In this document: piece by piece, positions 1 through 41,199 of the stretch
Layout: every line of letters starts with the position of its first letter
How positions within the stretch are numbered: position 1 is the first letter of the stretch
From: a virus
Virus record (IMG/VR): IMGVR_UViG_3300036980_000356
Span: 1 to 41,199 of that record
Strand: one strand, 5' to 3'
DNA length: 41,199 bases
Made by a program: the position numbers and the translations under genes
The notes under the pieces: generated by a model
Databases searched by the model: none
The model's input: only the letters and a program-made list of their open reading frames with translations
Told to the model about the DNA's origin: nothing

Positions 1-52
1 TGGACAACTCCTTCAACGTCTTATCCCCCAAACTCTTCCTCGGCTCTGTCAT
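1..52 (-). CDS. Small protein, 3' part beyond left edge
   Basis: Only the first 17 codons are in the window (MTEPRKSLGDKTLKELS). The ATG overlaps the TGA of the upstream gene in an ATGA arrangement, and a GGGAGG Shine-Dalgarno sequence lies about 10 nt upstream inside that gene. This is the same translational coupling seen throughout this arm. The visible peptide is charged and likely helical; no family is recognisable. The start is well supported by position; the function is unknown. Confidence 0.5.
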   Translation of the reverse strand, partial: MTEPRKSLGDKTLKELS

Positions 53-276
53 GCGATGAGTACCTCCCATGGAGTTTGATCATTCCCAAAATTGGTCAGG
101 CAGTCGATCCTGTGGTTACACACATCGCACTTCCCAAAATCTGGCCCCACCATCCAAGAACGATTACACATCCGGCAAGAGAGCTTACACTCTGGCGGAC
201 CAGGATAACGGTAGCTGCGGTGGCTAGTGTAAGGCTCGTAATCATTTGATTGACAATGTGGGCAACTGAACATCAT
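49..276 (-). CDS. Cys-rich small protein with C-terminal CxxCxxRIDCL motif
   Basis: A 75-residue protein of unknown function. It starts with a zinc-ribbon-like CPHC (residues 5-8), then has C30, C34 and C37, then the arm-wide motif CDVCNHRIDCL at residues 50-60 followed by a short tail. A longer start at 303 is possible, but the ATG at 276 overlaps the preceding stop as ATGA and has GGTGAG just upstream, so I chose it. The many Cys pairs imply zinc or iron-sulfur binding. A role in binding host proteins or nucleic acid is only a guess. Confidence 0.7.
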   Translation of the reverse strand: MMFSCPHCQSNDYEPYTSHRSYRYPGPPECKLSCRMCNRSWMVGPDFGKCDVCNHRIDCLTNFGNDQTPWEVLIA

Positions 277-467
277 GCTCTCACCACTCTCTTCGGTAGG
301 CATTCGATTCGCATCTCACAAGTGGGGCAAGGATCTTCTCCCCTAGCGGTAACCCGTACCACCTCAAAGCATTTCCTACACCGCATAGGGTGACAATCCG
401 CAAAGCTACTCACGTAGTTGAATATCACGGTAGTCCCACAGTTACACACATACATACTCCGGGGCAT
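273..467 (-). CDS. Cys-rich small protein with C-terminal CxxCxxRIECL motif
   Basis: A 64-residue protein. It contains C8/C10, C25-H26, CRKC (30-33) and near its C-terminus the motif CPTCEMRIECL (47-57), followed by a basic tail. The ATG at 467 shares one base with the upstream stop (TGATG). No strong Shine-Dalgarno sequence precedes it, so reinitiation is likely; an internal ATG at residue 5 cannot be excluded. The paired cysteines suggest a small metal-bound fold. Function unknown; it belongs to the family defined by the motif, not by overall sequence. Confidence 0.65.
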   Translation of the reverse strand: MPRSMYVCNCGTTVIFNYVSSFADCHPMRCRKCFEVVRVTARGEDPCPTCEMRIECLPKRVVRA

Positions 468-655
468 CAGTCAAGTAGCTCATTGAAGATGAAGGTGACT
501 CTCTTGTTACGGTACTTGAAACAATCTTCACACACTAAGGTTCTCCAACTCCCATTGGGCCATTCGAGGACTCGCTTCTCCCCCGGCACATGTTTCCCAC
601 ACTTAGGTTGTCCTGTGGGTTTGCGAGTGAGGTGTACCATGATCCTCTTAATCAT
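467..655 (-). CDS. Small zinc-finger-like protein, unknown function
   Basis: A 62-residue basic protein with a CGKH (19-22) and a CEDC (42-45) pair, spaced as in many small zinc fingers. It lacks the CxxCxxRIxCL motif of its neighbours. GGAGG lies 7 nt before the ATG, and the start overlaps the upstream stop as ATGA. The basic N-terminus (MIKRIMVHLTRKP) and metal-site pattern fit a nucleic-acid or protein-binding accessory factor, but that is inference. Confidence 0.65.
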   Translation of the reverse strand: MIKRIMVHLTRKPTGQPKCGKHVPGEKRVLEWPNGSWRTLVCEDCFKYRNKRVTFIFNELLD

Positions 656-915
656 ATTCCACCCTCCATCAAGGATTGGGTAAAGTGTTTAAGCAATGCT
701 AGGTCTTGGGGTTTCAACTTAACAACATCTTCATCTTGCGCTGTACGTAATCCTAGGTCATTAGTATAGATCAACCACGTCTTACAGTACACACAGATAC
801 TAAAATCCCCGGGGGATGGGTTGCGTGCATCTATACCCGTAGCCGCGTCCAGTTTCTTCTTACAACATGGACATGCAACCATTGGTGTCTTATGTGTTTG
901 AATTTTATCCCGCAT
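652..915 (-). CDS. Phage small zinc-ribbon protein (CPxC...PGD...CxxC...LGLR)
   Basis: An 87-residue protein with two Cys pairs (C15/C18 and CVYC at 41-44), a DARNPSPGDFSIC segment and LGLR at 54-57 followed by a helical tail. I recognise this pattern from a widespread family of small hypothetical phage proteins, in which two CxxC pairs bracket a PSPGD segment. I chose the ATG at 915, 14 nt after the upstream stop and preceded by GGGG. An ATG at 999 would overlap the neighbour by 68 nt. It probably forms a zinc ribbon. The biological role of this family is not known to me. Confidence 0.7.
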   Translation of the reverse strand: MRDKIQTHKTPMVACPCCKKKLDAATGIDARNPSPGDFSICVYCKTWLIYTNDLGLRTAQDEDVVKLKPQDLALLKHFTQSLMEGGI

Positions 916-931
916 GTTGCCCCAAAATTTA

Positions 932-1114
932 TTACCACGTGAGGGATGGATAGCGTTCCTTCCAGTGAATGTTACACTTATCACACAACCACAAGGCACG
1001 ATTACACATAGGCTTCTCTGAGACGAAGCAACGTAGTTTTAAATCGATTGTGCACCGGTTGCAAAGATCGGTATCTATCCAGTCTCCACAACGTTGACAT
1101 CTAACTAATCCCAT
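932..1114 (-). CDS. Cys-rich zinc-finger-like protein
   Basis: A 60-residue protein with eight cysteines: CQRC (6-9), CNRC (18-21), C29, C37 and CDKC (44-47), with H50 following. This is enough for two treble-clef or ribbon-like metal sites. The ATG follows an AGGGGG sequence at a rather long spacing of about 11 nt. It opens a short run of genes after a 103-bp gap (1,115-1,217) in which I see no gene. Function unknown. Confidence 0.6.
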   Translation of the reverse strand: MGLVRCQRCGDWIDTDLCNRCTIDLKLRCFVSEKPMCNRALWLCDKCNIHWKERYPSLTW

Positions 1115-1217
1115 TGTGAATGTGACCCCCTAAAATTGGTCCGCATATATGAGAGAAGCTATCCCGCCCGTGGCCGCGCTGCTCGCGTGATTGTATAGTC
1201 GATTCGCCCGGGGGTAG

Positions 1218-1412
1218 CTACTGCAGTTGTTTGTCATCTTCCTCCTTCATCCACTCCATGAACTTGTCAAACCCCATTGAACGGATTCTTACCGCTTCCT
1301 CATGGGTGATGTTGGGGAAGAACATTGACTTACTCCCCCTACAGATCTGTTTACACTCCAACCAGAGTAGGGCAGCTGACGCTTCCTCAGGTGCTACTTT
1401 CTTATCGGTCAT
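1218..1412 (-). CDS. Small acidic/helical protein, unknown
   Basis: A 64-residue protein, largely helical by composition, with a charged C-terminus (KEEDDKQLQ). The start at 1412 is well supported: AGGAGG lies 6 nt upstream and the ATG overlaps the preceding stop as ATGA. A longer start at 1436 would run into the neighbour. It contains two cysteines (ECKQIC) but not the arm-wide motif. I do not recognise a family. Confidence 0.65.
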   Translation of the reverse strand: MTDKKVAPEEASAALLWLECKQICRGSKSMFFPNITHEEAVRIRSMGFDKFMEWMKEEDDKQLQ

Positions 1413-1648
1413 TGGATACCTCCTGAGACCATACATTCAATACGGTCATCACAGAAGTTACAGTAAGATGTATACTCCGTCCATTGCTTACCACACTCTA
1501 TGCAAAAGATGTGTACCATGTTCTCACATTTAGGTGAGAGGGTTTTGTTCAGTCTCATTGACTCACACCGTGGGCAGATCGTCACCACACGTCCCTTGTA
1601 TATCGTCCTGGTATTGGGCGGATGCTGTGGCGGTGGATTATGACTCAT
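1409..1648 (-). CDS. Cys-rich protein with C-terminal CxxCxxRIECM motif, possibly leaderless
   Basis: A 79-residue protein with CPRC (25-28), C41, CIEC (49-52) and the motif CNFCDDRIECM at 63-73. It is the first gene behind the promoter at 1,663-1,694. Only 14 nt separate the TATAAT box from the ATG, so the transcript would begin about 7 nt before the start codon. No Shine-Dalgarno sequence is present, unlike nearly every other gene here. This suggests leaderless or near-leaderless translation. The function is unknown; metal binding is likely. Confidence 0.7.
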   Translation of the reverse strand: MSHNPPPQHPPNTRTIYKGRVVTICPRCESMRLNKTLSPKCENMVHIFCIECGKQWTEYTSYCNFCDDRIECMVSGGIQ

Positions 1649-1662
1649 TATTTTTTAATTTA

Positions 1663-1694
1663 ATTATACGGGATCAATTGGATGAAAATAAAGG
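1663..1694 (-). promoter_or_regulatory. Promoter of the 1648-1 gene cluster
   Basis: Read on the minus strand, the block begins CCTTTATTTT, contains CCAATTGATCC and ends in TATAAT (1668-1663). The block at 9,077-9,108 has the same length and the same three elements, which makes this a shared promoter class rather than chance AT-richness. TTTATT may serve as a weak -35 at 17-18 nt. The alternative is a phage-specific activator site overlapping a -10 box. Confidence 0.6.
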
Positions 1695-1982
1695 TGGAAA
1701 ATAAATGCCTCCAAAAAAAGAAATCACACCTAGGTCCATGAACGGGTTAAAGGATGATTTAAACGATGCACAATAAAAGGGCACAACAGATAATATGATT
1801 AGTATTAATCATAGGTCCAGGTCCACCCGGCTGGGCTTAAATGAAAAGCTGCTCAGCACAATTAAAAGGATCGAGGGCACGGGTAGGATTTAAGGCTTAA
1901 GTCTCTACACAATTAAAGGGATGAAAGATAGAAGGTCTAGCACAATAAAGGCACCCTTGATCCGGCACATCATTGGGCAAAT
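1695..1982. repeat. Noncoding gap with repeated GCACAAT(T)AAAAGG words
   Basis: I see no gene here. The plus strand carries GCACAATAAAAGG (1,768-1,780, followed directly by GCAC), GCACAATTAAAAGGA (1,856-1,870), ACACAATTAAAGGG (1,907-1,920) and AGCACAATAAAGG (1,939-1,951). On the minus strand each reads CCTTTWATTGTG, similar to the 5' end of the two promoters. These may be iterated regulator sites or degenerate promoters. Confidence 0.5.
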
Positions 1983-2007
1983 AAAAAACCCCCCTTTCGG
2001 GGGGTTT
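1983..2007 (-). terminator. Intrinsic terminator of the 2022-2360 gene
   Basis: On the minus strand this is AAACCCCCC, GAAA loop, GGGGGGTTT, then a run of T (TTTTTTAT). The 9-bp stem and T tract lie just after the stop codon of the gene at 2,022-2,360. It is a textbook rho-independent terminator. Confidence 0.9.
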
Positions 2008-2021
2008 CGGTTAGGGGTTGG

Positions 2022-2360
2022 TTACTTGGTGTAGACGTAGTGACGTTTCCCATTGATGGTATCGATCTTCCATCCAGCGGGGAGGGACTTGATCTGTTGG
2101 GTGTGGTAGTTATACCCACGACGGTAATCAGGAACGATCTTCTGATCAGTCGCGCCCTGGATAACTCTCCCCACCGGTACCTGCTTATTACCCTTCGCAA
2201 GGGCTACGCGCAGGATGGTGTCCCGGAAAGTCCGGAACATGGTAAAGGCGGAAGTGGGATCCCCAGACTTGGACTTAGCGGGGGATTCGATTACGGCAGT
2301 GTACAAGGCTTCATCATCGGAAGCCAACTGCACTGCGTTAGGGGTTTGTTCTTTGGCCAT
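2022..2360 (-). CDS. RGYNY-family small protein (paralogue A)
   Basis: A 112-residue protein related over its whole length to the one at 3,770-4,261. Shared landmarks are ALYxxVIExP, SAFTxF, LRVALxKG, VGRxIQGA, YRRGYNYxTQQ, SLPxGW and NGK...YTK. The fold looks like several helices followed by a small beta hairpin, perhaps a winged helix; this is inferred from pattern alone. I chose the ATG at 2360 because GAGGAGG lies 8 nt upstream; an ATG at 2414 sits only 7 nt after the TATAAT box. The gene is monocistronic, with its own promoter and a strong terminator. Confidence 0.8.
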   Translation of the reverse strand: MAKEQTPNAVQLASDDEALYTAVIESPAKSKSGDPTSAFTMFRTFRDTILRVALAKGNKQVPVGRVIQGATDQKIVPDYRRGYNYHTQQIKSLPAGWKIDTINGKRHYVYTK

Positions 2361-2421
2361 GGTTACTACCTCCTCTTGGGTTGTGGGTTGTTTGTTTGGA
2401 ACAATCAATTTCATTATTTAT

Positions 2422-2451
2422 ATTATAACTGCCCTTAGGGGGTTTAATCAA
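2422..2451 (-). promoter_or_regulatory. Sigma-70-like promoter for 2022-2360
   Basis: On the minus strand TTGATT (2451-2446) and TATAAT (2427-2422) are separated by 18 nt, upstream of the AGGAGG and ATG of the next gene. The -10 is a perfect consensus and the -35 is a four-of-six match. The spacer differs from the CCAATTRATCC type at 1,663 and 9,077, so this may be a host-type promoter. Confidence 0.6.
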
Positions 2452-2931
2452 GATAAAAATAACGGGTCCATAAAAATAAGGCACGGCGCTTGGCACAAGA
2501 AGAGAAGTACAATAGCCAAGAGGGAAAGAACAATTAAAGGGCACATGATGAATTAACCCCAGAGAATTAAAAGGGATGATGGATGAATTAGGCACGCCTC
2601 TTTAAATGGATCTCAGGGCACGGTTGTTGGATGTAGGACTAGCGACCAGTTAACTGGATGAAGGGGTATAGGCGGGTTAGTGGCTGGGTGTCACAAGGGG
2701 AGGGTGTAAGTAGGTGACTGCTCAGGTATTAGAAGGGTGAAGGGGACGGGGCGGCGGGGGTTTATATCTGGCTGGGTGTTGGCAGACTAACTCAAAAGGA
2801 TAGGCCTGCTTACACTCCCTTGATGCGGTCCAGGGGTGGGGAGTAGTGTCAGTGTATACTACTCTAGGGGAGTGTAGGAAGGTTGATGTAGTGAAAGGAT
2901 GTTAATAAAAGGCTACGTCGATATCGAAAGA
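2452..2931. other. Noncoding region, G-rich on the plus strand
   Basis: No convincing gene in about 480 bp. The left half repeats the AATTAAAGG and GGCAC words (2,530-2,544, 2,563-2,575, 2,584-2,594). The right half (about 2,640-2,860) is strongly G-rich on the plus strand and includes four G runs at 2,735-2,760 able to form a quadruplex. An inverted AGTAGT/ACTACT pair lies near 2,840-2,865. An origin, a structured RNA or regulatory DNA are all possible; the sequence does not decide. Confidence 0.4.
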
Positions 2932-2950
2932 GGGTGTAACGATTACACCC
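2932..2950 (-). terminator. Terminator hairpin containing the stop codon of 2943-3305
   Basis: On the minus strand GGGTGTAA, TCG loop, TTACACCC forms a perfect 8-bp stem, followed by TCTTTCG. The TAA of the gene is inside the stem. The T tract is short, so termination may be partial, but the position directly at the gene end fits. Confidence 0.65.
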
Positions 2951-3305
2951 TTAACTTCTCTTCGAACTCCACTAAGGTTAAACCAGTAAGTCGTTTGAAG
3001 TTATCATCCAGATGGGTTGCAAACCGTTCAACTGGGTTGCCATTGTTATTGTCTGTATTCCACACCTGGTCTCCTTGGAGGTTATGGTGTGGAATATGTA
3101 ACTGCCTCCATACCACTATAGTCTGATTCTTCCTACCTCGAGGTACATACCATTCAACCTTAAGGTGGCAAGAGTAAACTCTCTCAATAATAATACATTC
3201 AATCCTACCCGGACAGGACATACAACAGGTGGGAGGTTGAATGATAACAGTATGTACAACATTGTGTCCAATTTCACCTTGACGGTTGAAGAGTACGCGG
3301 TTCAT
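2943..3305 (-). CDS. Protein with internal CxxCxxRIECI motif
   Basis: A 120-residue protein with the arm-wide motif in its first third (CMSCPGRIECI, 28-38), with C27 before it and C46 eight residues after it, giving a four-Cys set. The rest is basic and rich in H, N and W, with a helical C-terminus (DDNFKRLTGLTLVEFEEKL). GGAGGAGGTG precedes the ATG and lies inside the end of the upstream gene, which it overlaps by 32 nt. No known family is recognised. The motif in the middle of a longer protein shows that it behaves as a movable unit. Confidence 0.75.
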   Translation of the reverse strand: MNRVLFNRQGEIGHNVVHTVIIQPPTCCMSCPGRIECIIIERVYSCHLKVEWYVPRGRKNQTIVVWRQLHIPHHNLQGDQVWNTDNNNGNPVERFATHLDDNFKRLTGLTLVEFEEKLRV

Positions 3306-3714
3306 TTATCACCTCCTCCTGAGCGCCACCAGTAGCGCAAGGGTAGAAATGGTTATCCAGATACTCCTTGGAGATAGAGCAGGCGGAACAGTCTGGGAAG
3401 CTGTACTTAATAAGATCCTGTTCCCAGAGTTCATCTAAATCTCTAGCCGTGAGACCGGTTTCAATTCCAGGGATAGCATCCTCTTCCTTAATGGCTTCGA
3501 TATTAATCCGCTCGAGCCACCTCTCAGTGGTGTCGTTGCAGTAGCCACATGGACCTCCAATGGCATACAGGAAAGACATCATCGTAGTTTCAAGTCCTGC
3601 CTCAATCCATTGATGCCCTTTCTCCGTAGGTACATGTTGAACAGCCCTAGGAGGACTTACATCTAGAGTTAAACATTCAATACGATTAGGACAGACGTCG
3701 CAAGTTAGGCTCAT
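3274..3714 (-). CDS. Protein with N-terminal CxxCxxRIECL motif
   Basis: A 146-residue acidic protein that opens with MSLTCDVCPNRIECL, so the motif is at residues 5-15. Further Cys pairs are CGYC (about 56-59) and CSAC (about 109-112). The middle is predicted helical (TERWLERINIEAIKEEDA). GGAGG lies 4-5 nt before the ATG, just past the hairpin at 3,734-3,759. Its end overlaps the next gene. Family unknown; several metal-binding sites are plausible. Confidence 0.75.
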   Translation of the reverse strand: MSLTCDVCPNRIECLTLDVSPPRAVQHVPTEKGHQWIEAGLETTMMSFLYAIGGPCGYCNDTTERWLERINIEAIKEEDAIPGIETGLTARDLDELWEQDLIKYSFPDCSACSISKEYLDNHFYPCATGGAQEEVINEPRTLQPSR

Positions 3715-3733
3715 AGGCCCTCCTAGAAAAGTT

Positions 3734-3759
3734 GGGAGGGAGACCTAAGCCTCCCTCCC
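3734..3759 (-). terminator. Hairpin after 3770-4261, probable terminator
   Basis: A 9-bp GC-rich stem (GGGAGGGAG with CTCCCTCCC) and an 8-nt loop lie between the stop of the upstream gene and the Shine-Dalgarno of the next. On the minus strand it is followed by AACTTTTCT, a modest T tract. It may terminate or attenuate transcription in the middle of the operon. Confidence 0.6.
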
Positions 3760-3769
3760 GGGTTAAAGC

Positions 3770-4261
3770 TTACTTACCTTTCGGTAAGGACTTGGTGTAG
3801 CAACAGCAGTTCTTGCCATTGACGGACTGCACTACCCATCCGTCGGGCAAGGACTTCTTCTGCTGGGTGAAGTAATTGTAGCCACGGCGGTACCGCTGAT
3901 CCGCGGGAGTCACTTCCTTGAAGATGCCGAGGTCCACAGCGCCTTGGATCAAGCGACCCACCCGGACTTGCGAATGGCCTTTGGACAAAGCCACGCGCAG
4001 CATCTTGTGGGTGAAGTCCTTGAACTGGGTGAACGCGGAGTTCTCGTCCGTGCTCCGTTTGCCGGAACGCGGAGCCTCAATCACCTGCTCGTACAGAGCA
4101 GTGTCAGCATCTACGGAAGGAGAAGCAGCCAGAGCAGCAGCGGTCACAACGGGGGTCTTCAGTTCGGTAGCCATAGGTAATACCTCCTTGTCATCGGTGG
4201 AAAGGTTAACTGCATTAGAAGCCTTAGCCGCGGTGATGCCTTTGGTGGTCTCGTTAGCCAT
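3770..4261 (-). CDS. RGYNY-family small protein (paralogue B) with two candidate starts
   Basis: A 163-residue protein, paralogue of 2,022-2,360, with VGRLIQGA, RYRRGYNYFTQQ, SLPDGW and NGK in order. The ATG at 4261 has GGAGG 7 nt upstream. A second in-frame ATG at residue 30 (nt 4174) has its own GGAGG 8 nt upstream. The segment before it (NAVNLSTDDKEVL) resembles the N-terminus of paralogue A (NAVQLASDDEALY), so the long form appears to carry an Ala-rich insertion or duplication. Both 163- and 134-residue forms could be made. Function unknown; DNA binding through a winged-helix-like core is a guess. Confidence 0.8.
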   Translation of the reverse strand: MANETTKGITAAKASNAVNLSTDDKEVLPMATELKTPVVTAAALAASPSVDADTALYEQVIEAPRSGKRSTDENSAFTQFKDFTHKMLRVALSKGHSQVRVGRLIQGAVDLGIFKEVTPADQRYRRGYNYFTQQKKSLPDGWVVQSVNGKNCCCYTKSLPKGK

Positions 4262-4292
4262 GGTGTAGCCTCCTTGTTTTGGTTAGGGGTTA

Positions 4293-4631
4293 TTAGAAAG
4301 GCAATCCTTTGAGTAGACAAGCTACCCGCTGGTTGCAGGAGTCACACTTTGTGTAGTCCTTAAACCTAACGGAAGGGCACTTGATGGAGAGGCAGCGCTT
4401 ACCCTCCACTTCCCGGATCTGCCAATCACCGCCGCAAACGTGTCTTGAAATTTGGATAACATAGTTATACGCTTTGCGGTAACGGTCACTGGACGGGTAT
4501 GCCTGGAAGCCTGAGATGTGTTGGATGAGAAAAGTTGTGAGGTGGCTCAAAGGAATATCAAAGGGACCGTGTGTCGCCGCCGCGTCAAGAGTCTTTTTGA
4601 CGTAGACTCGAACCTCCGCGAAAAGACTCAT
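4293..4631 (-). CDS. RGYNY-like domain fused to C-terminal CxxCxxRVACL motif
   Basis: A 112-residue protein that links the two families of this arm. Residues about 1-80 match the RGYNY-type core (LTTFLIQHI, RYRKAYNYVIQ, GGDWQIREVEGK). Residues 96-106 are CDSCNQRVACL, with C85 eleven residues earlier. GGAGG lies 5 nt before the ATG, which overlaps the upstream stop as ATGA. The fusion argues that the Cys motif is an add-on to a separate folded domain. The role is unknown. Confidence 0.75.
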   Translation of the reverse strand: MSLFAEVRVYVKKTLDAAATHGPFDIPLSHLTTFLIQHISGFQAYPSSDRYRKAYNYVIQISRHVCGGDWQIREVEGKRCLSIKCPSVRFKDYTKCDSCNQRVACLLKGLPF

Positions 4632-4849
4632 CTAACCCTCCTCATCACTTTAACGCCTTTAACATTATGAGTTAACATCCAGCCTGGCGTCTTGTGGGCG
4701 AACCGATGTATCATATGGAACGCAACGTTAAGTCCTTTGCCAGGTAAGAGACGATCAATCCGAAGTGCGAGAGTGCCGGTGGAGATTTCTGTAATGCCCT
4801 CTCTGTCCAAAATTCCGAGTACTTCTTCAAACTTTAATCGTATGTCCAG
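4628..4849 (-). CDS. RGYNY-like small protein, probable CTG start
   Basis: A 73-residue basic protein whose core (LNVAFHMIHRFAHKTPGW, then HNVKGVKVMRR) aligns with the AYN...GW...NGK part of its neighbours, but which has no Cys motif. The reading frame is open back to a TGA at 4856-4854 with no ATG, GTG or TTG before residue 14. A full anti-Shine-Dalgarno match (AAAGGAGGTGAT) lies 6 nt before a CTG at 4849, so CTG is my choice. A TTG at 4810 would discard a plausible first helix and has no ribosome site. Confidence 0.6.
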   Translation of the reverse strand: MDIRLKFEEVLGILDREGITEISTGTLALRIDRLLPGKGLNVAFHMIHRFAHKTPGWMLTHNVKGVKVMRRVR

Positions 4850-4864
4850 ATGTCATCACCTCCT

Positions 4865-5194
4865 TTAGAATGGAAACGGATATCCCTTGATGGGACGTTT
4901 CAACTTATCCCAAGGGATGTCTTCAGTCTTGTTCATCTCTTTGAACTCTTCGTCGTGGCGGGGATTACCCAAATCGATCTGAGCATTCTCAGGATCGCAA
5001 TAGATAACCGCGGGAGCCATTGTACCTTGATTAGGCCAGAGACCGAAGAGGAAGGGGGGACAAGAGTACCAGAGACCGTAAGGGCAATACCACTTTGCCG
5101 GATCAGTGTAGTCATTGCTAAACATGCACTCGAAGATATCATCACAGGTCCGACATTCAAAGAAACGCATAGGTGGTCTTTCAGCTTCAGGCAT
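4865..5194 (-). CDS. Protein with N-terminal CxxCxxxxECM motif, paralogue of 6329-6604
   Basis: A 109-residue protein with a degenerate copy of the arm-wide motif near the N-terminus (CRTCDDIFECM, 14-24), where Arg is replaced by Ile. It is followed by CPY (37-39), a PPFLFGLWPNQGT block, a CDPEN segment and an acidic tail ending in YPFPF. The neighbour at 6,329-6,604 has the same order: motif, CPW, PPFVF, GLWPDKGT, YPFPV. GGAGG is 7 nt before the ATG. Function unknown. Confidence 0.75.
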   Translation of the reverse strand: MPEAERPPMRFFECRTCDDIFECMFSNDYTDPAKWYCPYGLWYSCPPFLFGLWPNQGTMAPAVIYCDPENAQIDLGNPRHDEEFKEMNKTEDIPWDKLKRPIKGYPFPF

Positions 5195-5530
5195 TTATAG
5201 TCCTCCCTTGTCCGCATCGATGATACAGTCGATCCGGTAGTCGCAGTCACCACAAGCGTCGGGTCTAAAGACGACCCAATCTTTATGGGGCTCATGCCAA
5301 CGTTTGCACTTAGCGACAAGGGGTTTTACTACTCTCTTAACGATGTTGTATGCAGCACGGGTGTCGTAGTTAAAGTTCTTCTCGACTACCTTGACCAACC
5401 GAAAGATCCCAATGGGCTGTCCTGCATGTGCGATCACTTGTAGGAGTAGTCGCTCCACCAACTCAACTGCCCGATTGTGGTCTCGGTCCGATGCAGCTAC
5501 CTCCTCTGTACGGCCTGCCTCTAACACCAT
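5195..5530 (-). CDS. Helical RxAYN-domain protein with C-terminal CxxCxxRIDCI motif
   Basis: A 111-residue protein. A helical N-terminal part (VELVERLLLQVI) leads to TRAAYNIVKRV (57-67), then DWVVFRP and the motif CGDCDYRIDCI (93-103), with C75 eighteen residues before it. The layout is that of 4,293-4,631 and 5,534-5,866. GGAGG lies 8 nt before the ATG. The stop is immediately followed by the next ATG. Unknown function; the duplicated architecture in adjacent genes implies local gene amplification. Confidence 0.75.
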   Translation of the reverse strand: MVLEAGRTEEVAASDRDHNRAVELVERLLLQVIAHAGQPIGIFRLVKVVEKNFNYDTRAAYNIVKRVVKPLVAKCKRWHEPHKDWVVFRPDACGDCDYRIDCIIDADKGGL

Positions 5531-5533
5531 AGC

Positions 5534-5866
5534 TCACCCCTCCGCCCAGATGGGCATTCTGGTTAAACAGTCAAGTCGCTTCTCACACACGTCGCAAGCT
5601 TCTGGATGGTACTCAAGCTGGCGTCGGCTACCCTTACCATGAACTCCAACTAAGGAAAAGCAATTCTTCCAAGCGGAGCATTGACGGAGACTGGAGATGA
5701 CCGTGGACAATAAGTTCCAAGCATTACGTCCATTGATCGGGTCAGGAGAACGTGAGACTATCTCCTGGACAAGATCTGCGTGACTTACAATTTGCGGGAG
5801 CTTTCCATCCACCATCATTCTCACGACTTGCTGGACGGTTGGCAGTAAAGGGTTTTGAAGGTTCAT
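5534..5866 (-). CDS. Helical RNAWN-domain protein with C-terminal CxxCxxRLDCL motif
   Basis: A 110-residue protein with helices at about 10-40, GRNAWNLLSTVISSL (46-60), a short beta region and CDVCEKRLDCL (91-101). C63 and C69 lie upstream as possible extra ligands. It has the same plan as its neighbour at 5,195-5,530 but is diverged. The ATG overlaps the upstream stop as ATGA, with GGAGG 7 nt before it. No database family comes to mind. Confidence 0.75.
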   Translation of the reverse strand: MNLQNPLLPTVQQVVRMMVDGKLPQIVSHADLVQEIVSRSPDPINGRNAWNLLSTVISSLRQCSAWKNCFSLVGVHGKGSRRQLEYHPEACDVCEKRLDCLTRMPIWAEG

Positions 5867-6318
5867 AGGGCTTCCTCCATGCTAAGGGTTACAACTTCGG
5901 CCCGCTGGATAAGCAGGCACTCAATGCGCTTGTCACACGTATCACATCCACTTTCCATTCGATGAATGTAACCCTCAACGACGACATAGGTCTTGCTGCA
6001 ATCTCGGCAGCGGTCTTTACACGACTCATAACTACGAGAGTCACCTCGACTGAGAAGAAACCAGTTCTCCGTTTTACAGTCCGGACAGATCCATGCAAGC
6101 TCTGCAGGCCAATTGTCTGGACTCGACTTTGCGGCACGAGCTTGACTGAAGTCGGCACTGAGAACGAAGTCGCCGTGTTGAACCATCCCCTTACACTTCT
6201 CTCTCGCCATCGGTAACTTGGAGGCACCTACAGTTACGGGAGCAATCACCGGAACGTGGAACCTGAACTTGAGATAGCGAGGAGGAGTGACGGGGGCATC
6301 AAAAGATTTCTTAGGCAT
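5863..6318 (-). CDS. Zinc-ribbon protein with C-terminal CxxCxxRIECL motif
   Basis: A 151-residue protein. The first 70 residues are Pro/Val/Ala-rich and basic. CPDC (78-81), C100, C104 and CRDC (104-107) then form one or two ribbon-like metal sites, and CDTCDKRIECL follows at 125-135. AAGGAGTGAGGT immediately precedes the ATG. An overlapping frame of similar length on the same strand (5,889-6,227) has no ribosome site and was rejected. Function unknown. Confidence 0.75.
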   Translation of the reverse strand: MPKKSFDAPVTPPRYLKFRFHVPVIAPVTVGASKLPMAREKCKGMVQHGDFVLSADFSQARAAKSSPDNWPAELAWICPDCKTENWFLLSRGDSRSYESCKDRCRDCSKTYVVVEGYIHRMESGCDTCDKRIECLLIQRAEVVTLSMEEAL

Positions 6319-6328
6319 ACCTCACTCC

Positions 6329-6604
6329 TTAAACCGGAAATGGATAGGGATAACACCAGTCAATTATTGGTGTCCCCTTGTCTGGCCAAAGACCAGGACT
6401 ATATACGCAAGTCGTATCTTCTGAGACTTGGCAGGTTAGTACCTGATCTGTTTCAATCAGATCAACCATAAAGCGTTGACCGTACAGAGGCTTGAATACG
6501 AAAGGTGGGATGAACTTGAAACGAAGCCAAGGGCAAATATCACGGTGATCATTAACGAGACAGTCGATGCGACCCTCGCACCACTCACAAAGGTGTTTAC
6601 GCAT
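6329..6604 (-). CDS. Protein with N-terminal CxxCxxRIDCL motif, paralogue of 4865-5194
   Basis: A 91-residue protein that opens MRKHLCEWCEGRIDCL (motif 6-16), with ICPW (23-26) giving a fourth Cys eight residues on. It then has PPFVF, C58, C66, GLWPDKGT and YPFPV. The shared order with 4,865-5,194 shows a duplicated gene. GGAGG lies 4-5 nt before the ATG, after the hairpin at 6,617-6,636. It is the first gene downstream of the AAA+ ATPase and is probably co-transcribed with it. Function unknown. Confidence 0.75.
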   Translation of the reverse strand: MRKHLCEWCEGRIDCLVNDHRDICPWLRFKFIPPFVFKPLYGQRFMVDLIETDQVLTCQVSEDTTCVYSPGLWPDKGTPIIDWCYPYPFPV

Positions 6605-6616
6605 AGTACCTCCATG

Positions 6617-6636
6617 GGGGGAGCCGAAGCTCCCCC
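6617..6636 (-). other. UUCG-capped intergenic hairpin
   Basis: On the minus strand GGGGGAGC, TTCG, GCTCCCCC gives an 8-bp stem with the extra-stable UUCG tetraloop. It sits between the ATPase stop and the next ribosome binding site. No T tract follows, so RNA stabilisation or processing is more likely than termination. Confidence 0.6.
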
Positions 6637-6648
6637 TTGAGGGTTAAC

Positions 6649-7734
6649 TTAATTATCGTAGACGCGCTTACGAATCTCGATCATAGTCGGCCCATCGCAG
6701 ATGTTCAGGGCGACTTCCTTGGGGAGGGTCTTGAAGAAGACATAAGTCAGTTCGTCATTCGGATGTGCCAGGACGAACTTCCGAACGTGGACGGCTTGAT
6801 CCTTCTTAATGGTACCTCCAAGTTCATGGAGGCGGGAAGCCAAGCGGCTGTAGGTGAGGTTCATCAAGTCCGGAGCTTTAGCCACCTTCAAGAACTTCTC
6901 CTGGCTGACTTTCCCATTGAGGATGTCATCCGGGAGGATGATGTTCTGTTGGGTCTTCAGACAGGTGATGAAGGAACTCCGCATGGAAGGTCCGATCACC
7001 GCATCGAGGCGGAGCATCGCATCTTCCTCGAAGAAGGGAATGTGCTCCCGTACCAGACTCTGTAAAGCCTGGTTGGCAAAGTCTGCCGTACGGGGACTGA
7101 TACCTTCTCCATCGGTACCAATGCTCTCCGGGTATAGCTTCAGGAAAGCAACCCACTCAGCATTCCATTGACGAGTGAGTATGAAGTTGGTAAAGACTTT
7201 GAAGTCCAAGCGGACATACAAAGTTTGGATCCTTTCCATCTGGGCATAGTCCAGCCCACGCGTTGCGTACTTCTCAGACTTGGCCGGGTTGGAAGTGAGG
7301 ATGACCCGAACCTTCGGATGGAGATCTAAAGCGCCGACTTTGTAGTCCAGGAAGACGGGCATAAGGCTTTGGAGGATCTGAGCCGGAAGTCTGTTATAGT
7401 CATCCAGCAACAGTATGACTTGTTCATACTGTCCAGACTCCGCAGCCTCATTGGACTCCACAGCCCAGTAAGGAGCCATGTAGACAGTACGCCCATCGAA
7501 GATCTTAGGCATACCTGCCAAGTCACCGGGCTCAGTGATAACGGCTGCCGTGGGAACGAAGATGACCTTAATCTTCGGGTCTTCGGACATGTCGCGGATG
7601 ATGGTGGTCTTTCCAATCCCAGCACCACCCTGAAGGTCTGCAGTTACCCGACGGGGGCCTTCTTTCAACATAAGGTGAATCAGTCGACGGGCCTGCTCCA
7701 GGTTAACTTCTACACGACGTTCTTCTACGGCCAT
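6649..7734 (-). CDS. MoxR-type AAA+ ATPase
   Basis: A 361-residue ATPase. The Walker A motif is GGAGIGKT (36-43), Walker B is VILLLDD (106-112) and the sensor 1 segment is LTSNP (146-150). A DLAGMPK segment lies between the Walker motifs, as in MoxR/CobS-like enzymes. These ATPases act on a partner with a VWA domain, and the gene just upstream (7,748-9,043) is exactly such a partner, 13 bp away. GGAGGT precedes the ATG. The target of the pair is not visible in the sequence; remodelling or activation of a host or phage complex is inferred from the family. Confidence 0.9.
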   Translation of the reverse strand: MAVEERRVEVNLEQARRLIHLMLKEGPRRVTADLQGGAGIGKTTIIRDMSEDPKIKVIFVPTAAVITEPGDLAGMPKIFDGRTVYMAPYWAVESNEAAESGQYEQVILLLDDYNRLPAQILQSLMPVFLDYKVGALDLHPKVRVILTSNPAKSEKYATRGLDYAQMERIQTLYVRLDFKVFTNFILTRQWNAEWVAFLKLYPESIGTDGEGISPRTADFANQALQSLVREHIPFFEEDAMLRLDAVIGPSMRSSFITCLKTQQNIILPDDILNGKVSQEKFLKVAKAPDLMNLTYSRLASRLHELGGTIKKDQAVHVRKFVLAHPNDELTYVFFKTLPKEVALNICDGPTMIEIRKRVYDN

Positions 7735-7747
7735 GTGGTACCTCCTC

Positions 7748-9043
7748 TTAGTTAGTCACGCGCATGCGTAACATTGTAACCCAATCGGGCATGGTTGCAT
7801 TGGAGTCTTCCGTGAGTACCAGAAGCGTGGACGTAAACCCTTCAGGCATTGCACCGGACAGATCGAAGATGTAACCGTCCGATAAGATGATGGCCTGAGT
7901 CACTTCAGGGAATTCTTCCTTGCAATCCAGTAGCGCTTGCCGGATCATCGTACCTCCACCGCCATGCGCCTTAGGGGGAATGTTTTGATACACATAGGGC
8001 TTAGCTGCAGGTCCTGCATCGAACTCGTGGACCCAAATCATATACCCCATGAGCTTCAACTTGTCAATGATCGAGAAGCAAGCCCCGATCTCCTTAGCAG
8101 ACATCGAACCGGATGTATCGACGAAGACGTGGATCTCACCCATGTATTCGTGCTTAGCCCCAGGAGGAGCACCGTAGCGTCTTGAAGAGTGACGTTTACA
8201 AAACCGCCAGTCCTCATTCTGTTCCGTTGCTTGGGCATAGTTGATAAACTGATCGCGCCAATCAACTTCAGCTCCGACCTTGTAGAGATCTCGTAAGGCA
8301 CCATGCGGAGCAGTACCGGCCATCTTGGATGCACCTTCGAAGAGCCGGCGAGAAAGCCCATCCGCTTCTGCCTCAGAGACTTCTAACTCCCAGTAGTGAC
8401 CGGGTGCTCCTCTTACTCCAGTGCCTCCGCAATGGGGACAACGGCCAACACCTTGACCTTGATCATCCCCTTCTTGCCCTTCTTGATCTCCTTGGCCACC
8501 TCCCGCACCCTTATCTCCCCCAGACCCTGAACCTTGTCCACTACCCTTTGCGTGGCCTGAACCAGAGCCGTTACAGTAGGGACATTGAAAGGCCTCTTTA
8601 GGGATATGCCGGAGATACCACTCGAAGGTTTTATTCTTCTCGAGTTTGTATTTTTCCGGGAGGAGTAAATTTTCGGGGGGCTTAAGGTGACAGGTATCAC
8701 TCAGGAAGGAATTGGTTGCAAAGTCCATGCCGATGTTTTCATACTCATGGCCTTGCCCGGACTTACCTGCTCTCCAAGGATGCTTGAACAGGAAGTGTAT
8801 AATCTCATGGAGCAGGATGTACTTCTGGTCATACTCCGACTCCGTGAAGAACCTCTCGGGGTTGAGGATGATCGTTAACGACTCCCGGATAATCATCCCC
8901 GCCAATGGAAGCGGTCTGCCATCTGAGGTCTTGGATTCGTAAGACCACTTACAGCAAGCTAGGACGTGACCGAAGAAAGGTTGTTGTCCTAACAAACCCA
9001 TGACCAACTTCCGACGCTTCTTCTCTAAGGCGTCTCGATGCAT
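7748..9043 (-). CDS. Metallopeptidase-like/VWA protein (DUF2201 type), MoxR partner
   Basis: A 431-residue protein. The N-terminal part has HEIIH (79-83) and a following GMDFATN segment, as in the putative metallopeptidase domain PF13203. The C-terminal part is a VWA-like domain (PF09967) with the metal-site residues DTSGS (309-313), GGGGT (361-365) and SDG (388-390). Between them lies a DnaJ-like cysteine pair arrangement, CPYCNGSGSG (154-163) and CPHCGGTG (202-209), split by about 40 residues of Gly/Gln/Asp-rich linker. AGGAGGT precedes the ATG and the 9,077-9,108 promoter lies directly upstream. It is expected to work with the adjacent ATPase. Confidence 0.9.
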   Translation of the reverse strand: MHRDALEKKRRKLVMGLLGQQPFFGHVLACCKWSYESKTSDGRPLPLAGMIIRESLTIILNPERFFTESEYDQKYILLHEIIHFLFKHPWRAGKSGQGHEYENIGMDFATNSFLSDTCHLKPPENLLLPEKYKLEKNKTFEWYLRHIPKEAFQCPYCNGSGSGHAKGSGQGSGSGGDKGAGGGQGDQEGQEGDDQGQGVGRCPHCGGTGVRGAPGHYWELEVSEAEADGLSRRLFEGASKMAGTAPHGALRDLYKVGAEVDWRDQFINYAQATEQNEDWRFCKRHSSRRYGAPPGAKHEYMGEIHVFVDTSGSMSAKEIGACFSIIDKLKLMGYMIWVHEFDAGPAAKPYVYQNIPPKAHGGGGTMIRQALLDCKEEFPEVTQAIILSDGYIFDLSGAMPEGFTSTLLVLTEDSNATMPDWVTMLRMRVTN

Positions 9044-9076
9044 CGTACCTCCTTTTATGATTAATTTCTTATTATT

Positions 9077-9108
9077 ATTATAATGGATTAATTGGGGACA
9101 ATAAAAGG
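9077..9108 (-). promoter_or_regulatory. Promoter of the VWA-MoxR operon
   Basis: The minus strand begins CCTTTTATTGT, contains CCAATTAATCC and ends in TATAAT (9082-9077), 33 nt before the ATG at 9043. Length and elements match 1,663-1,694 exactly. It would start the operon of the VWA protein, the ATPase and most Cys-motif genes. Confidence 0.65.
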
Positions 9109-9133
9109 TAGAATTTTATTGCCCCCAAAAAAT

Positions 9134-9697
9134 TTAGTTGGAATCCTTCTGCAGAACCACTTCGGCTTCTCCTACCAGATCTGCAAAGGACTTATCCACC
9201 TTAGTCGCGTACTTCGCCACCCCAGGGTGTGAAGACTTTAAGAGCCTGAAGGGGTTGTGGAAGGAGGTGAAGTGGTGGTAAGCGACACACCGCTCATCCA
9301 CCAGCATCTCCTTTACTTCGCACATCTTGGGATCCCGGTTGTACAAAAACGTTACAATCAGGATCGCGTGCCACGGGTGTATTCTATTACGCTTCCAACC
9401 CATGGCGGTAATTAGTAATGTAAAGTCCCGAAGGTTGGTAACGTCCTTGAGGTTTAAGACATTGAGGAGTTCCTCATAGTCATCACGCCAAGTGCTGGTA
9501 GCTTTTAATCCAGCCTCTTCGGGAGTAAGATGTATAACTGGATGTGCCCAAGTAACAGGAGCGCACGACACTTCTGTCGCTACATCGTTCAGTATGTCAT
9601 CGAACAATGAGCTATGGAGCACACACTCCGGACACTTGTCAATCTTGTCCGGTGTCTCAAATACGTCCCCACAATTAACACAGGTGAGGAATGGCAT
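9134..9697 (-). CDS. Protein with N-terminal zinc ribbon, unknown
   Basis: A 187-residue protein. CVNC (6-9) and CPEC (22-25) form a short N-terminal zinc ribbon. The remainder looks mainly helical, with MGWKRNRIHPWHAILIVTF near the middle and a KSFADLVGEAEVVL tail. GGAGG lies 8 nt before the ATG. It precedes the 9,077 promoter, so it probably ends the upstream transcription unit. No known family was recognised. The 94 bp before it (9,698-9,791) hold no supported gene. Confidence 0.75.
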   Translation of the reverse strand: MPFLTCVNCGDVFETPDKIDKCPECVLHSSLFDDILNDVATEVSCAPVTWAHPVIHLTPEEAGLKATSTWRDDYEELLNVLNLKDVTNLRDFTLLITAMGWKRNRIHPWHAILIVTFLYNRDPKMCEVKEMLVDERCVAYHHFTSFHNPFRLLKSSHPGVAKYATKVDKSFADLVGEAEVVLQKDSN

Positions 9698-9791
9698 TGT
9701 ACTTCCCTCCTTGAAAAGGTAGTGTAACTTCTAGCTATGGCAAAAGGTTTCAACCATGATTTGCTGTTCCTCGATTCCCAAAAGACTAGGG

Positions 9792-9977
9792 TTAAAGTTT
9801 GACCTTACTTTGATCGGTCCAATTACCAAGCCGCATACACTCACCGCACACCTCAATTGCGAATGATAGGGAGACCCGGTAAGGACAAATGGCTTCGGAA
9901 AATCCTAGGGCGAGGCAGTCTATTCTTTCAGGACAGCACTCGCACCTAGGAGTATCGGCCGTACAGATCTTGGCCAA
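9792..9977 (-). CDS. Small Cys-rich protein with CxxCxxRIDCL motif, TTG start
   Basis: A 61-residue protein. The motif CECCPERIDCL (12-22) is followed by ICPY (30-33), giving CX2CX5CX9C, and then by CGEC (43-46). The spacing matches 6,329-6,604. An in-frame TAG lies one codon before the TTG at 9977, so the start must be there or later; the TTG follows the previous stop by 8 nt, and a weak TAGG sequence is the only ribosome site. Function unknown; metal or Fe-S binding is likely. Confidence 0.6.
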   Translation of the reverse strand: MAKICTADTPRCECCPERIDCLALGFSEAICPYRVSLSFAIEVCGECMRLGNWTDQSKVKL

Positions 9978-9985
9978 GGCCTAGC

Positions 9986-10393
9986 CTACTCAGCCGGCGG
10001 GGTGAACTTCAGGCTGTTGTTACGCCCAGGGCCTTTCTTGATCAACTCCCAACCGGCTGGAAGGGTTAAGCCCCCTTTCTTGATGCCGTCGGAGAAGCAA
10101 GCATTGGCCTGATGCCGGCGAGAGGAGATCCAGTTGTCGATCACCTCTTCGGATCCCTCAGTGGGGATGGGTCCGAAGACCGTTCCGACTTTGATGGAGG
10201 CGGAGATGATCTGGGCAACGTTGATGGTGAAGGTTTGCTTGTGGGCCAGAACACCCAAGGCCCGGATAACAAACGCGTAAAACTTCTGACGAGCGGACTC
10301 AGGATCTACTCCGCGAGTCCTGGACGAACCCTCCATGAGGTGTTCGTAAATCTCCTCGTCTGCCTTTGCCAACTGTCCAGCGGTTTTAGTCAT
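9986..10393 (-). CDS. Distant RGYNY-family member
   Basis: A 135-residue protein. ADEEIYEHLMEGS, LRxx-type helices, AQIISASI and LPAGWELIKKGPGRN follow the same order as in the paralogues at 2,022 and 3,770, but the YRRGYNY segment is replaced by SSRRHQANACF and is longer. I place the start at 10393, where AGGAGGAAGGTAGC precedes the ATG; the open frame extends to 10468 inside the neighbour. The relation is weaker than for the other members. Function unknown. Confidence 0.65.
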   Translation of the reverse strand: MTKTAGQLAKADEEIYEHLMEGSSRTRGVDPESARQKFYAFVIRALGVLAHKQTFTINVAQIISASIKVGTVFGPIPTEGSEEVIDNWISSRRHQANACFSDGIKKGGLTLPAGWELIKKGPGRNNSLKFTPPAE

Positions 10394-10394
10394 G

Positions 10395-11138
10395 CTACCT
10401 TCCTCCTTGTTTGTTGTAGTTGAGCCATTGAAAGTTAACTCCCCTGTCTTGTCGGTAGCCGCGCTCACTCCAATTGATTGTGTCGCGCATCTGTTCTAAG
10501 ATACGGGGGTTAGTTGTAAACCAGACATCGGGCTTTATGGATCTGTAGTAACGAGAAGCTTCGTGCCACTTACCACCTCGAGAGTATACTTCAATAACGG
10601 TTTGTCCTTTATGATCGAAGTGGTTAATCCGGGCCTCGAAGACACAGTGAAGGTCCCGAGCGTAATGATACTTCTCTTCTCGGAACAACTTCTTGATATC
10701 CAATGGAAGGCAATCAATCCGGTGTATGCAAACGACGCACTGCTTGGGATCGAAGCTCGCCTTCCAAAGGTCTTTGTACTCTTTGTTCTGGCGGACGAGG
10801 ACAGCTCTCACTTCTTGGGCATCGATCACAGCATTCCATTCATTCATGCAAGCTCTCCAACCCGCCATGAAGTCGCTGATGCAGTTACTGATTGACTCAC
10901 GCGACCGTTGATCGAGCTCGTAGGGAAGGCAGAGCTGAATGGCCCAGTCTCCGACACTATCCCAAGAACACCTACCAGGATCCTTGCTGCGCCACTTCTC
11001 GGGATTCATAATGGAGGGACTCTCAATAACCTTCACGCGGTTCCGACATACTGGAAGCTCGCGGGACAAACGCTCGGCTACTCGTTCGAGGAGCTCTTTG
11101 TTTTCGGACTGCATGATAGAAAAGTGATACGCAAACAC
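10395..11138 (-). CDS. 247-residue protein with central CxxCxxRIDCL motif
   Basis: The largest carrier of the arm-wide motif. A helical N-terminal half (ENKELLERVAERLSREL, SCxSDFMAGWRACMNEWNAV-like) leads to CVVCIHRIDCL at 134-144. A basic/aromatic C-terminal half follows (HYARDLHCVFEAR, SRYYRSIKPDVWF). The start is GTG at 11138 with AAAGGAGG 5 nt upstream. A four-run G-quadruplex sequence and a hairpin lie just before that ribosome site. It may represent two domains joined by the motif. Function unknown. Confidence 0.75.
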   Translation of the reverse strand: MFAYHFSIMQSENKELLERVAERLSRELPVCRNRVKVIESPSIMNPEKWRSKDPGRCSWDSVGDWAIQLCLPYELDQRSRESISNCISDFMAGWRACMNEWNAVIDAQEVRAVLVRQNKEYKDLWKASFDPKQCVVCIHRIDCLPLDIKKLFREEKYHYARDLHCVFEARINHFDHKGQTVIEVYSRGGKWHEASRYYRSIKPDVWFTTNPRILEQMRDTINWSERGYRQDRGVNFQWLNYNKQGGR

Positions 11139-11153
11139 TTATGCCTCCTTTAA

Positions 11154-11188
11154 CCCACCCACCCACCCAGTCCCCTATGTCAGGGACT
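11154..11188 (-). promoter_or_regulatory. Hairpin plus G-quadruplex motif before a ribosome binding site
   Basis: On the minus strand AGTCCC...GGGACT (11,188-11,169) is followed at once by GGGTGGGTGGGTGGG (11,168-11,154), then TTAA and AGGAGG. The quadruplex sequence has four G3 runs with 1-nt loops, a very stable class. In the mRNA it would sit 4 nt before the Shine-Dalgarno of the 247-residue gene and could regulate its translation. Confidence 0.65.
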
Positions 11189-11375
11189 ACTCTTCGGTTT
11201 CAACGTAGTACCGACACTTGATGGAAGTCACTCCATCAGGCACCGAACCCTGGGGCAGATAATGCTTCTCCTGAAACGACGTTGGAGCATCTCCACCCGT
11301 GGCGATTGCCTTGTCAAAGCTTTTGGTGGACCCTTGGAACTCTAGGGTCTTCTCAGCCAGGACTTTGATTGCCAA
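11187..11375 (-). CDS. Small protein, TTG start
   Basis: A 62-residue protein with mixed composition (KVLAEKTLEFQGSTKSF at the start, IKCRYYVETEE at the end), probably a small beta-containing fold. The TTG at 11375 has AAGGAGGTGATG nine nt upstream; the ATG inside that sequence opens a frame of only 9 codons. It overlaps the end of the upstream gene by 34 nt. No family recognised. Confidence 0.6.
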   Translation of the reverse strand: MAIKVLAEKTLEFQGSTKSFDKAIATGGDAPTSFQEKHYLPQGSVPDGVTSIKCRYYVETEE

Positions 11376-11548
11376 TCCTCATCACCTCCTTCCTGTACAT
11401 AGTTCTTCTTGAAGCTGTCTTCCAGTTGCTGGTCATCAGCTTCGGTGAATTGAATGAAGGGCCACACTCCAACCTTTACCTGACGTGGATCACAAGAAGG
11501 TATTGGGTTGGCTACAAACACAAACGGATCTTCTTTCTTAGTCGGCAT
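11342..11548 (-). CDS. Small acidic protein, unknown
   Basis: A 68-residue protein, PFVFVANPIP at the start and an acidic QFTEADDQQLEDSFKKNY helix in the middle. GGAGG lies 8 nt before the ATG, and it ends inside the next gene. No Cys motif and no recognised family. The overlap and ribosome site support it as a real gene. Confidence 0.65.
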   Translation of the reverse strand: MPTKKEDPFVFVANPIPSCDPRQVKVGVWPFIQFTEADDQQLEDSFKKNYVQEGGDEDWQSKSWLRRP

Positions 11549-11550
11549 TA

Positions 11551-11787
11551 CTACACCCTCCGCAGCAACTCCTTTGCGGCCTTCATCAGACCCTGTACCT
11601 CATTCAAGGTCTGGAGTCGGTCAGTGGTTAACAAGTAGTCCCGCATATGCATTCCGGAGTTAGCCAAGATGTGCTGTTGCTCCTTGACTTCATCCACGCA
11701 GGAGATGATATTGCCAACGGCTTTGTCTAGGACCGATACAACTTGATCGACGGTCAAGCCAGCTACCTCTAACAGGGTGAACGCCAT
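11551..11787 (-). CDS. Small helical protein, unknown
   Basis: A 78-residue protein that is probably all helical, with LTVDQVVSVLDKAVGNIIS and DRLQTLNEVQGLMKAAKELL as two amphipathic stretches suggesting a helical hairpin or coiled-coil dimer. GGAGG lies 6 nt before the ATG, which shares one base with the preceding stop. No family recognised. Confidence 0.7.
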   Translation of the reverse strand: MAFTLLEVAGLTVDQVVSVLDKAVGNIISCVDEVKEQQHILANSGMHMRDYLLTTDRLQTLNEVQGLMKAAKELLRRV

Positions 11788-12032
11788 TACTCGCCTCCTC
11801 CTTTCTTGAAGGGTTGATTAAATTGAACAACGTTATCTTTCACAGTGGGGAGTCCGAGAACGGAGTTCATGGGGAGGTCAGTAGCAACGAGGTTATCCCA
11901 CACTGGCTTCAGATATACTTCGAGATGGATTAACTCGTGGCGTATAATAGTGTGCACACTTGAATGTGATTGATGTACCTCGATGTTGTCCGCGCACTGC
12001 CTTAAGATTCGAATTACCAGACTCGGTTCCAT
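11787..12032 (-). CDS. Small protein with HELIH motif
   Basis: An 81-residue protein containing TIIRHELIHLEVYL at about 28-41. HELIH matches the HExxH zinc-protease signature, but the protein is far shorter than any peptidase I know and shows no third ligand motif. It could equally be a plain amphipathic helix. AGGAGGAG precedes the ATG. The C-terminus is FNQPFKKGGGE. Function unknown. Confidence 0.65.
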   Translation of the reverse strand: MEPSLVIRILRQCADNIEVHQSHSSVHTIIRHELIHLEVYLKPVWDNLVATDLPMNSVLGLPTVKDNVVQFNQPFKKGGGE

Positions 12033-12038
12033 TACGTA

Positions 12039-12176
12039 TCACTCCTCCTTCGGCAATTGCCATATGCCATCAATCTCTACCAACTCGATAGCATTTAAGG
12101 GTTCTGGGTTTTCAGGATTGACTCCTATCATCCTGAGGTAGTGTTCGATCTGTTTGTCTATCTCTTCATTGCGCAA
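12039..12176 (-). CDS. 45-residue protein, TTG start
   Basis: A short gene supported by GGAGG 7 nt before a TTG (12176) and by its fit between neighbours. The product is RNEEIDKQIEHYLRMIGV in its first part, then a Pro/Asn turn and IELVEIDGIWQLPKEE, so a helix followed by a beta hairpin. The end leads into the next ribosome binding site. No family recognised. Confidence 0.6.
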   Translation of the reverse strand: MRNEEIDKQIEHYLRMIGVNPENPEPLNAIELVEIDGIWQLPKEE

Positions 12177-12200
12177 GGCACCACCTCCCTCTTCTTAAGT

Positions 12201-12223
12201 GGGGGGTTTACCTTCCACCCCCC
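12201..12223 (-). other. GC-rich intergenic hairpin
   Basis: Six G (12,201-12,206) can pair with six C (12,218-12,223) across an 11-nt loop between two small genes. No T tract follows on the minus strand, so it is more likely an RNA-stability element or leaky terminator than a full terminator. Confidence 0.4.
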
Positions 12224-12235
12224 TAGGCCAAGGCA

Positions 12236-12421
12236 TTAATCTTTCCCGGGGCCGTAAGAGGCAAGACACTCTTTGTATTGCCACTCAGTACAGAGACCAC
12301 AAACGTTACCACGGTGTCTGCACTTCTTGATCCGGTAGGCCTTATGAAGCTTAGCCTTGTCGTGACCAGCCAGCTTCAGTAAGCCCTTCTCCAACAACTG
12401 TTCTTTAATCGGCTTGGACAT
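12236..12421 (-). CDS. Basic protein with a relaxed CxxC...ECL motif
   Basis: A 61-residue protein, KPIKEQLLEKGLLKLAGHDK at the start, then CRHRGNVCGLCTEWQYKECL. This has C, CxxC and C, but six rather than five residues before the last Cys and no RI, so it is at best a relative of the arm-wide motif. AAGGGAGG lies close to the ATG at 12421; a GTG at 12436 is the alternative. It overlaps the end of the upstream gene by 17 nt. Confidence 0.6.
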   Translation of the reverse strand: MSKPIKEQLLEKGLLKLAGHDKAKLHKAYRIKKCRHRGNVCGLCTEWQYKECLASYGPGKD

Positions 12422-12560
12422 TAGCCTCCCTTTCACCCCACAGGATGACCTTGCGCTCTTCTTTGTCGGCCTGATTGTTAGCGACCGACTTAAGGATCGA
12501 CTTGGTCCGCTTCATCACCTTGCGGGCCTGCCTATCAACACCCTTCTGATACTTAGCCAC
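12405..12560 (-). CDS. 51-residue basic helical protein, GTG start
   Basis: A short gene with AAGGAGG 5 nt before a GTG at 12560. The product is very basic (KYQKGVDRQARKVMKRTK) and then SILKSVANNQADKEERKV, so likely one long helix with nucleic-acid binding potential. It overlaps the start of the next gene. No family recognised. The strong ribosome site and tight packing support it. Confidence 0.6.
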   Translation of the reverse strand: MAKYQKGVDRQARKVMKRTKSILKSVANNQADKEERKVILWGEREANVQAD

Positions 12561-12570
12561 TGTAGCCTCC

Positions 12571-12774
12571 TTATCGTAAGATTAAGGTTAGCGCAACACC
12601 GATGATGATACCAATGAAGATCCAGCTTCGTCTCTTCCGACCGATGGACTCTACCGACAGCCAGTCATTGTACATGAACCGGATCTTCGTGGGGTATGGG
12701 TTCGCATCATCTGAATCATACCACACCACCATCCTCTTGCCATTGAACTTATACGACTCTTGTACTTCCCCCAT
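12571..12774 (-). CDS. Tail-anchored small membrane protein
   Basis: A 67-residue protein with a soluble N-terminal part rich in Y, N and D (YDSDDANPYPTKIRF) and a C-terminal membrane segment WIFIGIIIGVALTLIL (about 51-66) preceded by GRKRR. The positive cluster before the segment places the N-terminal part in the cytoplasm. GGAG lies 7 nt before the ATG. A role at the inner membrane is likely; no family recognised. Confidence 0.7.
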   Translation of the reverse strand: MGEVQESYKFNGKRMVVWYDSDDANPYPTKIRFMYNDWLSVESIGRKRRSWIFIGIIIGVALTLILR

Positions 12775-12784
12775 GGAGTAACTC

Positions 12785-12985
12785 CTACTTGATGGTCTTC
12801 ATCAACTGATAGGTCTTCCGGGGGCCCGCAGCCACGAGCGTAGCAGCTTCAACGCGACCCGTCTCTATGCCGTCCTTGTCCTTCCAGACAATCTCATGGG
12901 GCTTGGTGATGTTGTAGTTGACTTCATCGCCGGGCTTGAAGCCGGCTACCTTCCTCAACGCTTTGAACTTCTGAGCCTTACCCAT
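12785..12985 (-). CDS. Small basic beta-rich protein, unknown
   Basis: A 66-residue protein with a basic start (GKAQKFKALRKVAGF), then KPGDEVNYNI and TGRVEAATLVAAG, suggesting a small beta barrel after a helix. AGGAGG lies about 7 nt before the ATG. No cysteines. Unknown function; an SH3-like or OB-like fold is possible but unproven. Confidence 0.65.
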   Translation of the reverse strand: MGKAQKFKALRKVAGFKPGDEVNYNITKPHEIVWKDKDGIETGRVEAATLVAAGPRKTYQLMKTIK

Positions 12986-13005
12986 ACTACCTTCCTCCTC
13001 GTTGG

Positions 13006-13083
13006 TTAGTGAACCATGAACCTAGAGAACCTATACTCCACCCGGTACCGCCTACCACGACGAACGATAATGAACCAACGCAA
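13006..13083 (-). CDS. 25-residue Arg-rich micropeptide, TTG start
   Basis: A very short frame directly behind AGGAGGTGATAG with a TTG 7 nt on. The product MRWFIIVRRGRRYRVEYRFS plus FMVH-type end is strongly basic and aromatic. The ribosome site is among the best in the window and the frame fills an otherwise empty 124-bp gap, which argues for translation. The same AGGAGGTGATAGCT sequence precedes the mini-frame at 13,736. Alternatives are a leader peptide or a stranded ribosome site. Confidence 0.45.
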   Translation of the reverse strand: MRWFIIVRRGRRYRVEYRFSRFMVH

Positions 13084-13109
13084 GCTATCACCTCCTAACT
13101 GTACTAGCT

Positions 13110-13463
13110 TTAATAGATGTGGATGTACCCCAACGCCAGGGCTTCCTCCATGATCTCCTTAGAGATGGGGAAAGCATTAGCGGCGGTCTCACCAAACTCC
13201 CTTACGTACATAGAGGGGAAGACCGCATAGAGGTCATCGATGGAGTTGATGGAACGGAGAAGCTCTTGGCCCTCAGGACTAGAGAGCACATACTTCTCCT
13301 TGCACAGTTGTCCATGATCCATGTAGTAGTGAGGTTGGAAGTCCCAGTTGTTCTGCTCGAACTCGAACAAGACACCCAGGAAGATGTGCATCGCATCTCC
13401 AACACACTCGTGGGAGTAACGCATAAACCCATCTTCCGCCAACGTGAACATGTCAGTCTCCAT
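13110..13463 (-). CDS. 117-residue acidic protein, unknown
   Basis: An acidic protein with aromatic-rich helices: MFTLAEDGFMRYSHECVGD, IFLGVLFEFEQNNWDFQP, PEGQELLRSINSIDDLYAVF and SKEIMEEALALGYIHIY. The ribosome site is weak (GGTGGGTGG about 10 nt upstream). A second ATG at residue 5 exists. It has the feel of a host-inhibitor-type acidic phage protein, but no family is recognised. Confidence 0.65.
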   Translation of the reverse strand: METDMFTLAEDGFMRYSHECVGDAMHIFLGVLFEFEQNNWDFQPHYYMDHGQLCKEKYVLSSPEGQELLRSINSIDDLYAVFPSMYVREFGETAANAFPISKEIMEEALALGYIHIY

Positions 13464-13496
13464 GAAGGTTTAACCACCCACCTACAAGGCTTGGGG

Positions 13497-13691
13497 TTAC
13501 TTAGAGTTAAGATGGACCTCGAAGATCATCTCACGTAGCTCTGCAACATCCTTCTCAAGCTTGCTGAAGAGCTGTGCGGCTGCGAAGTTGTAGCCGCGTG
13601 GAAAGAAGTCAAAGGACTCTAAGTAAAGAGTGAACAGCTCGGACTCGACGACACGGTGAAGGTCCATTACATCGTTTAAGGTAGTTGACAT
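13497..13691 (-). CDS. Small acidic helical protein
   Basis: A 64-residue protein, probably helical throughout (DVMDLHRVVESELFTLYLES and FSKLEKDVAELREMIFEVHL), the second half with coiled-coil-like spacing. AAGGAG lies 5 nt before the ATG. No family recognised. Confidence 0.7.
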   Translation of the reverse strand: MSTTLNDVMDLHRVVESELFTLYLESFDFFPRGYNFAAAQLFSKLEKDVAELREMIFEVHLNSK

Positions 13692-13721
13692 TCAGACTCC
13701 TTGGCTTTGATAGGTATTTAC

Positions 13722-13736
13722 TCAAGGCCAAGTCAT
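13722..13736 (-). other. Strong ribosome site with a four-residue frame (MTWP)
   Basis: AAGGAGGTGATAGCT is followed by ATG ACT TGG CCT TGA. No longer frame uses this ribosome site. It could be a leader peptide, a relic of a lost gene, or a pausing element ahead of the gene at 13,691. Confidence 0.35.
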
Positions 13737-13751
13737 AGCTATCACCTCCTT

Positions 13752-13892
13752 CTAGTCCTTGAAGTCCCGGGGTTTGAACTCATATCCCGAGACATAAGAG
13801 TTAAACCGAACCACGACCCGAGCCATTGCAAAGCGTTTCATGCTCCGGTCAACCGACAGATCCCGCAACCACGACAGCAACATTCTGATCAT
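13752..13892 (-). CDS. 46-residue basic protein
   Basis: A short gene with AGGAGG about 8 nt before the ATG at 13892, the ATG lying 1 nt past the upstream stop. The product starts with a hydrophobic-basic helix (MIRMLLSWLRDLSVDRSMKR) and ends in YEFKPRDFKD. It may be peripheral membrane or nucleic-acid binding. No family recognised. Confidence 0.6.
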   Translation of the reverse strand: MIRMLLSWLRDLSVDRSMKRFAMARVVVRFNSYVSGYEFKPRDFKD

Positions 13893-13893
13893 C

Positions 13894-14118
13894 TTACTCC
13901 CCTCCTTCCCACTTAACGGGCTTGTCTTGACTGTCCCTAAGAGTCTTTAAGACCAACTTAGCCTTGTCACGATGCAGGGTTACCATCCCGTTACTGGGAT
14001 ACAACCACACGTTCACACTGTCACAAGCTAAGGAAACTAAGCACCGTCCCCGGTAAACCAACCCCATCGGGAACATGATAGCACCAACAATCTCCGCGAT
14101 ATACCAGTTAGGTTCCAC
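13894..14118 (-). CDS. Small protein, GTG start
   Basis: A 74-residue protein, beta-rich by composition (GLVYRGRCLVSLACDSVNVWLY). I chose the GTG at 14118, with GGAGG 5 nt upstream; the frame also opens four codons earlier at 14130, which would bury that ribosome site. A hydrophobic stretch IAEIVGAIMFPMGLVY near the N-terminus could be membrane-associated. Its end carries the ribosome site of the next gene. Confidence 0.65.
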   Translation of the reverse strand: MEPNWYIAEIVGAIMFPMGLVYRGRCLVSLACDSVNVWLYPSNGMVTLHRDKAKLVLKTLRDSQDKPVKWEGGE

Positions 14119-14120
14119 AG

Positions 14121-14216
14121 CTACCTCCACTTGTTATTGTGTCGAGTCATCAAGATACCCCAAGCAACGAGGATTTGAATCCTCATATCCCAGAGCATAT
14201 ACCGTAATGGGAACAT
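14121..14216 (-). CDS. 31-residue hydrophobic micropeptide
   Basis: GGAGG stands 5 nt before the ATG at 14216 and the TAG is 2 nt before the next start. The product is MFPLRYMLWDMRIQILVAWG and then ILMTRHNNKWR, a hydrophobic helix with a basic tail that could insert in the membrane. Perfect fit between neighbours supports translation, despite the length. Confidence 0.55.
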   Translation of the reverse strand: MFPLRYMLWDMRIQILVAWGILMTRHNNKWR

Positions 14217-14226
14217 GTATACCTCC

Positions 14227-14565
14227 TTACTCACCGATCATTTCGGCTTTATAGGCTGCGTTGTTATCACAGAACCGGAGCAGTGAACTGACGTCACCGC
14301 CGAACTCCCGCCACACACTCTCGCACAAATGACCCGTTCTAACGATGTGAGAATGGCCTTGACTCGCCCACTCTCCCTCGATTAACCGGTCATAGGACAT
14401 GACGTATCCGGGGTTAGCCTGGGTGATCTTAGCCCGTTTAAAGGCTTGACCTGTGGGGGTTTGATACTCTAACACTACCGTTATACCGCTAACTGCATCG
14501 CGGATAACACCGATTAACACGTTGTCCAACACCAGTTCCACGAACAGATTCACTAGGTTTAACAT
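14227..14565 (-). CDS. 112-residue protein, unknown
   Basis: The N-terminus MLNLVNLFVELVLDNVLIGV is a hydrophobic helix, followed by beta-rich sequence (GITVVLEYQTPTGQAFKRAKI) and a GHSHIVRTGHLCESVW segment. GGAGG lies 8 nt before the ATG at 14565; the frame continues to 14658 inside the neighbour without a ribosome site. No family recognised. Confidence 0.7.
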   Translation of the reverse strand: MLNLVNLFVELVLDNVLIGVIRDAVSGITVVLEYQTPTGQAFKRAKITQANPGYVMSYDRLIEGEWASQGHSHIVRTGHLCESVWREFGGDVSSLLRFCDNNAAYKAEMIGE

Positions 14566-14599
14566 TGTATTACCCTCCAATATGTTAGTTGTTATCAGG

Positions 14600-14809
14600 T
14601 TAGAACTGCCAATCATCCGCATCTTCCACCCCGGGGATCTCAGGAATACCCATGCCACCTTCCATCGATTCCACCATCAGATCCACCGTACACCCAGCCC
14701 CATTACACCCAATGACCACACAGAAACACATGTTCCTCACCGGGGTACCCTTAGCCATATCAGCCTCTTTCTCCGTCATATCCCTCAGATACAGGTCACA
14801 GAAAGACAT
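14600..14809 (-). CDS. First gene of the left arm, 69-residue acidic protein
   Basis: A 69-residue protein. A helical acidic first part (CDLYLRDMTEKEADMAKG) leads to CFCVVIGCNGAGC (28-40), with four cysteines, and an acidic tail. GGAGG lies 8 nt before the ATG. As the first gene after the regulatory gap, it heads the leftward operon. No family recognised. Confidence 0.7.
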   Translation of the reverse strand: MSFCDLYLRDMTEKEADMAKGTPVRNMCFCVVIGCNGAGCTVDLMVESMEGGMGIPEIPGVEDADDWQF

Positions 14810-15000
14810 GATTTAACCCTCCTATCTAACGTTATAAGCTATATTAAACACTGTAATACCACCTATATAACACTCTCAAAAGTACTATATATTCAAGTAT
14901 TACGATCTTATATCTACTCTTTTTATACATAAGGTCAGTGGGAGCAGAACCTAGTCTATCCGGGGTCTTCTCAGGATTAGAAAGGACTTGTCAGTAACAT
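14810..15000. promoter_or_regulatory. AT-rich divergent regulatory gap
   Basis: No gene. The first 130 bp are very AT-rich on the side of the leftward operon and hold several TATA-like stretches (near 14,875-14,900 and 14,910-14,930), so leftward promoters are expected here, though I cannot assign hexamers. The remainder leads into the hairpin repeats. Confidence 0.4.
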
Positions 15001-15164
15001 GAGCCCGTCAATGATTCTACGCAGTGGAGTCATTGACTGGGTGACTGAAAGGAGCCCGTCAATGATTCTACGCAGTGGAGTCATTGACTGGGTGACTGAA
15101 AGGAGCCCGTCAATGATTCTACGCAGTGGAGTCATTGACTGGGTGACTGAAAGGAGCCCGTCAA
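15001..15164 (+). repeat. Three 51-bp hairpin repeats plus partial fourth
   Basis: Three identical units start at 15,001, 15,052 and 15,103, and an 11-bp remnant at 15,154 leads into another hairpin (CTCGTCC, ATA, GGACGAG at 15,168-15,184). Each unit folds as CCC plus GTCAATGATTCTAC, GCA loop, GTGGAGTCATTGAC, T, GGG: a near-perfect 17-bp stem with two G-T pairs. The linker is TGACTGAAAGGAG. Exact identity suggests recent amplification or selection on the structure. Confidence 0.85.
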
Positions 15165-15178
15165 CTTCTCGTCCATAG
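15011..15178 (+). CDS. Possible repeat-peptide frame (17 residues x3)
   Basis: The 51-bp unit is 17 codons, so the repeats stay in frame: MILRSGVIDWVTERSPS three times, then TSRP and TAG. The second and third ATG have AAAGGAG 7 nt upstream, within the linker; the first has none. It is a possible small gene with internal starts, but the hairpin alone explains the conservation and would bury each ATG in a stem. Confidence 0.25.
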   Translation: MILRSGVIDWVTERSPSMILRSGVIDWVTERSPSMILRSGVIDWVTERSPSTSRP

Positions 15179-15277
15179 GACGAGATGAGTAGCGGCCTAG
15201 GATGAAAAAGGATTAGCTCGTAGAATGAGTTAGATGAGTTGCTACAGCTGAATAAAGGATCCAGGGATGAATACTAA

Positions 15278-15388
15278 GACTCTATCCATTTATGGATCAG
15301 TCTGAAAGACTCTATCCATTTATGGATCAGTCTGAAAGACTCTATCCATTTATGGATCAGTCTGAAAGACTCTATCCATTTATGGATC
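15278..15388 (+). repeat. Four 30-bp hairpin repeats
   Basis: Units start at 15,278, 15,308, 15,338 and 15,368 (the last ends early). Each forms GACT, CT/C internal loop, ATCCA, TTTA, TGGAT, AGTC, with linker TGAAA. They sit directly before the first gene of the plus-strand operon, so they would be in its 5' leader if transcription starts upstream. The linker sequence CTGAAAG is shared with the 51-bp repeats. The stretch between the two arrays (15,185-15,277) has no gene. Confidence 0.85.
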
Positions 15389-15424
15389 GAAGCTGACAAC
15401 TTTATGGTAGTAAGGGAGGTGGCG

Positions 15425-15679
15425 ATGAGTGAGAAACTTTTATCGGGAACACAAGACGTTGACGCTATGTTCTACAGTCGTCCTCTTAACCTTCCTGGGA
15501 GTGCCTTTGGAGCTCTCAGTATCTTCTTTGATCCTAGTGAACTGGATGTCAAGCAAATCGAAGAGTTAGGTAGACACCTAACTGATTGTATGGAAGCTTT
15601 CTTTCGTTCTAGAGAGATGGATACTTGTTCTACTTCTATTACTCCTAATACGGGTAATGGGGAAAGAATCTTAAACTAG
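15425..15679 (+). CDS. 84-residue protein heading the plus-strand operon
   Basis: The ATG at 15425 has GGGAGG 5 nt upstream. The product begins MSEKLLSGTQDVDAMF, has an amphipathic helix (DVKQIEELGRHLTDCMEAFF) and a Ser/Thr-rich tail. The frame stays open back through the 30-bp repeats to 15,278 but without a usable start before 15404. No family recognised. Confidence 0.7.
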   Translation: MSEKLLSGTQDVDAMFYSRPLNLPGSAFGALSIFFDPSELDVKQIEELGRHLTDCMEAFFRSREMDTCSTSITPNTGNGERILN

Positions 15680-15716
15680 GGGGCTTGGGGTGGGTAGAAA
15701 AAAAATAGGAGGAGTT

Positions 15717-15965
15717 ATGGGAAAAGTGATACACATCGATAGAGACTTGCAAGAGATGTTTGAGAAGCTGGAAGCGTTGAAGGGATACGATATCCATTCG
15801 CTTTGTGTGGTAGCGACACACGGGAAAGGGATGGAAGAGTTTTTCTTTGTTGGTGCTCCTGCGATGATCTATCAAGCGTTGGCATTGGCCCAGGGACATA
15901 TTCTACAGAACTACTCACTGATGGATGGTTGTGAGTGTGAATGTGAGTGTGGAGAAGAGGACTAA
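15717..15965 (+). CDS. 82-residue protein with CECECECG tail
   Basis: GGAGG lies 4-5 nt before the ATG at 15717. The body is helical (IDRDLQEMFEKLEALKGYDI, then GAPAMIYQALALAQGHILQN). The C-terminus is an unusual alternating GCECECECGEED, which could chelate metal. The stop abuts the next ATG. No family recognised. Confidence 0.7.
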   Translation: MGKVIHIDRDLQEMFEKLEALKGYDIHSLCVVATHGKGMEEFFFVGAPAMIYQALALAQGHILQNYSLMDGCECECECGEED

Positions 15966-16151
15966 ATGAAATTCGTGACTGGATGGATCAAAGAGTTTAT
16001 ATGTAAGAATGATCCTACACACATTGGTGCCTTTCTTGCGGACGTGTTTGAACTAGCAGCTTTGGCGGTGATGCTTGGAATGGTTGTGAGGCTTTATATC
16101 AAAATAAGAACTTTGCATAAGAAAATGAAGGAGTACCACCCCGATGCTTAA
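15966..16151 (+). CDS. Single-pass membrane protein 1 of 5
   Basis: A 61-residue protein with one membrane segment (about 26-45, FELAALAVMLGMVVRLYIKI) and a short basic C-terminal helix (RTLHKKMKEY). It follows the previous stop directly, with AGAGGAC as ribosome site, and overlaps the next gene by 8 nt. It is first in a run of five similar proteins. The basic tail predicts a cytoplasmic C-terminus. A holin-like or membrane-remodelling role is possible. Confidence 0.75.
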   Translation: MKFVTGWIKEFICKNDPTHIGAFLADVFELAALAVMLGMVVRLYIKIRTLHKKMKEYHPDA

Positions 16152-16464
16152 TTGGTTAGTTAATAACAATCACGAAATACCAATCCCCCTTATTCCTCCA
16201 GAGCACGTGAACTGGTCTGAGTTTCTCGTATGGGTTGTTACACAGATGGATCAGTACCGGGACATTCGTTTGATCTGGACAGTGGTGGAAGCATTCTTGA
16301 TGTTGATTATTGGTGTCCTTATCATTTACTTTATCTATAAAGTGAAAGCAGTGGAGGGGTGTTTGAAGGAAAGATATAAAGCGTTGGATGAAAAAGTTAA
16401 ACTGATTGCGGAGTTGCATAAGAAAGCAGACCAGTTGGAAGGGAAGAATGGAGTGGGAGATTAG
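16144..16464 (+). CDS. Single-pass membrane protein 2 of 5
   Basis: A 106-residue protein with a longer outer N-terminal part (HEIPIPLIPPEHVNWSEF), one segment at about 45-65 (WTVVEAFLMLIIGVLIIYFI) and a long charged C-terminal helix (KERYKALDEKVKLIAELHKK). The topology is as for its neighbours, but it is the longest. GGAG lies about 10 nt before the ATG. Related in plan rather than in exact sequence. Confidence 0.75.
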   Translation: MLNWLVNNNHEIPIPLIPPEHVNWSEFLVWVVTQMDQYRDIRLIWTVVEAFLMLIIGVLIIYFIYKVKAVEGCLKERYKALDEKVKLIAELHKKADQLEGKNGVGD

Positions 16465-16466
16465 AA

Positions 16467-16691
16467 ATGTTTGAAGTGGTTATAAATCATTTGATGTCCC
16501 ACCAAGAAATAAAAGTATGGATGCTTGTACCCTTTGTGTTCCTTAGTTTTGCAAAGCTGGGAATAATCTTTTGGTTGGTGGTAAGAATTATAAAGTTCCA
16601 AGATCGTATTGACCGTCTAGATGAAACCCGTAGGACGTTTGCAGAAGAGGCCGTGAAACAAATCCTTGATAAATTGGATATCCCAAAGTAG
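16467..16691 (+). CDS. Single-pass membrane protein 3 of 5
   Basis: A 74-residue protein. A membrane segment (about 17-42, MLVPFVFLSFAKLGIIFWLV) is followed by KFQDRIDRLDETRRTFAEEA and VKQILDKLD. The KFQD[R/K][I/V]D phrase right after the membrane is shared with protein 4 and the end resembles protein 5 (ILNKLDD), showing real paralogy. The ribosome site GGGAG lies 9 nt upstream. Confidence 0.8.
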   Translation: MFEVVINHLMSHQEIKVWMLVPFVFLSFAKLGIIFWLVVRIIKFQDRIDRLDETRRTFAEEAVKQILDKLDIPK

Positions 16692-16710
16692 TTTAACCTG
16701 TGGAGGAGTG

Positions 16711-16911
16711 ATGGAGTTCTCTCTTACCTATCCCTGTATCAATACAATGCTGTTATGTACCATCTTACTTTTAATCATTGCGGGTGGATATAAAGTAATT
16801 TGCGTTGTCAAGAAGTTTCAAGATAAGGTAGACTTTATAGACGCGAAGATAACTAAAGCGCAATCAGAGTTTGCTGGAAGACTGATCGACCGTATCGCCC
16901 CCAAGGAGTAA
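16711..16911 (+). CDS. Single-pass membrane protein 4 of 5
   Basis: A 66-residue protein. GGAGGAGTG precedes the ATG at 16711; the frame opens earlier at 16666 inside the neighbour without a ribosome site. The segment NTMLLCTILLLIIAGGYKVI (about 11-30) is followed by KKFQDKVDFIDAKITKAQ and AGRLIDRI, parallel to protein 3. Cytoplasmic C-terminus predicted. Confidence 0.8.
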   Translation: MEFSLTYPCINTMLLCTILLLIIAGGYKVICVVKKFQDKVDFIDAKITKAQSEFAGRLIDRIAPKE

Positions 16912-16914
16912 TAG

Positions 16915-17151
16915 ATGGACTTATATCAATTGGCAGGACAGATGGAAGCACACTGGCATACCTATCTTCACGTCGTGCCTGGAATCAACCTTGTAGCACT
17001 AGTCGTAGTAATCGTGGGGTTGGTTTGGGTGGGAAAACAAACATTGAAGAATAGGTTTAAGATAATGGAGTTGGAGTTGGAGACAAGGAATAGGACTGAA
17101 GAAGGACTACGGCGAATCTTAAACAAACTAGACGACTTCAAAAAGGATTAA
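16915..17151 (+). CDS. Single-pass membrane protein 5 of 5
   Basis: A 78-residue protein with segment VPGINLVALVVVIVGLVWVG (about 21-40) and a C-terminal helix NRFKIMELELETRNRTEEGL, RRILNKLDDF. AAGGAG lies 6 nt before the ATG. The end matches protein 3 (QILDKLD). The stop nearly abuts the exonuclease gene. The tandem set may form a hetero-oligomer. Confidence 0.8.
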   Translation: MDLYQLAGQMEAHWHTYLHVVPGINLVALVVVIVGLVWVGKQTLKNRFKIMELELETRNRTEEGLRRILNKLDDFKKD

Positions 17152-17152
17152 T

Positions 17153-18019
17153 ATGAAACACCGTTGGTTGTTTGTAGATGGCGACTTCATGATCGCCTAT
17201 CTTTTTTTCCGGGGACCTGAAGTGCAACAAAACTTTTGGTTAGAGATCGCAAGCCTTGCTGAGAAGTTCAAAGCGGATAGAGTCGCGATAGCTTGGGATG
17301 ACAGAAGAGGGAAGCGTAGAGCTTTATACCCCGAATACAAAAAGGGAAGAGTAGACTTACTGGAGTGGCAAGCGAAGAAGCCGATCATTAAAGGAGAGAT
17401 CATGGAGTGCGCCTCACACTTCCCTTGCGTCATGGATAAGATGCCGGAGCTTGAAGCGGACGACCTGATCTGGATCTGGACAAGGAAGAGAGTGGGGGTT
17501 ATTATATCTGGTGATTATGATCTGTGGCAGTGTCTCCGTGATGGTGTTGAAATCTGGATGCCGAGACAAAAGCGACTGGCAGGACCTCATGACGTTTATT
17601 ACGAGTATGGTGGGGATGCTCTCGCAATGGTTGTTCAACGGTGTATGATTGGAGACCGTAGTGATAACATTCCAGGGGTGAATGGCATCGGGGAAAAGAA
17701 AGCATTGGAGCTTTGGGCAAAGCATGGTCCTAAGATTGTTGATATGATAGTTAAAGGTGAAGTCTGGGATCCAGTAGCTGGGGACAAGTGGTTGAAGGTT
17801 GTGCACGACCACCAAGAAGAGTTGAGAAAGAACTTTAAGTTGATGAAGTTATCTGAACTAATAAGTGATGCTGAACTCATTCTTGGAGAGACGATGCTTG
17901 AGAAGGAAGTCAAATTTGATATAGAGTCTGCAAGAAAATATTGTGCGTGGAAGGGATGGCACCTGATCTTCCAGAAGTGGCAACCGTTGAAAGAAATCTT
18001 TCAACACTTAAGTCGATAA
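17153..18019 (+). CDS. 5'-3' exonuclease, FEN/PolA-N type
   Basis: A 288-residue structure-specific nuclease of the T4 RNase H/T5 exonuclease class. It removes RNA primers or 5' flaps during replication. Landmarks are VDGD (8-11), RRALYPEYKKGR (55-66), the metal-binding EADD (101-104) and GDYD (120-123), and GDRSDNIPGVNGIGEKKA (167-184), the helix-three-turn-helix DNA clamp. All expected acidic residues are present and the length is typical for phage enzymes. AAAGGAT precedes the ATG. It shares an operon with the reductase, consistent with a DNA replication role. Confidence 0.93.
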   Translation: MKHRWLFVDGDFMIAYLFFRGPEVQQNFWLEIASLAEKFKADRVAIAWDDRRGKRRALYPEYKKGRVDLLEWQAKKPIIKGEIMECASHFPCVMDKMPELEADDLIWIWTRKRVGVIISGDYDLWQCLRDGVEIWMPRQKRLAGPHDVYYEYGGDALAMVVQRCMIGDRSDNIPGVNGIGEKKALELWAKHGPKIVDMIVKGEVWDPVAGDKWLKVVHDHQEELRKNFKLMKLSELISDAELILGETMLEKEVKFDIESARKYCAWKGWHLIFQKWQPLKEIFQHLSR

Positions 18020-18052
18020 CCCCTAACTAAATATCTCAAGGAGTACCCCCGG

Positions 18053-20212
18053 ATGTCCAAAAAGCTTGGAGCGAATGCTCTCTATGTCTTTAAAAAACTA
18101 TACTACGATGAAGGGGAGACGAGACCCAAAGATGTATTCACTCGTATCTCAAAAGCAATTATTAAGTTACGTCCAGATCTATCTCAATGGGAAGAACGAT
18201 TTATAAAAGCACAGCATGAGCATAAGATTAGAGTCAACACCCCTGCAATGATGAACTTAGGATGTAGTCGGAAGCAAGTAGCCTCAGCTTGCTTTGTGGG
18301 TGACTTACAAGATAGCATGCCAAGCATAAAAAGGTTCTATGATGATGCAACAGAAGTGTTCCTTGCTGGTTCAGGTATCGGGGCCAACTTTTCGGAACTT
18401 CGTGAAAGAGATGCAGGGCTATCCACGGGAGGATCTTCGTCGGGTCCAATATCTTTTATTCGACACCTCAACTCGTTGGGAGGCACAATTAAGTCCGGGG
18501 GTAAAACGAGAAGAGCTGCTGCTATGGTGGTATTCGATATTACCCACCCTGATGTCCTGGACATAGTAAAGTTGAAGACGACAGAGGCTTTGGAGAACAT
18601 TAATATCTCAATCAACTGTACTGATGAGTTTATGAAGGCAGTACAGGATGATGAGATGTGGGAGTTGAAGGGAGTAAAGGATAAACAAGTTAAGACGAGA
18701 TTGAAGGCAAGGCAAATACTTCTAGCGATTGCTGAATGTTCATACGCGTGTGGAGATCCAGGAGTAGTGTTCCTCGATAGAGTGAATCGTTTTAGTACAG
18801 TTCCTGGAGTACCGATTCGTTCTTCTAATCCGTGTGGCGAACAATTCTTAATACCTTATGGATCTTGTAACCTTGCAAGTATTAACATCGCGGCACACTT
18901 CTCACAGACTGCGGAAGGAGCAATAGATTGGGATGAGCTTGAAGAAACGGTACGTATCGCAACCAGACTTTTGGATGGCATGCTCGATGCTTGTGAGTAC
19001 CCGACCAAGAAATTTAAGGAAGTTTCTCAGGCAACTCGGAACATCGGGATTGGAATTATGGGTTTGTCGGATACACTCATTCATCTTGGACTACCATACG
19101 ATTCACCGGAGGCTCGTGAGACGGCGGGCCGCATCATGGAATGCGTAACAAGAGTTGCTTGGGATGAATCAGCTAACATTGCTGACGAGCATGGGCCCTT
19201 CCCTCTTTACGATGAGGCGAAGGAAAGGATTCAAGAGGTGTGGGGTATTATAAGACCGGTGAGGAACTCCCAAGTAACAACTATTGCTCCCACCGGAACT
19301 GTTTCTATTTCTTGTGACTGCTCATCAGGGATGGAACCTTTATTTGCAATCGTCTATGATAAGAAGATCTCTGACACGGGAGACATCATGACGTTCGTTC
19401 ATCCCGAGTTTCAAAAGCGATATCAAAATGAACGTTGGTATTCAGTTGACTTGATTAACTCAATGAAGAATAGAGGAGGATCGATTCAAAAGTTTAATGA
19501 GATACCCAATGATGTGAAACGTCTTTGGAAGACTGCACACGACATCGGATGGATCGATAGAGTGTTGATGCAAGCAGAGCTTCAGAAGTACGTGACCAAT
19601 TCAATCTCTTCAACCGTGAATCTGCCCAATGCGACGACGACTGATGTTATACAAGAGATTGTTAAGACGGCCTATGAGCAGGGACTCAAAGGGATAACGA
19701 TCTATCGAGATGGAAGTATCACTACACAACCTGTTAAGTTCGGCGGAGTTGGAATAGCTCCTGAACTAAGAAGAGTGAAACGCCCGAAGCGGCTACGAGG
19801 CTTTACGGATATGATTCGTACCGGTGAAGGTAATATGTATGTAACAATAAACGAAATGGAAGGAGCTCCCGTTGAATGCTTCGTGGAGATTGGTAAGAGT
19901 GGAGCAAATAAAAAGGCGCACGCTGAAGCACTCGGAAGAATGGTTAGTCTGAATCTCCAGATGGGGGGTTCGGTTCATACTATCTATGAACAGTTAATTG
20001 GTATCGCTGGAAAGGATATAGTCTGGGATGAGGGAAAGCAAGTCCTATCAATATACGATGGACTTGCTAAAGTGTTGTGGGAAGAGTATCTCAATCCAGA
20101 CCGAGACTCCCTGCTCGCAAAGTATGATGAGTGTCCAGTATGCCACGGGAGATACATTCATAAGGAAGGCTGCGCTGAATGTTTGGACTGTGGCTTTAGT
20201 AAGTGCGGTTAA
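18053..20212 (+). CDS. nrdJ: Adenosylcobalamin-dependent (class II) ribonucleotide reductase
   Basis: A 719-residue enzyme that reduces ribonucleotides to deoxyribonucleotides using a B12-generated thiyl radical. The active-site segment is NPCGEQ (259-264), with C261 as the expected radical Cys and C80 and C272 as the redox pair (C272 lies 11 residues after C261, as in Thermotoga NrdJ). APTGT is at 412-416. A TSCPD-type domain follows (about 575-655), then a C-terminal zinc ribbon (CPVC...C..CLDC...CG, from about 693) with the cysteines that shuttle reducing power. GGAG lies about 10 nt before the ATG. The protein seems intact. Confidence 0.95.
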   Translation: MSKKLGANALYVFKKLYYDEGETRPKDVFTRISKAIIKLRPDLSQWEERFIKAQHEHKIRVNTPAMMNLGCSRKQVASACFVGDLQDSMPSIKRFYDDATEVFLAGSGIGANFSELRERDAGLSTGGSSSGPISFIRHLNSLGGTIKSGGKTRRAAAMVVFDITHPDVLDIVKLKTTEALENINISINCTDEFMKAVQDDEMWELKGVKDKQVKTRLKARQILLAIAECSYACGDPGVVFLDRVNRFSTVPGVPIRSSNPCGEQFLIPYGSCNLASINIAAHFSQTAEGAIDWDELEETVRIATRLLDGMLDACEYPTKKFKEVSQATRNIGIGIMGLSDTLIHLGLPYDSPEARETAGRIMECVTRVAWDESANIADEHGPFPLYDEAKERIQEVWGIIRPVRNSQVTTIAPTGTVSISCDCSSGMEPLFAIVYDKKISDTGDIMTFVHPEFQKRYQNERWYSVDLINSMKNRGGSIQKFNEIPNDVKRLWKTAHDIGWIDRVLMQAELQKYVTNSISSTVNLPNATTTDVIQEIVKTAYEQGLKGITIYRDGSITTQPVKFGGVGIAPELRRVKRPKRLRGFTDMIRTGEGNMYVTINEMEGAPVECFVEIGKSGANKKAHAEALGRMVSLNLQMGGSVHTIYEQLIGIAGKDIVWDEGKQVLSIYDGLAKVLWEEYLNPDRDSLLAKYDECPVCHGRYIHKEGCAECLDCGFSKCG

Positions 20213-20364
20213 TCTGAACTGGTAGAATTAGGAATGTCGAGGCGAGTCTCATTGGCTCGCCTCTCTCTATCTATGACCTTCGTACAACTAAAACAAAGTT
20301 CAGTGTCGTCGGTATGAATTCGAAAGCAACGGTCACATAGTTTAGCATCAGGTCTTGGGTTCAT
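20209..20364 (-). CDS. 51-residue zinc-finger-like protein overlapping nrdJ
   Basis: AGGAGG lies 6-7 nt before the ATG at 20364. The product begins MNPRPDAKLCDRCFRIHTDD and has CDRC (10-13) and CFSC (24-27), a compact zinc ribbon, then a basic tail ending IPNSTSSD. Its TAA overlaps the reductase stop by 3 bases in convergent orientation. The hairpin at 20,239-20,263 lies within it. It is the last gene of the tail block. Confidence 0.65.
   Translation of the reverse strand: MNPRPDAKLCDRCFRIHTDDTELCFSCTKVIDRERRANETRLDIPNSTSSD
20239..20263. terminator. Hairpin between convergent operons
   Basis: GAGGCGAG pairs with CTCGCCTC across a 9-nt loop, 27 nt after the reductase stop. No T tract follows (TCTCTATC), so it may be a weak or bidirectional terminator. 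It also lies inside the minus-strand 51-residue gene. Confidence 0.5.
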
Positions 20365-20375
20365 CTCCAACCTCC

Positions 20376-20624
20376 TCAGAGTTCAATCAATCCCATCTCC
20401 CACAAACACCTTACCGTAGGATCTGTACTTGCGGGTGCGGGATCCGAAAATCCAGCCGTGACTTGGTATTCCCATTGCGCTAGTCTTTTAAGTTGCACCA
20501 TCTCTCTTTCCGCATCTCTGTAGACCCTTTTAATCAAAATTCCATCGGTCACTCTGAAAGGAATCACATCTCCCATGTATTCAATTTGTCTCTTGGACAG
20601 GGGTCCGGACTTGAGACAAATCAA
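20376..20624 (-). CDS. 82-residue protein at the end of the tail block
   Basis: A basic first half (CLKSGPLSKRQIEYMGDVIP, then REMVQLKRLAQWEY) and PTVRCLWEMGLIEL at the end. The ribosome site is weak (AGGG); the 136 bp upstream (20,625-20,760) hold only a CCCC/GGGG hairpin near 20,673-20,687. The end carries the ribosome site for the 51-residue gene. No family recognised. Confidence 0.6.
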   Translation of the reverse strand: MICLKSGPLSKRQIEYMGDVIPFRVTDGILIKRVYRDAEREMVQLKRLAQWEYQVTAGFSDPAPASTDPTVRCLWEMGLIEL

Positions 20625-20760
20625 TTAACCCTGACCCCGCAGAAATTGCATGCGAATGTCGCACTGAATCCAACCCCTATATGGGGGTAAACAAAGGGCT
20701 TTTATACCCTCTTGATTGATATGGTGACAGGGTGAAAGGGTCAAGTTTGGGTGAAGCGAA

Positions 20761-23700
20761 TTAAATCCGAATCCCGGTAGAAAGTCCGAGCCCTCTTCCA
20801 GTAATACTAACGCCTCCAACACCTCCGAAAGCGATCCTACGGATAGCAAGGGTCAAGTGAAACACGGAGACGATGTTATAGGTATTCCACTTCGTATTGA
20901 CTGTGACTTCATGAATCGACTCTGTAATAGCTACGCGCTCCACGACGTTGTGGGTGGAGATAATTACTCCGACTTCGAGAGGAGTAATATTTGTACTCTG
21001 GAGTTCAGCATCCGAGATTACATTGTTGAGGACATAGGAAACTTTATCAACCCACCCTGCATGAGAATCTCCTCCTGCGTCGCCGTTGAAGAAGCTCCAC
21101 TCTATTGGGTGTACTCCTTCATCAATATGGATAGTCTTCTGGGCCCATACGAGAGGATCATTCGTCCCATAGATAGTATCTACAGGCCAATCATCTACGG
21201 AAAAGGTGAACGTATCAGTCATACCTCCCGCCGAGTCTACAGCCCACCAGAAACTCAAATCACCCGGGCCGGTTACGGAGGTAGTCATTTTTGAATTTAG
21301 ATACGCGCCTTCCTGTGACAGCTTGACGGATGATGGTACGTAATCGTAATCCCAAGTCGGCTGATCTGGTGGAGGACCGCTTGTTATGTACAAAGTAACA
21401 GAACCTTCATCGTAGTAGCAAGACCCGTGAGTTCCTGGATCCCCCGACTCTACCAGTTGGCCAATTCCATTGTCGGTGATAGTTCTGCTCCCGATGTGTA
21501 TCACTACACTTCCGGGAACAGTTGGGGTCCGTTCACCTAACGTAAAGATTTGAATAACCCACTCACCGCCAATAAAGACCCAGATGCTTCGGCCAAGGGT
21601 GGCTTCTCCAACCACTGATCGGGTATCGCATGCTACAGATTCTTCGATGGTGGGGAGAGTACTTCCACTGAGAGTTAAAACTAAATCCCAATTGTCAATC
21701 GCGTCATTGAATGGGTGCGTCGTGGAGACTTCCACATCGTAAAGAGTCCGCACTAAACTCAGTTTACCTACCTCGACAATCATATCGAAGTTGATGGTGG
21801 GCTCAAGTAAGCCCACAAGGATATTTGAAGTTTCGGCTGTATCATAAACATAAGTTCTAGACCCCGCTAACTCTTTAACTAGATAGATTTCGGTATCCGA
21901 AAGCCTTTTGTTCCAAACACACCAGTCATCAATCTGTCCGTCATAACAGCCGGCACCTTGAAAAGCACCAATGTTGAAGTCCGCGGAGGATGAAAGGTAA
22001 AGAGCGTTTGTGAAAGTCATAGGGAAAGTTAACGTTGTTCCAGTTGAGACTCTATACAGAACCGCGTATGCAGACTTAGCAACTCCATTAAAGGTTAGCG
22101 CGAAGTGATACCACTCACCTGGTACAATTGTAAAGCCGGTGTCCATCTGTTCAGAACTCGTACCGCCGGGACCTCCCCAAAAAATCATAAGCCTCCCAGA
22201 GGCTTCGTGGGAAATTCCAAGAGAGCGCCCGCCAGAGGCAGAGTAATACTTTCCGCCCAAACGCATCGCTGCGCCAGGGGTGATCCGGGATTTAAACCAA
22301 AACGTCCACGTTCCGATCTTCGCTGTTTCAGTACTTTTTAAGGGGAAGCCGGGTGAAAGATTGGTATTAGTTCGACTGTAGTACTCGGTGGTACCGGGTA
22401 CGAGTTGCACACACGCATTGCCTTCCGGCATTCCTGAGGCGATAGTATCAGGGGTGCCGTGGGAAGTTAAAACATTAGTAGAAACGGAGTCAGTAGTTAA
22501 AGCTCCACTATTGAATTTGAATCTTGCTTTTAAACTAGGGTCACTGAACATGTTGTAGACATACTTGGTTGAAATCCCGATATCAGTGTGTTGGATCGCC
22601 CTAAGGTGGTGTATTGGAGCTGAGTGAGGTAACTTAATGTTTGGTATGTGGAAGGTGAAGGCACCGCTAACCACACTTACAGGTACTTGAACAGGAATGC
22701 GTGCAACCGCAGACTTAGGGGTCACGCTTATACTAATACAGTCTGTAATAGCTAATGCATCGGGACCAAACTCTTCTAGATGCCCATAAGCTGGGATCCC
22801 AGACGTTCTGATCAGATCGATATTGGAAGGGGTTAATAGATTATCAAATACTGCAAGCTCATCTAATATCCCATCGTAACCATACACTGCATTTTCATAG
22901 GCTGCAATACCGCTGACAGTTAAAGCACTAGAGCCAACGTACATTTCTGTTGTCGGGGTGAAGGAAGATTCATAAACGGTTTGGGCAGTATCATCCCAAA
23001 TTCTAATGTAAATACTTTTATTTATCCCATCCATAACTACTGCGACGTGATACCACTGCCCGACGACTAATGTTGGATTCGTTGTTGCAAAAGTCGCTGT
23101 AGAAGTTCCGTCATTGCTCCAGTGAACGCGAATCTTACTTGAGTTGATTGCAATGCCAAATGAAATTTGTTCAGCGGTATAATTATACTTAGCGAGGACT
23201 CGCATACTTTGACTGCCCGCAACCGTTTCAGGCTTTATCCAAAAACAAGCGGACATAGTTTTTGTAGTGTCGCCACTCTTGAGAGGGAAGCCGTCGTCCA
23301 GATCTTCGTCTTCTATTTGGAATTTATTGAGAGAAGAAAGCTCAAAGTCAGCGGCGCCAGCCCCCTGCTTGTAGCCCCCAGTAGATTCGGTAACATAGTA
23401 GTAGTCTGTAAAATCATTGCTACCTTTGGAGTCGATAGTCAGGGCGCCGGGTTCAAAGTTCCATAGAGCTTTACAGTGGGGTCCCCCCAACTGTATTCCG
23501 TGTTGAACTCCTTTTATTGGAATGCAGGACGCGGTCAGCGAAAGAAGGTCTGCGCTGTGAGAAACATTATCAGTGATGGTGGCGTGCGCATTGAAGACTA
23601 CTGTTGAAAGATTGAGTAAGTCAACATTAAGAATACTAGAAGTAATAACATCGCAATCCAAATTACTCCATATAAGGGAGATGGGTGCCGGACCTAAAAC

Positions 23701-25902
23701 AATTTGAACGTCGATGCCGACGACGATGGTTGTTATGACTGTTACTTCATGTAGTATTAATAGTGCGTGCGGGGGGTCTACAAGAACATAGAGATCCGGA
23801 TTGTCCGGATTTGGATTAGATTTGGGGTCTTTATCCAGTTGAACAATTGTTTTTCTAGGCAGCGTTGTCTTAACAGTGTAGGCAGGTGTAAAGTCTTTGT
23901 AGTAAGTCTCAGTGTAATAAACGTTTGACGGGATAATATTATTTACACTACTAATCCATCCAATAGCCCCCCCAACATAAACCAGCCTTCCCGTATCTGG
24001 GTCTATGGGAAAAGTTATAGAAAATTGCGTAGGCCTTCGTGGTTTAATTGCAATATCGTTTGTGATGGTTTCATTGACATCCATCACTTTAATACTATTA
24101 TAACTTCCAATATACATCTTGGTCAGACAGTCGTATGGCGTGGTGAATAGAGTTCCATAGACACGATATTTCCATGAAGCATCTCTTCTGACTAATTGCG
24201 GATCTCCTTTACCCTCTACAAGCTTATAGATAGCGGACCTTTCACTAGTCTCAACGTCGAGCGCCATGTAGATATTTCCATTGAACGACGTCAAGCTAGT
24301 AAATATGTCATCGTAACTCGAGTAAGTATCATTTGGCCATTGAGAAACAATAGTCCAACTATGGCCATCTGCTGTAGCAATGATCCTATACCCTTCATAG
24401 GTTTGAGGCCCATACGTATATCCAGGGGGAGGCTCACCGTGCATCTTAACACTTGCGTAAAGTTTACCTCCATGCGAACAAAGACTCACATAGTCTGTGT
24501 AAGCATAGTGGATTAGACGCCCCAAAAACGAGACCCCAAGGGGTTCCTGCGTCGACCAAGAAGTACCATTGAAGACTATAATTTTCTCGCAACAAGCAAT
24601 GTATAACTTATCATTGTGGATGACCATATCATTTGGCCAAGCATCTACATACCCTTCCACAGTAGGATTTGAAACAGTGTAGACATTAGTAACGGGGCCA
24701 ATCCCTGCGCGAGGGTCAAAACGAAAGACACGAGTATAATAAACTCGGGGGGTAGTAGCCGACTCATCCTTCATAACAAAGTAAATTTTATCTTTATAAA
24801 CTATTAATCTACAGCCATTGGTGGAGTTTCCATCCATCCACATACTTGAAGTGGGGTAACGAGTTCCATACCAAGGGCCCCCCCTTCGAACTCGACGCAT
24901 TGTTTGTATATCTAGTACTTCAGAGAGCACGTACTCAAAGTTACTTCCAGTGGGGAGTACTGGAACAAATTCGCATGAAATCATATACCAACGGTTCTCG
25001 TGCCGTACCATCCCAAGGCAATTAAGATCCCCTGCTTGAGGATTGCCCGCGACTTTCTTCCAGGGTAGACTTCCTGCGGGAACTTCAGTATAGATATCAA
25101 TCGGTCCAGTGTCGTCTACATATAAAGGATTGAGCGTTAGACTTAAAGTTCCAGTTTCCGCAACTACTGAAGCACCACTTCCAAAAGTTCCACTGCGAAC
25201 CTGATCCATCTCACTGACATTTAAAAACCGATTGAAGACAACCACTTCATCGAAACTTCCTTTAAACGTCATGTATTTATAACCATACCCAGAACGAATA
25301 TCGGCTCGAGTACCGACACCGAAATTTGAACCAATCACTAGCTCAGCGGTAAAGGTGCTCCACCAGGCATAGGTGATACCAGTTGCAACTCGATACACCC
25401 GAACATACATTAACTTATTAATTCCATCGACAGCAAGGGTGATATGGTGCCACTCATTATCAAAGAGTTGAATGAAAGTATTCCTTATCTGGTCATTAAA
25501 TTTAACTCTAAGGTTATAAAAGCTACCTCCATAGCCAACACCCAGCGAGCACATATTAATATCATCAGTATTTATAAAGCCTAGGAGGGGATCAGATTGG
25601 GCGACGTCCAAAGGTTTTATCCAACTACAAATAGTCATCGTCTTTGCGGTATCGCCAGTTTTGAGGGGGAAGCCCGCGACTAGATCAACATTGTCAATTT
25701 TGAAACAAGGACCCAAACCTTGCTGCGTAGGATCTCCGGTTAGAGCTACACACCCAGCTCCCTCTCTAAAGTCTGAAGTATTAGCTGCGGGGTTATTAGC
25801 ACTCTGAAGAGTATTAGTACTTTTAGAGTCAACGGTAAGAGCGCCGCTCTCAAACTTCCAAAGTGCTTTACAAGATGCGTCTTGGGAGAAATCATTCGCC
25901 AC
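20761..25902 (-). CDS. 1,713-residue LamG/beta-propeller tail adhesin
   Basis: A very long probable tail fibre or receptor-binding protein. LamG-like domains lie at about 1-245, 809-1034 and 1124-1344, each with ALWKFExGALTxDS-type starts, GFPLKxxDTxK and W.H...DGINK, ending in DE.VVFN. Between the first two is a region with repeated KLY/GNIY-type blades (about 280-650: RWYMIS, KIYFVM, KLYIAC, KLYASV, NIYMAL) that looks like a beta-propeller. A C-terminal jelly-roll (about 1517-1620, FWWAVDSAGG, DKVSYVL) and a Gly-rich tail follow. Sugar binding is the family expectation. Confidence 0.85.
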   Translation of the reverse strand: MANDFSQDASCKALWKFESGALTVDSKSTNTLQSANNPAANTSDFREGAGCVALTGDPTQQGLGPCFKIDNVDLVAGFPLKTGDTAKTMTICSWIKPLDVAQSDPLLGFINTDDINMCSLGVGYGGSFYNLRVKFNDQIRNTFIQLFDNEWHHITLAVDGINKLMYVRVYRVATGITYAWWSTFTAELVIGSNFGVGTRADIRSGYGYKYMTFKGSFDEVVVFNRFLNVSEMDQVRSGTFGSGASVVAETGTLSLTLNPLYVDDTGPIDIYTEVPAGSLPWKKVAGNPQAGDLNCLGMVRHENRWYMISCEFVPVLPTGSNFEYVLSEVLDIQTMRRVRRGGPWYGTRYPTSSMWMDGNSTNGCRLIVYKDKIYFVMKDESATTPRVYYTRVFRFDPRAGIGPVTNVYTVSNPTVEGYVDAWPNDMVIHNDKLYIACCEKIIVFNGTSWSTQEPLGVSFLGRLIHYAYTDYVSLCSHGGKLYASVKMHGEPPPGYTYGPQTYEGYRIIATADGHSWTIVSQWPNDTYSSYDDIFTSLTSFNGNIYMALDVETSERSAIYKLVEGKGDPQLVRRDASWKYRVYGTLFTTPYDCLTKMYIGSYNSIKVMDVNETITNDIAIKPRRPTQFSITFPIDPDTGRLVYVGGAIGWISSVNNIIPSNVYYTETYYKDFTPAYTVKTTLPRKTIVQLDKDPKSNPNPDNPDLYVLVDPPHALLILHEVTVITTIVVGIDVQIVLGPAPISLIWSNLDCDVITSSILNVDLLNLSTVVFNAHATITDNVSHSADLLSLTASCIPIKGVQHGIQLGGPHCKALWNFEPGALTIDSKGSNDFTDYYYVTESTGGYKQGAGAADFELSSLNKFQIEDEDLDDGFPLKSGDTTKTMSACFWIKPETVAGSQSMRVLAKYNYTAEQISFGIAINSSKIRVHWSNDGTSTATFATTNPTLVVGQWYHVAVVMDGINKSIYIRIWDDTAQTVYESSFTPTTEMYVGSSALTVSGIAAYENAVYGYDGILDELAVFDNLLTPSNIDLIRTSGIPAYGHLEEFGPDALAITDCISISVTPKSAVARIPVQVPVSVVSGAFTFHIPNIKLPHSAPIHHLRAIQHTDIGISTKYVYNMFSDPSLKARFKFNSGALTTDSVSTNVLTSHGTPDTIASGMPEGNACVQLVPGTTEYYSRTNTNLSPGFPLKSTETAKIGTWTFWFKSRITPGAAMRLGGKYYSASGGRSLGISHEASGRLMIFWGGPGGTSSEQMDTGFTIVPGEWYHFALTFNGVAKSAYAVLYRVSTGTTLTFPMTFTNALYLSSSADFNIGAFQGAGCYDGQIDDWCVWNKRLSDTEIYLVKELAGSRTYVYDTAETSNILVGLLEPTINFDMIVEVGKLSLVRTLYDVEVSTTHPFNDAIDNWDLVLTLSGSTLPTIEESVACDTRSVVGEATLGRSIWVFIGGEWVIQIFTLGERTPTVPGSVVIHIGSRTITDNGIGQLVESGDPGTHGSCYYDEGSVTLYITSGPPPDQPTWDYDYVPSSVKLSQEGAYLNSKMTTSVTGPGDLSFWWAVDSAGGMTDTFTFSVDDWPVDTIYGTNDPLVWAQKTIHIDEGVHPIEWSFFNGDAGGDSHAGWVDKVSYVLNNVISDAELQSTNITPLEVGVIISTHNVVERVAITESIHEVTVNTKWNTYNIVSVFHLTLAIRRIAFGGVGGVSITGRGLGLSTGIRI

Positions 25903-25907
25903 AGTTG

Positions 25908-26105
25908 TTACCTTTTACCTTGCCAAGCGGAAATTTTTCTATTCACGTACCCAAAAAACCTTTCGAGACGGGATTGAGGCAGACCCCAAACAACACTCTC
26001 GACATCTTGAAAGGTGAGACGTTCATTACTCAAGCGTCTCTGCCTCCGTAAACGTCGAAGAGATTGAATAATAGCCAGCTTTTTTTGCCGACTGAAGCCT
26101 GACAT
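25908..26105 (-). CDS. 65-residue Arg-rich protein
   Basis: A strongly basic protein (KKLAIIQSLRRLRRQRRLSN, then ESVVWGLPQSRLERFFGYV). GGGGGAG lies just before the ATG. It sits between two structural genes and may be a small virion-associated or assembly factor. No family recognised. Confidence 0.65.
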   Translation of the reverse strand: MSGFSRQKKLAIIQSLRRLRRQRRLSNERLTFQDVESVVWGLPQSRLERFFGYVNRKISAWQGKR

Positions 26106-26125
26106 CGTTCTCCCCCGTCCATGAG

Positions 26126-26440
26126 TTATGACTGGTAGAAAGTGATAACAACGTTAGATGCTGTATCAAAAGTACATTCACTCTGATCGAGATATGGAAA
26201 AATTATATTACCTGGGAAGTTGATGAATAACCCCCTCCCTTCTACATCAACCGCCTTGAAGATAATGGGTCCTGCCTCGTTACTTTCTTTAATACAGATG
26301 ATATCTTGAGCGGCGGATGGGTAGAAAAGAATACCCCACACTCTCATCCCTAGGGGGAATAAACTTTTACTATCCCAATCACTTGACCCGTCGGGGGTAA
26401 TCTGAGTGAAAAGGTTTAAAGTGTTCACAGTTATAGTCAT
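26126..26440 (-). CDS. 104-residue phage structural protein
   Basis: A beta-rich protein (MTITVNTLNLFTQITPDGSSDW, FPLGMRVWGILFYPSAAQD) resembling small tail-associated proteins found beside fibre genes in other phages. No transmembrane or Cys features. It is between the jelly-roll gene at 26,480 and the Arg-rich gene. The exact role is not known to me. Confidence 0.65.
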   Translation of the reverse strand: MTITVNTLNLFTQITPDGSSDWDSKSLFPLGMRVWGILFYPSAAQDIICIKESNEAGPIIFKAVDVEGRGLFINFPGNIIFPYLDQSECTFDTASNVVITFYQS

Positions 26441-26479
26441 GTCTGGAACCTCCCGGTAGTCTCACTACCTAATTTGTAC

Positions 26480-27481
26480 TTAACTATCCGCTTTAATACC
26501 TATCTGTAAACCATTGATTTCATCAACGGTCCAACGTTGTCCAGTATTTGGATTCGCATCCCAAGTCGCCCTAGTATAATCGGAAAAGCCACAGCCGAGT
26601 CCAATGATCTTAGGATCGGTCCAAGTAGTTACTCCCGCTGAAAGAGTCGATAATCTCAAAGTGGAGGGGGAGGTAGTAGTTGACATCTTGCGGGGCATAC
26701 AAATGACTTGGATGCTGGAGACGGCAGTTGCTCCTGCCGGTAAATTTGCCAACGAAAGAAAGTCTTGACTGGAAGTGTCTAGTGATGAAAGATAGTCAGT
26801 TGTAGTTTTCACAACCTCATCAACGGCAGTGTAGTGAGTAAGTCCTGCGGGAGTGGGCGTCCACTGTTTAAGAGTTCCATCACCCGTCGGAGGAAGATAT
26901 ACGACGTGCTGTCCATTCGGCCAAGAAGTATTCGAGGAGCCGGATTTATCATTGATTACTATGTCATCGAGGCTAACGTCTTCCAGAGGAGAGTAGAACC
27001 CGACTCGATCCATTGTAGCGATGTAATCAGTTTTTCCCGTGAAGTACAGTTCGGTACTTCCATCAATTCTAACTTCCGCGATCCCATCTGTAGCATGTAA
27101 TTTTAAACGGACTTCAACACACGCCCACGTAGCTAGAGGCATAACGGTTAGTCCAGTAGTACCTGCAAAAGTTCCGGCCGGAATTTGAAAGTAGAGGTGA
27201 TGAGATGCATCCCAATAAAGTCTAAGACCACTAGTGGTAGAGTTTCCAATCGACATTAATGGGTTAATGCCTCCAGAGCTCGCCCTTCTATAGCAGCACT
27301 GAACAAAAAGTTCAGTGCAGGGAGTAAAGAGTTGGGTACCTACCCACCCTCCTCCCAAGTACCACCTGCCCGAACTATAAGTCCCAGAGCGCTTCTGGCT
27401 GTTGGTAGGATCAGCGTAAGATCCACGCCAGTAGAGATCATTGACATCAAGCTCAAACCCAGTCATAAATACTAACGCCAT
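26480..27481 (-). CDS. GFE-type jelly-roll tail protein (paralogue 5)
   Basis: A 333-residue protein of the family that starts MALVFMTGFE. Shared landmarks are a concanavalin-like first half ending in DDIVINDKSGSSNTSWP, then WTPTPAGLTHYTAVDE, a DYLSSL/D.F segment and VDEINGLQIG near the end. Five copies lie in this block. They are probable virion surface or receptor-binding proteins. AAATTTAATATAGGGG precedes the ATG, so a private promoter is possible. Confidence 0.8.
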   Translation of the reverse strand: MALVFMTGFELDVNDLYWRGSYADPTNSQKRSGTYSSGRWYLGGGWVGTQLFTPCTELFVQCCYRRASSGGINPLMSIGNSTTSGLRLYWDASHHLYFQIPAGTFAGTTGLTVMPLATWACVEVRLKLHATDGIAEVRIDGSTELYFTGKTDYIATMDRVGFYSPLEDVSLDDIVINDKSGSSNTSWPNGQHVVYLPPTGDGTLKQWTPTPAGLTHYTAVDEVVKTTTDYLSSLDTSSQDFLSLANLPAGATAVSSIQVICMPRKMSTTTSPSTLRLSTLSAGVTTWTDPKIIGLGCGFSDYTRATWDANPNTGQRWTVDEINGLQIGIKADS

Positions 27482-27525
27482 TTTTCAACCCCTATATTAA
27501 ATTTGTATTAATGCTTTAAGGTGGG

Positions 27526-27549
27526 AGCCCAGCTATTGCTAACTGGGCT
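27526..27549 (-). other. Hairpin between paralogous tail genes
   Basis: AGCCCAG and CTGGGCT pair around a 10-nt loop between the genes at 27,593-28,618 and 26,480-27,481. No T tract. It may be a terminator or mRNA processing site. Confidence 0.4.
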
Positions 27550-27592
27550 TCTCATAGAGGTGGGGGAGGGAGGAGGTTGAGTACGGAAGATC

Positions 27593-28618
27593 TTAACCAG
27601 ACGATTGAAAGCCTAGTTCTAAATTATTTATAGAAGTAATATCCCAAGTTGTACCTGCGGGGTTTGTAGCCCAAGTACTACTGGCTAAACCGTAAGTAGT
27701 TGAAGCAGCTACTGGAGTTCCTTGATAGACAGTGGAACCAACTTTTATCGAAGGTGATATAGCTCCTGAACTTCCAGCAGCGTCTTTCATTACCCAAGCA
27801 TCACTTTGTACTATTAAATGACCTGTGGGGATCACGTCTTCAGGAAGAGACGGGTGGGTGAAGGTGTCGAGAATTCCAAAGTTGAAGGTTGAAAGATAGT
27901 CGGTAGCGGATGGGGGTACTTCATCGATCGCAGTGTAGTGAGTTAGTCCAGCTGGAGTGGGAGTCCACTGTTGAGAAGTTCCATCAGCCGTTGGAGCTAG
28001 CCGTACAATCTTCAACCCTCCAGGCCACGAATTATTTATACTTCCAGTTGTATCATTAATTACCACATCATCAACAAAGCTGTCATGCTGCCCTGTGCTC
28101 TTGCCTGGGAGACCGAAGGCGCTAATGGAAGTATATGATTGGTATTGGGTGTTACCGTAGAAGGAGCCAGCTGGAATACCATTGAGTCTTATCTCAAAGA
28201 CTCCGGCGGTTGGATGAATTTTAATGTGAAATTCAACAACATACCACTGATCCGGCCACATCAAAGTATTTCCAGTAAAGATGTGAGTGACGTACTCTCC
28301 GAAATACAACGAAACTGCGTAGCCTACTGCTGTGTGTACGGTGAAAACGGCGTTATTCCCACTTTTGAATAGCCAATTGGTATAATTATAATCAGTGCCG
28401 GGCCAAGATAAAAAGTACGTTGCGAATTGAAAATAAAACTCACTAAGGGTCAGCCCTCCGGGTAGTGACCTCCCCACACCTGTCGTTTGAGCATATCTTA
28501 CACTATAAGTACCTGAGCGAACGGGCGTCGTCACGAAAAGCGGGGCTGCGATATACCAATTGCTCCACTCTGGCTCCCAAGCGCGGTGTTCAAAGCCACT
28601 CATGTAAACTAAAGCCAT
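27593..28618 (-). CDS. GFE-type jelly-roll tail protein (paralogue 4)
   Basis: A 341-residue protein starting MALVYMSGFE, closest to the copy at 26,480 (DGTSQQWTPTPAGLTHYTAI and NDTTGSINNSWPGG are near-identical). The first half is a lectin-like jelly-roll, with GNTQ in the loop before the DDVVIND strand. The second half is a smaller beta domain ending SINNLELGF. The ATG directly follows the upstream TAA. Confidence 0.8.
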   Translation of the reverse strand: MALVYMSGFEHRAWEPEWSNWYIAAPLFVTTPVRSGTYSVRYAQTTGVGRSLPGGLTLSEFYFQFATYFLSWPGTDYNYTNWLFKSGNNAVFTVHTAVGYAVSLYFGEYVTHIFTGNTLMWPDQWYVVEFHIKIHPTAGVFEIRLNGIPAGSFYGNTQYQSYTSISAFGLPGKSTGQHDSFVDDVVINDTTGSINNSWPGGLKIVRLAPTADGTSQQWTPTPAGLTHYTAIDEVPPSATDYLSTFNFGILDTFTHPSLPEDVIPTGHLIVQSDAWVMKDAAGSSGAISPSIKVGSTVYQGTPVAASTTYGLASSTWATNPAGTTWDITSINNLELGFQSSG

Positions 28619-28810
28619 TTACACCCAACCCTTTTCAGTTCGTCTTAGATTGATTTGTTGTTTCAGGTTAAAAAGATTTACTTCCAAATGGGGATTTAAT
28701 AGAAAGTTGTAAATGACACTCTCCGTATATTGGACCTTAACGACAACCTCTTGGACCTCATTTTCAAAGTTGGAAAGGTCTAATAGGGGTTTGACACCTG
28801 AGGGTTGCAC
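28619..28810 (-). CDS. 63-residue protein, GTG start
   Basis: QPSGVKPLLDLSNFENEVQE, then VVVKVQYTESVIYNFL and a basic end. GAGGTAGGA precedes the GTG at 28810; an overlapping ATG frame ends after 17 codons. It follows the membrane protein with little gap. No family recognised. Confidence 0.55.
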   Translation of the reverse strand: MQPSGVKPLLDLSNFENEVQEVVVKVQYTESVIYNFLLNPHLEVNLFNLKQQINLRRTEKGWV

Positions 28811-28819
28811 GAGACATTC

Positions 28820-29149
28820 CTACCTCTTCGACATCGATTGCTTTTCGATGATGTCCAACAGCTTCTCCGCCAGTCGTAAGTTGTTGTTTGAAATAACATC
28901 TAGGGTGGCCGCAATCTCTTTCAGAGTCTCAGTGTTTCTATTTAAGATGGGAAAAATTTGCCAGATGAGGAGAATTGCGATGATTGCCCCAATCCCCATA
29001 TTCGCTAAAGGAATAACAACATCACGTAATGTATTAAAACCTGCAACATCCTGAGCAGAGGGGGCGGCAGTCGTTGTAAGAGATTGCGCAGCAAGGACCA
29101 GAGCTGGAGTCAGTAGTGCACCTATTGTGATGAGTAAAGATTTTTTCAT
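28820..29149 (-). CDS. Two-segment membrane protein within the tail block
   Basis: A 109-residue protein. The ATG at 29149 has GAGG 7 nt upstream. MKKSLLITIGALLTPALVLA is a signal-peptide-like or membrane helix, followed by GIGAIIAILLIWQIFPIL (about 57-74) and a long amphipathic C-terminal helix (ETLKEIAATLDVISNNN, AEKLLDIIEK). This fits a small holin or a membrane accessory factor; the position among fibre genes would suit a lysis gene. No lysozyme gene is seen nearby. Confidence 0.7.
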   Translation of the reverse strand: MKKSLLITIGALLTPALVLAAQSLTTTAAPSAQDVAGFNTLRDVVIPLANMGIGAIIAILLIWQIFPILNRNTETLKEIAATLDVISNNNLRLAEKLLDIIEKQSMSKR

Positions 29150-29191
29150 TTGATGGCCTCTGACCTTTCCTTCTATATCTAAATTCAATTT

Positions 29192-29210
29192 GAACGTTTC
29201 CCCAACGTTC
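29192..29210. promoter_or_regulatory. Perfect inverted repeat upstream of the membrane protein
   Basis: GAACGTT, TCCCC, AACGTTC, a 7-bp perfect stem with a 5-nt loop, between the end of the 1,426-residue gene and the membrane gene. It could be an operator or a transcript hairpin; no T tract is present. Confidence 0.4.
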
Positions 29211-29256
29211 CACTCCTGCCCTCGGTACGAAAAAAGGTCAAGGGAATAGAAATGGG

Positions 29257-32200
29257 TTAACCAGATACTACCGTAATATCATCAACCCAAACTACCGCGG
29301 CAGGAACACTCTTCAAGGTAATATTCGGGGTCTGCATTATTAATTCGATATCGACTGTACCCGTATTCGTAGGAGTTATTTGTTTTGAAACTGAAACCCA
29401 TGTATCTGAAACGTCTGACATAACAAGATCGTCTTCAACAACAACCAAATTTGAGGGAGCAGTTCCACCTTGAGTGAAGAGGCGAAGACGAGCTACTTCA
29501 ACATAGGTCCCACCATTATTAGCTGAGACGTTTAGTCGGTGGTACTTATATGTGGTGGGACTCGAGCAAGTATAACTTTTAACAGTTCCAGCTACAGTCC
29601 AAGTTTGATTCGTCTGTGTGTCTATGGCTACATAACTCGAATCATTATTGGACCCCTCGAACGTCCAGTTCTTTGGTAGATTATTTAACTGGCCATCGTA
29701 CCGACTTCTAATAGAGTATGAAGAAACGGTAATGCCAGCGGGGTTAAAGGCTTTCAACCACTGAGGCGCCCCGGAAGAGCTTGCCCAATAATAACCGATC
29801 TGGGTATCCGCAAAGGCAGTATACGCCCTATTGGTCGTAGCGTTATACTCAGTTGAGGCTGAGGCGACGAAAGGATAGGGCTGTTCATTGGAGATCATTG
29901 GTCCAAACTCCGTTGATGTATCTCCAAGAGTCCCGGTTAAGTATCTAAGTCGAACTGTTGGTAGAGGGTCACTGCCACAACTGAAGTTCTTTCTAAGCCA
30001 AACTGTGATGGTCAACGGTACGTTCGCGGAAGCGATTGTATTGAGTGGAATAATGAGTGGCATACTATACGCAGGGTTGGTGCAACTTCCAAGTATAATT
30101 TTCATAGAAGGAGGCACAGTGCGATACACTTCCTGCTCTGAGGACACGCAAAAGGCATAAGGTTGATTCAACACGTGACGTCCGTAATATGTAAAATTAT
30201 TCCCTTGCTGCTGGTTAAAATTCTCAAACGAAATTTCGCCACTCCATCTATTGTTATTCGGCTCGAATGTGGGAAGGTCTCCTTGGGGGAAAAGACAATT
30301 TCTAAACACCATTGACTGCCCCCGCATATCACTATACACGTAAAACTCACGAAGTACGGGAGCGCCTTCTCCTATAATCGAGTCTTGAAATATAACATTG
30401 GAAACAGGGCCGGCAGATATCTGAAGGAGTCTTGCACAATTTCCACATTTAAATCGTTTGAATGTTCCAGAGTCCCAACCGTCTGCGAGCGCCCAGGTGG
30501 CACCAAAAACCTCTAAGTCATTAACTTCAAAGGCTACTGCTGAGGCGGCGCCTGCTGAAAGGGCCCCTGTAGTATTTTCAGCAAAAAATTTATTTACCCG
30601 AAAGTTGTGAGAAGTTGCGGATGCAATACGACAGTATCCACTAGAATTAAAGATATAAACATTTTCTAAACTCCACCCCACCCCACTGATATCTAGTAGA
30701 CTGGTACTCGAGCCATTAAAAAAGCCAACTCTGGAAACATCCCAAAAGTTGAAGACGGTGTTGACAATGAAGTCAACCGCGTAGTTTGGTGTACCTAGAA
30801 GTGTAAACCCGTCTTGTACAGTCGTCGAAGTGTTAACTCCGCACCTTAATGAAATTGGAGAAACTTGAAAACCGCGGACAGCAGGCAGGCCCCAATGGGT
30901 GGAAGGCACCCCTGAAGGGAGAATTTTTGAAACTGTTAGTCCAGATCCAGAGTTACCCCTATATGGTCTCCACAATGTAACAGTTAGTCCCGCACAAGAG
31001 TAGACGGAGTTCATTTGATCGACGGTTCCAATACGGAGTACATCATTCTGAGCTAAGTTTGGGCAGGTGGGGCTGGTGACTATAAAACTATCTTTGGTTG
31101 CTGAGAAGGTGCTGGGCAGTGGAGACTCTAAAGTTTTTGCAACATTAATAATATCCCCAGACCCGACCATCTTACCATAAGGAGACCGCCACGCTTCAGA
31201 CCAAGAGTAACCTGAAGCAACTTCCGAACCAAACACGGGATCGATGAAATGCTGCCTACGGTGATATGGATATCTTACTCCGGCTTGTAGGAACGTTCCT
31301 TGGACGTGTGCGGGATATGTTAACGTTCCAGAGAAGGCTCCGGAGCGAATTGCGTCCACGTCTTGGATGGAAAGAACTTTATTAAACATTAAAGCTTCGT
31401 CAATACTTCCATCAAAGAAGTTTGTTCCAGCTCCAGCGTTCTTCTCACACCCTAAACAAAAGTCGACATCTACTATTCTCAACGTGTTCGCCATATTCAA
31501 TTCCAGGTGCCGGATCATTCCAGTTCCATCTTCATAAATTCTCAAGTAGGCCCGCTTATTAATCCCATCAATTGCAAAAGCTATATGATACCACTGACCC
31601 GCCCATCCAATATTAGTACCCGGGTAGCCGGTGAGGGTGGAAAGCGATTCACTGGTCTGCCCCGAAACTCCATATCCAAGGGAACCGTATATAAAGTAGT
31701 TAGTGCCGTTATACGTTCTAGTTAAAGACCAACCAACTTTGGATGCATTCCAGTCCCACTTTGAAGCAATTGTGTGGTACGTACTAGTAGTCGGATTAGT
31801 CAGAGGGCGAATCCAACACATGAAAGTCATCGCTCTAGATTGCCCTGTAGACTTGAACGGGAAGTCCGCGGACATATTTGCTTCTGTTATAAGATGGGCT
31901 TGAGAGCTAGCCCGTGCATAGTTAACAGCGCAAGCTCCCTCTTTGAATTTTAACCCAGTTGCAAGGGTAGCTTCAGTGGGGGTTGCAACTGCAGTTAAAG
32001 TATTTGTACCTTTTGAATCGGTAGTCAAAGCTCCAGACTCAAATCTATATTGTGCGATGAGATCAGAAGTCGAGGAAAAGTTATTACTGTATGAAAGACC
32101 TGTGCCTGTGTACACTCCGCGACGAATTTGATCTGCCTGTTGAAATGTTAACATCCTATTGAATACTACCACTTCATCGATATACCCTTCAAAAAGGGTA

Positions 32201-33537
32201 GTAGCGAGAGTAGAATATGAATTTTTTCCAAATGTTACAGGGGCAGCTCCGACCCAGATAGTGTTTGTGATTCCTGTGTTAATATATGAAGACCCCATCC
32301 CAGTCCGTTCCCACCATACCTTTACTCCAAGAAATTTATTGACTCCATCAAATACAATTGTAACATGATGCCAATAATGAATGTCGAGATACAATCCAGT
32401 ATTATATGTTTCATGCGTAGTACCCGTACCCGAACCCAGAGACACACCAATTTGTCGATCATTGATATGGACCCAAAAAGTTCGGTAGTTTTGATCAGTA
32501 TCCATCTTAGAGAAGACGGCGCGGTAGTTTGAGTCTTGATAGGTAGGTTTGACCCAGAAGCAGAACGTTCCGGTCTTCGTTGTATCAGTACTTTTTAACG
32601 GGAAACCCGCAGCAAGATTTGAATCTGCGATCAAAGCTCCGTGGTATCGAAGACGGTTTACATACAGACCCCCGCCGCCTTCTTTATAGTAAGGTAATGT
32701 TTTAACGGGGGTAGCTCCGTTCACACTCATCAAAGTATGTGAACCCTTTGAGTCAGAGAGGAAGTTCGCAGTAGGTTCAAATCTCCAAAGAGCTACGCAA
32801 GTAGAGTCTCCAGAGAAATCATTAGTGGCTGCGACGGGTGATGGATATGTAATGGGAAAGGTGCCACTGCGTACTGCATCAACTTCATCGTCTGTAAGAC
32901 AGGAGTTGAACACGACAAATTCGTCAAGCTTTCCATCAAAGGTATAGTTACTAGTATTATCGGAGTAACCCCCAATTCTAAAATCTTGAGCGTTGGAAGC
33001 TGAGACTACAGTGAAAAAAACATAAGTATCAATCTGACCGTCTTGAGCTGAGTAAACTCTGACTGTTAAGGTCCGCTCCGTAGAGCAGATTATAAAGGAG
33101 ACGTGATACCAAACACCGGGGGTTAACGTTTTTGTTGCATACTGAGTAGAAATACACGCAGCAGTTAAAACGTTAGTGGTACCAATTATCATTCCCATAT
33201 TTGCGGAGGCGTATGTACCCTTATCAAAAATTCCCTGCCACTGAGATGGCGTTGCAGCTAGCTTCATCCAGAAGCAAACGGTCATGCGCTTGACTGCGTC
33301 TGCACTCTTAAATGGCCAGCCAGCGGGGAGATTTGCATCCGTTATTGTAAAGTATTGATCCGAGGCATTAACAAAGTTAGCACTACCCGAACCTTCTTTA
33401 AAATCACTACCATCAGAAGTGGGAGGGCTTGTGGAGGGAGTAAGGGTATTTGTACCTTTTGAATCGGAAGTCAAAGCTCCCGGTTCAAAGTTCCAGCGCG
33501 CAATACACCTAGATTCACTTGAAAAGTCGTTAGCCAT
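29257..33537 (-). CDS. 1,426-residue tail adhesin: LamG x3, beta-helix, F5/8C
   Basis: Probable tail spike/fibre protein. Three LamG-like domains (about 1-231, 247-469, 496-732) share DSKGTN/H.L, KEG, FPFKS or FPLKS and D.VVFN phrases. A long region (about 750-1150, many short beta strands such as FRVNKFFAEN and VNDLEVFGATW) looks like a right-handed beta-helix. A final jelly-roll is interrupted by a discoidin-type F5/8C domain (about 1230-1360; QWLKAFNPAG, WTFEGSNNDSSY, YKYHRLNVSANNGGTYVEVA). The ATG overlaps the upstream stop by one base. Confidence 0.85.
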   Translation of the reverse strand: MANDFSSESRCIARWNFEPGALTSDSKGTNTLTPSTSPPTSDGSDFKEGSGSANFVNASDQYFTITDANLPAGWPFKSADAVKRMTVCFWMKLAATPSQWQGIFDKGTYASANMGMIIGTTNVLTAACISTQYATKTLTPGVWYHVSFIICSTERTLTVRVYSAQDGQIDTYVFFTVVSASNAQDFRIGGYSDNTSNYTFDGKLDEFVVFNSCLTDDEVDAVRSGTFPITYPSPVAATNDFSGDSTCVALWRFEPTANFLSDSKGSHTLMSVNGATPVKTLPYYKEGGGGLYVNRLRYHGALIADSNLAAGFPLKSTDTTKTGTFCFWVKPTYQDSNYRAVFSKMDTDQNYRTFWVHINDRQIGVSLGSGTGTTHETYNTGLYLDIHYWHHVTIVFDGVNKFLGVKVWWERTGMGSSYINTGITNTIWVGAAPVTFGKNSYSTLATTLFEGYIDEVVVFNRMLTFQQADQIRRGVYTGTGLSYSNNFSSTSDLIAQYRFESGALTTDSKGTNTLTAVATPTEATLATGLKFKEGACAVNYARASSQAHLITEANMSADFPFKSTGQSRAMTFMCWIRPLTNPTTSTYHTIASKWDWNASKVGWSLTRTYNGTNYFIYGSLGYGVSGQTSESLSTLTGYPGTNIGWAGQWYHIAFAIDGINKRAYLRIYEDGTGMIRHLELNMANTLRIVDVDFCLGCEKNAGAGTNFFDGSIDEALMFNKVLSIQDVDAIRSGAFSGTLTYPAHVQGTFLQAGVRYPYHRRQHFIDPVFGSEVASGYSWSEAWRSPYGKMVGSGDIINVAKTLESPLPSTFSATKDSFIVTSPTCPNLAQNDVLRIGTVDQMNSVYSCAGLTVTLWRPYRGNSGSGLTVSKILPSGVPSTHWGLPAVRGFQVSPISLRCGVNTSTTVQDGFTLLGTPNYAVDFIVNTVFNFWDVSRVGFFNGSSTSLLDISGVGWSLENVYIFNSSGYCRIASATSHNFRVNKFFAENTTGALSAGAASAVAFEVNDLEVFGATWALADGWDSGTFKRFKCGNCARLLQISAGPVSNVIFQDSIIGEGAPVLREFYVYSDMRGQSMVFRNCLFPQGDLPTFEPNNNRWSGEISFENFNQQQGNNFTYYGRHVLNQPYAFCVSSEQEVYRTVPPSMKIILGSCTNPAYSMPLIIPLNTIASANVPLTITVWLRKNFSCGSDPLPTVRLRYLTGTLGDTSTEFGPMISNEQPYPFVASASTEYNATTNRAYTAFADTQIGYYWASSSGAPQWLKAFNPAGITVSSYSIRSRYDGQLNNLPKNWTFEGSNNDSSYVAIDTQTNQTWTVAGTVKSYTCSSPTTYKYHRLNVSANNGGTYVEVARLRLFTQGGTAPSNLVVVEDDLVMSDVSDTWVSVSKQITPTNTGTVDIELIMQTPNITLKSVPAAVVWVDDITVVSG

Positions 33538-35267
33538 TATCTAATTGACAACACTCCCAACCTGATATTTCCTAAATCATCCGCAGTCCAAACTTGCCCC
33601 GTGACGGGGTTAGTCTCCCAGGTAAAACCATACCAGGCGAAAGAGTTTGTTAAGTTCAGATCAGTGGACTCAAAAATCGTACTACCGACTTGGACGATAG
33701 AATGTAAAACTGTGATCGCAGCTCCAGTAGTAATTGCGGAGCGTGCGAAGCAATTGGCTTGAATTGCCATGACATTGGTTGAGAGCCCTCCAGGCGAGGC
33801 CTCAAGACCAAATAGCTCAGTAAGTCCTGGAGACCCTACAGATAACATTCGACCGGCCCATGCAGACGCCAAAGGAGGGGGATACGGAAGAGCTCTGTGC
33901 CAGTGAAATGGAGAATAGGGCTCAACACTCCAACCCGTAGAGACATCACTACGGGGACTGAGTCCGACCACGTGGATATTATCCGGCCAAGAATTATTCA
34001 CACTGCCACTACTATTGTTAATGACGACGTCATCAATATATAAGTCGTTGGAGGTTGGAGATATAACTTCTAGGGAAGTATTGAGAGATGCAGTGAGTCC
34101 TGCATAGGCGCTTTGTCTGATGGAATCAATCGCGGGATCGTATAAAGGGCCATTGAAGACTAAGACTTCATCAATCTGCCCCTTAAATCCTCCTGATGTT
34201 ATAGTTTCCGATCCAATTATAAATGGAGAGGAGTTTGCCGCTCGCATCACACTATTCCACGTTTTCGAATAGTTCGTAACTGTTTGTGCGGTAACATTCC
34301 AGATTCTAAGTTTAGTGGTTTTCGCGACACCATCAAAAGCCATCCCAACGTGGTACCACTGATTTAATGTAATTGTAAAGGGATCCCACACTTCTTGGTT
34401 CTGGCCTGTTCCGTACCCCCACGATACCCGAAAAGTGTTGGATGAGGCATAGATGGCCGCGCCGATTGATAAAGCATTTCCAGCCCAGTTCCACTTACAA
34501 ATCATATAATTCATTGTGGAACCTCCGGGGGATGTAGTGCAACGAAACCAAAAACAATATGTACCCTTTAAGTTGGAGTCTCCAGTTTTTAATGGAAAGC
34601 CCGCAGCCAGGTTAGCGTCTGTAAGATATAGTGCGTTGGACCCATCAAACGATACTGAATATAGCCCCTCACGAAAGTTCGTACCATCTGCTGCGGGAGA
34701 ACCAAAGGTGGAGAGAGCTGGCTGAATATTTAAAGTGTCAGTAGTAAGGGCTCCGGTTTCCATTTGCCACTGAGCAACACAAGTTCCTTCGGCTGACGGA
34801 CGAGTGTCTCCAGTCCAAGAACACTCAGCAACTCCATTAAGCCTAACCTCTATCACACCACTTGCAGCGTAGTTGAAGTGAACCTCAATGGTATACCAAC
34901 AGTATTGTTGTAGAATAGTTATACCAGTGGCTCTTAGAGTTACCCCTCCATCCCCCGTATAAACTTCAATTCTACCCAACGAATTAACAACTAGAGTCGC
35001 TACAACGATAGAACCCACGTAAAACTTAATGTACACACCAGCAGCTGGAATTGCTTGCGTCCAGATAATCGCGACTTGGGTAAAGAGTTCAGTTTGACTT
35101 GGGGAGAAATTTTTTGTTACTTTATCTCCAACGTTAGTAAGGTACATAGCCCAGTAAGCGCCGCGTTTATAAGTCGCGGAGACTCCCGCATTAGCTCCAA
35201 GCGTAACAGAGGAAAAGAAGTCAAGGCTAGTTCCGGTTTCAAAACCGGACATCATGAGGTTAGACAA
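33537..35267 (-). CDS. GFE-type jelly-roll protein with inserted LamG domain (paralogue 3)
   Basis: A 576-residue protein starting MSNLMMSGFE. Residues 1-156 and 392-576 correspond to the jelly-roll and C-terminal parts of its neighbours. About 235 residues between them (157-391) are a complete LamG-like domain (CVAQWQMETGALTTDT ... DEVLVFNGPLYDPAID). The insertion follows GDTRP, where paralogues have GNTQPG. This is a nested domain gain. The C-terminal part (WTADDLGNIRLGV) is intact. Confidence 0.85.
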   Translation of the reverse strand: MSNLMMSGFETGTSLDFFSSVTLGANAGVSATYKRGAYWAMYLTNVGDKVTKNFSPSQTELFTQVAIIWTQAIPAAGVYIKFYVGSIVVATLVVNSLGRIEVYTGDGGVTLRATGITILQQYCWYTIEVHFNYAASGVIEVRLNGVAECSWTGDTRPSAEGTCVAQWQMETGALTTDTLNIQPALSTFGSPAADGTNFREGLYSVSFDGSNALYLTDANLAAGFPLKTGDSNLKGTYCFWFRCTTSPGGSTMNYMICKWNWAGNALSIGAAIYASSNTFRVSWGYGTGQNQEVWDPFTITLNQWYHVGMAFDGVAKTTKLRIWNVTAQTVTNYSKTWNSVMRAANSSPFIIGSETITSGGFKGQIDEVLVFNGPLYDPAIDSIRQSAYAGLTASLNTSLEVISPTSNDLYIDDVVINNSSGSVNNSWPDNIHVVGLSPRSDVSTGWSVEPYSPFHWHRALPYPPPLASAWAGRMLSVGSPGLTELFGLEASPGGLSTNVMAIQANCFARSAITTGAAITVLHSIVQVGSTIFESTDLNLTNSFAWYGFTWETNPVTGQVWTADDLGNIRLGVLSIR

Positions 35268-36261
35268 TCTTCGCTCCTACTTCAAGTAAATCTGCATCCG
35301 CTACAGTCCACCTTAATCCAGTCTTGGGGTTCACGTTATATAAGTCACAGCGTAACGTGAAGGACAAAGAGGGATTAAAGGCTTCCGAAAATTGAATACC
35401 TTGTGGACAATTTAGAGCACTTAAGGCAATCGAGGTAGTTGACCCTGCAACCCGTTGAATCCAAAGATCTGAACTTATTCCGAGTACCTGTCCCGTATTA
35501 CCGGGAGTATTGGTAATCCCAAATAGCTCAAGAGTTCCAGACGTTGTTGACGACACGTAATCAGTTACGGTTGGGGGCGCATCGTCAACAGCTTGAAAGT
35601 GGGTGCTTCCCGCTGGCGTTACATTCCACTGCGACGTACTGCCAATTGCATTGGGCTTAAGTAGTATAACTGAAGCGCCGTCTACCCATGAGTTATTCAT
35701 TGATGTTGTGGTATCGTTTATAACGATGTCATCCCAGTACGTAGTGTAAATCCAACTCGGGGACATTCTTAACGCATCAAGCGTTGAGATTACTCCCGGT
35801 TGTGTGTTGCCGTAGAACGTACTATCGGTCAGTCCATCAACTCGAGTTTCGATTATTCCACTCACACTATTAATCCTAAGGTGGAATTCCAAAACGTACC
35901 ATTGGTTGTCTTGTAATACTGTCGTGCCCGTGGCTCTTAAAGTCCCGCCGTCACCTGTGTAAGCTAAGAGGTGGCCATTTGCAGGATCAAGGCCATATGA
36001 AATAATGACAGAAGATTGGCCCCCGCCCAGTATTTGTAAAAAGGAAGTGAGTTGGCTTGAGCGGTCTGGCCACCGCGCTGCGACCTGGATATAAACTTCT
36101 GAGTTAGCTGGAAATGAAATATAGCCCGCGCCCCCGTAAGGGGTATAGAAACTATAAGTTCCAGTTCTTGAGAATGTATTAGAGGGCGCTGCGCCCCCTT
36201 CAGCCCAGTTTAACTCACCAATACTTCCCCACTCGAACCCACAAGCCCGAATCATTGCCAA
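35260..36261 (-). CDS. GFE-type jelly-roll tail protein (paralogue 2)
   Basis: A 333-residue protein (MAMIRACGFE start). It has YTGDGGTLRATGTTVLQDNQWYV, the loop GNTQPG and WDDIVINDTTTSMNNSW, then the C-terminal WTVADADLLEVGAKI. It is the simplest form of the family and the best reference for the insertion in paralogue 3. The stop region overlaps the next start by 8 nt. A lectin-like surface role is expected. Confidence 0.8.
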   Translation of the reverse strand: MAMIRACGFEWGSIGELNWAEGGAAPSNTFSRTGTYSFYTPYGGAGYISFPANSEVYIQVAARWPDRSSQLTSFLQILGGGQSSVIISYGLDPANGHLLAYTGDGGTLRATGTTVLQDNQWYVLEFHLRINSVSGIIETRVDGLTDSTFYGNTQPGVISTLDALRMSPSWIYTTYWDDIVINDTTTSMNNSWVDGASVILLKPNAIGSTSQWNVTPAGSTHFQAVDDAPPTVTDYVSSTTSGTLELFGITNTPGNTGQVLGISSDLWIQRVAGSTTSIALSALNCPQGIQFSEAFNPSLSFTLRCDLYNVNPKTGLRWTVADADLLEVGAKIV

Positions 36262-36276
36262 AGGAGTACGCCTCCT

Positions 36277-36702
36277 TTAGTATAGATCGATGATGCCGCT
36301 AGCGTTCCACTGAACTGTGAAGTCACCATTGCTCGAAGCCTTGTCAGCGCCGAAGTCAAATGCGGCAACAAGCCATGAGTTATTCGACGCGTTCTTTTTG
36401 TATAGCACTGCGTAGCGAGCGGTGATTGTGCTATTGGCCCAAGTTACATCGTTAGCATCAAGGATACCTTTATCAGTTGAAAGGTTCAACATGACCGTCA
36501 CGCCTGTAAGGATTGTACCTCCCGCGACGTAGCCACTCCCTGCCGCACACTCACTTGCACTGACGTCGGCATAGACATTTTGGGAATCGTTGTTTGGTGT
36601 ATATGCGTTTGGAAATAAAGCACACCAAATTTCATCGTTGTCCAGATCAACCTCGCCGGTCATGAGCCTTTGTTTAAAGCTATTGTAGATTACAGATGCC
36701 AT
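36277..36702 (-). CDS. 141-residue conserved phage virion protein
   Basis: MASVIYNSFKQRLMTGEVDL, then DEIWCALFPNAYTPNN, YVAGG, DVTWANSTITARYAVLY and FDFGADKASSNGDFTVQW. I recognise this beta-rich layout from small structural proteins that lie beside fibre genes in many tailed phages. AGGAGG lies about 6 nt before the ATG. The exact position in the virion is not known to me. Confidence 0.75.
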   Translation of the reverse strand: MASVIYNSFKQRLMTGEVDLDNDEIWCALFPNAYTPNNDSQNVYADVSASECAAGSGYVAGGTILTGVTVMLNLSTDKGILDANDVTWANSTITARYAVLYKKNASNNSWLVAAFDFGADKASSNGDFTVQWNASGIIDLY

Positions 36703-36750
36703 CGTAGTTCCTCCTGAAAGTTAGTTCCATTAATGAATTTGTAAAGTTAA

Positions 36751-37785
36751 TCAGAAACTGGAGCGCATTCCTACCTCAAGGGCATTAATTTCAGCCACTG
36801 ACCAATGAGTACCCCCAGCAGGATTCTGCTCCCAGTAACTCCCATACAGCGTGTAATACATATCAAGTTCGTGGGTGCTTGAGATAAAAGTTGACGCGTT
36901 TGTTTGGATTGCAACCTCCAAATTTCGTCTAGAGCCACTCGTCTTACACGCCCATGCATCGGCCCTAACAGCCTCAATTGAGTACGCCTCAATCGGAAGA
37001 TCCTCTGTTAAGTACAAGTCCAGTTTTCCTCCATACTCGGTGAAAAGGTATTCAGTTGGGTCTGCAGATGGAGCTCCGTCCACACATTCATAATTATTAA
37101 GAGCAGTGGTAGAGGTCTTATCCCATCTCTCCGAGCTGCCCACACCCCAAGGACGTAATAAAAATACAGAAAGACAATTCACCCAGGAAGTGTTCACACT
37201 TCCTGTAGTGTCATTGACCACAATATCATCAACATAAAATCCAGAGTAGTAGCCGCTCACGATACTTGACTCAAATCTAATTCTATTAACCTCATAGTCA
37301 GCACCTGGTTGGGTTGGTCCACCATAAGAAGTATCAGGGATTCCATCCATTCGAAGATCGAATAAACCACTCGAAGGGTCGATGACAACATGAAGTTCGA
37401 CGTAATACCAAACATTTTGAACGATTGTGGTGTTTCCGGTCATTCGAAGTGTACCAGTAGAAGGGTCGCCAGTATAAAACTGGAGGTGCTGTGAGACACC
37501 ATCAAACGCGATTGAACCTATAACAACGCCTTCATACCTCCACGAAAAAACTCTAAAGACGCTAGTGAAGGCTTGACCGGTCCGAAAAGCAAATTGAACA
37601 TAGAAATCGGAAACTCCAGTAGTGAATTGAGTTTCAAACCACGATGAACCGGAAACACTTATAGAGTGTTCTCCGGAGCGAACGGGATGTCCAGAAGTTC
37701 TAGTCTGGAGAGCGCAAGAGTAGTACGCTGTGATATTCTCGGCCATGTTGTTCCATTCAAAACCGTTCATGTAGATTACAGCCAT
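36751..37785 (-). CDS. GFE-type jelly-roll tail protein (paralogue 1)
   Basis: A 344-residue protein (MAVIYMNGFE start). The jelly-roll half has TGTLRMTGNTTIVQNVWYYV, GGPTQPG and VDDIVVNDTTGSVNTSWV; the C-terminal half ends HWSVAEINALEVGMR. It is the first copy in transcription order within the window. No LamG insertion. Binding to host surface sugars is inferred from the fold. Confidence 0.8.
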   Translation of the reverse strand: MAVIYMNGFEWNNMAENITAYYSCALQTRTSGHPVRSGEHSISVSGSSWFETQFTTGVSDFYVQFAFRTGQAFTSVFRVFSWRYEGVVIGSIAFDGVSQHLQFYTGDPSTGTLRMTGNTTIVQNVWYYVELHVVIDPSSGLFDLRMDGIPDTSYGGPTQPGADYEVNRIRFESSIVSGYYSGFYVDDIVVNDTTGSVNTSWVNCLSVFLLRPWGVGSSERWDKTSTTALNNYECVDGAPSADPTEYLFTEYGGKLDLYLTEDLPIEAYSIEAVRADAWACKTSGSRRNLEVAIQTNASTFISSTHELDMYYTLYGSYWEQNPAGGTHWSVAEINALEVGMRSSF

Positions 37786-37788
37786 ATT

Positions 37789-38949
37789 TTACTCCTCGAC
37801 CATCACTTCAATAAATACGGCCTTCACGTGACAGCTGTTAATATCTTTAAATTGAAACGTTAGTTCGTCGTTATCGAACCTAACCAGAGGGTAAAGGCAC
37901 ACGCGATCATTGAGAAGGGTCTCGTGCGTAAGAGATTCACATGTAAACTCGTTACCGCCTATATGCCCAGAAACGACAACCTCAAATGGAGTAACGTTAG
38001 TCCGAAAAGGTTTAACTAGAAGTCTTGGAAACCTTTCCCACATGTACACATACCCCAGGGGAAGAAAGATCGAAATGTCTCCACTGTCTGAACCGCGGGT
38101 GATTTGCATTTCAAACATCCACGTCGGTAGGTAAAACTGCACAGTCTTACCTTTTGCTGCGAAGAATAAACCTCTCAGGCCCTTCCATTGTGTGTCATAG
38201 AAGTTCCAAGTTAATTCAAATGTTAATCTATTAGTTGATTCAAAAGCCCTCAATTGAAAAATCCCGTTCTCCGTACCTAAAACATCTCTAACAATTTTGG
38301 GAGAGTTATACTTCGCTTCCATTGGTTCATGTAAATATGAAGGCATACTCGAGATGTCTGCACCCTCCCACGCCCCACCATCAATCTTCAATTTGGCCAT
38401 AAATGCGGGACATCCCCCCACGAAGTCAATAGCTTCATGATCAACAATACCACTGATACAGGGCATCATATACCCACTCCTGGTGTCGTAAGGGAAAGTA
38501 TCAGGTTGGGAGATGGGGGTGTAATCTCGAGTAAAGACCGAATCTAAATAAATCGTACTTCCAGCGATCGATGTAATCAGTTTCACTTCGTGAAGTGAAA
38601 CATCTGAAGACCGAGTAAAGTAAACATACTCCCCGGGGCTATATTCCGTTACATCTTGTGGTTTAACCTCATTCCAAATTCCAGCGGAGACTCCATGGGG
38701 CATCGAACTTCGAAGTTGCCACAGGGGGACAATGCACAACTCAGCTCCGGCTTGAAGAACTGTGGAGAGTTGAGAGAAAGCAAATGAGTCTGCAGATCCC
38801 AATGTGAACGAGAGTTCGCGTTGAGGTTTTGTATAGAGATCGAATCTTGCTTCATACCCTGAGCTGGTTGAAACATCCTCCGTCTTAAACTTATACTTCA
38901 AGTCAAATTCGAAACTATCACCAGCTGGGAACCCTGGAATTAAGAGCAT
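37789..38949 (-). CDS. YLPTW tail protein (short paralogue)
   Basis: A 386-residue protein paralogous to the C-terminal half of 38,949-41,199. Shared landmarks are LKYKFKTEDV, G.EARFDLYT, G.AGSTIYLDS-like strands, KxKIDGGAW, GTENGIFQLRA, KGLRGLFFAAKGK, FYLPTWMFEM and CLYPLVRF. Such repeated beta proteins with a YLPTW phrase appear among distal tail proteins of some large phages, as far as I recall. The start shares one base with the upstream stop. Confidence 0.75.
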   Translation of the reverse strand: MLLIPGFPAGDSFEFDLKYKFKTEDVSTSSGYEARFDLYTKPQRELSFTLGSADSFAFSQLSTVLQAGAELCIVPLWQLRSSMPHGVSAGIWNEVKPQDVTEYSPGEYVYFTRSSDVSLHEVKLITSIAGSTIYLDSVFTRDYTPISQPDTFPYDTRSGYMMPCISGIVDHEAIDFVGGCPAFMAKLKIDGGAWEGADISSMPSYLHEPMEAKYNSPKIVRDVLGTENGIFQLRAFESTNRLTFELTWNFYDTQWKGLRGLFFAAKGKTVQFYLPTWMFEMQITRGSDSGDISIFLPLGYVYMWERFPRLLVKPFRTNVTPFEVVVSGHIGGNEFTCESLTHETLLNDRVCLYPLVRFDNDELTFQFKDINSCHVKAVFIEVMVEE

Positions 38950-41199
38950 TAAATTAACACCTCAATGAATGAAACTTTCGATGCGCACTTGCCAATGTCA
39001 AGAAACTCAAAGATCAAGTCATCTTCTAAAAATCTAACTTGTGGGTAGAAGCATGCTCTATCACCTGCATAGATTGCTTTCTCTAAAGGTTCACAAGTAT
39101 ACCCAGTCGCATCCAGGGTTATATATGTAATATCGATTTTACAGCCCATACCCCCTCCAGGTACTACTGTCGTGGTCACATTATTTGCAACTTGGTATCC
39201 TTTTCCCGGGGTGACAAGAACCATAGCAAGGATTCGACCCTGGTCTCTAGTCCCTGTTTGAACCGACGTCACTCTGAATGTAGCTCCAGATCCCCCAGTT
39301 TGAGTTGGGGTGATAATATCCCCCACGTCGTATCCCGTCCCACCATGATCGAGATTCCAATGTTCGATCCCTGCGGGGTAGTTTGGTTCATCTCCTGTTA
39401 CAGTAACTACAAACCGATCTGCATTACGTCCAGATAGGAAGTAGAGCATTGGGAATCTACTTAAAAGTTGGACGTATGTGGGGTCTAGAGAAATAATAGT
39501 ATCTCCTTGTGCTGCATCCTGTAGCGCGGTTAACTCAAACACCCAGGTTGGTAAATAGAAGGGCCTCGATCTTCCCTTCGCGAAAAGGAAGAGTTCCCGC
39601 AACAACTTCCACTTGCTGTCAATGAAAGACCACTCAACTTCAAACGCCAATCTTGCAGTTGGAAAGTGAGCCATGATTTGTAGAATGCCATCTTCAGTCC
39701 CTGCTACAGTCTTTTCAATTCGGGGTGCAATATACGCCGCACGTAAAGGAACTTCATCGAAGGGTGGATACTCTATTGGAATTTGAGCTCCTGGCCACGC
39801 TCCCCCATCTACTTTAACTTTGACGAAGAAAGTGGGGCGGGGGCCGTGAAGTCCATGATCTTCAATATCTACAATACCGGTCATACAGGGTGCGATATAA
39901 GAACTGCGTTCATCGTACCGCTGAGTTACAGATGGCATTCTAAATGGGTGGTAGTGATGAATAAGGGGACTTGAGGTGTATAAGGCGTTACCTTGAATAC
40001 TGGAAATTGTAACAAGGTCAAAAATTTCTGTATCATTGGCACGCATCACAATCATATTCTCACCCGGACTATAATTAGATGCGTCATCAACCATTAAAAC
40101 AGTTTGGCCCGCGCGAGCATGTTCCACAATTGTAGAACGTAAAGCCCAAATTGGTGCGGAGAAAATAGCTGCCCCAGATCTTAGAACGCTCATAATGTGG
40201 AAATAAGCACCCTGATCGGAACTTCCTAGAGAAGCCTCGAGGTGTCGAGTTGGATAGGTGTATGTTTCAAAGCGACCCTCTTGGCTTGATCCATAATCGT
40301 AAGCGTACACGTCCGTCTTAAATTTATAACTTAAATGACAGAAGTCGATCGTTCCTTCTCCTGCTCCCCCTCCAGCTAGACCTCCGATTACGGGGGGAGG
40401 AGGAATTTTAGGAACAGGCTCAAGGATAAAACCAATCATAAGACCGGTAGAATCAACTCTACGTACCGGAGCTTGGTTGTACCCAACTAGCAGTGAAGTT
40501 GATTGAACCGTAACTTTGTACTGCTTATGATACCCCACTTTTAATGCAGACTCTGTAACAGCCACACCGTCTAGCTGCCCATTGTACTTACCAAGTCTGA
40601 TTGCATCCATTTCTAGAGGTGACCGGATTTCATTGAAGAGGACTAGTTCATCTAGATATCCATCAAAGAACGCCCCATCCTCTGATGGATCATTTCCTAC
40701 AATGAAGTTTCCTTCTCCAAACCTAAACGGTGTAACAGGGATAGCAATGTCTTGATGGTCATCCTGTGCAACAACAATTTGCCGCAGGAAGTCATCCCAG
40801 ATCTGGACATAAATTTTTCCAGAGATTCCTTCTACCGAAATTCCAATATGATACCACCTCCCCGTTACAAATCCGAAGCGGGGACTGACTTCATTTATTA
40901 TTTCTATTTCACTCTTAGTTGGAGCACCAGTATACCAGTGGTTATGAAATACCGTAAATTGTGGCCGATTGTAAATACAGCCGAAAGTAAAGCAATCGGC
41001 TTTGGAGAAAATCGTGGTACGCGGGATTGGAAAAATTCCAAAACTCTTAAACCGAACCCAAAAACAAGCAGACATGTTTGGGTTCTCTGAAGACTTGAAT
41101 GGAAAGTTATCAGATAGAGCGGCGGCAGGGCGATCCGCATATTGTGCAAGGCTGTGCGTGAAGTGAGCTGCCCAATCCCTCTCCTTATGTAGCATATCT
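38949..41199 (-). CDS. LamG plus YLPTW tail protein, 5' end beyond right edge
   Basis: At least 748 residues. The frame is still open at the window edge, and the visible start lies inside a LamG domain already begun (FPFKSSENPNMSACFWVR), so the ATG at 41195 is probably internal. The LamG part ends at about residue 210. A Pro/Gly linker (IPPPPVIGGLAGGG) leads to a YLPTW domain parallel to 37,789-38,949. Near the end about 90 extra residues (GGTGYDVGD, GGSGATFRVTSV, GKGYQV) have no counterpart there. Likely a distal tail adhesin. Confidence 0.8.
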   Translation of the reverse strand, partial: DMLHKERDWAAHFTHSLAQYADRPAAALSDNFPFKSSENPNMSACFWVRFKSFGIFPIPRTTIFSKADCFTFGCIYNRPQFTVFHNHWYTGAPTKSEIEIINEVSPRFGFVTGRWYHIGISVEGISGKIYVQIWDDFLRQIVVAQDDHQDIAIPVTPFRFGEGNFIVGNDPSEDGAFFDGYLDELVLFNEIRSPLEMDAIRLGKYNGQLDGVAVTESALKVGYHKQYKVTVQSTSLLVGYNQAPVRRVDSTGLMIGFILEPVPKIPPPPVIGGLAGGGAGEGTIDFCHLSYKFKTDVYAYDYGSSQEGRFETYTYPTRHLEASLGSSDQGAYFHIMSVLRSGAAIFSAPIWALRSTIVEHARAGQTVLMVDDASNYSPGENMIVMRANDTEIFDLVTISSIQGNALYTSSPLIHHYHPFRMPSVTQRYDERSSYIAPCMTGIVDIEDHGLHGPRPTFFVKVKVDGGAWPGAQIPIEYPPFDEVPLRAAYIAPRIEKTVAGTEDGILQIMAHFPTARLAFEVEWSFIDSKWKLLRELFLFAKGRSRPFYLPTWVFELTALQDAAQGDTIISLDPTYVQLLSRFPMLYFLSGRNADRFVVTVTGDEPNYPAGIEHWNLDHGGTGYDVGDIITPTQTGGSGATFRVTSVQTGTRDQGRILAMVLVTPGKGYQVANNVTTTVVPGGGMGCKIDITYITLDATGYTCEPLEKAIYAGDRACFYPQVRFLEDDLIFEFLDIGKCASKVSFIEVLI

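Follow-up and report, generated by a model that had tools for sequence, protein, structure and literature searches.

A short cysteine motif recurs in one gene arm of an uncultured virus (IMG/VR record IMGVR_UViG_3300036980_000356), carried by small proteins that otherwise mostly differ, and this raises the question of what so many unrelated products would gain from a common tag. We analysed the whole 41,199-nucleotide stretch of this record, hereafter the window.

A repeated cysteine tag on the minus strand

The window contains 12 exact copies of C-x2-C-x2-R-[IVL]-x-C and one degenerate copy (CRTCDDIFECM, nt 5123-5155), all on the minus strand of one gene arm. Every one of the 13 positions given in the original prediction was borne out, as was its tally of seven C-terminal, four N-terminal and two internal tags. 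Searched as DNA over all 41,199 bases, the pattern matched 12 times in reverse and 0 times forward, and its reversed-pattern control matched 0 times. A PSSM that had these 13 among its source tags, scanned at a score of at least 12, returned the same 13 and no others window-wide, in agreement with the claim that the tag is absent elsewhere in the window. By our own count from the ORF list, the tag is present in 13 of the roughly 24 genes that lie from nt 49 to nt 11138; the predicted figure of one-third roughly holds for the whole minus-strand arm, which extends to about nt 14800.

Chance, or a repeat acting at the level of DNA, might be invoked as the origin of such a series. Dinucleotide shuffles of nt 1-11200, a control that the original prediction had proposed, yielded a mean of 0.05 and a maximum of 1 copy (n=300) against the 12 exact copies, and shuffling residues within the 13 ORFs yielded a mean of 0.03 and a maximum of 2 (n=2000). 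The arginine of the window tags uses all six of its codons, indicating that the tag is not a DNA repeat, and the tag recurs in ten further records. Shuffles, codon use and recurrence together rule out both origins, to which we assign a negligible probability.

Four carriers share a zinc-ribbon body with a C-terminal tag: an 84-aa protein (nt 49-303, tag 97-129), a 64-aa ribbon-like protein (273-467, tag 297-329), a 79-aa protein (1409-1648, tag 1430-1462) and a 151-aa protein (5863-6318, tag 5914-5946) with tagged homologues in two related viruses. Three further C-terminally tagged products of 112 aa (4293-4631, tag 4314-4346), 111 aa (5195-5530, tag 5222-5254) and 110 aa (5534-5866, tag 5564-5596) align with a winged-helix-like family, although BLAST supports only the first as a member, the other two being placed by a multiple alignment at 23% identity alone, and the winged-helix assignment itself comes from weak Foldseek matches. 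The N-terminally tagged proteins comprise 146 aa (3274-3714, tag 3670-3702; nearest other Cys 42-45 residues downstream), 109 aa (4865-5194, the degenerate copy), 91 aa (6329-6604, tag 6557-6589; extra Cys 9 downstream) and 61 aa (9792-9977, tag 9912-9944; extra Cys 10 downstream and 7 upstream), and internal tags occur in proteins of 120 aa (2943-3305, tag 3192-3224; extra Cys 9 downstream) and 247 aa (10395-11138, tag 10707-10739). The description of these proteins as otherwise different is therefore mostly accurate, apart from the four common ribbon bodies and the three that align with the winged-helix-like family. Ten window proteins, eight of them tagged, gave no match to PADLOC anti-phage defence models.

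Recurrence and mobility in uncultured viruses

The tag is carried by two groups of uncultured viral contigs, at about 6-50 copies each, and its carriers appear to be large, phage-like viruses. Group 1 consists of the window and five contigs with 6-37 tags per contig; tags with three cysteines in register number 13 in the window, 11 in G009, 7 in G010, 37 in G034, 9 in G046 and 6 in G039, for 83 in total (87 rows minus four out of register). Group 2, five contigs with an RFxC[FYW]T variant, gave 35, 15, 50, 30 and 32 HMM matches. Profile E-values in these tag searches count in the sequences used for profile building. The searches covered whole records; for G046 (62.8 kb) and G039 (31.6 kb), 40 and 15 kb respectively were read as sequence, as were portions of the group 2 contigs.

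Across both groups the tag is N-terminal, internal or C-terminal and is attached to zinc ribbons, winged-helix-like domains, a ribosomal L7/L12 domain (in group 2) and bodies of no known fold. It also comes and goes on related proteins: the tagged 4293-4631 product has untagged homologues both in G034 and in the window, where the minus-strand gene at nt 3770-4261 encodes an untagged paralogue with which the products of 2022-2414 and 9986-10468 likewise align. With tags masked and overlapping pieces removed, homologous pairs between contigs were both tagged in 7 cases and singly tagged in 2 for group 1, and both tagged in 55 and singly tagged in 13 for group 2. The original prediction called the carriers regulators, which the winged-helix and zinc-ribbon bodies, looking DNA- or RNA polymerase-associated, only suggest; the remaining tagged bodies have no known fold or, in group 2, are of the L7/L12 type.

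Elsewhere the tag is sparse. Each of 17 bacterial or archaeal genomes had at most one match and seven cultured large phages had 0-2 tag-pattern matches each; as a control, reversing the pattern left 0-1 matches in any one record. A search of 119 genomes (one among the 17) returned 0 tag matches at E≤0.005, run without a positive control and with E-values scaled to much larger genomes. A strict-pattern scan of genome contigs produced 17 single matches in seemingly unrelated ORFs; because, counted by eye, this pattern would miss all but about 8 of the 31 tags behind its design, the scan shows only the absence of a dense cluster. Per-genome clustering, a check set by the original prediction, was thus observed: tags are dense in single viruses, as against 0-1 matches in the sampled bacterial and archaeal genomes and 0-2 in cultured phages. 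IMG/VR searches by VWA, RNR and DNA polymerase revealed no further close clade member among the matches listed, those for RNR including at least four distant loci (22-30%). Searches of the open-access literature returned no relevant description, consistent with the view that this is not a described phage system.

The cysteine site and known metal-binding families

From its cysteines we regard the tag as a putative metal-binding site, for which [4Fe-4S] is slightly more likely than zinc. A fourth Cys, upstream or downstream, mostly accompanies it. Ribbon-like, Cys-rich bodies, defined by Cys count, carry 46 of the 83 in-register group 1 tags, and in 40 of these 46 the tag is preceded by five or more Cys, one beyond what the ribbon requires. 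Among the 37 non-ribbon group 1 tags, 22 have a Cys 5-10 residues downstream, six have one within 30 upstream, five have another within 30 downstream and four have none within 30 residues, and in group 2 a Cys lies 2-13 residues upstream in 77 of 109. Comparison of three tagged with five untagged relatives, two of the former included by alignment only, showed a Cys directly preceding a Trp in the tagged proteins where the untagged ones have L-P-x-G-W. AlphaFold does not establish a metal site: the tag region of the 4293-4631 product (residues 88-112) has a pLDDT below 50, and a ribbon-tag model averaged 67, with the tag at about 70-77 and including a short helix. The Fe-S scaffold domain NifU_N was found in 0 of 11 tagged records.

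The closest resemblance is to WhiB-like (Wbl) proteins (PF02467). A published account gives the [4Fe-4S] ligands of WhiB1 as C9, C37, C40 and C46, that is C-x(n)-C-x2-C-x5-C, and describes a WhiB motif, the turn G[VI]WGG, downstream of the final Cys (PMC6282962). The tag has CX2CX5C by definition and, in many copies, a distal Cys as well; tag patterns also retrieved WhiB proteins (3 of 3 tested belonging to PF02467), and these have an Arg before and a Leu after the last Cys, as in the tag, two residues that the search patterns favoured. Yet a further Cys lies upstream in many tags, downstream in many group 1 tags and nowhere nearby in some, so that the fourth Cys may stand on either side, and single contigs carry the tag 6-50 times. 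Neither the 13 tagged window proteins nor 42 ribbon-tag members matched Pfam Whib, which the three WhiB controls matched at 1e-13 to 1e-20, and G[VI]WGG was found in 0 of 87 group 1 rows and 0 of 109 group 2 rows. We consequently reject Wbl membership. WhiB-like recruitment, in which an Fe-S site, possibly sensitive to redox or NO, would bind sigma factor or RNA polymerase, would fit the shared CX2CX5C, Arg and following Leu and the many ribbon-like or winged-helix-like bodies; it is nevertheless very improbable given the missing Whib matches and turn, and an L7/L12-type body does not point to transcription.

Cas4, AddB and Dna2 are Fe-S PD-(D/E)XK nucleases, which have a CX2CX5C-type C-terminal half-site like that of the tag. 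A protein of this class (L058), which as a control matches PDDEXK_1 and DUF2800, was retrieved by tag patterns, and its CEWCLHRFDC scores inside the true-tag range. That half-site, however, belongs to a single nuclease fold, and scans of tagged proteins revealed no nuclease domain, the 13 from the window giving no PDDEXK match, leading us to reject membership here too. Zinc ribbons and zinc knuckles likewise place Cys-rich metal sites on small proteins, and many tag carriers are ribbon-like, but the tag comes on top of the ribbon, lacks the two-knuckle CxxC make-up and conserves non-ligand residues. A CxxC...CxxC ribbon also appears in an alignment of 42 carriers, in the body and not the tag; few members reach a Pfam match, and the alignment profile matched generic zinc fingers and ribbons in the PDB.

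These data bear on the doubtful though credible alternative that the tag is solely a structural staple: small proteins would be stabilised by a zinc or Fe-S mini-domain that duplication and domain shuffling had spread, and there would be no receptor in common. The placement of 46 of 83 tags on ribbon-like bodies indicates a general expansion of Cys-rich folds in these viruses, the position of the fourth Cys is free to vary, and CX2CX5C is a metal half-site in other families too. Against this alternative, the Arg and the hydrophobic positions are conserved across unrelated bodies in both groups, exceeding what metal ligation needs, and the signature of the entire set differs between groups.

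A proposed common partner and a candidate

The non-cysteine residues are uniform inside each group and different between groups. With position 8 left free in the searches, it was I, V or L in 81 of 88 group 1 motifs, and F in 118 and Y in 7 of 125 group 2 motifs; on the 109 group 2 rows, chosen with Phe required at this position, the contrast is partly circular. Such group-wide uniformity suggests that the carriers share a partner. It could also have been inherited from a single ancestral tag, although within genomes the x positions are not similar. The prediction of a common partner or cofactor therefore stands unevenly: modular presence and absence, the fourth Cys and per-virus clustering give good support to the tag being movable and its cofactor shared; a common partner is inferred from the non-cysteine uniformity.

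We give roughly even odds to the tag being a compact, movable, metal-binding docking element with one common partner for all carriers. Its three cysteines (CX2CX5C) and one from the carrier or flanks would form a four-Cys site, more likely for [4Fe-4S] than for zinc, and the metal would stiffen a small element displaying the conserved Arg, hydrophobic residue and Leu (or Phe and Thr). Having equipped many of its small, seemingly early-type proteins with this element, the virus would bring all of them to one partner; our guess is a machine of the host or of the phage, for example RNA polymerase.

A weak candidate for the partner lies among the tagged genes: a MoxR-like AAA+ ATPase (nt 6649-7734, minus strand; Walker A GGAGIGKT, Pfam AAA matches below cut-off) beside a DUF2201_N protein (7748-9043, minus strand) that combines an HExxH (HEIIH) metallopeptidase-like domain with a VWA-type MIDAS (DTSGS). 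Published accounts describe metal insertion by MoxR-VWA pairs (NorQD; PMC13036017) and link RavA-ViaA to Fe-S assembly (PMC3893208). The tag might then be a client or degradation tag of this pair, marking proteins for metal loading, unfolding or clipping. In the window, G034 and G042 this pair is encoded within the cluster of tagged genes, and in G009 at the margin of the cluster; both groups have the HExxH, MIDAS and Walker A motifs; and DUF2201_N was found in 6 of 11 tagged records (one below the family cut-off) versus 2 of 30 untagged viral records, which were not length-matched and mostly much shorter. However, the seven cultured phages with so few tag-pattern matches (AR9, BpSp, phage G, AD45-P1, SBP1, MTATph1 and Va1) all have a related VWA gene, with an annotated AAA or MoxR neighbour in five, which weakens the case for MoxR-VWA as an obligatory partner. 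No DUF2201_N was seen in five of the tagged records, the 116-kb G010 among them, although all may be fragments. We therefore consider a client or degradation tag unlikely.

Sorting tags such as LPXTG and PEP-CTERM similarly place one short motif on many unrelated proteins of a genome as a proteome-wide sorting or cargo signal; the tag described here differs in being viral, in having three invariant cysteines and in not being tied to one terminus. It occurs on about one-third to one-half of the genes in the counted arms and on structurally unrelated proteins, including an L7/L12-like one. More tentatively than docking itself, we propose that two lineages of large, uncultured viruses may use a movable four-Cys metal tag, probably Fe-S, for virus-wide addressing of such effectors to one hub, where a single redox- or metal-gated receptor would control the whole set of early proteins. 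If so, many small proteins of these viruses would be organised jointly, by one shared cofactor and one shared receptor, and not singly, and the tag would predict which small genes act together. One motif and one partner would then offer a single way into dozens of proteins whose functions are unassigned, and, should the metal be an iron-sulphur cluster, the infection programme would be tied to iron, redox state or NO.

Copies of the tag in the window and the proteins that carry them

All 13 sites in the original prediction for the tag C-x2-C-x2-R-[IVL]-x-C (one degenerate) were present on the minus strand of the linear, 41,199-base window (nt 97-129, 297-329, 1430-1462, 3192-3224, 3670-3702, 4314-4346, 5123-5155, 5222-5254, 5564-5596, 5914-5946, 6557-6589, 9912-9944 and 10707-10739). 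A position-specific scan gave no fourteenth site, bearing out the claim that the motif is absent elsewhere in the window, and by our own count from the ORF list about 13 of 24 genes at nt 49-11138 are tagged, or about one-third of the entire minus-strand arm, as had been stated. The DNA form of the pattern gave 12 reverse and 0 forward matches in the window, with 0 for a reversed-pattern control. Compared to these 12 matches, the shuffled-sequence control named in the prediction yielded a mean of 0.05 motifs for dinucleotide shuffles of the arm (n=300, maximum 1) and 0.03 for residue shuffles of the 13 ORFs (n=2000, maximum 2), and the motif thus held up. Arg in the tag is encoded by all six of its codons and Cys by both, indicating selection on the protein rather than the DNA.

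Four carriers are ribbon-like with a C-terminal tag (CPxC ... C ... CxxC ... CxxCxxRIxCL). The product of minus-strand gene 4293-4631 is a member of a winged-helix-like family; untagged homologues occur in the window and in G034, a related viral contig. Two further tagged products, those of 5195-5530 and 5534-5866, can be aligned to it at 23% identity, but BLAST found neither. The structure model of the 4293-4631 product has a confident body, a tag below pLDDT 50 and weak Foldseek matches to winged-helix folds (E≥0.1, TM ~0.45). The remaining six carriers had no Pfam match at the curated cut-off, and no PADLOC family was matched by any of ten window proteins, of which eight are tagged.

Two groups of tagged viruses

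Degenerate tag DNA patterns were run over viral contigs, and matching records were then counted by loose pattern or tag HMMs. Group 1 comprises the window and five contigs that share genes with it or among themselves at ~30-69% identity, including MoxR, VWA, ribonucleotide reductase (RNR), helicase and DNA polymerase. In-register tags with all three Cys number 13 in the window, 11 in G009 (IMGVR_UViG_3300028043_000002), 7 in G010 (IMGVR_UViG_3300028043_000001), 37 in G034 (3300005077_000747), 9 in the 40 kb read of G046 (3300036980_000377) and 6 in the 15 kb read of G039 (3300000316_000004), on a single strand per record with one spurious row excepted. Group 2, in which any two contigs share 11-38 homologous ORF pairs, carries the variant CxxCxxRFxC[FYW]T, with tag-HMM matches at E≤0.02 numbering 35 in G035, 15 in G037, 50 in G038, 30 in G042 and 32 in G043. 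By mechanical ORF count, 38 of 118 ORFs in the stretches read were tagged in G038, 32 of 123 in G035 and 32 of 177 in G034. Only weak similarity joins the two groups, in MoxR and VWA (23-26%), in a fragment resembling DNA polymerase and in a few small proteins.

No near DNA match to the window's first 12 kb was found among cultured phages, nor was a close cultured relative seen; for DNA polymerase the top match listed reached 26%, and all cultured records matching DNA polymerase or RNR fell below 60%. The window's large RNR (18053-20212) is 69% identical to its G009 counterpart and 32-33% to the best listed cultured-phage matches. Against 50,697 phage records, four tagged proteins had no match and a fifth, with a ribosomal L7/L12 domain, had three weak matches over that domain (E=0.07-0.09). 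The open-access literature yielded no paper on the motif strings or on shared Cys tags in phage proteins, which is weak evidence of absence.

Among 17 bacterial and archaeal genomes, each picked for one strict pattern match, the group-1 HMM found at most one match each at E≤0.02 (eight with one, nine with none). Neither tag HMM matched at E≤0.005 in 119 genomes from the phylum (presumably Bacillota) of Bacillus dakarensis, one of the 17; this empty result, from a search with no positive control and with E-values scaled to larger genomes, carries little weight by itself, but the same profiles give 5-50 matches in tagged viral records. Seven cultured large phages contained 0-2 pattern matches each in 78-498 kb. 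The motif therefore clusters by virus, the per-genome clustering at issue in the original prediction.

Other features of these genomes include long, partly mutually similar proteins of up to 1713 aa with a tail-gene look at window 20761-41195, similar ones being repeated in G009 and G010, and five successive small plus-strand ORFs at 15966-17151, resembling one-helix membrane proteins by eye, one with a G009 homologue. In G010, a single 4977-residue ORF (L056:1505-16438) runs past the end of the 116-kb contig.

A putative metal site and a candidate partner

The three tag Cys are invariant by definition of the pattern. In 40 of 46 ribbon-like carriers, five or more Cys precede the tag, one above the ribbon's need, which with the tag makes eight, enough for two four-Cys sites. 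In the 37 non-ribbon group-1 rows, a Cys lies 5-10 residues downstream in 22, within 30 upstream in 6, within 30 downstream in another 5, and in none of these ranges in 4. In group 2, a Cys lies 2-13 residues upstream in 77 of 109 rows, versus ~32% expected by our arithmetic at a background of 2.9% per residue. In the winged-helix-like alignment, three tagged members have a Cys shortly before Trp (VCGGDW, KCKRW, QCSAW) where five untagged relatives have L-P-x-G-W. The pattern fits a metal site completed by the carrier, and we infer metal binding.

WhiB1 uses Cys ligands C9, C37, C40 and C46 (PMC6282962), which places a distant Cys alongside CX2CX5C. The tag shares CX2CX5C by definition, with its further Cys upstream in many carriers, downstream in many group-1 tags and not nearby in some. 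The tag DNA patterns also retrieved WhiB proteins (PF02467 in 3 of 3 tested, others assigned by eye) and one DUF2800/PD-(D/E)XK protein, from a superfamily that includes Fe-S members. By this analogy the balance tilts modestly toward [4Fe-4S] over zinc. The likeness to WhiB is resemblance rather than membership: no tagged protein scanned matched the Whib Pfam family, and G[VI]WGG occurred in 0 of 196 rows. A search of the 11 tagged records for a NifU_N scaffold gene found none.

In the window, G034 and G042, the tag cluster encloses genes for a MoxR-like ATPase and a DUF2201 metallopeptidase-VWA protein; in G009 they sit at its edge. The pair carries HExxH, MIDAS and Walker A motifs. Metal insertion is reported for MoxR-VWA pairs such as NorQD (PMC13036017; also PMC9976466), and RavA-ViaA has been linked with Fe-S assembly (PMC3893208). 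DUF2201_N was detected in 6 of the 11 tagged viral records and in 2 of 30 untagged ones. The pair may be the tag's partner, and we treat it as a candidate rather than the answer because the tags are missing from seven cultured phages that carry a related VWA gene and DUF2201_N was not found in five tagged records. G034 has two such pairs (L189:2264-5216 and L191:8803-11092), one 57-63% identical to the window's and the other ~40%; within this latter pair, MoxR and VWA are separated by a tagged ribbon gene (L189:3721-3978).

Mobility and proposed role of the tag

After masking the tag and discarding overlaps, homologous pairs between contigs in group 1 comprised 7 with both members tagged and 2 with only one; the counts in group 2 were 55 and 13, respectively. 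Of 83 group-1 rows, 19 carried the tag N-terminally, 25 internally and 39 C-terminally; for the 109 group-2 rows these numbers were 13, 60 and 36. Three group-2 carriers are a ribosomal L7/L12 C-terminal domain (PF00542) followed by the tag (L194:212-655, L197:6933-7379 and L199:19378-19734). A 477-aa tagged protein of G043 (L205:8195-9625) is split by an apparent LAGLIDADG intein (PF14528, 3.7e-8), for which the splicing-domain match fell below the cut-off; the N-terminus of the protein resembles by eye the 124-139-aa tagged group-2 proteins L199:14444 and L197:4602.

When the search left position 8, the residue after Arg, unconstrained, 81 of 88 group-1 motifs had I, V or L there, while 118 of 125 group-2 motifs had F and the remaining 7 had Y. 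Position 11, following the last Cys, is L in 63 of 88 and aromatic in 110 of 125, respectively; at position 12, 121 of the 125 have T or S. These non-ligand residues argue for more than a structural staple, a role that we consider possible, though less likely. The signature may alternatively be shared by descent from one ancestral tag; the x positions in group 1 show no within-genome excess of similarity. Since the non-ligand residues are uniform per lineage, we favor a metal-stabilised docking tag over the staple, giving it roughly an even chance. Unrelated proteins bearing one signature per lineage, and another in a second lineage, would be expected with one common receptor.

Follow-up and report, generated by a model that had tools for sequence, protein, structure and literature searches.

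Has a viral jelly-roll protein acquired a complete LamG domain inside one of its own loops? The question is raised by a window that comprises the whole of IMG/VR record IMGVR_UViG_3300036980_000356 (41,199 bases, of metagenomic origin and possibly a genome fragment), where five paralogous genes lie among several LamG-bearing ones. An earlier note on this DNA had proposed that the third paralogue carries a LamG domain within a jelly-roll loop, that the other four lack it, and that the locus catches a receptor-binding protein in the act of gaining a domain by internal insertion.

Five paralogues of one phage family

Paralogue 3 (33537..35267, minus strand) is encoded by a single, uninterrupted reading frame of 576 aa that starts at a TTG codon and shares 8 bases with the end of paralogue 2. 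It sits within a run of genes of the same direction, and all the window features described below are on this minus strand. Read 5′ to 3′, the order is two phrog_1082 genes, paralogue 1 (36751..37785), a phrog_644 gene, paralogue 2 (35260..36261), paralogue 3 and a gene for a LamG-headed protein of 1426 aa (29257..33537), which has three N-terminal LamG modules related to the insert and a tail-protein family match close to its C-terminus. Further downstream are paralogues 4 (27593..28618) and 5 (26480..27481), together with a protein of 1713 aa (20761..25902) containing three LamG modules of the insert's kind; the two large proteins hold six such modules between them. A tail-assembly-like protein matching phrog_1082 (38949..41195) is cut by the end of the record and has LamG sequence at its visible start.

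All five paralogues match phrog_2448, a family without assigned function. The profile matches of paralogues 1, 2, 4 and 5 have E values of 5e-17 to 2e-29, and these four share 26–34% mutual identity and lack the insert altogether, as had been proposed. Paralogue 3 matches the same family in two stretches (E 3.8e-19), and its two halves jointly span the profile, making it a member over its whole length.

A LamG module between two strands of the host jelly-roll

To locate the boundaries of the insert we used a host profile of 36 host proteins, with paralogue 3 excluded. Profile positions 3–173 matched residues 3–173 of paralogue 3 (E 2e-25), and positions 173–333 matched residues 403–572 (E 1.2e-23). 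The two matches complement each other, so no host sequence has been lost or duplicated, and the proposal that both halves of the host domain remain intact holds. On this basis, paralogue 3 is divided into a host N-half (residues 1–156, 34800..35267), the LamG insert (residues 157–391, 34095..34799) and a host C-half (residues 392–576, 33540..34094). The insert had previously been placed at 34090–34800, in close agreement with our limits, and its length of 235 aa is the same. In an alignment of 38 proteins from viral contigs, one Syntrophales metagenome-assembled genome and the window, 36 proteins, including the four other window paralogues, show a clean gap over the insert, which is present only in paralogue 3 and in its orthologue at L009:10487-12169 (record IMGVR_UViG_3300005077_000044).

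The insert passes the curated cut-off of Pfam PF13385 (Laminin_G_3) with 51.5 bits against a threshold of 27.6 (E 1.6e-13, best stretch residues 234–378), and shares 29–34% identity with the LamG modules in the two large proteins nearby. The corresponding insert in the orthologue scores 41.7 bits against Laminin_G_3. When host and LamG were compared with hhalign as a test of common origin, the match had an E value of 0.0014 and a probability of 18%.

A sequence search for solved structural relatives of the host protein returned none that was credible, and the host fold is described here from AlphaFold2 models. Paralogue 2, used as the empty reference, was modelled with a mean pLDDT of 92.6 and a pTM of 0.90, and comprises a ConA-like jelly-roll followed by a C-terminal domain. 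Its nearest solved folds by Foldseek are AbnA domain 4, trans-sialidase, CBM66 and galectins, all of which are ConA-like sandwiches. In the model of paralogue 3, the host parts mostly have pLDDT values of 71–97 with an overall pTM of 0.60, and they reproduce the jelly-roll and C-terminal domain of the empty members, with host strands corresponding one to one to those of paralogue 2. The N-half forms thirteen jelly-roll strands, ending with strand 146–153 (144–151 in paralogue 2), while the C-half supplies the final two, 397–402 and 409–418 (161–166 and 174–183 in paralogue 2), and the C-terminal domain. The LamG therefore falls between strands 146–153 and 397–402. The LamG part itself is poorly modelled (pLDDT about 30–77), as the alignment there is just two sequences deep. 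Aligning hosts and LamG modules together in MAFFT had placed host jelly-rolls onto LamG columns, so the LamG rows were excluded from the structure alignment at a cost to the quality of this part of the model. With pLDDT this low, assignment of the LamG fold rests on the Pfam and profile matches.

The models also refine the site of insertion. The earlier note had the empty paralogues passing straight from a G.TQ motif to the DDIVIND strand; we find instead that a short strand intervenes (161–166 in paralogue 2, 397–402 in paralogue 3), which places the insertion in the loop just before this short strand and not directly at the DDIVIND strand.

Could residues 1–156 and 392–576 simply be separate domains that flank a LamG in a row? 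The pTM of paralogue 3 is just 0.60, which leaves some room for such an arrangement, but we consider it most unlikely, since the two segments complete each other as a single domain, and in paralogue 2 that domain folds as a unit. Moreover, the paralogue 3 model superposes on an entire empty viral protein, BFVD A0A6B9SUB2 (334 aa), over 589 columns with a TM score of 0.85 on the target, compared with 0.90 for paralogue 2 in the same viral-structure comparison. Both host halves thus share one frame, in which the LamG appears as a gap. The contrary arrangement that the earlier note had asked to be looked for, a LamG lying outside the strands of a single jelly-roll, is not seen in the models of paralogues 2 and 3. 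A LamG module, complete by sequence, nested in one jelly-roll loop is accordingly what the profile matches, the gap in 36 homologues, the predicted strands and the superposition all show. The nesting is far beyond chance, and the same architecture is present in the orthologue from another record.

A separate viral protein in BFVD, A0A6J5PUL0 (493 aa, from an uncultured Caudovirales phage and annotated as F5/8 type C), gave a 504-column alignment with the model of the empty host (TM score 0.82 on the query). As judged from the models, this perhaps represents another type of module inserted into the same host fold.

Age, direction and recurrence of the insertion

The nested orthologue in IMGVR_UViG_3300005077_000044 is 39.7% identical to paralogue 3 in the N-half, 39.5% in the LamG and 38.5% in the C-half. 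Gene order around it matches that of the window, with a paralogue 1-like gene, phrog_644, an empty member, the nested member and a LamG-headed gene in succession. The two nested hosts are sisters in the host tree (support 100/99), and the two inserts are sisters in LamG trees (support 93/92, or 93/86 with more rows). Equal identity across the three segments indicates that the gain predates the split of these two phages. The insertion is therefore old, and the insert has co-evolved with the host gene since before the phages diverged. To say that the locus catches the gain was too strong, given an orthologue that carries the insert at equal divergence. The same comparison bears on whether the architecture is an assembly chimera or a frameshift artefact, as might be feared of a metagenomic record. 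We regard this as scarcely credible, as the frame is uninterrupted and both the architecture and the neighbours recur in an independent record at 39% identity.

The tandem LamG array of the large neighbouring protein is also older than the phage split: in the tree, each of modules 2 and 3 of the 1426-aa protein has its own partner among the two modules of the 1176-aa protein of the orthologue-bearing phage (L009).

The edges of the insert bear no mechanistic scar. Direct repeats at the edges were no longer than in shuffled sequence (longest shared word 5 nt), no target-site duplication was found, and there was no shift in composition at the edges (GC uniform at 0.44–0.48). A recent copy from a neighbouring LamG was considered and rejected: DNA similarity to the other LamG modules is confined to short pieces, the best being 32–36 nt, and there is no long similarity that would point to a donor.

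As the host tree was drawn midpoint-rooted and its direction is not independently rooted, the LamG-bearing form might in principle be ancestral, with the empty members having lost the module by deletion. We consider this very unlikely. Empty members make up 36 of the 38 aligned proteins, the filled clade is a single pair of tips among them, and loss would require many clean deletions at one point; in addition, another family member carries LamG at a different site (see below). The clean gap in the empty homologues and the complementary halves uphold acquisition by internal insertion. A search for empty versions of the gene, which had been suggested as a check, succeeded in part: it yielded the 36 empty homologues, but no empty orthologue of exactly paralogue 3 among the relatives searched. 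Among further IMG/VR records, the only orthologue with this insert was the one already known, and INPHARED phages gave neither a match to paralogue 3 nor a near DNA match.

The second site is in record IMGVR_UViG_3300037048_000032, where a 567-residue family member (L065:4272-5972) has a LamG at residues 228–446, beyond the jelly-roll, which is left whole, and a short way into the C-terminal domain; measured by the host profile, positions 1–219 come first, then the LamG, then the remainder. This member belongs to a different host clade (support 100/98), and its nearest relative is empty (L014:8867-9859, support 94/92). The two loci share neighbours, with an empty member upstream and a LamG-headed gene downstream. 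The L065 LamG is an independent insertion at a different site, with an empty syntenic relative, and the phrog_2448 family has thus undergone at least two independent LamG insertions; acquisition recurs. The filled members seen are this protein and, at the shared loop, paralogue 3 and its orthologue.

Each of the three phages has a LamG-headed gene immediately after its nested gene. Local recombination with the adjoining gene is therefore a plausible source of the inserts, though the trees single out no donor.

Other arrangements of LamG were also observed. An N-terminal piece of LamG and a LamG without it occur in successive genes at L009:1299-2972 and 3019-6828, L010:6072-7790, L013:1424-3142 and 3197-6838, and window positions 40572–41199. 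The first gene stops 5–6 residues past the N-terminal piece of LamG (profile 1–35), and the next contains, 550–615 residues in, a LamG that lacks this part; the window record stops at the corresponding restart point. These could reflect a single domain divided between two proteins, the splitting of a gene, or a copy that has decayed. In the Syntrophales metagenome-assembled genome (JAQTXE010000001.1, L028:8001-9966), an empty host gene is followed by a LamG-headed gene, and this contig offers a clue to which hosts these phages may infect.

Putative role in adhesion and relation to known tail proteins

Neighbouring genes match phrog_1082 and phrog_17517, which gives paralogue 3 a tail context. 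ConA-like and LamG sandwiches often bind carbohydrates, and the two termini of a ConA-like sandwich are generally near each other, which would let the host sheet remain closed around such an insert. We put the probability at roughly 0.7 that paralogue 3 serves a tailed phage as an adhesin subunit associated with the tail, with LamG inserted in a jelly-roll loop as a second lectin-like head. The host domain is predicted to be a ConA-like jelly-roll built from residues 1–156 and 392 to about 420, with the C-terminal domain after it. Sequence alignment and structure prediction show that an entire LamG module, of the kind heading the adjoining gene, entered the loop between two successive strands. 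Judging from the general fold, it would hang from that one loop and provide one more contact with the surface of the host cell, probably by binding carbohydrate. The lectin-like folds and tail-gene context make receptor or glycan binding plausible.

Homologues resembling phrog_2448 recur in Chi-like, phiCbK-like (Caulobacter) and Brevundimonas phages. In the flagellotropic Salmonella phage YSD1 (PMC7385642), the homologue (gp33, L050:5689-6708) follows the tail fibre gene at a distance of three genes and is separate from the annotated distal tail protein.

The closest known analogue is the evolved Dit proteins of siphophages, in which CBMs are inserted in loops of the galectin domain and bind host cells (PMC7291167). 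Like paralogue 3, these proteins carry a lectin-like or CBM module within a loop of a tail protein of beta-sandwich fold, and the host fold is preserved (PMC7291167). Unlike in the evolved Dits, the host here matches phrog_2448, which has no Dit annotation, and occurs as five paralogues in one record, so paralogue 3 does not qualify as a Dit; the module is Laminin_G_3, insertion at this loop is known in two phages only, and binding is putative. LamG tail proteins are also known from Stenotrophomonas phage AXL3 (gp21) and its relatives, with a proposed effect on host specificity (PMC7504290). Gp21 resembles paralogue 3 in having LamG in a phage tail protein, but the available text of that source describes no internal insertion into another jelly-roll (PMC7504290). 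A similar contrast exists within the window, where Laminin_G_3 is N-terminal and in tandem in the 1426-aa protein but internal to another domain in paralogue 3. A search of the available literature for LamG nested in phage proteins found nothing.

The insert might instead be structural, serving as a virion spacer, a packing surface or an oligomer contact with no receptor binding. Family members have no known function, and five copies per genome are what building blocks might have. We think this improbable, though a serious alternative: glycan binding is frequent among LamG and ConA-like folds, further putative tail proteins of the window carry several LamG copies at their ends, and the CBMs inserted in other tail proteins of phages do bind to host cells (PMC7291167).

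The locus leaves the general understanding unchanged, as domain insertions have been reported in about 20% of multidomain proteins (according to the available text of PMC13114784) and phage Dits already use the same strategy; paralogue 3 is a new example of a known phage way of adding surface-binding parts. What the locus adds is a documented case of LamG entering the interior of proteins in a widespread, uncharacterised phage family; this has taken place independently at two sites, and empty relatives can be set directly against filled ones. L014 and L065 form a natural empty and filled pair for the effect of an inserted lectin module on adsorption. More tentatively, and with somewhat less than even confidence, phrog_2448 may be a general acceptor scaffold, in which short, multi-copy jelly-roll tail subunits repeatedly gain complete lectin-like modules at different loops, perhaps from the adjoining LamG-headed gene, yielding adhesins of one such fold within another that resemble evolved Dits. 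The findings suggest that phrog_2448 proteins are tail adhesion subunits.
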